Origin: Deltaproteobacteria bacterium RIFCSPLOWO2_12_FULL_60_19
GTDB taxonomy: Bacteria > Desulfobacterota > Binatia > UBA9968
Reading direction: 5' to 3'
NCBI GenBank assembly: GCA_001798595.1
Contig: MGSS01000134.1
Coordinates: forward strand, 1-43,933
Length of the DNA stretch: 43,933 nt
Position numbers and translations under genes: made by a program. How positions within the stretch are numbered: position 1 is the first letter of the stretch; each line of letters starts with the position of its first letter. This document shows, one piece after another, positions 1-43,933 of the stretch. Below the pieces are notes generated by a model. The model worked only from the letters and a program-made list of their open reading frames with translations. It had not been told where the DNA came from and did no database searches.

Positions 1-1
1 C

Positions 2-238
2 GTCGAGGGGATCCAGATCGGCGGCGCCACGGCGGTAGTCTATTGCCAGAACGATCTCGGCGGCGCCTGGGAGCGGGACCAACTGGGAAACTGGGCCAAT
101 CCGTGCACGCCCGGAGGGGAAGAGCAGCGGCGCGACGCCTTTCACCTGGGAATCAACCTCGTCGTTTACGCCATGACGGAAAATTACAAAGACGATCTGA
201 TCCACGTGCCTTTCATTCGACGGAGGCTCACAAGATAG
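2..238 (+). CDS. DUF4159-type protein, C-terminal fragment
   Basis: The window opens inside a reading frame that begins before base 1 and ends at the TAG at 236-238; 78 residues are visible. The fragment contains a strand followed by YCQNDLGGAWE, and near the end GINLVVYAMT, which is the usual C-terminal pattern of DUF4159 proteins (amidotransferase-like fold). In many Gram-negative genomes DUF4159 genes lie in MoxR/BatA-type operons directly before a large vWA/amidotransferase-like membrane protein, and that is the gene that follows here 48 bp downstream on the same strand. The molecular role of DUF4159 is not established. The family call rests on motif memory and gene order. Confidence 0.75.
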   Translation, partial: VEGIQIGGATAVVYCQNDLGGAWERDQLGNWANPCTPGGEEQRRDAFHLGINLVVYAMTENYKDDLIHVPFIRRRLTR

Positions 239-286
239 CGGCAAAGAGGAATTGGGGGTTGGGAATTAGGGGTTAGGAAGATAGAG

Positions 287-2530
287 ATGAGCGAACTTTT
301 TTTTGCGGGAGGATTTCCCTGGTGGGCGGTGGCGGCCGTCGCCCTCGGCGCCGCGGCGCTCCTCGTCTACCAGTTCCTGGGGCTGAGGGAGCGGCTGGGA
401 AGCCGGCGGAGCGGGCTGCTGGCGGTCCTTAGGGCGGCGGTTTACGCGCTGCTGGTCTTTTTTCTGCTGAGTCCGGGACTCGTGCAAAAGCGCGTCAGCA
501 AGCTCAAGCGGCCGCTCGCCGTGGTTTTGGACACTTCCCAGAGCATGGCCTTTCCGGCAACCTTCGGCAACGGCGCCAAGCCGGGCAAAAGCCGGATCGA
601 CCTGGTGAAGGAAAAACTGCTGGAAGGAAAAGATTCTCTGATGGAGCGCCTCGCGCGCGACTACGACCTGCGCGTTTACCAGTTGAGCACCGGGCTTACG
701 CCGCTCGCCCCCTCAACTCTCTCTCAACTTTCCGCAGCCGGCCAGGGCACGCGCCTGCTCGAAGCGCTCCGCGAGGCCGGCCGGGAAGAAGCCGGCGGAG
801 GCGCGATCCTGCTGTTCAGCGACGGTATCGCCAACGGCGAGGAGAAAATGCTCGATGCTTCCTCCAGCCTGCCGCTTCCGGTCGTCGCCGTCGGCGTGGG
901 CGACAGCCAGGGCTATACCGACCTGCGCGTCGCCGATCTCGGCGCGCCGGAGTTCGCGTTTCGCGGGCGGGAATTGAAAATCGACTTTACGGTTCAGGCG
1001 TACGGCCTCGCCGGAAAAACCGTGCCGCTCTATTTAAACCGGGGAAAAAACCTGATCTCCAGCCGCTCCATCAACATCGACCGGGACGCGTTCGAGCAAC
1101 GAATCACGCTGAGCTATACCCCTAAGGAAATCGGCGCGCACAGTTTTGCGGTGAGTCTCCCGCCGCAGCCCGGAGAGGTCATCACGCAGAATAACCAGAA
1201 AGAGTTCAAGGTGGAGGTGAAACGCGACAAGATTCGCGTGCTCACGCTTTCCGGCTCGCCGTCGTGGAACTACCGGTTCCTGCGGATGGCGCTCAAGCAG
1301 GACCCGTTCATCGATCTGGTGTCGTTTGTCTTTCTGCGGACTCCGACCGACGTGGTCGACGTGCCGGACAGCCAGTTGAGCCTCATCCCCTTCCCCATCG
1401 ACGAGATCTTTCTCGAAGAGCTGAAGAACTTCGACGTCCTGTTGCTCGACGACTTTTCCCACCGCTCCTATTTCAACATGCTCTATCTGGAGAAACTCCG
1501 CGATTTCGTCCGCGACGGCGGCGGACTGGCCATGTTCGGCGGCGTGCGCTCCTTCGACAGCGGCGGATTCGCGGACAGCCCGCTCCGCGAAGCGCTGCCC
1601 GTCGAGCTGGACGGCAAGGGAACTTATCAGATCGAGACCCGCGTGCGCGGGACGCTGACCGCAGTGGGAAGAGCGCATCCGGTCACCCGCCTGGTCCCGG
1701 ACCCGCAGGCCAACGAAGAGGCGTGGAAAAAAATGCCGCCGCTCACAACCTTCAATCAGATCCTGCGGGCCAAAGGAGAGACTTTGCTGCAGGCCGACAG
1801 CGGCCTGCCGCTGTTGACCGTGGGCAGGTTCGGCAAGGGCCGCACGCTGGCGCTGATGAGCGACGATGTGTGGCGCTGGAGTTTTGCCGCGGTCGGAAAC
1901 GGCGAGAGCCCGCAGCACCACTTAAAGCTCGTCCGTCACGCCGTCCGCTGGCTTGGGCAGGAGCCGACCTTCGAACAGGTGCGGATCGAGTCTATCGCCG
2001 GCGCCAGGACGCCGGGCGGCAAGAGCGAAATCAACGTTCGAGTGATGAACGATGACTTTACTCCGGCGTCCCATGCCGCCGTGCGGATGAAGCTCGCCGG
2101 ACCGGAGGGAGAAGAGACGACGCTGGAAGCGGCGCAGGCAAACGAGGCGGGGAGCTATCGCGCGGACTTCGTTCCCGTGCGAGAGGGAACGTATCGCGTG
2201 GAAGCCGAGGCGCAGCTCGCCGGCAAAGTCCTCGGCAAAGACCGAAGGAATTTTCTCGTCGCCTTTCCCTACGGCGAGGAGGAAGACGGCAGGCCGCGAC
2301 CGGAGCTGCTGAAGCAGATTGCGGAGAAAAGCCATGGAGAATTCATCCCCATCGCCGACTTGAACCCGGCTGCCCTGGACCGCATCGCCGCAAAGCTCGA
2401 ACGGCTTGCCCCGTCGGAGGTCATTGAGCGGCGCGAGATTCCGCTCTGGAGCACGCTGTGGACTTTTGCTCTCATCCTTGCGCTGCTCAGCAGCGAGTGG
2501 TGGCTCAGGCGGAAGTGGGGACTCATCTGA
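287..2530 (+). CDS. Membrane-anchored vWA / glutamine amidotransferase-like protein
   Basis: A 747-residue protein. Residues about 8-28 and 40-60 are membrane segments, followed by a von Willebrand factor A-like domain with the MIDAS-type start VVLDTSQSM near residue 80. The middle (about 320-430) has a class I glutamine amidotransferase-like fold: SGSPSWNYRFLR, then VLLLDDF and GGGLAMFGGVRSF, but no obvious catalytic Cys-His-Glu triad. After a beta-rich region the chain ends in one hydrophobic segment (WSTLWTFALILALLSSEWW) and basic residues. This is the architecture of large proteins in BatA/MoxR operons, thought to act in envelope assembly or stress tolerance. With the DUF4159 gene just upstream it is probably the last gene of that operon. 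The ATG follows a weak purine stretch (GGAAGATAGAG). Confidence 0.85.
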   Translation: MSELFFAGGFPWWAVAAVALGAAALLVYQFLGLRERLGSRRSGLLAVLRAAVYALLVFFLLSPGLVQKRVSKLKRPLAVVLDTSQSMAFPATFGNGAKPGKSRIDLVKEKLLEGKDSLMERLARDYDLRVYQLSTGLTPLAPSTLSQLSAAGQGTRLLEALREAGREEAGGGAILLFSDGIANGEEKMLDASSSLPLPVVAVGVGDSQGYTDLRVADLGAPEFAFRGRELKIDFTVQAYGLAGKTVPLYLNRGKNLISSRSINIDRDAFEQRITLSYTPKEIGAHSFAVSLPPQPGEVITQNNQKEFKVEVKRDKIRVLTLSGSPSWNYRFLRMALKQDPFIDLVSFVFLRTPTDVVDVPDSQLSLIPFPIDEIFLEELKNFDVLLLDDFSHRSYFNMLYLEKLRDFVRDGGGLAMFGGVRSFDSGGFADSPLREALPVELDGKGTYQIETRVRGTLTAVGRAHPVTRLVPDPQANEEAWKKMPPLTTFNQILRAKGETLLQADSGLPLLTVGRFGKGRTLALMSDDVWRWSFAAVGNGESPQHHLKLVRHAVRWLGQEPTFEQVRIESIAGARTPGGKSEINVRVMNDDFTPASHAAVRMKLAGPEGEETTLEAAQANEAGSYRADFVPVREGTYRVEAEAQLAGKVLGKDRRNFLVAFPYGEEEDGRPRPELLKQIAEKSHGEFIPIADLNPAALDRIAAKLERLAPSEVIERREIPLWSTLWTFALILALLSSEWWLRRKWGLI

Positions 2531-2539
2531 AATAACTCA

Positions 2540-2676
2540 ATGCAAAATGAAAATCGCAAAATGTAAAAATCAAAATAGCTTACGAGATTTGAGACAGAGA
2601 CTGCACGCCCACTCTCAGTTTCTATCTCCGTTCTCCCTTACTTTGCATTTTCCAATTTGCACTTTGCATTTTGCAA
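2540..2676. repeat. A/T-rich inverted repeat between two genes
   Basis: The spacer between the amidotransferase-like gene and the MBL gene carries two arms built from variants of GCAAAATG: about 2548-2575 (TGCAAAATGAAAATCGCAAA) and 2641-2676 (ending CACTTTGCATTTTGCA), the second being an imperfect reverse complement of the first. Internally each arm is a short-period direct repeat. The arms could pair around a loop of roughly 65 nt. The right arm runs into the start codon of the next gene. Base composition is strikingly lower in G+C than the flanking genes. Confidence 0.6.
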
Positions 2677-3467
2677 TGAAAAAGCTAAGCAAAAATCTCC
2701 TTTGGCTTATCTTGGCGCTTTTTCTGGTTCCTCCACAGGCGTTTGGTTTCTGCCATGAGCTGGAGGTGGCGCGGGCGCCGCTGTTGCGCGTGGCCGCGGC
2801 GAACAATGCTCCTGTCTTGATCGAGTGGTTCGGTCACTCGACGTTTCAGATCACTTCGTCCAAGGGAACTCGCATTTTGACGGACCCTCATGGCCGCGAC
2901 GGTCTTCCGTGGCCCTCCTTGCCCCAGGATATCGTCACTGCCAGCCACCCGCACGGCCCTCACAGCAGCGTCTGGATGGCCAAGGGCAATCCCGTCATCC
3001 TCGAAGGACTCACGCCGAGCGGGGAGACCTGGCGCAACATTCATACGAGCATCCGCGATGTCTCGGTTTACACGGTTCCGGCCTACCATGATAAGAGCCA
3101 GGGCCTGCAGCGGGGCAAAAACGCCATGTTCGTTTTCCGCGTCGACGACATCTGCATCGCGCACCCGGGCGACCTTGGCCACCATCTCACGCCGGCCCAG
3201 CTCAAGATGCTGGGAAAGATCGATATTTTTCTGGCTCCGATCGCCGGCGGTTTTTACACGGTGACGCCCGGTGAGGCGAGAGAGGTCACCGCGCAGGTAA
3301 ATCCCCGAATCGCCATTCCCATGCACTACGACTGGGAAGGAGCGCTGCGGGACTATATCCGCGACAACCAGCGCGTCCGCAAGCTCGACGGCGCCGTCCT
3401 CAAGATCTCGAAACAGGAGCTGCCGCCGCCGACGGAGGTCGTCGTGCTGTCCGGGCGATATCGCTGA
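2676..3467 (+). CDS. Exported MBL-fold metallo-hydrolase (UlaG-like)
   Basis: A 263-residue protein beginning MKKLSKNLLWLILALFLVPPQ, a clear Sec signal peptide; this fixes the start at 2676, although no Shine-Dalgarno is visible because the start lies inside an A/T-rich repeat. The mature part has the metallo-beta-lactamase layout of UlaG-like hydrolases: GHSTFQI, a TDPH loop, the metal motif SHPHGPH (H-x-H-x-x-H, without the usual Asp of HxHxDH), AHPGDLGH, and PMHYDW near the end. The family includes lactonases and assorted hydrolases, so the substrate is unknown. It may be monocistronic: the next gene is only 30 bp downstream but has its own strong ribosome-binding site. Confidence 0.8.
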   Translation: MKKLSKNLLWLILALFLVPPQAFGFCHELEVARAPLLRVAAANNAPVLIEWFGHSTFQITSSKGTRILTDPHGRDGLPWPSLPQDIVTASHPHGPHSSVWMAKGNPVILEGLTPSGETWRNIHTSIRDVSVYTVPAYHDKSQGLQRGKNAMFVFRVDDICIAHPGDLGHHLTPAQLKMLGKIDIFLAPIAGGFYTVTPGEAREVTAQVNPRIAIPMHYDWEGALRDYIRDNQRVRKLDGAVLKISKQELPPPTEVVVLSGRYR

Positions 3468-3497
3468 AATACAACGGAGAACAAAAGGAGGCGAACC

Positions 3498-4466
3498 ATG
3501 AAAGCGATTCGCATGCACGACTACGGTGGAACGGAAGTCCTGCGCTACGAAGAAATCCCCGTGCCGGCGCCCGGCGCGGGGCAGGCGCGGGTGAAAATTG
3601 AGGCCATCGGCTTAAACTACGTCGATGTCTATCAGCGAACCGGCCTCTATCCCTCGACGCTGCCGACCACTTTGGGCAGGGAAGCCGCAGGGACCGTCGA
3701 CGCCGTCGGTCCTAACGTCACGGAGGTCAAAGTCGGCGAGCGCGTGGCCTACGCGATGGAGCCGGGGGCTTATGCCAGCTATGCCGTCGTGCCCGCATGG
3801 AAACTTGTGCCGGTGCCGGCCGATGTCGATAGCCAATCCGCGGCGGCGGCGATGCTCCAGGGAATGACCGCCCACTACCTGGTCCACAGCACCTATCCTC
3901 TCAAGCAAGGCGAGAGCGCGCTGGTGCACGCAGCGGCGGGCGGCGTTGGCCTGCTGCTGATTCAGCTGGCGAAGCGGCGCGGGGCGAAAGTTTTCGGCAC
4001 GGTTTCGACCGAACAAAAAGCGAAGCTCGCGAAAGAGGCCGGCGCGGACGAAGTGATTCTATACACCCGCGCGGACTTTGCCGCGGAGGTAAAGAAGCTC
4101 ACCAACGGCGCGGGCGTGCCGGTGGTCTACGATTCCGTCGGGCAGAGCACATTTGAGAAGAGCCTGGATTGTCTCCGGCCGAGAGGTTGCCTGGTGCTGT
4201 TTGGGCAGTCGAGCGGCCCGGTGCCGCCGTTCGATCTCGGCAAGCTCGCGGCAAAAGGCTCACTCTTTGTAACGCGACCGACGCTGGTGAACTACATGAG
4301 CGACCGGCGCGAGCTGCTGGAGCGAGCCAACGACCTTTTCAAGTGGATCGCCGCCGGAGAACTGAAGCTCAGGATCGACAAGATCTTTCCGCTCGCTCAA
4401 ATCGCCGAGGCCCACCGCCTGCTCGAAGCGCGCAAGACGACCGGGAAGGTGCTGCTGATTCCCTGA
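3498..4466 (+). CDS. qor: Zinc-independent quinone oxidoreductase (QOR family)
   Basis: A 322-residue medium-chain dehydrogenase/reductase of the zeta-crystallin type, which reduces quinones or enoyl-type acceptors with NADPH. The N-terminal GroES-like domain shows [17 protein letters not shown] and [13 protein letters not shown]. The Rossmann domain has [20 protein letters not shown], with the AAGGVG nucleotide loop. The structural and catalytic zinc ligands of alcohol dehydrogenases are absent, as is normal for this subfamily. The length is standard. The start is supported by AAAGGAGG seven bases upstream of the ATG. The next gene is convergent, so this gene probably ends its transcription unit. 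The physiological substrate cannot be told from the sequence. Confidence 0.9.
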
Positions 4467-4474
4467 TGCCTCGG

Positions 4475-5029
4475 CTAGCGAGGCTCTCTATCGTGCCGGC
4501 GGGAGTAGTGCGTTCCGGCGACCATGTTGCGCAGCTTTTCGCGCTGCTCTTGAGACAATAACTCTTTGCCCTGCTCTATCGTTCGGATGCGGGCGAAGCG
4601 GGTATCCGCGCGCAGCCGCTCGATCTCGCGCACCTTGACCTCCGCCTTCTTCAGGTCCACAGAGTCCGATTCGAGCAGACTCGAAAGATCCATCTCCGCG
4701 ACGCGGAGGTCCGCTTCGCGTCTGATCGTCTCGCGCTCGAAGTCGCCTCTCAGCCGCTCCAGATTCCGCACCTGCTCAGCGGAAAGGTTGAGATCATCAC
4801 GGTGGCTGAGCATCCAGGTGATGAGCGGCCGCTCCCCGCGCGATTCCGTTAACCCGCCGAAGCGCTCGTGCCAGCGGTTGGTCCAGTTTTGAATCTGACG
4901 GGTTATTTCGTCCCAGACCCGTGACACCTCCTCATGGACCACGGGTTGCGCCGCCGGAGCGTCCGAACCTGCTGCGGGCGTCGCCAGAAGCGCAAAAATT
5001 AACAGAGCCACAACGCTGTAGCTTCGCAT
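4475..5029 (-). CDS. Spy/CpxP-like periplasmic protein
   Basis: A 184-residue protein with a signal peptide (MRSYSVVALLIFALLATPAAG) and a strongly helical, charged mature region. Two LTxxQ-like motifs of the Spy/CpxP/ZraP superfamily are present: LSAEQVRNLERL and LSQEQREKL near the C-terminus. Known members are periplasmic chaperones or metal-stress sensors. The ATG at 5029 has a strong AGGAGG just upstream, which distinguishes it from the longer open frame that runs back out of frame through the MFS gene. It sits downstream of the MFS transporter gene on the same strand, separated by about 100 bp. A chaperone-like role is inferred from family only. Confidence 0.7.
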   Translation of the reverse strand: MRSYSVVALLIFALLATPAAGSDAPAAQPVVHEEVSRVWDEITRQIQNWTNRWHERFGGLTESRGERPLITWMLSHRDDLNLSAEQVRNLERLRGDFERETIRREADLRVAEMDLSSLLESDSVDLKKAEVKVREIERLRADTRFARIRTIEQGKELLSQEQREKLRNMVAGTHYSRRHDREPR

Positions 5030-5127
5030 GACAGCCTCCTTTCGGAAAAGCCCTTCCCCTGAATCAATACAAAAATTAAACCGCCCTGTCGCGGACTTGT
5101 CAATGAGCCCCACCGAACACAGCAGGC

Positions 5128-6363
5128 TTAGGATCGAGCGGTGGCGGACAGGGAGTCGGACTTCGGCTCCTTGAGAAAAACGCTCAGCGCGACGATGCCC
5201 ACGAGAATCGCGACGGCGAGCGCCTGCCAGGCGGTTGAATACGAGCCCGTCACGTCCACGATGTAGCCGAACAGCGGCGTGCCGAAGATCGTTCCGATCG
5301 AATTGATCGTAATCACCATTCCCAAAGCCGCTCCCGTCTGCGCCTTTCCGGCGATCTCGCCGATGAGCGCATAGGAGACCCCCTGGAAACCGACCATGCA
5401 GACGCCGGCAAAGAAGATCAACGGCAAGACGACAATGAGAGACGGCGTGCCGGGTAGCGCTCCTAAAGCGAATGTGAGCGCGACGGAGAGAAAGCCGATC
5501 AGCACGAGCACGACCTTGCGCGCGCCGTGAAACAGCCGGTCGCTCACGACGCCCCAGCCGACGCGGCCGACCATTCCTCCGAGTTGGGTCAGGGCCAGCG
5601 CCTGGCTCGCCCAATAGGATGAGAGCCCTGCGGTCTCTTTGAGGTAGAGAGGCACGTAGGTCAGCAGCGACATCTGCCCCACCAGAAGCAGCGCGGTTCC
5701 AAAGCTCACGCAGAGAAGCTGTTTCATCCACGAGCCGGGCCGGCCTGCGGCGGTCGGCGCCGCGGCGGGCTCGGCCTGCGCGACGTCGACGGCGGGCTCG
5801 CGCCAGAGAAACCAGAAGATGAAGCCGCTGAGCAGATTGATGACTCCGAGACCCACAAAAGCGATGCGCCATCCCGCGAGTAAAACCAGCGACGGCGCCA
5901 GCACGGCCGCCACCACCCCGCCCGCCGGAACTCCCGTCTGCTTGATGCCCATCGCCGTCGCCCGCTCGGCGCGGGAGAACCAATGCATCACGCCTTTGGT
6001 CGAGGCAGGATTCAAAAAACTGTAGCCCAATCCCGCAAAAAGAAAGATGGCGAACGCCCAGCCGAACGAGGGCGCAGCGGCGACCGCCGCCGTATAGAGC
6101 CCGAGCAGGAGATGGCCGCCGAGCGCGGTCGAGCGCACGCCGAGCCGGTCCGCCAGCCATCCGGCGGGCAGAGAAAGACCCGCCATCCCCAGGTAAAACG
6201 CCGTGAAGAAAAGCCCGATCTGCGCGCGCGAGAGATCGAGGTCCTGCTGATAGAAAGGGGCGAGCGTGTTGATGCCGTATTGCGCGGTCGCGCCGATGAC
6301 GTGGGAGAAAGTGATAAGGGCAAGAACCGCCCAGCGGAAACGGTCGGATTGAGGATTGTCCAT
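5128..6363 (-). CDS. MFS transporter
   Basis: A 411-residue integral membrane protein with about 12 predicted helices in two halves. The loop between helices 2 and 3 has the MFS motif GWLADRLGVRSTALGG, and the second half repeats it as GWGVVSDRLFHGARK. Length and layout match small-molecule transporters of the NNP/oxalate-formate/monocarboxylate type, but the substrate cannot be assigned. The ATG at 6363 lacks a clear ribosome-binding site. A perfect palindrome lies 16 bp upstream. The aspartate dehydrogenase gene upstream is on the same strand, so co-transcription is possible. Confidence 0.88.
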   Translation of the reverse strand: MDNPQSDRFRWAVLALITFSHVIGATAQYGINTLAPFYQQDLDLSRAQIGLFFTAFYLGMAGLSLPAGWLADRLGVRSTALGGHLLLGLYTAAVAAAPSFGWAFAIFLFAGLGYSFLNPASTKGVMHWFSRAERATAMGIKQTGVPAGGVVAAVLAPSLVLLAGWRIAFVGLGVINLLSGFIFWFLWREPAVDVAQAEPAAAPTAAGRPGSWMKQLLCVSFGTALLLVGQMSLLTYVPLYLKETAGLSSYWASQALALTQLGGMVGRVGWGVVSDRLFHGARKVVLVLIGFLSVALTFALGALPGTPSLIVVLPLIFFAGVCMVGFQGVSYALIGEIAGKAQTGAALGMVITINSIGTIFGTPLFGYIVDVTGSYSTAWQALAVAILVGIVALSVFLKEPKSDSLSATARS

Positions 6364-6378
6364 GATGCGCGGGTCGGT

Positions 6379-6406
6379 GTAGGGGCGGTTCGTGAACCGC
6401 CCCTAC
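6379..6406. repeat. Perfect 28-bp palindrome (REP-like)
   Basis: Arms GTAGGGGCGGTTC and GAACCGCCCCTAC are exact reverse complements separated by GT. The element sits in the short gap between the aspartate dehydrogenase and MFS genes. Such G/C-rich palindromes are often dispersed in bacterial genomes as REP-like elements and could fold into a stem in the transcript. No T-tract follows on either strand, so it is not a standard terminator. Confidence 0.85.
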
Positions 6407-6424
6407 CTCAGAGATAGCGGTCAG

Positions 6425-7231
6425 TCACGTGCCGATGCGGACAGAATCACCCGCATCTTGAATCGAGCGGATAATCGAGAGCGCCGTCAGTTTGCCGGTG
6501 CGCGGATTTTCACTCGGAACGTTCTCGATGCGGACGACGAGTCGGCCAAACTCTCCTTCCGCCTCCACCTCATGGCAATTGCGCTTGAGGCCGGGAACGG
6601 CGAGGATGCGCACGCGCGTCCTGTCCGGCCCGATGCCGGCCAGGCTCACGGCTGCGGTGACGTTCACGTTGGCGGGAAATCCCCGGCAGGCCTCGCGCGC
6701 CGTGCCGGAGAAGACCTCCCGCTCCTCCTTCAAGCCGATCAAGGAAATCACCCGCTCGACGAGATAGGGCGCGCCTTCGAGCCCCTCAGGCGGCTTGCGC
6801 GTGGTGATCGTTACGTGTGAAACCTGACCCACGCATGCGCCTTTGATTCCATCGAGGCCGGCAATGGCGCCCGACGGAATGAACAACCGCCGCCCCTGCC
6901 CCCTCGCCTTCGCCATGATCTCAGGATGATCGAGCAACGCGCCGACGCTGATGATCATCAGCTCTTTGCCGGCTGCGAAAACCTCTCTCGCCAAATCCGG
7001 CACGATCGAGCCGCCGGCGGCTTCAATGACGAGATCGGAGCGCGCGATGAGCTGCGCCCGGTCCAAATACGGCGGCGGGTTTCCGAGAGTCGCCAGAAAT
7101 TCCCGCGCGCCCTTCTCCGTCCGGCTCGTCACGCCGGCGACGGAAACGGCGAGCTTCCCCGCATCGGCAGCTTTCAGCAACGCCCGCCCGATCGCCCCGC
7201 ACCCGACGATGCCGATGGATTTCAATGACAT
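6425..7231 (-). CDS. nadX: L-aspartate dehydrogenase (NadX/DUF108 family)
   Basis: A 268-residue protein with an N-terminal Rossmann domain (IGIVGCGAIGRALLKAAD) and the C-terminal DUF108-type catalytic domain, including IPSGAIAGLDGIKGA and the FPANVNVTAAVSLAGIGPDRTRV segment typical of NAD(P)-dependent aspartate dehydrogenases. The enzyme oxidises L-aspartate to iminoaspartate, the precursor of quinolinate in NAD synthesis. No nadA or nadC is adjacent, so a role in NAD synthesis is not shown by context; some homologues in catabolic clusters serve other amine substrates. Length is normal. The ATG at 7231 begins directly with the Rossmann strand; no strong ribosome-binding site is visible. Confidence 0.88.
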   Translation of the reverse strand: MSLKSIGIVGCGAIGRALLKAADAGKLAVSVAGVTSRTEKGAREFLATLGNPPPYLDRAQLIARSDLVIEAAGGSIVPDLAREVFAAGKELMIISVGALLDHPEIMAKARGQGRRLFIPSGAIAGLDGIKGACVGQVSHVTITTRKPPEGLEGAPYLVERVISLIGLKEEREVFSGTAREACRGFPANVNVTAAVSLAGIGPDRTRVRILAVPGLKRNCHEVEAEGEFGRLVVRIENVPSENPRTGKLTALSIIRSIQDAGDSVRIGT

Positions 7232-7284
7232 AGCACTATTGACGTACCCTAAGTAAAAACGGTTCGATCCACACTTATCGTTGG

Positions 7285-7608
7285 CTACCGTCGCTTCGCT
7301 TTACGCTTCTTTTGCGCTCGCCCTTCCAACCACTTCTTCAAAGATTGAGGCGCCTCGCCGGAGGGAAGGCCGGCTAACAGGCCGTCCACGGTCAAGTCCT
7401 CGTCCAGGTCGGACCAGTGAATGTACGCCCCATCGCCGAAAATCTCAAAGCGATTGCGCTCCTCGGGCGTGCCGTGCCACAGACGAGGATACCACGCGAG
7501 TGGAACGATAATAGTGCGCCCGTCTGTCAGATCTACCGTTAAAGACTCTTCGGTCACGGCAACGCTTCGAGCGCGAGGCTCTCTCTTCTCAGCCGCCAAA
7601 GAATTCAT
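7285..7608 (-). CDS. DUF2442 protein of a DUF4160/DUF2442 pair
   Basis: A 107-residue protein from the ATG at 7608 (MNSLAAEKREP). The core SLTVDLTDGRTIIVPLAWYPRL and IHWSDLDEDLTVDGLLAG is the DUF2442 pattern. The C-terminus is very basic (RAQKKRKAKRR). Its start lies 20 bp inside the upstream DUF4160 gene, so the two are translationally linked. DUF2442/DUF4160 pairs recur in bacteria and resemble type II toxin-antitoxin modules, with DUF2442 usually regarded as the regulatory partner. This function is a prediction for the family, not something the sequence proves. Confidence 0.8.
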   Translation of the reverse strand: MNSLAAEKREPRARSVAVTEESLTVDLTDGRTIIVPLAWYPRLWHGTPEERNRFEIFGDGAYIHWSDLDEDLTVDGLLAGLPSGEAPQSLKKWLEGRAQKKRKAKRR

Positions 7609-7825
7609 ACCATGCCTCCAGCAATGTCTCGCGATGCTCTTCAACGAGCCTACCTATTGTATTGAGTTCCACCCGGTTGAATCCCCCTGCTTGTTGGAGA
7701 GCAACCGGATCCAGCCAAAATTTCGCCACCTTATCCTCTCGTCGCACATGGATATGGGAAGGTTCGCCACGGTCAAGGGAAACGAAGAAGAAACGGTAAG
7801 GGCCTATCCTCAGGGCCGTCGGCAT
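7589..7825 (-). CDS. DUF4160 protein, putative toxin-like partner
   Basis: A 78-residue protein. The sequence MPTALRIGPYRFFFVSLDRGE followed by PSHIHVRRED and AKFWLDPVAL is the DUF4160 signature, with the conserved PxHIHV motif. The start at 7825 gives the usual family length; an upstream in-frame GTG at 7855 would add ten residues. A GAGG lies about 13 nt before the chosen ATG. The gene overlaps the downstream DUF2442 gene by 20 bp. The compact two-gene unit between unrelated genes fits a toxin-antitoxin-like module. Activity is unknown. Confidence 0.8.
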   Translation of the reverse strand: MPTALRIGPYRFFFVSLDRGEPSHIHVRREDKVAKFWLDPVALQQAGGFNRVELNTIGRLVEEHRETLLEAWYEFFGG

Positions 7826-7912
7826 TGATTTGAATCTTACCTCAAGCCCAGGCACCTCTTCAACCGGCGAGTCTGGCTGCCAATACCTGAATTCTGTTGG
7901 AAGCTTTGTTCC

Positions 7913-8715
<803 letters not shown>

Positions 8716-8731
<16 letters not shown>

Positions 8732-9531
8732 TTGAGCAATCTACGCTTGAGCCGTTCGAGAACGTATCCATCCAAAACGGCCGAGAAGAGACCGATCACA
8801 ACGATCCCGGTCAGCACTCCCGTCATGTCGGCAATCTCGCCGGCGAAGTTGATGAACCAGCCGAGGCCGATGTTCACGCCGCCCACCATCTCCGCCGCGA
8901 TCAGCGAGCGCCACGCGTTGCCGAATCCGACCTGCGCCCCCGTGACGATCGAAGGAATCACCTCCGGCGCGTAGACCTTGGCGATGAGCTGCTTGTTGTC
9001 CGCGCCGAGCAGCCGCGCTACGTCGACGTGCAGCTTCTCCACCTGCTCCACTCCGTTCATCACCGCTACGGCCATCGGGAAAAAGGCCGCGATGATGATG
9101 ACCAGAATAATGGGATAATCGCCGAAGCCGAGCAGGATGATGAAGAGCGGCACCCAAGCGATCGGCGGAACGGACTGAAGGATGGAGACCAGCGCGCGCG
9201 TAAAGCGGCGGAAGAAAGGCCAGACGCCGCTGGCGAGGCCGACCATCAAGCCTAGGAAGGACGCGAGAGTGAAACCGATCGACAGGCGGAAAAAGCTGCG
9301 GCCGACCGTGATGAGAAACGCTTCGCGGGCAAGCTCGCCGCCGAGCCTGCGAACCACGCTCCCCGGCGAGGGAATCAGGTACGAAGGAAAGATCAGGGCC
9401 GCGACCTGCCATCCGGCCACGATGGCGAGAAAAGCAATCGCATAGGGGAAGACTCTAGCGAACCGGAGTTGCCACGCGCTCAGCGACTCGGGACGCTCTA
9501 CGGCTTCTGCCGTTCCAGTTCGCTCTGCCAT
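8716..9531 (-). CDS. ABC transporter permease (NitT/TauT type)
   Basis: A 271-residue membrane protein with about six helices. The BPD-type permease cytoplasmic loop with the EAA motif is seen at residues about 190-215 ([24 protein letters not shown]). The N-terminal 25 residues are soluble. Its start lies 34 bp inside the end of the binding-protein gene, and its end overlaps the ATPase gene, so the three genes form a tight operon in the order binding protein, permease, ATPase. It forms the homodimeric membrane channel of the importer. Confidence 0.92.
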
Positions 9532-10496
9532 CGCAAATCCACCACGCTGCTGAGCGGCACGTCCTTCTTGAGGATCTCAAGATTCTTCATGATTCCGGAG
9601 AGTTCCTCCATGCGCTTGAGATCGCCCTGCGTGAGACGCCAGTCGAAAACGTTGCTCTTGAGCGACTTGAGCATGATCTCCTCAGGCGGGATTCCCTTGC
9701 CTTCCACGACCAATCCCTCTTCCGCCATAAAGGCCGGCGCCAGAACGCGGGCGGCTTCCGCCGGTTTCTCTTTCATAAACTCAATGCTTCGCTTCAAGCT
9801 GGCGAGCGTCTTCCGGACCGCAGCCGGTTGTTCTTTGATCAGCTTTCCGGGAACGATCACGACCATGCAGGGGAAAGGCCAGCTCTTCCCGACTTCGTAG
9901 ATTTCGGTAACGGGCACGGCGGCTCTGGCGATGCTGTCATAAGGCTCGAACAGAAACGCCGAATCGACTCTGCCGGCCCGCAGCGAGGCGAGAGCCGTGG
10001 ACGGCGCCGTGTACATGATCTGGACGTCTTTGTCGGTCAAGCCCGCGCTTTTGAGCACGACGCCTTTAAGCACGATATCCGCGGTGCTGCCGGCGGCCTG
10101 GCTGGCGAGACTCTTGCCTTTGAGGTCTTTGAGCGATTTGATGCCGCGGTCGTTGCGCGCGACCAGCGAATGGAAACCCTCCTGGACCTTGCCGACGATT
10201 TTTAAATCCGCGCCCTGCGCCGCCCAGGTGATCGCGTTGGTGAAGCCCAGCACCCCCACGTCCAGCTGGTCGGTCACCAGCCCCTTCACCAGCGTCGGCC
10301 CGCTGGTGAACATGGTGACGTTGGCGTCGAGCCCTTCGGCGGTGAAAAATCCCTTGTCGCGCGCGATCACGACGGGCGCGTCGTCAAAGACGTGGACGTA
10401 GCCCACGCGCAGCTTTTGCGCCTCTGCGGCCGGCGCGCCGCACAACAGATAAAATCCCGCTGCGATTAGAAACAACTTGACGACGAACGGTTTCAT
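9498..10496 (-). CDS. ABC transporter substrate-binding protein (SsuA/NMT1-like)
   Basis: A 332-residue exported protein starting MKPFVVKLFLIAAGFYLLCG, with cleavage likely after AEA. The mature part begins LRVGYVHVFDDAPVVIARDKGFF, the hallmark of the NMT1/THI5/SsuA binding-protein superfamily, followed by VTDQLDVGVLGFTNAI and LKGKSLASQAAGSTADIVL. GGAGGGA lies upstream of the ATG. It is the first gene of the three-gene importer operon. The ligand is unknown; superfamily members bind nitrate, sulfonates, taurine or pyrimidine-like compounds. Confidence 0.9.
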   Translation of the reverse strand: MKPFVVKLFLIAAGFYLLCGAPAAEAQKLRVGYVHVFDDAPVVIARDKGFFTAEGLDANVTMFTSGPTLVKGLVTDQLDVGVLGFTNAITWAAQGADLKIVGKVQEGFHSLVARNDRGIKSLKDLKGKSLASQAAGSTADIVLKGVVLKSAGLTDKDVQIMYTAPSTALASLRAGRVDSAFLFEPYDSIARAAVPVTEIYEVGKSWPFPCMVVIVPGKLIKEQPAAVRKTLASLKRSIEFMKEKPAEAARVLAPAFMAEEGLVVEGKGIPPEEIMLKSLKSNVFDWRLTQGDLKRMEELSGIMKNLEILKKDVPLSSVVDLRWQSELERQKP

Positions 10497-10525
10497 AGGG
10501 GTCCCTCCGCGCCAATTGAGTCGAT

Positions 10526-10543
10526 GAGTCCGGCGCCGGACTC
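10526..10543. repeat. Perfect 18-bp palindrome
   Basis: GAGTCCGGCGCCGGACTC reads the same on both strands. It lies in the 119-bp gap between the trehalose phosphate synthase stop and the importer operon start, about 30 bp upstream of the binding-protein ATG. It could be an operator for the importer or a stem from the end of the trehalose transcript. There is no adjacent T-tract. Confidence 0.6.
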
Positions 10544-10615
10544 TTAAGTTTTCCGACAGGTTTATGTACTTTAGTCCGCTCCCTTCGGGGAATCAAGGGA
10601 AGTCCGGAGGGGGCC

Positions 10616-12874
10616 TCAGCATTTGCCGCTCTTCGTAGCTTCATCGGGAAGCTGCGCCAACGCGTTTAGCAACTCCAACACTTCAGCGGGAACCCGGAGG
10701 TTGTACCGGGCGTGCGTGCTGACGAGGCCGACTCTTATCGACATGGCCGACTCCGGCAGAACTCTGAACAGCTCTTCGTCAGTCAAGTCATCGCCGATAG
10801 CGAGCACAAAGTCGAAATCGGCGTTTGCGATCCAGTCACGCGCCGCCGTTCCTTTGTTGACACCCGCGTGTCGGATTTCCACCACCCTGTTTCCCTGTGA
10901 CACCTGCAGGTCGGCCTTCGCCGTGAGGTTCGCCAGATGGTCCGTCATCTCGGCGGCGAGCAGCGCCGCCTGGTCGGGGTCCGCCGATCGGTAGTGCCAT
11001 GCCACTGAATGCTCTTTTTCTTCCACGAATGCACCCGGCAGGCGGTCGGCGTAGCTTTCGAGGATCGGCAGCAGCTGGCCTTTCCACTCGCTCGTCATTG
11101 ACTTCGACAGGCGCCAGGGCTTTCCAACACCTTTCAGCCAAGCCCCGTGTTCCGCAACCAAGCCCACAGACAGATCGCCGAACCACTTGTCCAGCGTCGA
11201 GCGATCCCGCCCGCTGATGATCACAACCGTATTGCGCGGGTCGGCGGTGAGAGAGCAAAGAAGATCCATCTGGGTTTCATTCGGTTTGACGAGTGCGGGA
11301 TGCCGGGCCAGAGGCGTGAGCGTCCCGTCGTAATCCAGGAAAAGAACCCGTCGCCGGCTCTGCCGGTAATGCTCTATCAGATCGCTCCTGGCGGCATACG
11401 GCAGCAGCTTTGCTCGGACTTTATCCCGCACCTCCTGCACGGACACAAGCGCGCTCACGAAGTCCCCGGCCCAGCGCATCACGTCATATCGGCGCAGCCT
11501 TGCTTGCATCATCCGATTACGCCTCTTTTGTTCATTTGCAGGCATCTCCAGAGCCTCGCTCAAGGCGTCGGCAATGGCCTGCCGGTTGTTGGGGTTGACG
11601 ATGATCGCTTCTCCGAGTTCCTTTGCCGCCCCCGTCATCTCGCTCAGGATCAGGACTCCGGTGCCGTCCGTCCGCGTCGCGACATATTCTTTCGCCACGA
11701 GGTTCATCCCGTCGCGCAGAGGCGTGACCAGACAGATATCGCTGGCGCTATAGAGAGCCGCCAGCGCCTCAAAAGGGACATTACGATACTGATAGACCAC
11801 GGGAGTCCAGTCGATTCGTCCGAACCGGCCGTTGATTTTTCCCACAAGCTCCTCGATCTGCTTCTTCATCTGGTCGTAATGGTGAACTCCGATGCGGGAC
11901 GGGACAACCACCATGGCCAGGACAACCACGCCGTGGTATCGCGGATTCGCCTCCAAAAATAGCTCGAACCCTTCCAGCCGGTTGAGAATGCCCTTGGAGT
12001 AGTCGAGCCGGTCGACGGAGAGGATGATCTTCACGTGGGAAAGCCGATGCCTTGAGTGCTGTATTTCTCCCTGAACGTCGGCCCGGCCTATAGCGTTGGC
12101 AAACTTGTCGAAATCTATCCCCATCGGAAAAGTATCTACCTTGACGATGCCTTCCGGAGTCAGGATCCTCCCCATCTGGTTTTCAAACCCCAGGATACGG
12201 AGCGCGCTTTGAAAGAAGTGCTGAGCATACTCATACGTATGAAGGCCGATAAGATCCGCGCCCAACAAGCCTTCCAGAATCTCGCGCCGCCACGTTCCGG
12301 GCAAAAGCCGGAACACTTCAAAGGAAGGAAACGGAATGTGCAGAAAGAAGCCGACCGGCAGGTCGGGCGCCTTCTTTTTAAGCATCCGGGGAAGCAACAT
12401 GAGATGATAGTCGTGGATCCACACGAGATCATCGGGCCGGACGACATTCATCAGCGACTCGCAGAAAACTTCGTTGACGCGTTTGTACTGATCCCAAAAC
12501 CTCGGCTGGTAGACGGTGTAGGAAGGAAAATAGTGGAATAACGGCCAGATCGTCGCGTTGCAGAATCCCAGGTAGAATTGATCCATCTCCTCCGCGGAGA
12601 GGAAGACGGGATACGATTGAAATCTGAGAAGCGCTTCCGATCTCAGCTCTTCTTGAAGTTGGCCTTCGACGCTGCTTCCTGGCCAACCGACCCAAACATG
12701 ATTGTCGGAGAGCCGGCCGGCCCTTCGTCGCGACTCGATATAGGCCGAGAGGCCTGTCACGAGCCCTCCGGCGCTTTCATGGAACCGGAGCCGGCCCTCG
12801 CTGACGGTCACATTGAAAGGGAGCCGATTGGAAACTATAACGAGCCGCCGCTCGGATCCGGTTTTGTCGCTCAT
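10616..12874 (-). CDS. otsAB: Bifunctional trehalose-6-phosphate synthase/phosphatase (OtsA-OtsB fusion)
   Basis: A 752-residue two-domain enzyme. Residues about 8-490 are a GT20 trehalose-6-phosphate synthase (VIVSNRLPFNV, HESAGGLVTGL, VWIHDYHLMLLPRML, SVDRLDYSKGI, TPLRDGMNLVAKEYVA), which joins glucose from UDP- or ADP-glucose to glucose-6-phosphate. Residues about 505-745 are a HAD trehalose-6-phosphate phosphatase with the nucleophile loop VLFLDYDGTLTPL, IISGRDRSTLD and the acidic motif IGDDLTDEELF. The fusion should convert both substrates directly to trehalose. It is the last gene of a same-strand cluster with a TreT-like glycosyltransferase 23 bp upstream. GGGGA precedes the ATG. Both sets of motifs look intact. 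Confidence 0.93.
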   Translation of the reverse strand: MSDKTGSERRLVIVSNRLPFNVTVSEGRLRFHESAGGLVTGLSAYIESRRRAGRLSDNHVWVGWPGSSVEGQLQEELRSEALLRFQSYPVFLSAEEMDQFYLGFCNATIWPLFHYFPSYTVYQPRFWDQYKRVNEVFCESLMNVVRPDDLVWIHDYHLMLLPRMLKKKAPDLPVGFFLHIPFPSFEVFRLLPGTWRREILEGLLGADLIGLHTYEYAQHFFQSALRILGFENQMGRILTPEGIVKVDTFPMGIDFDKFANAIGRADVQGEIQHSRHRLSHVKIILSVDRLDYSKGILNRLEGFELFLEANPRYHGVVVLAMVVVPSRIGVHHYDQMKKQIEELVGKINGRFGRIDWTPVVYQYRNVPFEALAALYSASDICLVTPLRDGMNLVAKEYVATRTDGTGVLILSEMTGAAKELGEAIIVNPNNRQAIADALSEALEMPANEQKRRNRMMQARLRRYDVMRWAGDFVSALVSVQEVRDKVRAKLLPYAARSDLIEHYRQSRRRVLFLDYDGTLTPLARHPALVKPNETQMDLLCSLTADPRNTVVIISGRDRSTLDKWFGDLSVGLVAEHGAWLKGVGKPWRLSKSMTSEWKGQLLPILESYADRLPGAFVEEKEHSVAWHYRSADPDQAALLAAEMTDHLANLTAKADLQVSQGNRVVEIRHAGVNKGTAARDWIANADFDFVLAIGDDLTDEELFRVLPESAMSIRVGLVSTHARYNLRVPAEVLELLNALAQLPDEATKSGKC

Positions 12875-12897
12875 GGCCGTCCCCGTGAGGTCTTAGC

Positions 12898-14115
12898 TCA
12901 CAAGTACACAATGTCCCCTTCATGAAACAATGAGATGAAAAGCAGCAGGTAGTCTTTGATGTGCCGGGTTATAAGGAAATTATTTCGCACGTGCTCCCGG
13001 CCGTTCTCCCCTAACTTCGACGCATAGGCGGGGGAGCTGATGAGTTGCTTGATCCACTGCGCGGTGCCCTCTATCGAGTGCGTAAGGATACCCGAGTATT
13101 TGTGGGCAATTTGTAATGGTATGCCACCAACCGCTCCGGCTATAGTCGGCTTGGCCTTCCAGAGAGCCTCGGCGACCGTCAAACCGAATCCTTCTTTCAA
13201 CGACTTCTGAAGAATCACGGTCGACCCGCGCTGCAGGGCGTTGATCTCGATGTCGCTGGCCGGAGGAAGAAAAAGCACGAAGATGTCCGCGTCTTTGCTC
13301 GCCTGCTCTTTAACCTGTTCCATGATCGCAGGCCCCTCGGGGTCGTCGGTGGCACCCCCACCCGCCAGCACGAGTTGCATATCGAGGCGCTGCTTTGCAA
13401 GCTTGTAGGCCTGAATCACCCCCAGCGGGTCTTTCAGATAATCAAAGCGGGAGATCTGGGTCACGATAGGCCTTGACCGGTCAATCCCGAACCTCTCAAA
13501 CACCGAGGCGATCGCTTCCTCGGACAGCTCCTTATTCTTATCGCTCAGCGGATCAATAGAAGGCGCGATCAGGACCTGCGGCACGGAAAGTTTCTGAGCG
13601 AATGCCGGAGCGGAGAAGACGGCGGCATCGTACCTCGCGACGAACTGATCGAGAAATTTCCAGATCTTCGGGTCGGGCCGGGAAAAATCGATATGACACC
13701 GCCAAAGCCAACGCCTGCCGATTTCCGCCCGGTTCTCGATCAAGGCGACCGGCTGCGGATCGTGAACGAATACGATGTCGCCGAAGGTCATTTCCCCCGC
13801 ATTTCGCCGGTTGACCTCGAGAAAATGCTCATACTCGTCGTCGCCGACATCGACGGCGACCCCGTGGAGCCCGTTGTGGAATTTCTTGGTCGTCGCGAAG
13901 AATTTCTCATCTCCCTTGATGCAGTCCCATCTCGCCTCGACGCCCAGCTGCTTTAGGAGAGGAATCATCCGGGAGAGGATCTCGGCGACGCCGCCGCCGA
14001 CCGCCGTAGAGTTGACGTTCTGAACAGATTTACCTTCAAGGTGCCGGGCAAGCAGAAAAAGCTCGTCGATCGTCGCCTGCCCGACGAAGCTCGCGTAATC
14101 CTCAATCCGAGCCAT
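12898..14115 (-). CDS. treT: TreT-like trehalose synthase (GT4 glycosyltransferase)
   Basis: A 405-residue GT-B glycosyltransferase. The N-terminal GKSVQNVNSTAVGGGVAEIL and the stretch ending FHNGLHG match trehalose glycosyltransferring synthases (TreT), which make trehalose from a nucleoside-diphosphoglucose and glucose. The C-terminal GT4 domain has ISRFDYLKDPLGVIQAYKLA and the donor-site motif SLKEGFGLTVAEALW. The gene overlaps the upstream DUF5752 gene by 14 bp and is followed at once by the OtsA-OtsB fusion. That context strongly favours a trehalose role over other GT4 functions. Nucleotide preference and direction of the reaction cannot be read from the sequence. Confidence 0.85.
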   Translation of the reverse strand: MARIEDYASFVGQATIDELFLLARHLEGKSVQNVNSTAVGGGVAEILSRMIPLLKQLGVEARWDCIKGDEKFFATTKKFHNGLHGVAVDVGDDEYEHFLEVNRRNAGEMTFGDIVFVHDPQPVALIENRAEIGRRWLWRCHIDFSRPDPKIWKFLDQFVARYDAAVFSAPAFAQKLSVPQVLIAPSIDPLSDKNKELSEEAIASVFERFGIDRSRPIVTQISRFDYLKDPLGVIQAYKLAKQRLDMQLVLAGGGATDDPEGPAIMEQVKEQASKDADIFVLFLPPASDIEINALQRGSTVILQKSLKEGFGLTVAEALWKAKPTIAGAVGGIPLQIAHKYSGILTHSIEGTAQWIKQLISSPAYASKLGENGREHVRNNFLITRHIKDYLLLFISLFHEGDIVYL

Positions 14116-14743
14116 GCTTCTCCACCATTGCTATGATTTCTCGGCGCAATCCGTCGAGCGTGTGCGAGTAGGGATCCAGTCGGCTGCTCTTTTCGGCAAG
14201 CTCGGTCTTGCCCAGGCTGCGAAACCACCGCGAGAAATCGTTTTCCCCTCTCTCCAACCGCAGCTTCGCGTCGAAGACGTGAAAGTATAAACTGTTGATG
14301 CTGACCTTGTTGAGGATATGTGCAAATTCCGCGAGATTGTGAGCGACGTGGGGTGTCGGGAGCACATAGGTCCTCGAGGCCATAAAATGAAACTCCTGAC
14401 CCCCGGCGCAATCTATGCGTCGCCGCGTCGAAGCTAGGTGCCCTTCGAGAATGTTTACAAATGTTTGCCTCAGCTCCGCGATGCTCTGAAACCCGACAAT
14501 ATCCACGCTCCACAACCGTTCCCCCAAGACCACATCCCCCAACACATGAGCCGTCCAATAAGCAAAATCGTTCGGAGGTTCCGGCGAAAGATAGTGGTGC
14601 TGATGGAGATATCGATGGGTGTGGTGGTAAATCGAGGAATCGGGGACTATCTGAATACCCGCCAGCAGCTCCTCGGCATTCCCGGCCTTCACACCCAACA
14701 GCAGCGTCTGATCCAGCTTGGTGTAGAAATGAAATTCACCCAT
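14102..14743 (-). CDS. DUF5752-like protein linked to TreT
   Basis: A 213-residue soluble protein starting MGEFHFYTKLDQTLLLGVKAG. It is rich in His and aromatic residues near residues 38-50 (IYHHTHRYLHQHHYLSPEPP), followed by NDFAYWTAHVLGDVVLGERL. No catalytic motif of a known enzyme is recognisable. The pattern matches the DUF5752 family as I remember it, which tends to sit next to TreT-type glycosyltransferases. The 14-bp overlap with the downstream TreT gene suggests coupled translation and perhaps a partner or regulatory role. The His-rich segment may bind metal; that is speculative. Confidence 0.65.
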   Translation of the reverse strand: MGEFHFYTKLDQTLLLGVKAGNAEELLAGIQIVPDSSIYHHTHRYLHQHHYLSPEPPNDFAYWTAHVLGDVVLGERLWSVDIVGFQSIAELRQTFVNILEGHLASTRRRIDCAGGQEFHFMASRTYVLPTPHVAHNLAEFAHILNKVSINSLYFHVFDAKLRLERGENDFSRWFRSLGKTELAEKSSRLDPYSHTLDGLRREIIAMVEKHGSD

Positions 14744-14797
14744 CGCCTGCGTTCTCTCTCCGGCTAAGCGGCTTCCGGTGTCGCGACTGTACCCGCT

Positions 14798-15031
14798 CTA
14801 TTCCCTTATCGCTGCGCGCGGCTCCTGGCAACGCGCCCCCGAGCTGCTGATTGTTAGTGAGCGGAGATCCTCTTCATGAGCCCAAACGGGCGGCCCGGTC
14901 GGAGACGATCCCGCCAATATTCCATTAATTCCAGCGTGTCCTTTTTTCGACGTTGCGATGGCATCGCCTTTCGTCATTTGAGAAACAACGTTATTCGCCT
15001 GTCCCACAACGAAAAGCGGGGTCTCATCCAT
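14798..15031 (-). CDS. Small hypothetical protein downstream of antiporter
   Basis: A possible 77-residue protein starting MDETPLFVVGQANNVVSQMTK, ten bases after the antiporter stop and on the same strand. The first 40 residues look protein-like, with hydrophobic alternation and a glycine-containing loop. The C-terminal half (SSPTGPPVWAHEEDLRS onward) is low in structure signals. No family is recognised and the ribosome-binding site is weak (AGAAAGACC). It is included because it fills the gap between two genes of an apparently co-directional cluster. Confidence 0.35.
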   Translation of the reverse strand: MDETPLFVVGQANNVVSQMTKGDAIATSKKGHAGINGILAGSSPTGPPVWAHEEDLRSLTISSSGARCQEPRAAIRE

Positions 15032-15041
15032 TAGGTCTTTC

Positions 15042-16346
15042 TCAGGCGCCTCGCGATCGGCTGAAGCTCCATTTCAACAAGGGCGGACTGACGAGCGTGG
15101 TGAGCATCACCATGACGAGAATAGCGGCGAACGTCGCCTCGTCTACCATGCGTTCGCCCCCGACCGATAGAGTGAGTCCGATTCCGGCGAAGATCAGGCC
15201 GACTTCTCCGCGCGGGATCATGCCGACGCCGATCGCCAGGCGGTTGAGACCGCGCTCGGCGACCGCCAGCCCGCAGGCTTGCTTGCCCACTAAGGCGACC
15301 GCAGTCAACGCCAATGCAAGTCCCAGCACGTCAAAACGAAACAAGCTGTCGAGATCCATCTTGATCCCCATTTGCAGGAAAAAGAGCGGCACCAGAAACG
15401 CCGACAACGGGTGGAGCATCGCCTCGGGGGAAAGCTCGTCTTCGTGCAAGTACTCTTCAAACGGCACTCCCTCCAATATCAGCCCCGCGGCAAAGGCGCC
15501 GACGATGGCGGCGAGATCAATCAGCGTGGCCAGGTATGAGAGCAGAAAACAGAACGCCAGTGAGAAGGTAAAAAGCATCCCTTTCATCTTGGCTTTCGCC
15601 ATCTGCCGGAAAAGCCGCGGAATAAAAAAAACTCCGATCACAAGGGAGCCTATCAGAAAGATGACCACCTTGGCGACCAGCCAGATGACGGAAACGCTCG
15701 AAAAACTCACCCCGGAGTTGACCCCGGCGATGATTCCGGTGATGATCGCCAATACGATAAGGCCAAGGATATCGTCGATGACCGCAGCGCCGAGGATGAT
15801 CTTCGCCTCCCGGGTGCGAATCTTGCCCATGTCTTGCAGCACTCTTGCAGTAATACCTACGCTCGTCGCGCAAAGAGTCGCTCCGACGAAGCTGTGGACA
15901 TAGGCCGAATGCCCGGGGAGCATGAGAGCGCTGACCCACCAACCGAGACCGAACGGCAGCAGCACGCCGATTGCGCCCGCGAGAAAAGAAGAAAGGCCGA
16001 CCTTGAGCAGATCGGCCAGGCTCGATTCCAATCCGACTTCAAACAGCAGCAGAATGACTCCCAGGCTCGCCAAGATGTCGAGCGCCGGGTCGGTCTTGAG
16101 GTAATCGAGCCCATGCAGACCAATGAGACCGAGGTTTCCCAACAGCACCCCGGCGATCAGCTCGCCCATCACGGCCGGCTGACCGAGCTTTTCCGCAGCC
16201 AAAGCGGCCAACTTGGCGCATGGCAAAAGGATCACAAGGGCCAAGAGCAGACCGCCCATGAAGCCGCCGTCAGTCCCAGCCCCCAGGAGAAGGACCGACG
16301 CAAAAACCCAGGGCAGCTTTCTAGCTATTAGTTGTGTTTTCTTCAT
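15042..16346 (-). CDS. Kef/CPA2-type cation/proton antiporter
   Basis: A 434-residue membrane protein with about 12-13 helices. Motifs of the CPA2 family are clear: LGQPAVMGELIAGVLLGNLGL, LLFEVGLESSL, the core helix with GAAVIDDILGLIVLA (Asp-Asp pair of the ion site), AAIVGAFAAGLILEG and MIPRGEVGLIFAGIG. It exchanges Na+ or K+ for protons; the ion is not assignable. No TrkA-N nucleotide-binding domain follows, so it is the short form. The ATG at 16346 is chosen over an in-frame GTG at 16376; neither has a good ribosome-binding site. Its position at the head of the trehalose cluster suggests joint use in osmotic or desiccation stress. Confidence 0.88.
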   Translation of the reverse strand: MKKTQLIARKLPWVFASVLLLGAGTDGGFMGGLLLALVILLPCAKLAALAAEKLGQPAVMGELIAGVLLGNLGLIGLHGLDYLKTDPALDILASLGVILLLFEVGLESSLADLLKVGLSSFLAGAIGVLLPFGLGWWVSALMLPGHSAYVHSFVGATLCATSVGITARVLQDMGKIRTREAKIILGAAVIDDILGLIVLAIITGIIAGVNSGVSFSSVSVIWLVAKVVIFLIGSLVIGVFFIPRLFRQMAKAKMKGMLFTFSLAFCFLLSYLATLIDLAAIVGAFAAGLILEGVPFEEYLHEDELSPEAMLHPLSAFLVPLFFLQMGIKMDLDSLFRFDVLGLALALTAVALVGKQACGLAVAERGLNRLAIGVGMIPRGEVGLIFAGIGLTLSVGGERMVDEATFAAILVMVMLTTLVSPPLLKWSFSRSRGA

Positions 16347-16563
16347 CGTTCGCCGACGGCACTTTCGTGCTGTCACGACTTTAGCATGAGTTTGTCGTCC
16401 TTGGCCGATAAAGATGCGTCCTAGAAAAACGCCTTGTCGCGCTCCAGGCCACGTTTATCAACCAGCCCTTAGCGGATTGAGCAGATCAAATCAACCGCCG
16501 GCTGAAAACTGGCAAGCTTTTTGACGGAGAAGCCCCTATTGAGGCAGCGCTGATGAATGGTTA

Positions 16564-17139
16564 TTACACGCCGGGCTTTTCGGCGCGGCTCGCGAACCGG
16601 TCGCGGCGATTCCTCTGCCAGCATTCTTCGTTGTGCTCTCGGCAAACCGGCGCTTCTTCTCCATAGGTCGTGGTTGACAGTCGGCCTTCGGCAATCCCTA
16701 GAGTGACCAGATAGTCTTTGGCAGCTTGTGCTCGCTTAGCCCCAAGGGCTAAATTGTATTGCGTCGTTCCGCGCTCGTCGCAGTGACCTTCGATCTCCAC
16801 GCGCACCGCCGGATTTTTCTTGAGCCATTCCGCGTTGGCCTTTAGCGTGGTGCGGGCGTCGGGGCGGAGATAGTACTTGTCGAAATCGAAGTATATCTCT
16901 TTTAAGGGGCTGTCCTTCGGAGTCACCGGCGCCTGGCCTCGCCGTAGCTGCTCCAGGCTGCCGGGCGTCTGAGCCGTCTGAATTTCGGGCTTGATCGCTT
17001 TCGGAGACGCCCGCCCCGACGCGGCCGAGGCTTCCGGCTTGGCCGTCGTCGAAGAACAGCCGCTCAACCCGAGGACTAACAGGAACACCGAACCCCAAAA
17101 AATTGCCGCCGACATCTTCAGCAAATGTTTCTTATTCAT
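16564..17139 (-). CDS. pal: Pal-type OmpA lipoprotein (operon A)
   Basis: A 191-residue lipoprotein. The signal peptide ends with the lipobox LGLSGC. After a low-complexity linker the OmpA/Pal peptidoglycan-binding domain has IYFDFDKYYLRPDA, VRVEIEGHCDERGTTQYNLALG and the final CWQRNRRDRF. The EGHCDERGT core with the diaminopimelate-binding Asp and Arg is intact. The start at 17139 follows GGAGGGA. It is the last gene of operon A, 45 bp after the binding-protein gene. No tolA/tolB/tolQ/tolR genes are adjacent, so it is probably not the housekeeping Pal. A second Pal gene sits in operon B. Confidence 0.88.
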   Translation of the reverse strand: MNKKHLLKMSAAIFWGSVFLLVLGLSGCSSTTAKPEASAASGRASPKAIKPEIQTAQTPGSLEQLRRGQAPVTPKDSPLKEIYFDFDKYYLRPDARTTLKANAEWLKKNPAVRVEIEGHCDERGTTQYNLALGAKRAQAAKDYLVTLGIAEGRLSTTTYGEEAPVCREHNEECWQRNRRDRFASRAEKPGV

Positions 17140-17184
17140 GGTGCTTCCCTCCTTTTCAGTCCAGCGAACTGTTTTCAAAGTCGA

Positions 17185-18204
17185 TTAGCGCAGGTCAAAA
17201 ATCTGCTGGTAAAGCTTTACCGTCTCGGAGAAACTCCGGTATTCCTCCGGGTGTTCCACGATCCGCTTGTATCCCTTGAACAACCGCGGCGGATCGGCTT
17301 CGACATTCTCGTGGACCGGTATGCGGCGGAAGCCGACGAGCATCTTTTGCCCCCGCTTGGAAAGAAGAAAATCGATGAAGAGCTTCGCGGCGTTCGGATG
17401 GGGCGCCTTGGCAGCCAGCATGAGCGGGTTGACCTGGACCGGCACCGGCTCCAGCGGCACCCAGTCGATCGGAGCCCCGCGAGAGGTCTCCCGTTGAATC
17501 GTCGGGGCATAGGCGACGATGAGATCGTATTCTCCCGCTGCGGTGAGTTGCACCCGGTTCGTGTTGCCGCGCATCACGACCGGCTCTTGCGCGGCGAGCT
17601 TCTTAAAGTAAGCAACCGCCTTTTCCTTTCCCCACGCTTTGATGAGCCCCGAGAGCAGACCGTAGGCCTCGTCGTCGATGGAGATTGTCTTACCTTTCCA
17701 CCGCGGCTCCAGCAATTGTTCGTACGTTTTCGGAACGTCCTCTTTTTTGACACGGTTGGTGTTGTAGCCCAAGACGTAAGGGTTCACGTAATAGGCCGTC
17801 CAATAACCTTCCGCGTCAACCAGATCTTGAGCGATGAACTTGCTCTGCGGCGAGCGGTAAGACGCCAGGAGCTTGGCGTCCATCAACGGGAGAACCATCT
17901 CTCCTCTCCCCGACACCACGTCCCAGGCATGGAGCCCGCCCCGGGCCTCGGTCTGAATCTTGTTCAGCAACGGCCCGCCTCCTGTGCGGAACAGGTCGAC
18001 CTTGAGAAACGGATATTTTTTCTGGAACTTTTCGACCACCTCTTCGCTCTGGGATAAGGTCATAGTGGTGTAGTAGACCGCTTTTCCTTCCTGTCTCGCA
18101 GCCTCAACCAAATTCGAACCCGCGTCCGCTTGCGCCTGCGAAATGCTCGGCAGCGCCATTACTACGAACAACGATGCAAGCAACGTCACACCTTTCGTCT
18201 TCAT
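17185..18204 (-). CDS. Orphan extracellular solute-binding protein (Fe/thiamine type)
   Basis: A 339-residue exported protein with a signal peptide ending SISQAQA. The mature part has ARQEGKAVYYTTMT, then SGRGEMVLPLMDAKLLA and YYVNPYVLGYNTNRV, matching the Fbp/AfuA-like binding-protein family (ABC class 1), whose members bind ferric iron, thiamine, phosphonates or similar ligands. AAGGAGG lies upstream of the ATG. No permease or ATPase gene is nearby. Instead it sits between an exported beta-sandwich protein and a Pal lipoprotein in operon A, so it may serve as a sensor or scavenger, or work with a transporter elsewhere. Confidence 0.85.
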   Translation of the reverse strand: MKTKGVTLLASLFVVMALPSISQAQADAGSNLVEAARQEGKAVYYTTMTLSQSEEVVEKFQKKYPFLKVDLFRTGGGPLLNKIQTEARGGLHAWDVVSGRGEMVLPLMDAKLLASYRSPQSKFIAQDLVDAEGYWTAYYVNPYVLGYNTNRVKKEDVPKTYEQLLEPRWKGKTISIDDEAYGLLSGLIKAWGKEKAVAYFKKLAAQEPVVMRGNTNRVQLTAAGEYDLIVAYAPTIQRETSRGAPIDWVPLEPVPVQVNPLMLAAKAPHPNAAKLFIDFLLSKRGQKMLVGFRRIPVHENVEADPPRLFKGYKRIVEHPEEYRSFSETVKLYQQIFDLR

Positions 18205-18229
18205 GTTCGCCTCCTTCGAGCCGGTTTTG

Positions 18230-18724
18230 CTATTGCTTATTGGTGGGCCCCAAGCCCAGATCCCAGTGCATGATTCTTGAGAGAGGTTGATCCCCTGTTA
18301 GGATTAGATTTTTAATCTCTTTTGCCCGTCCCTCGAACATCGCTTTGACCGTGTACTTCCCTGGGGGAAGTTGAACATAAAACCACGGGCCGTTGGTGGT
18401 CGCGCCCATGATCTGCTTGCCGTCTTGATTTTCTATGACCAGCTTTCCTTCGGAGAGATACTGGCCGGAATTTACGGCAAAAGAGAGCCGGAGATTGTAT
18501 CGAGGGGCCTGGCTTTTCATGAAATCCCGTTCCTCGGTCCCAATACCTCCGGACATGTACCGGAGGCCGCCTTCAGAATTCCCTTGGACAACACCCGGGG
18601 GGTTGTCCGGCACGTAGGCTTTGGAGACAACGACTCCCAAGACCCAGGGCGAAAGAAGGCTTAGGCTAAGAACAACCGCCACTACCCCGTCGGTCGAAAT
18701 TCTTGATTTGGACGTCTTAATCAT
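18230..18724 (-). CDS. Exported carboxypeptidase-regulatory-like protein
   Basis: A 164-residue protein with an N-terminal hydrophobic segment (VVAVVLSLSLLSPWVLGVVV) that is a signal peptide or anchor. The C-terminal half contains VIENQDGKQIMGATTNGPWFY and VQLPPGKYTVKAMFEG, the pattern of carboxypeptidase regulatory-like or transthyretin-like beta-sandwich domains. No catalytic residues are seen. AAGGAGGGG lies upstream of the ATG. It is third in operon A, 12 bp after the receiver-like gene and 25 bp before the binding-protein gene. A structural or ligand-binding role in the periplasm is inferred. Confidence 0.6.
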   Translation of the reverse strand: MIKTSKSRISTDGVVAVVLSLSLLSPWVLGVVVSKAYVPDNPPGVVQGNSEGGLRYMSGGIGTEERDFMKSQAPRYNLRLSFAVNSGQYLSEGKLVIENQDGKQIMGATTNGPWFYVQLPPGKYTVKAMFEGRAKEIKNLILTGDQPLSRIMHWDLGLGPTNKQ

Positions 18725-18736
18725 ATTTTCCCCTCC

Positions 18737-19213
18737 TTAAGGTTTCTCAACGCGGGCGCTCTTTTCTTGCTCTTCCGACCTGCGAATCGATCTAACGTAA
18801 TTCTCGAGTTCTGCGACGGTAAGCCATCGTGTTTTTGGCATCGCTTCGGCGACGGCTTTTATCACGACCGCGCCCCGAGCTATATCGTCCCGGGAAGCGA
18901 GGATGATGATCCGCATCGACCGGTTGATGTCCCTTAGATTGAAGACCGTTTCCGCCAAATCCATGTTGCTTCCGGTCGACACGAGAACGGCTGCATCGAA
19001 GTATTCTCGGTCTGCCTGCGCCACCGCTGCCCCACCGCTTTTCACCTGGGTCACCGAACAGCCTGCGACTTGGAGACATTTTTCTACCTCGTTGCAATCC
19101 TCGGAGCAGACAAGCATGACCTTTTGCAACCTCGCAACAGATGCCGGTGAGGCGGGGGCGTTTCCCTTATCATACCCCAGCCACTCTTGCGGTCTCGGCC
19201 TTCGGGTCAACAC
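18737..19213 (-). CDS. Degenerate receiver-like protein (operon A)
   Basis: A 158-residue protein with a response-regulator-like core: KVMLVCSEDCNEVEKCLQVAG, then YFDAAVLVSTGSNM, MRIIILASRDD, and an alpha/beta repeat to the end. At the position of the phosphoacceptor Asp (the residue ending strand 3 in DxxLxD) it has Ser/Thr (VLVSTGS), so it should not be phosphorylated in the classical way. The start is a GTG at 19213 that shares one base with the upstream TAG stop (TAGTG), and GGGGAGGA lies eight bases before it. It has no output domain. Similar Asp-less receiver proteins occur in operon B. Confidence 0.65.
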   Translation of the reverse strand: MLTRRPRPQEWLGYDKGNAPASPASVARLQKVMLVCSEDCNEVEKCLQVAGCSVTQVKSGGAAVAQADREYFDAAVLVSTGSNMDLAETVFNLRDINRSMRIIILASRDDIARGAVVIKAVAEAMPKTRWLTVAELENYVRSIRRSEEQEKSARVEKP

Positions 19214-19656
19214 TATAAAAATCCTCCCCTCATCGTGACGCGGGACGAGACACCCGATAGTTGGGCGCGTGTGCGTGCGCGAAGTCTTGACAGCCGTATC
19301 CGGTTACGACCCGCAAGCTTCCTGGTTTTCCATCGCTTCAATCCCTGACGAATGTGCTCGGGACTCCACCCTAAGGCCTCACAGATATTCTCAAAGGAAA
19401 AAAGCCAATCGTCGTCAGCTTCAAATATCCAATGCTTCGCCGCGCGGTATGTTTCGGCCCTCTTTCTGTCGCTGGCGAGCAGAAACTCCTGGAAGCAAAA
19501 AACGGCGTCCTCCAGGAGGGCGAACATCAACTGTTTCTCAGGCGTGAAAAGATCTTCCCTGCGCACCGTGCGAAGATACTGGTGCGGCGTAAGAGTATCC
19601 GGCTCGCGGAAAACGGGGAGTGCGCCCCCGGGGTTGGGTTTGTTCAGATAGTCCAT
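19213..19656 (-). CDS. Hypothetical HTH-like protein, first gene of operon A
   Basis: A 147-residue soluble protein. Residues about 40-75 are helical (LLEDAVFCFQEFLLASDRKR), followed by WIFEADDDWLFSFENICEALG and SPEHIRQGLKRWKTRK, which resembles a helix-turn-helix. The C-terminus is very basic. I recognise no named family; similar proteins without annotation occur in Deltaproteobacteria-like and Nitrospirae-like genomes as far as I recall. It is the first gene behind a candidate sigma-54 promoter, leaving only about 14 nt of leader and no clear Shine-Dalgarno. It overlaps the next gene by one base. DNA or RNA binding is a guess. Confidence 0.6.
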   Translation of the reverse strand: MDYLNKPNPGGALPVFREPDTLTPHQYLRTVRREDLFTPEKQLMFALLEDAVFCFQEFLLASDRKRAETYRAAKHWIFEADDDWLFSFENICEALGWSPEHIRQGLKRWKTRKLAGRNRIRLSRLRARTRAQLSGVSSRVTMRGGFL

Positions 19657-19681
19657 GAGGCTGATGTACCAAGTCTACAAC

Positions 19682-19696
19682 GCAAGTCGGATGCCA
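19682..19696 (-). promoter_or_regulatory. Candidate sigma-54 promoter of operon A
   Basis: On the minus strand the sequence is TGGCATCCGACTTGC, matching the -24/-12 consensus TGGCAC-N5-TTGC with one mismatch and exact GG-GC spacing. Transcription would start near 19670, 14 bases before the ATG at 19656. It lies in the 337-bp gap between operon A and a sigma-54 activator gene, which is the expected arrangement. Confidence 0.75.
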
Positions 19697-19776
19697 TCGG
19701 GAAAAGGTCCGGAAAAACAGCGACTTACAACAGACCCCTGGGACGCGATTAAGAGAGCGGAGGTCAGACTGCATGA

Positions 19777-19797
19777 AGTGTGCACGAAAAGCACACT
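19777..19797. promoter_or_regulatory. Candidate enhancer (activator-binding) palindrome of operon A
   Basis: AGTGTGC and GCACACT are exact reverse complements separated by seven bases. The centre is about 117 bp upstream of the predicted sigma-54 start site, the usual distance for an enhancer-binding protein. A related copy (TGTGCA, eight bases, ACAC) lies at 19917-19934, and a looser one (TGCACA then CACACA) at 19822-19840. The rest of the 19657-19993 gap shows no coding signal. Confidence 0.6.
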
Positions 19798-19993
19798 AAG
19801 CCCCCTTGACGGGAGGCTGGATGCACAGATAGTTCACACAGATCAGTAAAGCGGAGTTGGTAGCGCGACCGGCGCCTGGCATGAGGCAGCGGAGGAAACG
19901 GAAAGGTGTCTACTCCTGTGCAGGTTGTTTACACATTCATAGATTTGCACTCCGCGGTTGGGCCGTCTTGATTCGCTCGGCTGGAGGCTTCAT

Positions 19994-21030
19994 TTACGAC
20001 AAACGGTACCTGTTGATTTTATTGTAGAGGGCGCGGCGGCTGATGCCCAGAATGGCTGCCGCCTTTTTCTTGTTCCCTCCCGTCGAGGCGAGAGTCATTC
20101 GGATACACTCCTTCTCCACCGCCGCCAGATTCATGCCGAGGCGGATCGGGAACATTTGGGAATCGGAGTCCTTGCTCATCCCAGCCGCCTCGCGAATTCT
20201 AGCCGGGATAAGATCGGCTGTCAGCTCCTCTCCGGGGGCGATCAAAATCGCGCGTTGGATGACGTTCTTCAGCTCCCGCACATTGCCAGGCCACGAATAG
20301 TGCCTGAGACATCGATAGCTTTCCGGCGAAACTCGTTTTACGTCTTTCTGGTAGAGTGTGTTGAATTGGGAGACAAAATAGCCGGTAAGAAGCGTTGTAC
20401 CACCGGGACGATCTCTCAGCGCGGGAACGTTGATGCGGAAAACATCGAGCCGGTAGAAAAGGTCCCGCCGAAACTTTCCCTGCGCGACGGCCTTCTCAAG
20501 ATTCTCGTTCGTGGCTGCTATCACCCGAACATCGACTCGAATATCCTTTTCTCTCCCCCCACCCGCCGGAATGTTTTTGTTTCCAGCCCCCGGAGCAAGC
20601 TAACCTGGCTCTTCTCGTCCATGGTGGTGATTTCATCGAGGAAAATCGTCCCTTTGTGAGCCTGCTCGAAAACGCCCTTATGTATCCCGGCAGCGCCGGT
20701 GTACGCACCCTTTTCGTGCCCGAAGAACTCGCTCGCAATAAGCTCCGGAGTCATGGCCCCGGCATTGACCGGTATATAGGGAAAGTCCTTCCTCTGGCTT
20801 CTCTTATGGATCCCGAGCGCAAGAAGGTCTTTTCCCGTTCCGGTCTCCCCGGTAATCAATACTGGAATATCCGTTGCTGCCGCGTCAACGGCTCGCTGGA
20901 TCACCGCGTGCATTGGCAAACTGACTGCAACTATACCTTCGAATTCAATCGGCAGGGATATGGCGCCATCGGGGAAATTTTTTTCACCAGCCATAGGTTG
21001 TCTTTTCAACATGGACATATAGGGGCCCAC
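19994..21030 (-). pseudogene. Sigma-54 activator (PspF-like AAA+ plus Fis HTH), frameshifted
   Basis: Two overlapping frames together encode one sigma-54-dependent activator of about 345 residues without a receiver domain. The first part (21030 to about 20540) has Walker A GETGTGKD, the sigma-54 contact loop GAYTGA and Walker B GTIFLDEIT, then FRRVGGEKRI. The second (from about 20540 to 19994) resumes at RVDVRVIAATNENLE, with arginine-finger region FRRDLFYRLDVFRI, WPGNVRELKN and a C-terminal Fis-type helix-turn-helix (KKKAAAILGISRRALYNKI). The join at about 20540 needs two bases removed: AGGATATTCGAG would be in frame as AGGATTCGAG, so an AT duplication is the simplest explanation. It could be a true mutation or an assembly error. 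It should activate operon A. Confidence 0.85.
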
Positions 21031-21156
21031 AACCCACCCGTCACGAACAAAAGTTCAGACGGGAAGCAGACCTTTTTGAATAATTATATCACAATAAAAA
21101 AACGCGCGCTTACCGGGAAAACGGCTGCCGCCGGCGACCGGTCCCATCATCGCGGA

Positions 21157-21582
21157 TTACCCTACGGAAAGCTTGTACAGCATCCAGTAAACGATCACGC
21201 CGGTCACCGAGACATAGAACCAGAGCGGGAGCGTCCAGCGAGCGATGCGCTTGTGGCGCTCAAAGTTACCTTTGAGCGCGCGCGTAACGGTGATCAAGAC
21301 CAGCGGTAGGATGGCTATCGCCAGGATCGTATGGGAGATGAGGATCGTAAAATAGACTACACGAATCCAACCCTGCCCCCTGAATGGCACCGAGCCGACG
21401 TTGTAGTGGTAGACCAGATAGGAGGCGAGAAAGAGCGTTGACGTGAGCAGGGCCGAAAGCATGCAGAGCCGGTGCAACGCGACCCGGCCCTTGCGAATAA
21501 ACAGGTATCCCGTCGCCAGCAGCAAGGCGCTGGCGGTGTTTAACGCCGCGTTGACGCCGGGAAGATCGGAAAGCGCAATCAA
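21157..21582 (-). CDS. DUF420 membrane protein (CtaM-like)
   Basis: A protein of about 141 residues with four helices. The N-terminal SDLPGVNAALNTASALLLATGY, then GRVALHRLCMLSALL and the C-terminal RHKRIARWTLPLWFYVSVTGVIVYWMLY match DUF420, a family linked to cytochrome oxidase maturation. The start is uncertain: a TTG at 21582 gives a family-like N-terminus, but no ribosome-binding site is visible. It begins 23 bp after the subunit IV gene and is the last gene of the oxidase operon. The conserved His residues could bind heme or copper; this is inference. Confidence 0.8.
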   Translation of the reverse strand: MIALSDLPGVNAALNTASALLLATGYLFIRKGRVALHRLCMLSALLTSTLFLASYLVYHYNVGSVPFRGQGWIRVVYFTILISHTILAIAILPLVLITVTRALKGNFERHKRIARWTLPLWFYVSVTGVIVYWMLYKLSVG

Positions 21583-21605
21583 GGCAACCGCGAAGTGTGC
21601 GGAAA

Positions 21606-21878
21606 TTATGGATGGATATCGGGAGACAGCATCAGGATCAGAAAGAGACACAGGAGCAGCGGCGTCACGGCGATCCACCCCAGCGTCGCGCGCTCGAATT
21701 TGAGATGCATGAAGTAGAGCGCCACAAGCGTCGCCTTGGTCAAGGCGAGTCCGACCAGCAGGATGACGATGATGAGCTTGGCGATGGGCATGTAGATCAC
21801 GGCGATCTCGATAATCGTGAGCGCCAGCAGCCACCAGAAAACGCCCATGTAATTGGGTTCCGCGTGTGTCGTTGCCAT
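21606..21878 (-). CDS. ctaF: Cytochrome c oxidase subunit IV
   Basis: A 90-residue protein with three hydrophobic helices: VFWWLLALTIIEIAVIYM, LIIVILLVGLALTKATLVALYFMHLKFE and WIAVTPLLLCLFLILML. The TKATLVALYFMHLK segment is typical of the prokaryotic subunit IV (COX4_pro). GGGGAGACTGAGG precedes the ATG. It follows the subunit III gene in the oxidase operon and is a small stabilising subunit of the aa3 complex. Confidence 0.88.
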   Translation of the reverse strand: MATTHAEPNYMGVFWWLLALTIIEIAVIYMPIAKLIIVILLVGLALTKATLVALYFMHLKFERATLGWIAVTPLLLCLFLILMLSPDIHP

Positions 21879-21907
21879 CCTCAGTCTCCCCTTGTCCGAT
21901 TGTCCGA

Positions 21908-22516
21908 TTATATCAGATAGACGAAAGTGAAAATCAAAATCCAAACCAGGTCCACGAAGTGCCAATACAAGCCGGCGATCTCGACGTGCTTGGCGCCGTA
22001 GCGCCCGCGCGAGCAGGCGGCTAAAACGCACGAGTTGTAGATCACTCCTCCGGTCACGTGCATCCCGTGAAAGCCGGTGAGCACGAAGAACGTGGTGGCG
22101 AACAGATGCGTGCTGAAAGAGAAGCCGGCCTCCGGCAAGGTGTGCCCGATCAGATGGGTCCACTCGTAGGCTTGCAGTCCCAGGAACCCGGCCCCTCCCA
22201 GAATCGTGAGCCAGAGAAATTTCTTGAAGCCCGGCATATCGCCTCTTTTGATCGCCGACAGCGCCTGAACCATCGTGACGCTGCTCACGATCAACAGGAA
22301 AGTCATGAAAGCCGTCAGGTTGATCCCCAAGACTGCCGAGGGCACCGGCCAGTTCGCGCTGGCGTGGCGCAGAAGTCCGTAGCCGACAATCAGCCCGCCG
22401 AACGACATGGCGTCGCCGGCGAGGAATAACCACATGCCGAGCTTGCCCCAACTCTCGGGTGTTAAAGGGGTCTCTGCGGGTTCCGCAGAGACATGCATCA
22501 CAGCAGCTTCACTCAT
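21908..22516 (-). CDS. ctaE: Cytochrome c oxidase subunit III (copy 1)
   Basis: A 202-residue five-helix subunit III. WGKLGMWLFLAGDAMSFGGLIVGY, FLGLQAYEWTHLI, TFFVLTGFHGMHVTGGVIY and YWHFVDLVWILIFTFVYLI are the family motifs (GxHxxHV and WHFVDxVW). Its start overlaps the stop of the small CAVC protein gene by four bases (ATGA). This copy carries the complete canonical C-terminal WHFVDxVWxxxF motif, so it is the more likely structural subunit III of the oxidase encoded here. Confidence 0.92.
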   Translation of the reverse strand: MSEAAVMHVSAEPAETPLTPESWGKLGMWLFLAGDAMSFGGLIVGYGLLRHASANWPVPSAVLGINLTAFMTFLLIVSSVTMVQALSAIKRGDMPGFKKFLWLTILGGAGFLGLQAYEWTHLIGHTLPEAGFSFSTHLFATTFFVLTGFHGMHVTGGVIYNSCVLAACSRGRYGAKHVEIAGLYWHFVDLVWILIFTFVYLI

Positions 22517-22803
22517 CTTCCACTCTCCTTATGGATCCAAGTCAGGGGCGCGATCGTCGTTCTCGCGCTCGGCTCGCTCGCCCGCTTTGTGCTCCGCCGG
22601 TAGTTATAAAACAGAAACGCGCCGATCGAGCCGAGCACAGTGTAGGGCATCGCCATCAGAAACAGCACGCTCCAGTTGAAGGCATCCGTCAGCGGGTCGT
22701 CTGCCGAGCCGCTCAGGCACACGGCGCAGGCATGCGCCGCGCTATGGAACAAAACCGGCGCAGCGGCGGCGAGCAACGCAGATAGAAAAAAGCTCAATTT
22801 CAT
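22513..22803 (-). CDS. Small exported CAVC-motif membrane protein of oxidase operon
   Basis: A 96-residue protein with a signal peptide (MKLSFFLSALLAAAAPVLF) followed by HACAVCLSGSADD, then one membrane helix (NWSVLFLMAMPYTVLGSIGAFLFY) and a basic tail. The two closely spaced cysteines just after the likely cleavage site would face the periplasm. It sits between the two subunit III genes and overlaps the second by four bases. No named family is recalled, though similar small proteins occur in oxidase operons. The CxxC pair suggests metal or thiol chemistry, perhaps copper delivery, but this is inference. Confidence 0.7.
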   Translation of the reverse strand: MKLSFFLSALLAAAAPVLFHSAAHACAVCLSGSADDPLTDAFNWSVLFLMAMPYTVLGSIGAFLFYNYRRSTKRASEPSARTTIAPLTWIHKESGR

Positions 22804-22858
22804 AACGCGAAATAATTGAAAATTATCTTATCGCCCTGGAGCTGTCAACAGAACTCCA

Positions 22859-23539
22859 TCAAGATAAATAGACCAGGCCGTACAGCACCGGCCACAGCCC
22901 GACCACAAAGGTCCAATACATCGCGCAGAGCTGAACGCCGGCGTAGCTGCGCTCTGAGAAGCGCCCCCGGCGCGCCTGCAACAGGACGGCGATGAGCCAA
23001 ACCGCCGCGCCAAAGACGTGAACGGCGTGACAGCCGATCAACGTGTAAAACGTCGCGCCATAGACGCCGCTCGACAGCGTGAGCCCAAAGCCGATCAGAC
23101 GGAGCCACTCGTAGCCCTGGATGCCGAGAAAAACCGTTCCGAGCAACGCCGTGATCGACAGCCATTGCACGAGCCGAGTCGGCTTTCCCCGCCGCGCGGC
23201 CATGAGCGCCAGGCGCATCGTCAACCCGCTGAGCAGAAGGATGACAGTGTTTATGGCTGTGACGCCCACCGGCAGGCGCGGCTGAAACGGCGGCGGCCAA
23301 GCGGGGCTTGCGAGGCGAAAGACGATGAATGCCCCGATCAGGCCGGCGAAGAACATTACCTCTGCGGCCAGGAACATCAGCAGAGCCAGCCGCGCATTGC
23401 TGACAGCCGGCTGCGTCGAGGTGACGCCGGTCGGCGGCTCTTCTCCTCCGCCCAAAGCCGGGGTTCGAAGCTCCTCGGCAACCTCCGGCTCAATCAGTCT
23501 GCGCGCGACCGCTTCTCGTACCATTTCCCAATCCCTCAT
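22859..23539 (-). CDS. Cytochrome c oxidase subunit III (copy 2)
   Basis: A 226-residue heme-copper oxidase subunit III with a soluble N-terminal extension of about 45 residues and five helices. ALLMFLAAEVMFFAGLIGAFIVFRL, FLGIQGYEWLRLIGFG and FYTLIGCHAVHVFGAAVW are typical. The last helix reads MYWTFVVGLWPVLYGLVYL, closer to the divergent subunit III seen in nitric oxide reductase-like and alternative oxidases. It lies 35 bp after the farnesyltransferase gene. Having two divergent subunit III genes in one operon is uncommon but is known in some bacterial oxidase operons. Confidence 0.88.
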   Translation of the reverse strand: MRDWEMVREAVARRLIEPEVAEELRTPALGGGEEPPTGVTSTQPAVSNARLALLMFLAAEVMFFAGLIGAFIVFRLASPAWPPPFQPRLPVGVTAINTVILLLSGLTMRLALMAARRGKPTRLVQWLSITALLGTVFLGIQGYEWLRLIGFGLTLSSGVYGATFYTLIGCHAVHVFGAAVWLIAVLLQARRGRFSERSYAGVQLCAMYWTFVVGLWPVLYGLVYLS

Positions 23540-23574
23540 CCCCTAGCCGTCATCATCTGCCGAATGAGTGCCCA

Positions 23575-24486
23575 TCAAGGCGACGGCGGCATCCGGTTAA
23601 GCGCCATCACCGCCAGCAACACCGGCAAATAAATCAGCGAGGCGAACAGGAGCTGGCGCGCCGCTTTAAGATTTTGCGCGACGGCAAGCCGCACGCTGTA
23701 AGCCAACATTACCCCTCCGAGCAGGAGCGCCGCCAAAAAGTAGATCCCTCCCGCCAGGCCCATCAACGTCGGCAGCAGGCTTACGGCGAGCAAGGCGAGA
23801 CAATAGCCGACGCTCTGGCGGCCGGTGCTTGCGCCGTCGGGCTCGATCACGGGAAGAAATCGAATCCCGGCCCGCGCGAAATCGTCCCGATAGAGACAGG
23901 CGATCGCCAGCGTATGCGGAATCTGCCAGAGAAAAAGGATCGCAAACAGAATCCACGCGCCGAGGCCGAACTCGCCGCGGGCCGCGGTCCAGCCGATGAC
24001 CGGCGGCAGCGCGCCGGGAATCGCGCCGACGATGCCGCAGAGCGAGCTTCGCTGCTTGAGCGGCGTATAGGCGAGCAGATAGCTGGCCGCGATCGTCGCC
24101 GTCACCAGCGCGCTTATGGCGTTGACCGCCACGGCCAAAATCGACAGTCCGGCCAAAGTCACAAGCACTCCGAACACCAACGCCTCCGTGGGCTGAATCC
24201 GCCCGTCCGGCAAAGGACGGCGGCGGGTGCGCTCCATGAGCGAGTCGGAGCCGCGCTCCATAAATTGGTTGAGGGCGAGCGTGCCGCCCGAGGCGAGCGC
24301 GGTCCCGGCGATCGTCGCGATCAATCGCGCAACCGCCGGCGTCGAATCCGCGCCGAGATAGTAACCGACGCACGTCGTCACCAAAACCATCAACGAGACG
24401 CGCGGCTTGGTCAGCTCGAGAAAATCCGCCAACCTCCGGTAGCCGCTGCTGAGCGAGACAGCCTGAGTTCCCGCGGTAAGACTCAT
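23575..24486 (-). CDS. ctaB: Protoheme IX farnesyltransferase (heme O synthase)
   Basis: A 303-residue UbiA-family prenyltransferase with about nine helices. The first aspartate-rich-type motif appears as NQFMERGSDSLMERTRRRPLP, and the second region has YRDDFARAGIRFLPV. LELTKPRVSLMVLVTTCVGY at the N-terminus is characteristic of CtaB/CyoE. It attaches a farnesyl group to heme B to give heme O, the substrate of the neighbouring heme A synthase. Its start overlaps the end of the heme A synthase gene by four bases. Confidence 0.93.
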   Translation of the reverse strand: MSLTAGTQAVSLSSGYRRLADFLELTKPRVSLMVLVTTCVGYYLGADSTPAVARLIATIAGTALASGGTLALNQFMERGSDSLMERTRRRPLPDGRIQPTEALVFGVLVTLAGLSILAVAVNAISALVTATIAASYLLAYTPLKQRSSLCGIVGAIPGALPPVIGWTAARGEFGLGAWILFAILFLWQIPHTLAIACLYRDDFARAGIRFLPVIEPDGASTGRQSVGYCLALLAVSLLPTLMGLAGGIYFLAALLLGGVMLAYSVRLAVAQNLKAARQLLFASLIYLPVLLAVMALNRMPPSP

Positions 24487-25460
24487 ACCGACGCCCTCCC
24501 CGGTCCGCTCCCCAGCGCGATCGGTGTCGCGATCTCCTGGCCCGCCGGGCCGCGCTCAACAAGCAGACCGAAAGACCTGAGGGTCACAACAAGACTCGTC
24601 GCCAGCATGAGCGCGCCCACCACGACGTGGCCGGTCCTGAGTAGAACCGTCAGCGTCGCGGGAAGGGTCATCACGAATTTTCCCAGATAGGCCCCCAGGC
24701 CAAGCCCAAGTTGACTCAGCAGGAGCCCGTTGAGCAAAAGCGCCGGCCGGAACAAGGCCGGCTGGTCGAGATGGCGCCGGAAGACGCGCAGCCCGACGAG
24801 GATCACGTGGAGCGAAGCGAGAAAGGCAAAAACCAGGTGCATGTCGAGCATGGCGCCGGTGTGGCGCAGCATGGCGCCGAAGAAAACCTGCGCGTAGATC
24901 AGCCCGACCGTCGCGACTCCCATCCGCTGCAAGCGTCCGGCGTCCGCGGCCTCAAGTTTCATCGGCCGTTCTCTCCAACCGCGGGAGGTAAAGAGAGCGA
25001 GGCTCACGGTCAGGGCGAAGAAGGCCTGGGCCAGACAGGCGTGAACCACCGCCAGCGTCTGCTCGACCAAAACGACTCTCAAGCCGCCTATGACGCCTTG
25101 GATGATAACCAAAGCGAGCGCCGCCGCTCCCAGCCAGCCGAGCCACCTCTGCGGCTCGCGGAACCAAAGCGCAACGGCCAACAGAGTCGTCAGGAAGCCG
25201 ACTCCCGAGGCGACCAGCCGGTGGCTGTGCTCGAAAAAAATATTTCCCACCATCTTGGACCACGGATAGAGAAATGGATTGTAACCGAAAGTCGTCGGCC
25301 AGTCCGGCACGGCCAGGCCCGCCCCCTTGCTCGTGACCAGGCCGCCGATAAAGAGCAGGGGAATGGTGCAGATCGCCGTGAGCAGGGCGAGTCTATGCGG
25401 CCACACCGGAAAGGATGAGGGATGAGGGATGAGGGATGAACCCCGCGTTGCGCCTTCCAC
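24483..25460 (-). CDS. ctaA: Heme A synthase (CtaA/COX15)
   Basis: A protein of up to 325 residues with eight helices. GGLVTSKGAGLAVPDWPTTFGY near the N-terminus is the CtaA/COX15 signature. Heme-ligand histidines lie in FEHSHRLVAS, VVHACLAQ, MLRHTGAMLDMHLVFA and RTGHVVVGA. It oxidises heme O to heme A for the aa3 oxidase. Start choice is uncertain: a GTG at 25460 gives an odd Pro/Ser-rich N-terminus encoded by a 7-bp tandem repeat, while a GTG at 25406 starts just before the first helix. A GGAAAG lies before the 25460 start. Confidence 0.92.
   Translation of the reverse strand: MEGATRGSSLIPHPSSFPVWPHRLALLTAICTIPLLFIGGLVTSKGAGLAVPDWPTTFGYNPFLYPWSKMVGNIFFEHSHRLVASGVGFLTTLLAVALWFREPQRWLGWLGAAALALVIIQGVIGGLRVVLVEQTLAVVHACLAQAFFALTVSLALFTSRGWRERPMKLEAADAGRLQRMGVATVGLIYAQVFFGAMLRHTGAMLDMHLVFAFLASLHVILVGLRVFRRHLDQPALFRPALLLNGLLLSQLGLGLGAYLGKFVMTLPATLTVLLRTGHVVVGALMLATSLVVTLRSFGLLVERGPAGQEIATPIALGSGPGRASV
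25413..25440. repeat. 7-bp tandem repeat (GGATGAG x4)
   Basis: Three exact GGATGAG units and a fourth GGATGAA lie end to end on the plus strand. On the minus strand they encode part of the possible N-terminus of heme A synthase (IPHPSSF), between its two candidate start codons. The unit length is not a multiple of three, so a copy-number change would shift the frame of the longer product. Confidence 0.8.
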
Positions 25461-25481
25461 CGTCAGCTTTCCGCCTTCCCT

Positions 25482-27230
25482 TTAGTGCAAGCGGGCGGCC
25501 GTCGATGTGGTTGCGAGCTGTCGATCCTGCGGCAGCCAGTCCTCCTTGACCTCAGGAGAGCTGTACTCGTAGGCCCCACGGTAAACCACCGGCACGGCGT
25601 CGAAGTTGCCGTGCGGCGGCGGCGAAGCAGCCGTCCACTCCAGCGTGTTGGCCTGCCAGGGATTTTTCTCCGCCCGCTTTTTGGCGAAGAGGCTGCCGAT
25701 GAAGTTTACCAGGAATGGAATCTGCGACAGGCCGAGCAGGAAGGCGCTCACCGTGATGAAGACATTGATCCCCTGGAGGGGCTGGAGAAACTCGTACTGC
25801 ATGGGATTGTAGATGCGCCGCATGTGCCCGCCCACGCCGAGAAAATGCATCGGGAAGAAGGCACAGTTGAAAAAGATGTAGGTGAGGACGAAATGGATCT
25901 TGCCCAGCGGCTCGTTCATCATCCGGCCGAACATCTTGGGAAACCAGTAATAGACGGCGGCAAACAGAGCGAAGATGATTCCCGCCACGACATAGTGGAA
26001 ATGGGCCACGATGTAATAGGTGTCGTGGATAAAAATATCCACCGGCGTGGAGGCCATGAAGATGCCGCTCAGCCCGCCGATTAGAAAGTTGGACACAAAA
26101 CCCAGGGCAAAGAGCATGGGCGAGGTGAAGCGAATGGAGCCGCCCCACAGGGTTCCCAACCAGTTAAAGGTCTTGATCGCCGAGGGAATCGCGATCACCA
26201 TCGTGGACATCATGAAGGCGGTGCCGAGCAGCGGGTTCATGCCGCTTATGAACATGTGATGGCCCCAGACGGTAAATGAGAGAAAAGCGATAGAGATCAT
26301 GGAAAAGGCCATCGCGTGGTAGCCGAAGATCGGCTTGCGCGAAAACGTCGATAGGATGTCGGAAGTCACGCCCATCGCCGGCAAGACCAGGACGTAAACT
26401 TCCGGATGGCCGAAGAACCAGAAGAGGTGCTGCCAGAGTAGAGGCTCCCCGCCTCCTTGAGAAAGAAAGAAGCTGGTGCCGAACATGCGGTCGAAGAGCA
26501 GCATGGCCAGCGCCGTGGTCAGCACCGGCAGCGCGAGCAGCAGCAGGATCGCCGTGATGAACAGCGACCAGATGGTGAGCGGCATGCGGAAATAGGTCAT
26601 GCCGGGCGCGCGCATATTGACGATCGTGGTGATGTAATTGATCGAGCCCATCAACGATGAGATGCCGAGGATGATCAGGCTGATGATCCACAGGTGCTGC
26701 CCCCACTCGACGCCGGTAAAGGCCGCCTGGGCGGAGAGCGGCGCATAGGCCGTCCAACCGGATGCGGCGGGGCCGCCGGGGACGAAGAAGCTTGACAGCA
26801 TCACCACACCGGAGACCGCCCCGACCCAGAAGGAGAGCAGGTTCAGCTTGGGAAACGCCATGTCGCGCGTGCCGATCATCAACGGGATGAGAAAATTGCC
26901 GAAACAGCCCACCATGATCGGCATGACGACGAAGAAGATCATGATGGTCGCGTGCATGGTAAAGAAGGCGTTGTAAGTTTGCGGCGGGAGAATGCCCCCG
27001 TACATGTAAGGCTCCGGCACCCAGCTCATCAAAGGAATCTCAGTTTCGGGCCAGGCAAGCTGCCAGCGCATCATCATCGCCAGAAGTCCGCCGATGATGA
27101 GCATGAACAGGCCGAGAAACAGGAATTGCCGGCCGATCATTTTATGATCCGTGGAAAAAACGTAGGTGCGCCAAAAGCCCAATTCGACGTGGTGAGCATG
27201 GGCGTCGTGCGCGGTTGCTGCTTCACTCAT
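25482..27230 (-). CDS. ctaD: Cytochrome c oxidase subunit I (A1-type)
   Basis: A 582-residue catalytic subunit of an aa3 oxidase. WFFGHPEVYVLVLPAMG contains the CuB ligand His, the cross-linked Tyr and the glutamate of A1-type oxidases. The other CuB ligands are in VWGHHMF, and the heme ligands are in MHATIMIFF and HDTYYIVAHFHYVV. The N-terminal STDHKMIG is typical. It reduces O2 to water and pumps protons. It lies between the subunit II gene and heme A synthase gene. All ligands appear intact. Confidence 0.96.
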   Translation of the reverse strand: MSEAATAHDAHAHHVELGFWRTYVFSTDHKMIGRQFLFLGLFMLIIGGLLAMMMRWQLAWPETEIPLMSWVPEPYMYGGILPPQTYNAFFTMHATIMIFFVVMPIMVGCFGNFLIPLMIGTRDMAFPKLNLLSFWVGAVSGVVMLSSFFVPGGPAASGWTAYAPLSAQAAFTGVEWGQHLWIISLIILGISSLMGSINYITTIVNMRAPGMTYFRMPLTIWSLFITAILLLLALPVLTTALAMLLFDRMFGTSFFLSQGGGEPLLWQHLFWFFGHPEVYVLVLPAMGVTSDILSTFSRKPIFGYHAMAFSMISIAFLSFTVWGHHMFISGMNPLLGTAFMMSTMVIAIPSAIKTFNWLGTLWGGSIRFTSPMLFALGFVSNFLIGGLSGIFMASTPVDIFIHDTYYIVAHFHYVVAGIIFALFAAVYYWFPKMFGRMMNEPLGKIHFVLTYIFFNCAFFPMHFLGVGGHMRRIYNPMQYEFLQPLQGINVFITVSAFLLGLSQIPFLVNFIGSLFAKKRAEKNPWQANTLEWTAASPPPHGNFDAVPVVYRGAYEYSSPEVKEDWLPQDRQLATTSTAARLH

Positions 27231-27241
27231 CTTTCACCTCT

Positions 27242-27334
27242 GTTCGTGGTTCGTGCTCGTTTGTCGTGCTCGTGTTTGGCAAGGGTAGCTCGCGCTCCGT
27301 CTTCACGAACACGAGCCACGATCACGAGCACGGG
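27242..27334. repeat. Imperfect inverted repeat between ctaC and ctaD
   Basis: The 106-bp gap between the subunit II stop and the subunit I start holds two arms made of TCGTG/CACGA units: about 27249-27276 (CGTGCTCGTTTGTCGTGCTC and following) and 27303-27334 (ending CGATCACGAGCACGGG). They are imperfect reverse complements of about 26 bp and could form a stem in the mRNA. No T-tract follows. Confidence 0.6.
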
Positions 27335-27336
27335 AT

Positions 27337-27996
27337 TTACTTCCGGGGCCAGCTCTCTTCCACCCACTTGGCGTACTCCTCGGGCGTGTGCACGTGGAGC
27401 CAGCCGCGCATTCCGGAGTGGCCGAAGCCGCACAACTCGGCGCAGGGCAGCTCGTACTTGCCGGGCTTCACCGCCTGAAACCACACGAGAATATCGCGCC
27501 CGGGAACGGAATCCTGCTTGACGCGCAGGTGGGGCAGAAAAAAGCTGTGGATCACGTCCTTTGACTTGAGGATCACATGGACGACCTTGTTCACCGGGAC
27601 GTAGATGTCGTTCTCGGCTTGAAGATCGTCTTCCGTGCCGAACTTTCCATCGGGGCCGGGATAAAGGATCTCCCAGTTGAATTGCTTGGCGGTCACCTGG
27701 AGCTGAACGTCGGGCGGGGGCGGGTGCGACTTGATTTTTCCCCAGCTCGAGACGCTCGCAAAGGACAAACCGACAAAGACGATCGCCGGGATCACCGTCC
27801 AGGTGATTTCGAGCGCCGTGCTGCCGTGCGTGTAGGTGGCGCGGCGGCCTTCGCGCTGGCGGTACAGGATGAGGAAAAGAATCATCAGCACCGTCACCAG
27901 GATGAAGGCCGCTCCCGTGATGTAGTAGATGACGTAGAAAAGATAGTCGATCTCTCCCCCGAAGGTGGAGACGTTTTCCGGCAACCAACTCATCAT
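27337..27996 (-). CDS. ctaC: Cytochrome c oxidase subunit II
   Basis: A 219-residue protein with two N-terminal helices (FYVIYYITGAAFILVTVLMI and TWTVIPAIVFVGLSFASV) and a periplasmic cupredoxin domain. The CuA site is complete: IHSFFLPHLRVKQD supplies the first His, and CAELCGFGHSGM supplies two Cys, His and Met. QFNWEILYPG is the aromatic electron-entry region. There is no fused cytochrome c domain, so electrons arrive from a separate donor. It is the first gene of the oxidase operon and is divergent from the ArsR-family gene, with 154 bp between them. Confidence 0.95.
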   Translation of the reverse strand: MMSWLPENVSTFGGEIDYLFYVIYYITGAAFILVTVLMILFLILYRQREGRRATYTHGSTALEITWTVIPAIVFVGLSFASVSSWGKIKSHPPPPDVQLQVTAKQFNWEILYPGPDGKFGTEDDLQAENDIYVPVNKVVHVILKSKDVIHSFFLPHLRVKQDSVPGRDILVWFQAVKPGKYELPCAELCGFGHSGMRGWLHVHTPEEYAKWVEESWPRK

Positions 27997-28150
27997 AGGA
28001 ACAAAATTTCCTTTGCTGGTTTTCTGTTTTTGTTCTTGCTAACACAGCCCTATGCCCTTTGCAAGGGCGAAGGCGTCTTGTCGCCGTCGCAGACCTCCTC
28101 AAAGACCCCGGCTTGAGCCTTCCTGAATATCGTGATAATCATATATAACT

Positions 28151-28501
28151 ATGGCTGAGTCCCATCCAGGCCAGCTCCAGGTTTTTAAGGCCGAATTCTT
28201 CAAAGCGCTGGCCCACCCGCTGCGCATCCGCATCCTCGAACTCCTGCTCGAGGACGAACAGAGCGTCCAGGAGCTCCAGCGCTCGCTCGGCGCAGAGCAG
28301 CCGATCGTCTCGCAGCAACTGGCGATTCTCCGCGCCAAAAACATCGTCGAACCCCGCAAGCACGGCACGACGGTGCGTTATGCGGTCCGCGATCGAGCCC
28401 TCGGAGAATTGCTAAGCGTGGCGCGAAAGATTTTCAACAACCACCTCGCGGGCACCCAAACCATGCTGCGCGAGCTGGCGCGAGAGAGCCGCAGGCGATA
28501 A
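28151..28501 (+). CDS. ArsR-family transcriptional regulator
   Basis: A 116-residue winged-helix protein: FFKALAHPLRIRILELLLEDE, then SVQELQRSLGAEQPIVSQQLAILRAKNIVEPRKHGTTVRY with the recognition helix. It has no cysteine, so the ELCVCD metal site of arsenic/cadmium sensors is absent and another signal is likely. Its TAA is followed at once by the ATG of the NuoB-like gene (TAAATG), so it belongs to the hydrogenase-4-like operon. A weak -10-like GATAAT at 28134-28139 lies only 11 bases upstream of the ATG and no Shine-Dalgarno is visible, so the mRNA may be nearly leaderless. It may control this operon, the divergent oxidase operon, or both. Confidence 0.85.
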   Translation: MAESHPGQLQVFKAEFFKALAHPLRIRILELLLEDEQSVQELQRSLGAEQPIVSQQLAILRAKNIVEPRKHGTTVRYAVRDRALGELLSVARKIFNNHLAGTQTMLRELARESRRR

Positions 28502-29014
28502 ATGCGCTTGTTTTCCAAAATCCTGAGCGTCGGCATCGTCACCGAACCTCTCGATAACGGCGGAGAAGAGGTAGAGCTCGCCCGGCAGGTGGCCGCGAAA
28601 ACTCAGAAACTTCTGGGCCGCGCCGTCGGCATCCGGGAGGTCGACGCCGGCTCCTGTAACGGGTGTGAGATCGAGATCACGGGCCTGACAAGCCCGATCT
28701 ACGATCTGGAACGCTTCGGCCTGTGCTTCGTCGCCTCCCCGCGTCACGCGGACATGCTGCTGGTTACGGGGCCGGTCACGCGCAACATGGAAGTTCCGCT
28801 GCGCAAGACCTACGAAGCCACGCCGGATCCGAAGCTCGTCGTCGCCGTGGGCGACTGCGCGAAAACCTGCGGCGTGTTTCAAGGGAGCTATGCGGTCGTA
28901 GGCAGCGTAGACGCAGTTATTCCCGTGGATGTCTTCGTCCACGGCTGCCCGCCGGAACCAAGCGACATCCTGCGCGGCATCCTGGCGGCGCTCGATCGGT
29001 TGCCGCCAAAGTGA
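28502..29014 (+). CDS. NuoB/HyfI-like [4Fe-4S] subunit of an Ehr-type complex
   Basis: A 170-residue protein of the complex I NuoB / hydrogenase small-subunit family. The cluster ligands appear as C52 and C55 (GSCNGCE), C119 or C123 (GDCAKTCG) and C149 (HGCPPEP), so the proximal (N2-type) [4Fe-4S] cluster should form. It would sit at the interface with the NuoCD-like subunit encoded at the end of the operon. It is unusual in that this subunit gene comes first, before the membrane genes. The stop overlaps the GTG start of the next gene (GTGA). Confidence 0.88.
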   Translation: MRLFSKILSVGIVTEPLDNGGEEVELARQVAAKTQKLLGRAVGIREVDAGSCNGCEIEITGLTSPIYDLERFGLCFVASPRHADMLLVTGPVTRNMEVPLRKTYEATPDPKLVVAVGDCAKTCGVFQGSYAVVGSVDAVIPVDVFVHGCPPEPSDILRGILAALDRLPPK

Positions 29015-31047
29015 ATCCGGACATGACGCTCATGGGAACTTTAGTGACCGGCGCCATCGTGTGTTATCTCGCGGGCGCGCTTGCCGCGCTCTTGGGCAAC
29101 GACCGATGGGGACGGATTCTCGGCGCTTGGGGCGCGGCTTCGGGCGCTGCGATCTCTCTCTCACTGGGAATGGTCGCACTCGCGAGCGGCTCGGTTTTTT
29201 CCGCCGTCTTCGATTTTCCTTCACTAACCGGATTCGCGCTCCGCATCGATGGGCTGAGCGCGCCGTTTCTCATTTTGACCGGGCTGGTCGGCGCGGCTTC
29301 GTCGGTTTACGGCGCCGGGTACTCCGCGGCATACACAGGCGTTTATTCGCTGCGCAAGCTCGGCGCATTGTTCAATCTCTTGTTGCTCACGCTCACGCTC
29401 CAGGTCATGGCGGACAACGCGCTGACGTTTCTCCTGCTGTGGGAAGCCATGTCGCTCGTGGCTTATCTATTGGTGCTGACGGAGCATCGCGAGCCCGCGA
29501 CCGTCCGGGCGGCGAACTGGTATCTCGCCATTACGCACGTCGGCTTTGCCGCGTTGCTGGCCATGTTTTTTTTGCTTTCAGCCGGCGATCTGAGCACGGC
29601 GTTCGATACGTTGCGCGCCAACGCGCCCGTCCCGACGCAGCGCAACGCGATTTTTATTCTCGCGCTGCTCGGATTCAGCGCCAAAGCCGGCTTGATTCCG
29701 CTTCACGTTTGGCTGCCGATGGCGCACCCCGTGGCGCCGAGCCACGTCTCCGCGCTCCTGTCGGGCGTTGTCATCAAGATGGGGGTTTACGGCTTTTGCC
29801 GGATCGTGCTCGATCTCATGAGCGGCGGGCCGGCCTGGTGGGGCGGTCTCGCGCTCGCGTTGGGAGTCGCCTCGGCCCTCTTCGGCGTCCTCTATGCATT
29901 GATGGAGCACGATCTCAAACGCCTGCTCGCGTATCACTCGGTGGAGAACATCGGCATCATCTTCATCGGCATCGGCGCCGGATTAATGTTCCAGAGTTAC
30001 GGATTGATGAGCTTGGCTGCCCTCGGTTTCGTTGCGGCTTTGTATCACACGATCAATCACGCGTGCTTCAAAGGGCTGCTCTTTCTCGGCGCGGGCTCGG
30101 TGCTCCACGCGACGCACACCCGAAACATGGAAGAGATGGGCGGCCTTATCAAGAAGATGCCGCGGACCGCGCTCATGTTTCTGATCGGCGCCGCGTCGAT
30201 CTCGGCGCTACCGCCGCTGAACGGATTCGCCTCCGAATGGCTCATCTTCCAGACCCTGCTGGGCGGTTCCCATATCCCGGAACCTGCGGTCGCTCTAATG
30301 ATACCGATCGCGGTCGCCCTGCTCGCCCTCTCGGGCGGTCTCGCCATGGCGTGTTTCGTAAAGGCATTCGGCATCACATTCCTTGCGATCGCTCGCTCCC
30401 CAGCGGCGGAGAAAGCGCATGAAGCTCCTCTCTCGATGCAGGCGGGCATGGGAATCCTCGGTCTCGCCTGCATCGGGCTCGGATTGACTCCTTTCTTTGT
30501 TGTTCCCGTGTTGGGCCGCGCGCTTGCGGGACTTGATAGGCTCGCTTGGGAAACGACGGTCTTTTCGCTGACGCTCCCGCTCAATACTCCAGCGACGTTC
30601 GGCTCCATGTCTTCTCCGTTGTTAGCGGCCGGATTGCTGATCCTGTTGGGGCTCATCCCACTCGCTCTGTGGGTGATCGGCGCAAATCGTCGAACTCGCG
30701 TCGGGGACACATGGGGATGCGGCAGGATCGCGCAGACGCCGCGGATGCAGTATACGGCGACGGCGTTCGCCGAGCCGCTTCGGCGCGTCTTTGCAGAACT
30801 CTATCGACCCACGAAAGATCTCTCGATCGATTTTCATCCGGAGTCTAAATACTTTGTCCAATCCATCGAGTATCAGAGTGAAATTCATCCTTGGTTTGAA
30901 AAGCTGCTCTATCAACCGCTGATCGGAATTTTTCATAGGATCGCCGATCGTGTCCGCTGGATACAAGCCGGCTGGCTGGGTCTCTACCTGACCTACATGC
31001 TCGTCGGTCTTATCGCGTTGCTGGTTCTTGCCTGGTGGACGCCATGA
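29011..31047 (+). CDS. hyfB: HyfB-like proton-translocating membrane subunit
   Basis: A 678-residue polytopic protein of the NuoL/Mrp antiporter family in its hydrogenase-4 subunit B form. The core includes NALTFLLLWEAMSLVAYLLVL, GLIPLHVWLPMAHPVAPSHVSALLSGVVIK and KRLLAYHSVENIGIIFIGIG, and the chain ends in an extra membrane helix (YLTYMLVGLIALLVLAWW). The GTG at 29011 overlaps the preceding stop by four bases; ATGs at 29023 or 29032 are alternatives. Length matches HyfB/HycC. It should move protons or sodium ions in response to redox chemistry in the peripheral arm. Confidence 0.9.
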   Translation: MNPDMTLMGTLVTGAIVCYLAGALAALLGNDRWGRILGAWGAASGAAISLSLGMVALASGSVFSAVFDFPSLTGFALRIDGLSAPFLILTGLVGAASSVYGAGYSAAYTGVYSLRKLGALFNLLLLTLTLQVMADNALTFLLLWEAMSLVAYLLVLTEHREPATVRAANWYLAITHVGFAALLAMFFLLSAGDLSTAFDTLRANAPVPTQRNAIFILALLGFSAKAGLIPLHVWLPMAHPVAPSHVSALLSGVVIKMGVYGFCRIVLDLMSGGPAWWGGLALALGVASALFGVLYALMEHDLKRLLAYHSVENIGIIFIGIGAGLMFQSYGLMSLAALGFVAALYHTINHACFKGLLFLGAGSVLHATHTRNMEEMGGLIKKMPRTALMFLIGAASISALPPLNGFASEWLIFQTLLGGSHIPEPAVALMIPIAVALLALSGGLAMACFVKAFGITFLAIARSPAAEKAHEAPLSMQAGMGILGLACIGLGLTPFFVVPVLGRALAGLDRLAWETTVFSLTLPLNTPATFGSMSSPLLAAGLLILLGLIPLALWVIGANRRTRVGDTWGCGRIAQTPRMQYTATAFAEPLRRVFAELYRPTKDLSIDFHPESKYFVQSIEYQSEIHPWFEKLLYQPLIGIFHRIADRVRWIQAGWLGLYLTYMLVGLIALLVLAWWTP

Positions 31048-31985
31048 GCGCATGGTTCGTCGAGATTTTTCAGGTCGTGTTCGTCGTTGCCCTTGCGCCG
31101 GGCCTGGTGGGTTTGATCCGCTGGATCAAGGCGAGGCTGCAGAGCCGGTTGGGCGCGCCGCCGGGGCAGCCGTACCGAGAGCTCGGGAAACTCTTTCACA
31201 AGGAAGCCGTTGTCTCAAAAAATGCGTCGTGGATTTTTCGCTTTGCGCCTTACGCCGTCTCCGCGAGCACTCTGGCCATCGCTTTTCTCGTCCCTGTGCT
31301 CGTGGTGCCGCGCCGTTTAGATATGGTGGGGGACCTGTTCGTGGTCGTCTACCTGCTCTTGCTGGGGACTTTTTGGTTGGCGCTGGCGGGCTTGGATCCC
31401 GGCTCGGCCTTCGGCGGCATGGGGTCGAGCCGTGAAGTGACCGTCGCCGCGCTCGCCGAGCCGACCACCGCGACGGCAATATTTTCGTTGGCGCTTGGGG
31501 CGGGCTCGACTAATCTCGGAGCGATCGTCGCCGCGGCGCTGAACGATCCCTGGACGGTATTGACGCCGGGACATCTGCTGGCTTTTGCCGCGCTTTTTAT
31601 CGTCGCCATCGCCGAGACGGGCCGCCTCCCCGTCGACAACCCGTCCACGCACCTTGAACTGACCATGATTCACGAGGCGATGATCCTCGAATACTCGGGG
31701 AGATATCTCGCTCTGCTCGAATGGGCGGCCTGGTTGAAACTCTTCGTCTTTCTCTCGCTGCTCGCCAATCTCTTCTTTCCCTGGGGCATTGCAACAACGC
31801 TCACGCCGGGCGCGCTTTCCTGGGCGATCGTCACGTTGCTGGTGAAGCTTGCGCTTCTCGCTGTCGTGATCGCCGTGATGGAAACTCGCGTGGCCAAACT
31901 GCGCCTGTTCAGAGTGCCGGAGCTGCTCACCGCTTCATTCGTGCTGGCCTTGCTTGCGATCACATCGTCGTTTCTCTTGAGGTAA
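31044..31985 (+). CDS. hyfC: HyfC-like (NuoH-type) membrane subunit
   Basis: A 313-residue membrane protein of the NuoH/HycD/HyfC family, with about eight helices. ARLQSRLGAPPGQPYRELGKLFHKEAV is the conserved cytoplasmic loop. AIAETGRLPVDNPSTHLELTMIHEAMILEYSGR matches the E-rich loop that links the membrane arm to the peripheral arm. The ATG overlaps the preceding stop (ATGA). It couples the redox module to the ion-pumping subunits. The acidic residues expected in the coupling channel are present. Confidence 0.92.
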   Translation: MSAWFVEIFQVVFVVALAPGLVGLIRWIKARLQSRLGAPPGQPYRELGKLFHKEAVVSKNASWIFRFAPYAVSASTLAIAFLVPVLVVPRRLDMVGDLFVVVYLLLLGTFWLALAGLDPGSAFGGMGSSREVTVAALAEPTTATAIFSLALGAGSTNLGAIVAAALNDPWTVLTPGHLLAFAALFIVAIAETGRLPVDNPSTHLELTMIHEAMILEYSGRYLALLEWAAWLKLFVFLSLLANLFFPWGIATTLTPGALSWAIVTLLVKLALLAVVIAVMETRVAKLRLFRVPELLTASFVLALLAITSSFLLR

Positions 31986-31988
31986 GAC

Positions 31989-32645
31989 ATGAGCTCGCTT
32001 TTTTCACAGTTGGCCGTGCTGGGATCGAGCCTCACGCTGATTTTCGCGCTCATGCTGTTGTGGCATCGCAGTGTCGATGCTTACACCACCGCCTTCGCCT
32101 GGCAATCGGTGGTTTTGGCGGGGATCGTGGCAGTGGTCGCCTACTTTGAGCGCGATCCGGAGCTGTACTTTGTCGCCGCGATGCTTCTGTTGTTGAAGGG
32201 CTGGCTCATTCCCCGGCTCTTGCGCCGAATGGAAGGGCCGTTCGGCGCCGAGCAGGAGCTCCAGCCCTACGTCAATACCGCGACCTCGCTGCTCATCTCC
32301 GGTTTGCTCGTATTGTTCGCCTACGCGGTGTGCCGCCCGCTGGTCGCGCTCAGCCACCTCCCGACCCGCGCGGGCATGCCCCTGGCCCTCGGCCTGATCT
32401 TCGTCAGCCTCTTTGTGATCGCCAGCCGGAAGAAAGCGCTGACGCAGGTGATTGGGTTCCTCATGTTGGAGAACGGCATCGCCCTGCTCGCGGTCCTGGG
32501 AACTTACGGAATTCCCCTCGTGGTCGAGATCGGCGTCTTTCTGGATCTGCTCCTCGGCTTCATGGTGATGCAACTGTTTGTCTATCGCATCCACGAGACC
32601 TTCGAGAGCCTCGACGTGGAGCAGCTCGGACGGCTGAAACATTGA
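31989..32645 (+). CDS. hyfE: HyfE-like membrane subunit
   Basis: A 218-residue protein with six to seven hydrophobic helices. DPELYFVAAMLLLLKGWLIPRLL, then FVIASRKKALTQVIGFLMLENGIALLA and EIGVFLDLLLGFMVMQLFVYRI, match the hydrogenase-4 subunit E family, whose second half resembles NuoK. It follows the HyfC gene by three bases. HyfE is present in hydrogenase-4 and Ehr complexes but absent from formate hydrogenlyase-1, so it helps to classify this operon. Confidence 0.9.
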   Translation: MSSLFSQLAVLGSSLTLIFALMLLWHRSVDAYTTAFAWQSVVLAGIVAVVAYFERDPELYFVAAMLLLLKGWLIPRLLRRMEGPFGAEQELQPYVNTATSLLISGLLVLFAYAVCRPLVALSHLPTRAGMPLALGLIFVSLFVIASRKKALTQVIGFLMLENGIALLAVLGTYGIPLVVEIGVFLDLLLGFMVMQLFVYRIHETFESLDVEQLGRLKH

Positions 32646-32659
32646 TCGGAGACGGCTGA

Positions 32660-34114
32660 ATGATTTTCGTTCTGCTTTTGCTCACGCCGCTTTTAGCGGC
32701 CGCAACCGCCGCGCTGGTGAGGCCGTACCGCCTCTGGGTCGGTTGGGTAACCACGGTGTTGTCCTTCGCTCCTCTCGGCGCGGCGCTGTGGCTCTCGGCG
32801 CGCGTGCTGGAGGGAGAAGTTTTGACGTGGGGTCCGGGAGAATTTTTGAGAGCCGACGCGCTTTCGGCTCTTCTCGCTCTCTGCGTCAGCTTTGTCGCCG
32901 CGCTGGCGGCGTGGCTCGGCCCGGGATTGGCTGTCGAAGACGGCTACGACGCCGCAGAGCGCAGGAGCTATCGCGTGTTCTCGAACTTGTTTGCGTTCAC
33001 CATGCTCCTGGCAGTAACCGCGCACAACGTGGGCGTGATGTGGGTGGCGGTCGAGGCAACGACGATCACATCGGCGATGCTCGTTCCGCTCCACGTGACG
33101 AAGGCTTCGGTGGAAGCGTCGTGGAAGTACATCCTGATCGGCTCGGTCGGGATCGCCCTGGCATTCGTGGGAACGGTGCTGGCCTATTTCGACTTCGTCA
33201 ACCTGGCCGGCGAACAGGCTTCCGCGCTCAACTGGACATCCCTCCTCGCATCCGCACCGTCGCTGCATCGCGAGGTTCTCAAACTTGCGTTTGTCTTTAT
33301 TCTGATCGGTTACGGCACCAAGGCTGGTCTCGCGCCCATGCACACGTGGCTGCCGGACGCCCATTCCGAGTCGCCGTCGGCGCTCTCCGCGATGATGTCC
33401 GGCGTGCTGCTGGCCGTGGCCATCTACGCGATTGTCCGCTGGAAGATCGTCGTCGATGCGGCCGTGGGACCGGCGTTTACGGATCGGCTTTTGATCGCGC
33501 TGAGTCTGTTATCGCTCACCATCGCGGCATTCAGCCTGCTCGGCCAACGCAATTACAAGCGGATGCTGGCGTACTCGAGTATCGAACACACGGGCCTCAC
33601 TTGCCTGGGATTGGCGCTCGGTCCGCTGGGAGTGTTCGCCGCCATGCTTCATATGGTCAATCATTCGGTGACGAAGTCGATGATGTTCCTGCTCGCCGGT
33701 CGGATCCAACAGCGCTATCGGTCGACAGAGATCGTCGAGGTGCCCGGTCTGATCCGGACCATGCCGGTCACGGCGGGTTGCTTCGCCGCGGGAATGTTCG
33801 CGATCGCGGGGCTCCCGCCGTTCGGTCTTTTTATTTCCGAATTTGCCCTGGTGCGCGCGGGTTTTACCGCCGGGCGGGCGTGGCTCATGGGCGCGGTGCT
33901 CGCGCTGCTCGTGGTGGCCTTCATCGCGCTCGTCACCCATCTGAACCGGATGCTCTACGGCACACCGCCCAAGTCGACTTCCGTGGGCGAACACACTCCC
34001 TGGGCGCTCGCGCCCATAGGATTGTGCGTCGTGATTCTCGTGATTCTCGGATTGGCGTTGCCCGCGCCGGTCAGCCGGCTGCTGAATAAAGTCGTGGAGA
34101 TCGCCGCGCCATGA
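32660..34114 (+). CDS. hyfF: HyfF-like proton-translocating membrane subunit
   Basis: A 484-residue polytopic protein of the NuoL/M/N family in its hydrogenase-4 subunit F form. Key segments are VMWVAVEATTITSAMLVPLHVTKASVEASWKYIL (with the Glu and Lys of the antiporter motif), TKAGLAPMHTWLPDAHSESPSALSAMMSGVLL and YKRMLAYSSIEHTGLTCLGL. It ends four bases into the next gene (ATGA overlap). With HyfB it gives the complex two antiporter-like subunits. Confidence 0.92.
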   Translation: MIFVLLLLTPLLAAATAALVRPYRLWVGWVTTVLSFAPLGAALWLSARVLEGEVLTWGPGEFLRADALSALLALCVSFVAALAAWLGPGLAVEDGYDAAERRSYRVFSNLFAFTMLLAVTAHNVGVMWVAVEATTITSAMLVPLHVTKASVEASWKYILIGSVGIALAFVGTVLAYFDFVNLAGEQASALNWTSLLASAPSLHREVLKLAFVFILIGYGTKAGLAPMHTWLPDAHSESPSALSAMMSGVLLAVAIYAIVRWKIVVDAAVGPAFTDRLLIALSLLSLTIAAFSLLGQRNYKRMLAYSSIEHTGLTCLGLALGPLGVFAAMLHMVNHSVTKSMMFLLAGRIQQRYRSTEIVEVPGLIRTMPVTAGCFAAGMFAIAGLPPFGLFISEFALVRAGFTAGRAWLMGAVLALLVVAFIALVTHLNRMLYGTPPKSTSVGEHTPWALAPIGLCVVILVILGLALPAPVSRLLNKVVEIAAP

Positions 34115-35688
34115 ACGATTTGGGTTCGATCATCAACGCATTGAATCAAGCGTTGCCGGGACGCGCGACCGTGATTCGGATCGCTCGAACGAACGAGATC
34201 CATTGCCGCGTCGATCCAACGGCCGTCCGCGACCTGTTCGCAGCGCTGAGCCGGACTTGCGGCGCCGAGCTGGTGCTGATGGTCGGAAACGATCGCCGCG
34301 AGGACCGGGGCGGCTTCGAGATCCATTACCTGTTTGCCCATCGACGGGAGAACTGGTTTGTCGATGCGGCGGTGCCCGCGCCGGCGGAGGATCCCCGGAT
34401 CGTTTCTTTGGGGACGCTCTGCTACCCGGCGTCCAGGTTCGAGCGGGAGATCTTCGACCTCTTCGGCGTCGTGCCGGCCGGCCACCCCGACCCGCGCCCG
34501 CTGGTGCGCCATGGTTTCTGGCCCAAGGACTATTTCCCGCTCCGAAAAGACGCGGGCCCGCGAACGTTCTCAGATGACGGACGCCCGTTTCCCTTCCAGG
34601 AAGTGGGGGGCGAAGGCATTTACGAGATTCCGGTCGGTCCGGTGCATGCCGGAGTGATCGAGCCGGGCCATTTTCGTTTCAGCGTCGTCGGCGAGACCAT
34701 CATCGACATGAAGGCGCGCTTTTATTTCACCCACAAGGGAACCGAAAAACTGTTCGAGGGACGGAGGCCGCAAGAAGGCGTGGAGTTGGCTGAGCGCATT
34801 TCGGGGGACACTACGGTGGGGCATACTCTGGCATTTTGCCAGGCGATCGAGTCGTTGAGCGGAGTCGCCGTGCCGCCGCGCGCGCGATACCTCCGTGTGG
34901 TTCTCCTGGAGCTGGAGCGGCTCTACAATCACGTTGCCGACTTCGGGATGATCGCCAACGATACCGGTTTTGCGTTCGCGCATTCCCACTGCTTCCGGAT
35001 CCGGGAGCGGCTGCTGCGGCTCAACAAGCGGGCCTCGGGAAGCCGCCTGCTGCGCGGCAGCTTGATTCCCGGCGGCGTGGTCCAGGATCTGCCGCGCGAT
35101 TTCGACCTGGCCGGCGAGGTCGAATCGGCGCTCGCGGACTTTCAAGAGATCGTCGAGATTACGCTGGCGAACAGGATGGTGACGGACCGTCTGGAAGGCA
35201 CGGGTCAACTGACGGCGCGCACGGCCCGCGATCACGGCGTCGTCGGTTTTGTCGGCCGGGCGTCCGGCATCGATACCGACGCCCGGCGCGATCACCCTTT
35301 TGCCGCCTACGGCGAACTGAAGTTCAAGGTCCCGGTGCTCGAATCCGGCGACGTCAAAGCCAGGACTCTGGTGCGCGTGGCGGAGGCGCGCGAGTCGGCG
35401 CGACTCATCCGGCAAGCGCTCGAGCGGCTGCCTGCGGGGCCGCTCTCGGTCCCGCTCAACGCATGCCCGCCGTTCGAACCGGCCTTTTCCGTCGTCGAGG
35501 GGTGGCGCGGTGCCATCGTTCATTGGCTCATGGCGGACGCGGCGGGAAAACTATATCGGGTGAAAATCATGGACCCTTCGTTTGTAAACTGGCACTCCCT
35601 TTCCTACGCGCTGCTCAAAAACATCGTTCCGGATTTTCCGCTCTGCAACAAATCCTACAATCAATCGTACTCGGGGAACGATCTCTAA
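34111..35688 (+). CDS. NuoCD-type large subunit lacking NiFe ligands (Ehr)
   Basis: A 525-residue fusion of a NuoC-like N-terminal domain (to about residue 175; ASRFEREIFDLFGVVPAGHPDPRPL) and a NuoD/hydrogenase-large-subunit-like domain. In true group 4 hydrogenases the L1 motif has CxxC and the L2 motif has DPCxxC. Here L1 reads AERISGDTTVGH (227-238) and L2 reads MDPSFVNWHS (487 on), so all four NiFe-ligand cysteines are missing. The C-terminus ends KSYNQSYSGNDL, without a cleavable maturation tail. This matches energy-converting hydrogenase-related (Ehr) complexes. The reaction catalysed is unknown; quinone or another soluble redox pair are possibilities. Confidence 0.9.
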   Translation: MNDLGSIINALNQALPGRATVIRIARTNEIHCRVDPTAVRDLFAALSRTCGAELVLMVGNDRREDRGGFEIHYLFAHRRENWFVDAAVPAPAEDPRIVSLGTLCYPASRFEREIFDLFGVVPAGHPDPRPLVRHGFWPKDYFPLRKDAGPRTFSDDGRPFPFQEVGGEGIYEIPVGPVHAGVIEPGHFRFSVVGETIIDMKARFYFTHKGTEKLFEGRRPQEGVELAERISGDTTVGHTLAFCQAIESLSGVAVPPRARYLRVVLLELERLYNHVADFGMIANDTGFAFAHSHCFRIRERLLRLNKRASGSRLLRGSLIPGGVVQDLPRDFDLAGEVESALADFQEIVEITLANRMVTDRLEGTGQLTARTARDHGVVGFVGRASGIDTDARRDHPFAAYGELKFKVPVLESGDVKARTLVRVAEARESARLIRQALERLPAGPLSVPLNACPPFEPAFSVVEGWRGAIVHWLMADAAGKLYRVKIMDPSFVNWHSLSYALLKNIVPDFPLCNKSYNQSYSGNDL

Positions 35689-35733
35689 GATCGTAATCAG
35701 CGAGAGCCTCCGGCGAAGAGCGACGAGAACCGG

Positions 35734-35748
35734 CGCCGCATTGCGGCG
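35734..35748. terminator. Weak hairpin between convergent genes
   Basis: CGCCGC and GCGGCG flank a three-base loop in the 146-bp gap between the large-subunit stop and the convergent ferritin-like gene. It could slow transcription from either side, but no T-tract follows, so it is not a convincing intrinsic terminator. Confidence 0.3.
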
Positions 35749-35834
35749 TGAGCAAGCCAAGAGTTCGCGTAGGTATGGGACTGAATGGCGAAATCTTACG
35801 GGCGGAATTAAGCGGAAACCCAACGTGCATCGAT

Positions 35835-36269
35835 TCAGCGGGCAGCCATTTTTTCGATCGCCAGGAGAAGCTTCTCGTGCTTCCTGCTATCCATAATCAT
35901 CCCCTCCAACACAGCGTCAAACAGCTCCGCGCCTTCCCAACAGGCTTGACTCTTCAAATAAAGACAATCGGCGGCAATTCGCTGCTCGTATTGTCGAAGT
36001 CTTGGGGTCCAAAAGGCAACCTCGTTTCGCGCTATTCTCAATTCATCTACTCCATTTCCCTCCTGTTTTTTCAGGAGTTGCATCATGGCGCATAGTAGAG
36101 CATGGTGCTGCTCCGCTTCGACGACGATGCAGCTGAGGAGCAAGCGAACGGGACCGGTATCATCCACCTTGTCCAGGAAAGCCTTGTATCTCTCCACCAC
36201 TCTGACCTCCGCAGCAAGGTGCGCCTCAAGAGCCTTGGCAAAAAGCTCGTGTTCCTTTTTCGCATTCAT
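35835..36269 (-). CDS. Ferritin-like/rubrerythrin-like helical protein (operon B end)
   Basis: A 144-residue all-helical protein that looks like a four-helix bundle. Candidate metal-binding positions are HLAAEVRVVERYK in helix 1, VVEAEQHHALL (ExxH) in helix 2, and DSRKHEKLL in helix 4, which resemble a ferritin-like diiron pattern, although the third-helix ligand is unclear. GGAGGACGG lies upstream of the ATG. It lies 184 bp after the NifS-like gene on the same strand and may be the last gene of operon B. It could alternatively be a metal-free four-helix protein. Confidence 0.55.
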   Translation of the reverse strand: MNAKKEHELFAKALEAHLAAEVRVVERYKAFLDKVDDTGPVRLLLSCIVVEAEQHHALLCAMMQLLKKQEGNGVDELRIARNEVAFWTPRLRQYEQRIAADCLYLKSQACWEGAELFDAVLEGMIMDSRKHEKLLLAIEKMAAR

Positions 36270-36453
36270 TTCCGTCCTCCATCGCTTGATCCTTTGGGCG
36301 CTTCGAGAAGGAAGCGAAATGGGATCGAGATGCTACGAAGCGGGCGCTCGGTCGGAACCGGAGGATCGAGCAAAAACGGCGATGGTCGAGGCCGATCAAG
36401 GTAGGTAAAACTCCTGGGCCGTAACTGTGTGAGCTTTCTTGTCAGCGCCGCTC

Positions 36454-37626
36454 CTAGTGCATTGCAATCGTCTCCGCCGAAGCCACGCCAATCTGCGTGT
36501 GCCCCACTATCCTCGCCAGGCGGCCTACCGTGTAATCGACGTCTTCCTCGGTGTTGTAACGACTCAGGCCAAACCGGACCGAGGAGAGGGCATCCTGTTC
36601 TGTTAATCCCATAGCCAGGAGAACGTGAGACGGAGTTTTGACCTCAGTGGAGGCGGCGCCGGAAGAAGCATAGATACCTTCATCCGCCATGGACTTTAGG
36701 AGCTTGCAGGCCATAAGCCGTCTGAAGGTGACATTCGTCGTGTTGGGAATCCGAGCCTCCCTGCTTCCGTTAACTATTGCATGAGGAATTTGTTGAAGGA
36801 GCCCTTTTTCCAGCTTGTCCCTAAGCCCTCTCACGCGCGTATTTTCATCAGCAAAGTAGATGGAGGCAAGCTCTGCGGCTTTCCCCATGCCGATAATGGA
36901 AGCTACATTTTCAGTTCCGCCACGGCGGTTCCGTTCCTGGGGACCTCCAAGAATGAGCGGATGGAGTCTCACTCCTCTCCTGACAAACAGGGCGCCGACT
37001 CCCTTAGGGGCGTGAAATTTGTGGCCCGATAGCGAAAGCAGATCGATCTCCGCGAGCCTTCTTAAGTTAATGGGCACTCGCCCCACTGCTTGCACTGCAT
37101 CGACATGCAACAGCACTCCCTGCCCCTTGACAATCTCTCCGATTTCCTCAATGGGAAAGACCACCCCGGTTTCGTTATTTGCCCACATAACAGAGACAAG
37201 AGCCGTTTCTTCGCGAAGAGATTTCCTCAGTTCATCCAAGTCCAGCCTTCCTTGTCCGTCGACGGATAGATAGGTGATCCGGTAACCTTGCGTCGCTAAA
37301 TAGCGGCAGACGTTGAGCACGGAAGCGTGTTCCACTTTCGTCGTTACGATGTGTCTTCGCGACGGTAGAGCCGCCAGGGCCCCTTGAATAGCCGTATTGA
37401 TGCTTTCGGTTCCGCCGCTGGTAAAGACAATCTCGTCAGGGTGGGTGGTGCCTAGAAGGACCGCTACCAGATCTCGAGCCTCTTCAAGTTTCTGCCGCAC
37501 CTTAGCACCTAAAAGATGCGGGCTCGAAGGGTGGGCAAAGTGACAGGTGAGATATTGCCTCATGGCCAAAAACACCTTCTCGTCCACTTTTGTCGTGGCG
37601 TTGTTGTCGAGATAGATGCCGTTCAT
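36454..37626 (-). CDS. NifS/IscS-like protein with catalytic Cys replaced by Ser
   Basis: A 390-residue class V aminotransferase fold of the cysteine desulfurase family. YLDNNATTKVDEKV, FTSGGTESINTAIQG, VEHASVLN, MWANNETGVVFPIEEIG and the PLP lysine in LSLSGHKFHAPKG are intact. The active-site loop expected as SSGSACTS reads SSGAASTE: residue 326 is Ser (TCC at 36649-36651) where NifS/IscS have the persulfide-forming Cys, so normal desulfurase activity is unlikely. The ATG overlaps the pentapeptide-repeat gene by four bases, and AGGAGG lies 11-12 bases before it. No iscU or other Fe-S genes are nearby. It may be a PLP enzyme with another reaction or a regulatory derivative. Confidence 0.88.
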   Translation of the reverse strand: MNGIYLDNNATTKVDEKVFLAMRQYLTCHFAHPSSPHLLGAKVRQKLEEARDLVAVLLGTTHPDEIVFTSGGTESINTAIQGALAALPSRRHIVTTKVEHASVLNVCRYLATQGYRITYLSVDGQGRLDLDELRKSLREETALVSVMWANNETGVVFPIEEIGEIVKGQGVLLHVDAVQAVGRVPINLRRLAEIDLLSLSGHKFHAPKGVGALFVRRGVRLHPLILGGPQERNRRGGTENVASIIGMGKAAELASIYFADENTRVRGLRDKLEKGLLQQIPHAIVNGSREARIPNTTNVTFRRLMACKLLKSMADEGIYASSGAASTEVKTPSHVLLAMGLTEQDALSSVRFGLSRYNTEEDVDYTVGRLARIVGHTQIGVASAETIAMH

Positions 37627-37979
37627 GAAAAACCTAAACCTCCTTTAGCCTTCAAGTATTCCATTGTGAGCGCGGCCATCTCTGCTCCCGCAAAGTTTGC
37701 TCCGGTCACAATGGCTCCTTCGAAGATAGCGCCCGTTAGATTTGCCTCCTTGAAACTGGCGCTGGTCAGGTAGGCCTGGGCGAAGTTTGCGTTCGCCAAA
37801 TTGCTGCGATTCATAGTCCCATAGTTTAGCCGGCATCCCTGAAAGTTGGCCGCTCGCAAGTCGAGACCGGACAAATCCATGCAGGATAGATAGAGGTTTC
37901 TGAGATCGGCGCCGGCTAAACTTTTATGAGCATAAATCTTGTCAAGGAGTTGTTTGATATTACGCGTCCCATTCCCCAT
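37623..37979 (-). CDS. Pentapeptide-repeat protein
   Basis: A 118-residue protein. After about 20 residues it shows repeated A(D/N)Lxx units: SLAGADLRNLYLSCMDLSGL, DLRAANFQG, NLANANFAQAYLTSASFKEA and NLTGAIFEGAIVTGANFAGA. These should form a right-handed quadrilateral beta-helix of about three to four coils. There is no signal peptide, so it is cytoplasmic. GAGG lies about nine bases upstream of the ATG. Its TGA overlaps the NifS-like start (ATGA), suggesting the two products are made together and may interact. Confidence 0.9.
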   Translation of the reverse strand: MGNGTRNIKQLLDKIYAHKSLAGADLRNLYLSCMDLSGLDLRAANFQGCRLNYGTMNRSNLANANFAQAYLTSASFKEANLTGAIFEGAIVTGANFAGAEMAALTMEYLKAKGGLGFS

Positions 37980-37998
37980 TTTGTTAATCCTCGCAGTT

Positions 37999-38550
37999 TT
38001 AGTTGGTGGGAGCTGTTTTTATCGCGAAGTGGGCGCGCCGGTTCTTTGCCCGGCAGGTTTCATTCTGCTCCTTGCAGAGAGGCAGCTCCTCGCCGTAACT
38101 GATAATAGAGAGACGGTCAGACCCAATGCCTGAGGCAACGAGAAACTGCTTCGCCGCGTCCGCCCTCCGGACTCCCAAAGCGAGGTTATAGTCGCTAGTG
38201 CCCCGTTCGTCGCAGTGTCCTTCGATCTCGATTTTGACCTGTGGATTCGCCTTTAGCCAACCGGCGTGCTGTTTAAGGCTCGCCCGCGCATCGGGCCGGA
38301 TGGAATAGCGATCAAAGTCAAAATTCACATCCGCCAAGGGGCCCGTCTCCCCACCTTTCCCCAAAGTCCCCTTTTGGAACGCCTCAAGGCTTGACCCCGT
38401 TTTCTGGGATGACGCCGCTGTTTTTGCCGCGGTCCCCTTCGTAGGCTTGGACGCTGCGGAAGTCGAGCAACCTGCCGCGGACAATCCCATAACGAGCGCG
38501 AAAACTATCCCCCGAAAACCCATTCTCAAGTCGCAAAGGTTTTTCTCCAT
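37999..38550 (-). CDS. pal: Pal-type OmpA lipoprotein (operon B)
   Basis: A 183-residue lipoprotein. The signal peptide ends in the lipobox GLSAAGC, followed by a Thr/Ala/Ser-rich linker and an OmpA/Pal domain with VNFDFDRYSIRPDARASLKQ, VKIEIEGHCDERGTSDYNLALG and CRAKNRRAHF. The peptidoglycan-binding Asp and Arg are intact. AAAGGAGGAGG lies before the ATG at 38550. It is a paralogue of the operon A Pal (same IEGHCDERGT core and the same layout), yet neither lies with tol genes. Confidence 0.9.
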   Translation of the reverse strand: MEKNLCDLRMGFRGIVFALVMGLSAAGCSTSAASKPTKGTAAKTAASSQKTGSSLEAFQKGTLGKGGETGPLADVNFDFDRYSIRPDARASLKQHAGWLKANPQVKIEIEGHCDERGTSDYNLALGVRRADAAKQFLVASGIGSDRLSIISYGEELPLCKEQNETCRAKNRRAHFAIKTAPTN

Positions 38551-38697
38551 CTTCCTCCTCCTTTCGCTTTCCAATTGTGCATCTTCCAGGTATCCCGCAA
38601 GTCTGAACGTTAATCTCGTGGACATCGCTGATGTGCCCCCTATCTTCCCTGCCGAGTATCAGGGAAGGGAAGTCACTGAATCAAAACCAACAAACTA

Positions 38698-38940
38698 CTA
38701 CTTCTTTGGAGCTCCTGCTTCCTTCTCTATCGTCTTGGTCTCCGCAGTCGCCGCTGGAGCCGCAGAACCTGGCTCATTCGCTCCTGGGGCGGTAGCCACA
38801 GCTCCAGCATCCGTCGGAGCGCTTGCGGCCGGCGCAGGGCCCGCCGCTGGAGCGGGTTCTTCCTTCTTCTTGCACCCGGCAAAAGCAATAGCCACAGCTA
38901 AAGTGCCGGCCGCTAAGCAAGTGACCAATCTTTTGTTCAT
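38698..38940 (-). CDS. Small Ala/Pro-rich lipoprotein
   Basis: An 80-residue protein with a lipoprotein signal peptide; the lipobox is AFAGC followed by KKKEEP. The rest is low-complexity Ala/Pro/Gly (PAPAAGPAPAASAPTDAGA) and ends in a charged tail KTIEKEAGAPKK. GGAGGAAAGATCC lies before the ATG. It is probably tethered to a membrane and extended like a spacer. It has no recognisable domain. The position next to the Pal gene in operon B suggests an envelope role. Confidence 0.75.
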   Translation of the reverse strand: MNKRLVTCLAAGTLAVAIAFAGCKKKEEPAPAAGPAPAASAPTDAGAVATAPGANEPGSAAPAATAETKTIEKEAGAPKK

Positions 38941-39020
38941 TGGATCTTTCCTCCTTCAGGTCTCTTTTAAAACGCCAGCTTAGCAGTACAACCTTGATAT
39001 GTGGCTCTTGACTCCCAATT

Positions 39021-39473
39021 TTATATCCTCCTTGCTTTTTCAGATTCAGTGGTATGAGTTATCGATGGCCCCAGTCCATCCAAGACTTTTCTGATGGCTT
39101 CCGGCTTTATTGGGAGAAAGAGAAAGGCCGTGGCCCCTGCTTCGAGGGCCTTTACAATCGGCTCATATCCGGGTACAGACGTTGCGACTATAACCGGGCG
39201 GCCGTCCGCCAAGGCCCGGCATTCCTGTAATTGGGCTACATCTCTCGTACTTGGATGGTGAAGATGGACGATAATGCAATGGGGGGGATACGGATAGACC
39301 AAGCCCCATGCCTTTTGCGGCGACTCGCAGGTAACCACTTCGTACCCTTCCTGTTGAAGAACGGTAAAAAGCTGGGTATCTGGGTGCTCACCGATCAACA
39401 AAATTTTTTTTCCCATCTCTATCGTTTCTCTTCTCATCACACCGGCTTCGTCTTTTGGTCTTCTCTTCTTCAT
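39021..39473 (-). CDS. Asp-less receiver-like protein C (operon B)
   Basis: A protein of about 150 residues with a receiver fold: KKILLIGEHPDTQLFTVLQQEGYEV, then PHCIIVHLHHPSTRD, PVIVATSVPG and AFLFLPIKPEAIRKVLDGL. The strand 3 Asp is His (IIVHLHH), and the acidic pair is GE rather than DD; the KP of strand 5 and Thr/Ser of strand 4 remain. It starts with an ATG that shares a base with the previous stop (TGATG at 39473); an internal ATG at 39416 is the alternative and fits its paralogues better. No output domain is present. Sequence similarity to the two upstream proteins shows a recent gene triplication. Confidence 0.75.
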   Translation of the reverse strand: MKKRRPKDEAGVMRRETIEMGKKILLIGEHPDTQLFTVLQQEGYEVVTCESPQKAWGLVYPYPPHCIIVHLHHPSTRDVAQLQECRALADGRPVIVATSVPGYEPIVKALEAGATAFLFLPIKPEAIRKVLDGLGPSITHTTESEKARRI

Positions 39474-39925
39474 CAAGACCACTTTTCATTGAGCGATGAC
39501 TCCAGCTCGTCAAAGACTTCTCTTAGCGCATTGCGTTCTAATGGATGGAGGAAGGCTGCGGCCACCTTCTCCAGTGCTTTCACGACCACCCCGCCCGCAA
39601 AGATGGGCCTAGCAACGATAATAGGGGGCCCCCCGGCCAGGACGGCGCATCCCTGAAGTGCGGAGATATCCCCTTTACTTAGGTTGCTGAGATGGACGAT
39701 GATAAAGTCAGGGCGGAACCTCCAGACCAAACCCCATGCCTTTTGGGGAGACTCACACGCTATGACTTCATATCCTTCCTGTTGGAGGGCGATGAACAGT
39801 GACATCTCCGATTGATCGTCGATGAGTAGGATTTTTTTCCGGAATGGCACCATTCTTTTGTTTGCGAGGTTGTCGGAGACTTTTTTTGAATAATCACCCG
39901 CGATTGCCGAAGCGGTTGTAGTCAT
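39473..39925 (-). CDS. Asp-less receiver-like protein B (operon B)
   Basis: A 150-residue receiver-like protein with about 25 extra N-terminal residues. KKILLIDDQSEMSLFIALQQEGYEV keeps the acidic DD, but the phosphoacceptor region reads PDFIIVHLSNLS, with His in place of Asp. The strand 4 and strand 5 residues also differ (IIVARPIF and AFLHPLERNAL), so the Thr and Lys of the phosphorylation site are gone as well. It shares CESPQKAWGLV exactly with protein C. The stop overlaps the start of protein C by one base. A start at 39853 would remove the N-terminal extension. Confidence 0.75.
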   Translation of the reverse strand: MTTTASAIAGDYSKKVSDNLANKRMVPFRKKILLIDDQSEMSLFIALQQEGYEVIACESPQKAWGLVWRFRPDFIIVHLSNLSKGDISALQGCAVLAGGPPIIVARPIFAGGVVVKALEKVAAAFLHPLERNALREVFDELESSLNEKWS

Positions 39926-40015
39926 CAGCGGCTTCTAAAGAGAATTTCTTGGGTCCTTTTTCCCCGATCGTAAAAATTCGCGCGGCCAATGAGGCCTCAA
40001 GGATTCTTGATCTAA

Positions 40016-40423
40016 TCAGTTCCTAGACTCTTTATTCCTAGCCGAAGAAAATTGGTCTTCATCCTCAGATAGCTCCACGCTCCGTAAGGTTTCTCTAATG
40101 GTTTGTGGTTTCGCAGGAAGAACGAGAAAAGACGCTGCCTTTTCTTTTACCGCTTTAACAAGAACTTCCTGCGCAAGAAGCGAAACGGTAGCGACGACAG
40201 GCACCTTTCCGGCCAGGGCCACGCACTCGTCCAAAATGGCTACTTCTTTTGGGTAGCGCAGCTGAACGATGATGAGGTGCGGCTTGTATAAAGGATACAC
40301 GCCCCGGGCTCTGTAAGGCGATTCAAGAGCGGCAACCTCGTAACCTTCTTGTCCCAGCCAGGCGAAAAGCTCAATGTCTGGCTTCTCGCCAATCAACAAA
40401 ACTCTTTTCTTCTCCTCTGCCAT
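40016..40423 (-). CDS. Asp-less receiver-like protein A (operon B)
   Basis: A 135-residue receiver-like protein: KKRVLLIGEKPDIELFAWLGQEGYEV, then PHLIIVQLRYPKEVAIL, VPVVATVSLL and SFLVLPAKPQTIRETL. The phosphoacceptor Asp is replaced by Gln (IIVQL) and the acidic pair is GE; Thr and KP are kept. The C-terminus is charged (SEDEDQFSSARNKESRN). It is the second gene of operon B, 100 bp after the cupredoxin gene. The three paralogues A, B and C share spacing and motifs but each has its own substitution at the key site. Confidence 0.75.
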   Translation of the reverse strand: MAEEKKRVLLIGEKPDIELFAWLGQEGYEVAALESPYRARGVYPLYKPHLIIVQLRYPKEVAILDECVALAGKVPVVATVSLLAQEVLVKAVKEKAASFLVLPAKPQTIRETLRSVELSEDEDQFSSARNKESRN

Positions 40424-40523
40424 TTTTCTCGTCTCTGCTCTCTCCTTTACCTTCAGTGATCCACCGTGATTTTTCAGACATCCGGGTGAGCGAAGAACGA
40501 TCCGTGGGCCACAGGAACATCCT

Positions 40524-41033
40524 TCATTTTCGCGGCAGGACCAAGATGATTGCAGCCATAGTCGGGGCGTGGGTGGAGCAGGTCAGGTGATAAGAGCCAA
40601 TCTTTTTCGCGGTGAACGACAGCTCATACTCCCGCCCGCGGTTCAACTTAGTCTTCGCCACCACGTCACGTCCGTCAGGATCCGTAATCCCCACCTCATG
40701 CTCATCCGCGTTAACGACGAAGACCCTAAGCTTTACTGAATCTCCCTGGCGCACGGTTACGAACCCCGGAGCGAACCTGTAGCTTGACACCTCCCATTTT
40801 TTCGGGTCACTCTTGTCGGCCTGGCCCGGAGGCTTGAACTCGTACCCCTTTGAGAGATCCTTCGGATTGACCGGAGGTGGCGCAAGCTTATCGGTCGTCG
40901 TCGCACCCTTAAGCTCGATTGCGGTCATGAAGATTGTGTGTGTGGTTGGTGTACCTGTCTGAGTGACGCCGTCACTCGCAGAGAGCAAGAGCCCTAACAA
41001 CGCCAGCAATGAAAGCTTTTTCGCGGGATTCAT
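40524..41033 (-). CDS. Exported cupredoxin-like protein, first gene of operon B
   Basis: A 169-residue protein with a signal peptide (KKLSLLALLGLLLSASDGV). The C-terminal half is a cupredoxin fold: FAPGFVTVRQGDSVKLRVFVVN, NADEHEVGI supplying a candidate copper His, and YHLTCSTHAPTMAAIILV supplying Cys, His and Met in a compact C-x2-H-x3-M motif. The spacing is near that of type 1 copper proteins and of COX2/nitrous oxide reductase-like domains but not identical to plastocyanin. An N-terminal proline-rich segment of about 50 residues precedes the fold. Electron transfer or copper binding in the periplasm is likely. It is the first gene after a candidate sigma-54 promoter. Confidence 0.75.
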   Translation of the reverse strand: MNPAKKLSLLALLGLLLSASDGVTQTGTPTTHTIFMTAIELKGATTTDKLAPPPVNPKDLSKGYEFKPPGQADKSDPKKWEVSSYRFAPGFVTVRQGDSVKLRVFVVNADEHEVGITDPDGRDVVAKTKLNRGREYELSFTAKKIGSYHLTCSTHAPTMAAIILVLPRK

Positions 41034-41090
41034 CGTTCTGATACTTTCACCGCTCGCGCTCCGTCTTACCTAAACCACCAAATTACTGGA

Positions 41091-41129
41091 CTAGACCTCT
41101 AAGCATCCTTCCCAAATTTTTGCCGCCAT
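41091..41129 (-). CDS. Possible 12-codon leader peptide
   Basis: In the leader of operon B the minus strand has a perfect AGGAGG (41139-41144), a nine-base spacer and an ATG at 41129 opening the peptide MAAKIWEGCLEV and a TAG. It ends 57 bases before the cupredoxin ATG, whose own ribosome-binding site is weak. A hairpin with TTTGTT and AACAAA arms (41146-41161) sits just before it. Whether it is translated is unknown. Confidence 0.4.
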   Translation of the reverse strand: MAAKIWEGCLEV

Positions 41130-41240
41130 ATTTAGATACCTCCTGTTTGTTAGTCAACAAATAACAGTAACAGCCCCCCACGCAACTTTTATGTTCCTTT
41201 CGTGAGCTTATGTCAGGACTAGAAGATACCTTGTGCCAAC

Positions 41241-41255
41241 GCAAAAGAAGTGCCA
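41241..41255 (-). promoter_or_regulatory. Candidate sigma-54 promoter of operon B
   Basis: The minus strand reads TGGCACTTCTTTTGC, an exact match to the -24/-12 consensus TGGCAC-N5-TTGC. Transcription would start near 41229, leaving a leader of about 195 nt before the cupredoxin gene. The adjacent upstream gene encodes an NtrC-like activator. The 413-bp gap 41034-41446 otherwise holds only the leader and the palindromes described separately. Confidence 0.85.
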
Positions 41256-41341
41256 TCCATGAGAAGAAAGCTAAGTGGCGGAATTTAGGAGGAAATTTTG
41301 GTAGGGTCTGGATTTAACTTAGAGAAAGACCGCAATTAGAC

Positions 41342-41354
41342 TGCAAATTTTGCA
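41342..41354. promoter_or_regulatory. Candidate enhancer site 1 (TGCA-N5-TGCA)
   Basis: TGCAAATTTTGCA is a perfect 13-bp palindrome centred about 119 bp upstream of the predicted start of operon B. It is the nearest of three such sites. A separate inverted repeat (CTAGGT, four bases, ACCTAG) lies at 41361-41376 between sites 1 and 2. Confidence 0.65.
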
Positions 41355-41381
41355 TTTTTACTAGGTACTAACCTAGAAAGA

Positions 41382-41394
41382 TGCAAAAAATGCA
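41382..41394. promoter_or_regulatory. Candidate enhancer site 2 (TGCA-N5-TGCA)
   Basis: TGCAAAAAATGCA has the same TGCA-five A/T bases-TGCA layout, centred 40 bp from site 1, near four helical turns, so both sites would face the same side of the DNA. Confidence 0.6.
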
Positions 41395-41423
41395 CAGATG
41401 AGCGAGGTTGCTTAGGCTAGGAG

Positions 41424-41436
41424 TGCAATTATTGCA
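41424..41436. promoter_or_regulatory. Candidate enhancer site 3 (TGCA-N5-TGCA)
   Basis: TGCAATTATTGCA is a perfect 13-bp palindrome centred 42 bp from site 2, immediately downstream of the activator gene stop. With sites 1 and 2 it forms a regularly phased set suited to an oligomeric enhancer-binding protein. Confidence 0.65.
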
Positions 41437-41446
41437 GTGGGAGAAT

Positions 41447-42826
41447 CTAAATCTCCTGTTTGGCCACGACCTTAGAACTTGGCAGGTTAAGTTTCTTGAT
41501 CTTGAGATAGAGGGTCCGAAGTCCTATCTTGAGCGCCCTCGCAGCTTCTTTTTTGGTGGGAAAATACTCCAAATAATGACGGATAATTTCCTTCTCAGCT
41601 TCCTCCATCGTGATTCCGACAGGGAGTCTCATTTCTTTGCTGCTCTGGCCTCCACGAATGTTTTCTGGGAGATTATCCATGTCCAAGGTATCTCCATCGG
41701 CCATCAGAGCCATGCTTTCCACGACGTTCTTAAGCTCTCTAACATTGCCCGGCCAGGGATAATTTTGCAGGCGCGCAAGGACGTCCGGAGTGATCTTGCG
41801 AATCGATTTTCCGCTGGTTCTCCCCAACTCGCCGACAAAAAATTTGATCAGGAAAGGGATGTCTTCCTTGCGCTCGCGCAGCGGCGGAACTGTAAGGGTC
41901 ACAACCTTGATCCGGTAGTAAAGGTCTTCCCGGAATCTCCGGGCCTTAACCTCGTTTTCCAGGTTTACATTGGTCGCGGAGAGGAGCCGAAGATTAGTTC
42001 TAATTTTCTTCGTTCCTCCGAGCCTACGGAACTCCTTTCGCTCCAACGCTCGCAACAGCTTGGCTTGGGATCTGAGTCCCATGTCATTGATCTCGTCGAG
42101 AAAAAGCGTCCCCTCGTTCGCCGTCTCAAAGACCCCGCTCTTCCGTTCATTAGCCCCGGTGAAAGCCCCTCTCTCGTGTCCGAACAGTTCGTTCTCCAAC
42201 AGATCATCGGAGAGGGTGGCGCAGTTGACCGGGACAAACGGCCTGTCTCTCCTCGGACTTAACCGATGAATTTCGCGGGCGATGACTTCTTTCCCTGAGC
42301 CGCTTTCGCCGCAGAGCAGGATGTTGCTGTCGTAGGGCGCTACTCTTTCCAAGAGGACAAAAAGCTCCCTCATCGCGGGAGAAACGCCCAGAACCACGTT
42401 CTGAGGCTGAGGCCCCCAGGTCGAAGGCTCCGAGACCTGCGTTCTGTGTTGCCGATCCCACTTTTTCAGCGCCGAGTCCAAAGCTGCCGTGATATCTTTT
42501 ACTGTTAGGGGTTTCGTCAAGAAATCGGCCGCGCCCATCTTCATGGCCTGGATGGCCAAGCTCATCGTCCCGAAGGCCGTAACAAAAATGACGGGGCGAT
42601 CGAGGCCGTTTTTCTTAACATAAGCGAGGAGGTTGAGTCCCTCGCCGTCCGGGAGCTTGAGTTCGGTAACGACAGCCGCCACTTCGCGATCGTTCAGTAG
42701 GGGGAGAGCGGATCTCTGACTACTTGCTTCGACCACTTCAAAACCGGTTTTTTTCAGCGCGCCGGCCAGGCTTTCCCGGCTTTCTTGATGATCTTCGACT
42801 ACCAGGATCTTTCCTCGCAGCAGCAC
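41447..42826 (-). CDS. NtrC-like sigma-54 activator with Asp-to-Glu receiver
   Basis: A 459-residue protein with receiver, AAA+ and Fis-type HTH domains. The receiver (ILVVEDHQESRESL) keeps the acidic pair, the strand 4 Thr (VTAFG) and Lys (LTKPL), but the phosphoacceptor position reads VVTELKLPDGEG, with Glu55 where Asp is expected. Glu can mimic a phosphorylated Asp, so the protein may be permanently active or controlled another way. The AAA+ domain is intact: Walker A GESGSGKE, GAFTGA loop, Walker B GTLFLDEIND, WPGNVRELKN. The HTH is KKEAARALKIGLRTLYLKI. It starts with a GTG at 42826 after AGGTGG, seven bases beyond the kinase stop. It should drive operon B. Confidence 0.92.
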   Translation of the reverse strand: MLLRGKILVVEDHQESRESLAGALKKTGFEVVEASSQRSALPLLNDREVAAVVTELKLPDGEGLNLLAYVKKNGLDRPVIFVTAFGTMSLAIQAMKMGAADFLTKPLTVKDITAALDSALKKWDRQHRTQVSEPSTWGPQPQNVVLGVSPAMRELFVLLERVAPYDSNILLCGESGSGKEVIAREIHRLSPRRDRPFVPVNCATLSDDLLENELFGHERGAFTGANERKSGVFETANEGTLFLDEINDMGLRSQAKLLRALERKEFRRLGGTKKIRTNLRLLSATNVNLENEVKARRFREDLYYRIKVVTLTVPPLRERKEDIPFLIKFFVGELGRTSGKSIRKITPDVLARLQNYPWPGNVRELKNVVESMALMADGDTLDMDNLPENIRGGQSSKEMRLPVGITMEEAEKEIIRHYLEYFPTKKEAARALKIGLRTLYLKIKKLNLPSSKVVAKQEI

Positions 42827-42833
42827 CTGCCAC

Positions 42834-43580
42834 CTACACTCGCGTTGAAGTAGGTAAAGAGATGAAGAAGGTGGTCCCTTTACCCGGTTCGGATTTGAAG
42901 GAAAATTCGCCTCGATGCATTTTCACAATCTCCAGGGCCAGCGGCAGACCTAGCCCGGCGCATGCCTCCTTTGTCGAAAAAAACGGCTTAAAAATGTGAT
43001 CGCGATGGTCGAGAGAGATCCCCTCGCCGGTATCCGTGACGCTCATCGTAAGATGATCGCTTTCCAACTCTGTAGCGAGAGTAATGCAACCCTTGGGCGG
43101 GCTGGCGTCGATGGCATTCAACAGAACGTTTAAGATTGCCTGCTTAATCTGTACCGGGTCCGCTTGTATGGCAGGCAACCTTTCTTCAAGATCCAGCTTG
43201 ACCGTGACGTCCTTCTTGGATGACGCGGCCCTTGAAAAGGTTTCCACCTCCGCAAGTAACGCATTGGCGTCGACCGTTGTGATCTGCGGCTTCGGGAGAT
43301 CGGTGAGACGAAGAACCTCGCAGAGCAGGGAATCCAGTTCGGCAATGGCATTTCGGATTCTCTTGAGTCGATCAGGAATACCCTTGTTGTCCTCAATTTT
43401 GAGTTCGGCGATCTCGTCATCCAAGTTGTCCAGATTTAGCTGGAGAGCGTTTAGCGGGTTGCGAACCCTTTGAACAATTCCCCTCGTCATCGCTCTGAGA
43501 GGAAGAATGCCTCTCTGGGATTGCATGAAAATAAGCATACCACTGCCGGAACCAAATGGGAATTTACGCCAAGATTGCAA
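42834..43580 (-). CDS. Histidine-kinase-like protein lacking the phosphoacceptor His
   Basis: A protein of about 248 residues with no sensor domain. The dimerisation helix reads MTRGIVQRVRNPLNALQLNL, where kinases have AHEIRNPLNAI: the phosphoacceptor His is Gln37 (CAA at 43470-43472) and the following Glu is Arg. The helix contains no other His. The ATP-binding domain looks intact: QAILNVLLNAIDA (N box), VTDTGEGIS (G1), HIFKPFFSTKE (F box) and GLGLPLALEIV (G2). The start is a TTG at 43580 after GGGAG; ATGs at 43538 and 43526 are alternatives. It is upstream of, and nearly joined to, the activator gene. It may bind ATP and control the activator without phosphotransfer. Confidence 0.85.
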   Translation of the reverse strand: MQSWRKFPFGSGSGMLIFMQSQRGILPLRAMTRGIVQRVRNPLNALQLNLDNLDDEIAELKIEDNKGIPDRLKRIRNAIAELDSLLCEVLRLTDLPKPQITTVDANALLAEVETFSRAASSKKDVTVKLDLEERLPAIQADPVQIKQAILNVLLNAIDASPPKGCITLATELESDHLTMSVTDTGEGISLDHRDHIFKPFFSTKEACAGLGLPLALEIVKMHRGEFSFKSEPGKGTTFFISLPTSTRV

Positions 43581-43625
43581 ATCTCCCTCTGAGGTGGTAA
43601 GCGAAGGTCTGCCTTATTGAACCAA

Positions 43626-43933
43626 GTGGCTCCATTCACTTTTTTTCAGACGCTTGCGCTCTGGCTCCACATCGTCTCCGTAGCCGTCTGGCTGGGCGGG
43701 ATCGTTTTTTTCCTCGTGGTCTTCGGTCCCGCCGCGCACCGCCTGCGTCCGGCCGAAGGCGTCCGGACGTTGAATCGCGGGCGCGGGGCGTTCCAGACGT
43801 TGTCCTGGATCGCGATCAACCTCCTGATCTTAACGGGAGTCCTGATTTTCGGGTTTCGCGCGGCGACCGGCGGATCGAGCTTGGGAATCGCCTACTACGC
43901 GACGTTGACCGTAAAGCTGCTGTTGTTCGCGGC
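43626..43933 (+). CDS. CopD-like membrane protein, N-terminal fragment
   Basis: The window ends inside this gene; 102 codons are visible from a GTG at 43626 (a TTG at 43617 is the alternative). The N-terminus FFQTLALWLHIVSVAVWLGGIVFFLVVFGPA has the His-containing first helix and WLGG turn of CopD/DUF4149-like proteins, followed by a second helix WIAINLLILTGVLIFGF. Members are four- to eight-helix proteins linked to copper handling or of unknown function. It is divergent from the kinase-like gene with 45 bp between the starts. The call is tentative because most of the protein is outside the window. Confidence 0.55.
   Translation, partial: MAPFTFFQTLALWLHIVSVAVWLGGIVFFLVVFGPAAHRLRPAEGVRTLNRGRGAFQTLSWIAINLLILTGVLIFGFRAATGGSSLGIAYYATLTVKLLLFA

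Follow-up and report, generated by a model that had tools for sequence, protein, structure and literature searches.

Sigma-54 promoters have the consensus TGGCAY-N5-TTGC, and NtrC-family activators of the DctD type, which act with sigma-54, adjoin transport operons. Receivers without the phosphorylated aspartate form a second relevant group. In a 2025 perspective, on/off switching of such pseudo-receivers is called a mystery, and the residues concerned are given as missing from 0.9% of HisKA domains (His) and 2.0% of receivers (Asp) (PMC12632262). Elsewhere, Ser is reported at the phospho-Asp position in 15% of aspartate-less receiver domains (PMC4395418). Finally, Osp is described as a response-regulator-like single-domain protein that inhibits the kinase CckA, and is expressed under the pathway's own regulator (PMC9430884). 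Among openly licensed PMC papers, we found none that appeared relevant to Binatia and sigma-54, to the Tct transporter and sigma54, or to combinations of Pal, sigma54 and pseudo-receivers.

Here, we analyse a stretch of 43,933 nucleotides (contig MGSS01000134.1; hereafter, the window) and, in particular, operon A, at positions 16564-21030. A preliminary description of this DNA claimed six parts for operon A: a -24/-12 element, an inverted repeat at about -117, an adjacent AAA+ sigma-54 activator, a stand-alone receiver-like protein without the Asp, a terminal Pal lipoprotein and exported proteins between the last two. All were found, with reservations for the activator. The parts, every one on the minus strand, are as follows.

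20521..21030, minus strand: activator N-terminal fragment, with Walker motifs and a GAYTGA loop (by eye); Pfam Sigma54_activat, 6.3e-45
19994..20524, minus strand: activator C-terminal fragment, in the other frame; AAA_lid_14 8.1e-22, HTH_8 4.6e-16
19821..19841, minus strand: degenerate second enhancer-like repeat, about -161; by eye, unscored by the repeat finder
19777..19797, minus strand: enhancer-like inverted repeat AGTGTGC-N7-GCACACT, centre -117; repeat finder
19682..19696, minus strand: -24/-12 element TGGCATCCGACTTGC; motif scan
19213..19656, minus strand: P147, small and helical, from a widespread family without a name; AlphaFold
18737..19213, minus strand: REC158 (REC-A family), predicted stand-alone receiver fold; AlphaFold, Foldseek, profiles
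18230..18724, minus strand: P164, exported protein; CarboxypepD_reg below cut-off
17185..18204, minus strand: SBP, periplasmic solute-binding protein of SBP_bac_6 type; PF13343 4.8e-25
16564..17139, minus strand: PalA, peptidoglycan-associated lipoprotein paralogue; TIGR02802 9.6e-40 and Pal tree

Intergenic gaps are at most 45 bp, counting PalA from the ATG at 17139. By eye, SBP, P164 and PalA each have an export signal or lipobox (LGLSGC for PalA), and PalA scores above the TIGR02802 equivalog cut-off (134.9 vs 125.35 bits). Despite the SBP gene, operon A has no permease gene. The -24/-12 element, TGGCAT-N5-TTGC, lies 25 bp ahead of the first gene and matches the sigma-54 consensus. The left half of the degenerate repeat resembles, by eye, the perfect repeat of a related locus, L025. 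One rpoN is present in the genome, together with 16 full-length Sigma54_activat domains, not counting the split operon A gene.

The preliminary description proposed co-occurrence in related genomes as a check, and both gene sets, that of operon A and that of its supposed counterpart, operon B, are kept beyond this genome. REC-A was found at 14 loci, spread over 9 of the 58 genomes. These nine belong without exception to the 25 genomes of the window's family; none of the 33 genomes outside it has REC-A. A search of 395 phylum genomes besides this one, with at most 10 candidates scored per genome at E 1e-10, gave a single REC-A-like match, and that a weak one. Judged by these searches, module A is narrow in distribution. 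In the 200 bp ahead of the first gene, a -24/-12 site with two or fewer mismatches occurs in 12/14 loci (expected, 3.8% each), L031 and L033 having none, and a site with one or fewer in 8/14 (expected, 0.8%). Note that the 14 loci are mutually kin, so significance against the chance rate is overstated, and that the promoter distance of L028 is from a chosen start inside a longer frame. The counts point to conservation beyond chance. The repeat-plus-promoter pattern occurs in 7/25 family genomes, and its reversed control in 0/25. In its strict form, it strikes the REC-A promoter itself at only 2/14 loci, and 5/8 of its sites are outside REC-A modules.

An activator gene is upstream of REC-A in 12/14 loci, with none on the stretch examined for L023 and L030. 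P147 is encoded at 9/14 loci and P164 beside REC-A at 4/14, counting the window, while Tct genes occur in 7/9 other loci whose neighbours were partly scanned. The closest relative of operon A in its own genome, on contig C97, is ahead of a Tct transporter. In these comparisons, gene calls of relatives are hand-picked ORFs, the named-genome scan used a single short peptide pattern, and sequence reaches only 0.55-2.6 kb beyond REC-A at L027, L031, L032, L034 and L035. In gene order and motifs, REC-A thus recurs in one family together with its activator and the sigma-54 site, the three forming a unit. We conclude that operon A is a genuine gene-control module, conserved among environmental bacteria that have received little study.

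The adjacent AAA+ activator is present, but split over two frames and without an N-terminal domain. Jointly, the overlapping frames match one Sigma54_activat/AAA_lid/Fis-HTH protein, so that the AAA+ domain, the GAFTGA-like loop (GAYTGA) and the Fis HTH are all there. Alignment with longer relatives shows that their activators occupy one frame. The window's activator, as assembled, has no single intact open frame; the shift coincides with, or closely follows, six consecutive G (by eye), and may be an assembly error. An N-terminal receiver domain, missing here, is found in nine related activators. Hence, operon A might be a decaying remnant, its activator truncated and frameshifted, with Pal and SBP as passengers. 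We consider this quite unlikely, since there is a single break near a homopolymer, the AAA+ motifs are kept, the downstream frames are open and the L031 activator similarly has no N-terminal receiver domain. Still, the activator may be damaged in this genome and, because it is frameshifted in the window, operon A may have lost its regulation or its expression. Phosphorylation could also still exert control at related loci, because 6/9 related activators keep the Asp at the receiver phosphosite and, in L024, a GAF-HisKA kinase that retains its His is encoded 0.75 kb upstream of the activator gene. In the window, no kinase-like match adjoins operon A; of the other 13 REC-A loci, L024 is the only one with such a match.

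REC158 is predicted to have the (beta-alpha)5 receiver fold. The AlphaFold model (pLDDT 82.1, pTM 0.72) has a receiver as its best Foldseek match in the PDB (E 5.6e-6), and receiver profiles match the sequence. However, REC158 does not reach the PF00072 cut-off (18.4 vs 30.2 bits), and so looks to be divergent from that family, a relative and not an unambiguous member. In line with the absent Asp of the preliminary description, Ser79 is at the phospho-Asp position, while Cys36 and Ser37 replace the acidic pair. The phospho-Asp position is Ser in 13/14 REC-A proteins and Ala in 1/14. On another reading, REC-A would sense redox state or bind metal through Cys36, 40, 46 and 52, around the old active site, and signal this to the activator. 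RitR, an Asp-less regulator, is a reported redox sensor. The fold matches of REC158 include RitR (4lzl) as well as a streptococcal redox sensor (5u8m). In addition, Cys36 is at one acidic active-site position, and all four Cys residues are present in 6/14 REC-A proteins. Against this, the full set is missing from 8/14, Cys is at the phospho-Asp position in 0/14 and ordinary receivers predominate among the fold matches. The neighbouring protein, P147, lends some further support, since NifS-like genes adjoin its best non-self relatives in 20/24 loci. Overall, we regard a sensor role of this kind as unlikely. P147 itself has matches in 58/58 genomes, an AlphaFold pLDDT of 80.8, no Pfam family above cut-off and no NCBIfam match at E 0.1. 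Its structure did not indicate a function, with no PDB fold at E<=0.001 and a best sequence match of E 0.47.

The preliminary description saw operons A and B as instances of one recurring sigma-54/pseudo-receiver/Pal system. The relevant parts of operon B are listed below.

42834..43538, minus strand: HK_B, histidine-kinase-like, with Gln for the phospho-His; sequence comparison
41447..42826, minus strand: NtrC_B activator, with Glu where the receiver Asp should be; sequence comparison
41241..41255, minus strand: operon B -24/-12 element TGGCACTTCTTTTGC; motif scan
39021..40423, minus strand: RecB1-3, tandem Asp-less receivers (40016-40423, 39473-39925, 39021-39482)
37999..38625, minus strand: PalB; NCBIfam and Pal tree

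The operon B kinase is without its His in 5/5 orthologues, and the activator has Glu for Asp in 6/6. A -24/-12 site with two or fewer mismatches was found in only 3/8 B loci scanned, which also speaks against one uniform design.

Each module, then, does bring together an activator, a -24/-12 element and Asp-less receivers in a conserved gene set; that these are two copies of one system was not supported. Their layout is shared, but REC-A and REC-B each resemble ordinary receivers more than they resemble one another. In the receiver tree, REC-A and REC-B are two separate clades (100/99 and 100/100), though deep forks are weak (63/76), the bootstrap had not settled and 3/18 REC-B rows (short or L090), against 0/14 for REC-A, were dropped. 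Similarly, hhalign probabilities to 12 activator-type receivers of the genome are 95.6 and 98.7, compared with 49.4 for REC-A vs REC-B; note that these 12 'ordinary' receivers include two without Asp (NtrC_B and L179). The separate clades also reject, or at least weaken, the idea that A and B are recent duplicates. Their activators are about 39% identical. By eye, the upstream repeats differ, being GTGTG-N9-CACAC in A and TGCAA-N3-TTGCA-like in B, and so does the cargo.

Nor is Pal conserved with both modules. Beside REC-A, it occurs in the window only (0/13 other loci, though for five of these the sequence stops no more than 2.6 kb from REC-A), compared with 6/8 B-type loci spanning receiver to pentapeptide gene, a count that excludes fragments L089 and L090. 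In the Pal tree, from which 5/76 sequences were dropped (<150 residues), the six B Pals form one clade (100/99). PalA pairs not with PalB but with a solitary Pal of genome G016 (99/97). The refuting outcome named in the preliminary description, Pals grouping with unrelated housekeeping copies, was not cleanly seen. AU tests disfavour a PalA+PalB clade without reaching rejection (p 0.134), and are marginal when PalA, PalB and the solitary sigma-54 Pals are pooled in one clade (p 0.042). They reject a grouping of PalA and all Tol Pals in a single clade (p 5e-5), but this says little, as the Tol Pals are themselves not one clade in the tree. The Tol-linked Pal of this genome, 55% identical to PalA, is on contig C27 with TolB_N, ExbB- and ExbD-type neighbours, which counts against PalA as the housekeeping Tol-Pal gene. 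Hence, while the shared layout and the unrejected PalA+PalB clade favour two copies of one system, that view is largely countered already, and we rate it very unlikely. More likely, A and B are look-alikes built from different parts and, most likely, operon B reached a similar layout with its own.

As a working model, we propose that operon A is a sigma-54 operon with transport and exported cargo, and that REC-A acts on the activator without phosphorylation; we judge the chances of this to be about even. Operon A would belong to a family of operons, specific to this lineage and controlled by sigma-54, that encode transport and other exported proteins. The dedicated AAA+ activator would bind the GTGTG...CACAC repeats at about -117, with a second site at about -161 if the degenerate copy is included, then open the -24/-12 promoter. 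P147 and REC-A would be made first. Variable cargo would follow. In the C97 copy, as in several relatives, it comprises Tct transporter genes; in operon A, it comprises genes for one secreted and one solute-binding protein, plus a Pal paralogue. REC-A would most likely contact the activator, protein to protein, as a feedback partner replacing phosphorylation. Our results establish the anatomy, the conservation, the prediction of a receiver fold and the absence of its Asp, while the use of sigma-54 in the cell, the role of the repeats as activator sites and the binding partner of REC-A are inferred. If the operon A activator is damaged, the intact C97 paralogue could drive both operons.

A bolder version is that this bacterial family runs 'two-component' control without phosphorylation, signals passing solely through protein contacts that depend on ATP or redox state, and that the layout arose at least two times. 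Module B fits this, keeping together a His-less kinase-like protein, a Glu-for-Asp activator and tandem Asp-less receivers; in module A, an Asp-less receiver is beside an activator that, here, has no receiver domain. However, near the L024 activator there is an ordinary kinase that retains its His, which makes such control less likely, and we hold this version to be doubtful.

Taken together, the results reveal two conserved families of stand-alone Asp-less receivers, each encoded near a candidate partner. A sigma-54 promoter precedes them mostly in module A and in some genomes in module B, which adds a kinase/activator pair with both phosphorylation sites gone. Because the receivers are near a candidate partner, and often behind a sigma-54 promoter, pseudo-receiver switching becomes testable. 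Compared with DctD-type systems, operon A has the same activator, upstream repeats, -24/-12 promoter and transport genes, but adds an Asp-less receiver and P147, with no kinase-like match alongside. PalA is a Pal equivalog, as in the Tol-Pal system, except that its gene is outside the Tol cluster. With RitR and with FrzS, which is among its sequence matches, REC-A shares a receiver fold (predicted) and the absence of the phospho-Asp; it differs in being stand-alone, behind a sigma-54 promoter by its probable activator and under the Pfam receiver cut-off. Osp, as described, is also a stand-alone receiver-like protein, expressed under the pathway that it restrains. Its target is a kinase, whereas the neighbour of REC-A is an AAA+ activator, and the two are likened by description, not sequence. 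By analogy with Osp, the layout suggests that REC-A may directly inhibit the pathway by which it is expressed.

The window, which carries operon A, is contig C134; the genome comprises 162 contigs and totals 4.19 Mb. The components of operon A are as follows.

21030-19994 (-): activator fragments, both halves recognised by Pfam
19682-19696 (-): -24/-12 site
Downstream of this site, ending at 16564 (-): genes for P147, REC158, P164, a solute-binding protein and PalA, a Pal lipoprotein, in that order

Genes in the operon overlap, or are separated by at most 45 bp. Pfam also matches the solute-binding protein and an OmpA/Pal domain. The anatomy in the preliminary description, comprising a -24/-12 site, an activator, a receiver lacking Asp and a terminal Pal lipoprotein, is confirmed. 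P147 (19213-19656) is a member of a helical family for which neither Pfam nor NCBIfam gives a match above cut-off. Family members occur in all 58 genomes searched, and a NifS-like gene is near 20 of the 24 best non-self P147 loci (L058-L081).

REC158 matches the Pfam receiver family weakly (18.4 bits, where the cut-off is 30.2). A complete receiver fold is predicted (pLDDT 82.1, using a model from 14 relatives) and the best PDB matches of this model are receivers. Among the 14 proteins of the REC-A family, to which REC158 belongs, 13 have Ser and one has Ala in place of the phospho-Asp.

Searching 58 genomes with REC158 identified 14 REC-A loci in nine genomes, namely that of the window and eight of the other 24 in its family. 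There were no relatives in the 33 genomes outside this family. Module A is conserved beyond this genome. Among named records, seven loci with REC-A relatives are in MAGs of 'Deltaproteobacteria bacterium' or 'Candidatus Binatia bacterium'. Note that a wider search of the phylum gave a weak REC-A-like match outside the family (G247:C17:43907-44176, E 4.4e-11). An activator gene is upstream of REC-A in 12 of the 14 loci (11 on mapped stretches; in L033, the gene is a contig-edge fragment), and is 1.6 kb away in L024. No activator was seen on the stretches covered in L023 or L030. P147 is upstream in nine loci and P164 is downstream in four.

In 12 of 14 REC-A loci, the 200 bp preceding the first gene contain a -24/-12 site with no more than two mismatches (3.8% expected per locus). 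Allowing at most one mismatch, the equivalent figure is eight (0.8% expected). By eye, paired GTGTG...CACAC repeats are apparent in L025, L026, L028, L029 and L030, and are single or degenerate in others. The combined repeat and promoter pattern was detected in 7 of 25 family genomes, and in none of 25 using a reversed control. These matches correspond to eight distinct sites. Two are at REC-A operon promoters (in the window and G007:C27) and one is between the activator and P147 in G014. The remaining five are elsewhere: one before a P164-like gene, two before a small lipoprotein-like gene and a YflT-like gene (below the Pfam cut-off), and two before other genes. Hence, the pattern is genuine, but is not confined to REC-A modules and, in strict form, is absent from most of them.

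TctC or TctA genes were found in 7 of 9 other REC-A loci with some neighbours scanned (L023, L025, L026, L028, L029, L030 and L033). Not every Tct gene belongs to the operon, since TctA is upstream of REC-A in L023 and L030, and TctC is 5.4 kb away in L029. An NMT1-type binding protein is encoded at L032. The nearest relative of operon A in its own genome, on C97, has an activator, a sigma-54 site, REC-A, two TctC genes and a TctA-TctB fusion. No Pal gene was found at the 13 other REC-A loci, five of which extend at most 2.6 kb past REC-A.

B-type loci encode receivers (REC-B), Pal and a pentapeptide protein and, in some cases, an activator and NifS. Of the eight such loci spanning the receiver to the pentapeptide gene, six include Pal, which is missing from L082 and L088. 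Scanning eight loci for promoters, with L089 replacing L082, identified a -24/-12 site (at most two mismatches) in three (the window, L083 and L085) and none in the other five. The receiver tree and profile comparisons keep REC-A and REC-B apart, with deep forks weakly supported. In the Pal tree, PalB, from operon B, belongs to a distinct clade (100/99), and the partner of PalA is a Pal of G016 that is unlinked (99/97). A forced clade of PalA and PalB was 13.5 log units worse, and was not rejected (p 0.134). Hence, the two operons do resemble each other in outline, and convergence is the simplest explanation. The preliminary description, which suggested one recurring 'sigma-54 / pseudo-receiver / Pal' system, is partly supported: the resemblance stands, but the receivers are separate, Pal was not found on the stretches covered at other REC-A loci, and PalA does not group with PalB in the best tree, although their common clade is not rejected. 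A cytochrome c oxidase cluster (COX1, COX2, COX3, CtaA and UbiA; 21157-27996) is between the two operons. In G012, oxidase genes come after operon B (L083 3588-9742).

There is a third link between sigma-54 and Pal, with which part of the preliminary description survives. Of 42 Pals in the tree without Tol, A or B context, five carry a -24/-12 site close to the called start, allowing one mismatch, and four of the five form one clade (97/88). Equivalent sites were found within 120 bp of none of 22 Tol-linked Pals; L135 has one at 181 bp. The 5-14 kb around the five solitary genes (L161, L162, L163, L164 and L165) showed no recognisable activator or receiver gene. The site in L134 is located within the called frame, and the true start of this gene is therefore probably further down. 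Judging from these sequences, Pal paralogues seem to have come under sigma-54 control more than once in this family.

Regulators of operon B are encoded side by side.

42834-43538: HK_B, a kinase-like protein, adjoining NtrC_B
41447-42826: NtrC_B, an activator

In all five HK_B orthologues, including that of the window, the phospho-His position is Gln (four) or Arg (one). The His is kept in 11 more distant homologues of the same alignment; the twelfth, L179, has no letters there. In NtrC_B, Glu replaces Asp in the same five orthologues and L083 (6/6), and Asp is found in 11 of 12 homologues, L179 having Gly. Note that L179 (1081-2439 on C97) is another activator of this genome, with Gly at the receiver phosphosite. 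In NtrC, Glu at this site reportedly mimics phosphorylation (Klose et al. 1993, cited in PMC4395418). By eye, the ATP-binding boxes of the operon B regulators appear intact. Loss of both phosphorylation residues is a well-conserved oddity, stranger than operon A.

For module A, the best supported reading is a sigma-54 operon in which an activator-proximal pseudo-receiver would act by contact. Four Cys residues are present in 6 of 14 REC-A proteins, and a redox or metal role, via these cysteines, is a live rival. Asp is kept at the receiver phosphosite in six of nine related activators, and L024 encodes, near its activator, a GAF-HisKA kinase that retains its His. Both observations weaken a phosphorylation-free reading of module A. 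Feedback may run from REC-A to the activator, to judge from the operon layout and the precedent of Osp, a single-domain response-regulator-like inhibitor of CckA expressed under control of the same pathway (PMC9430884). Overall, operon A is a new variant assembled from known parts.
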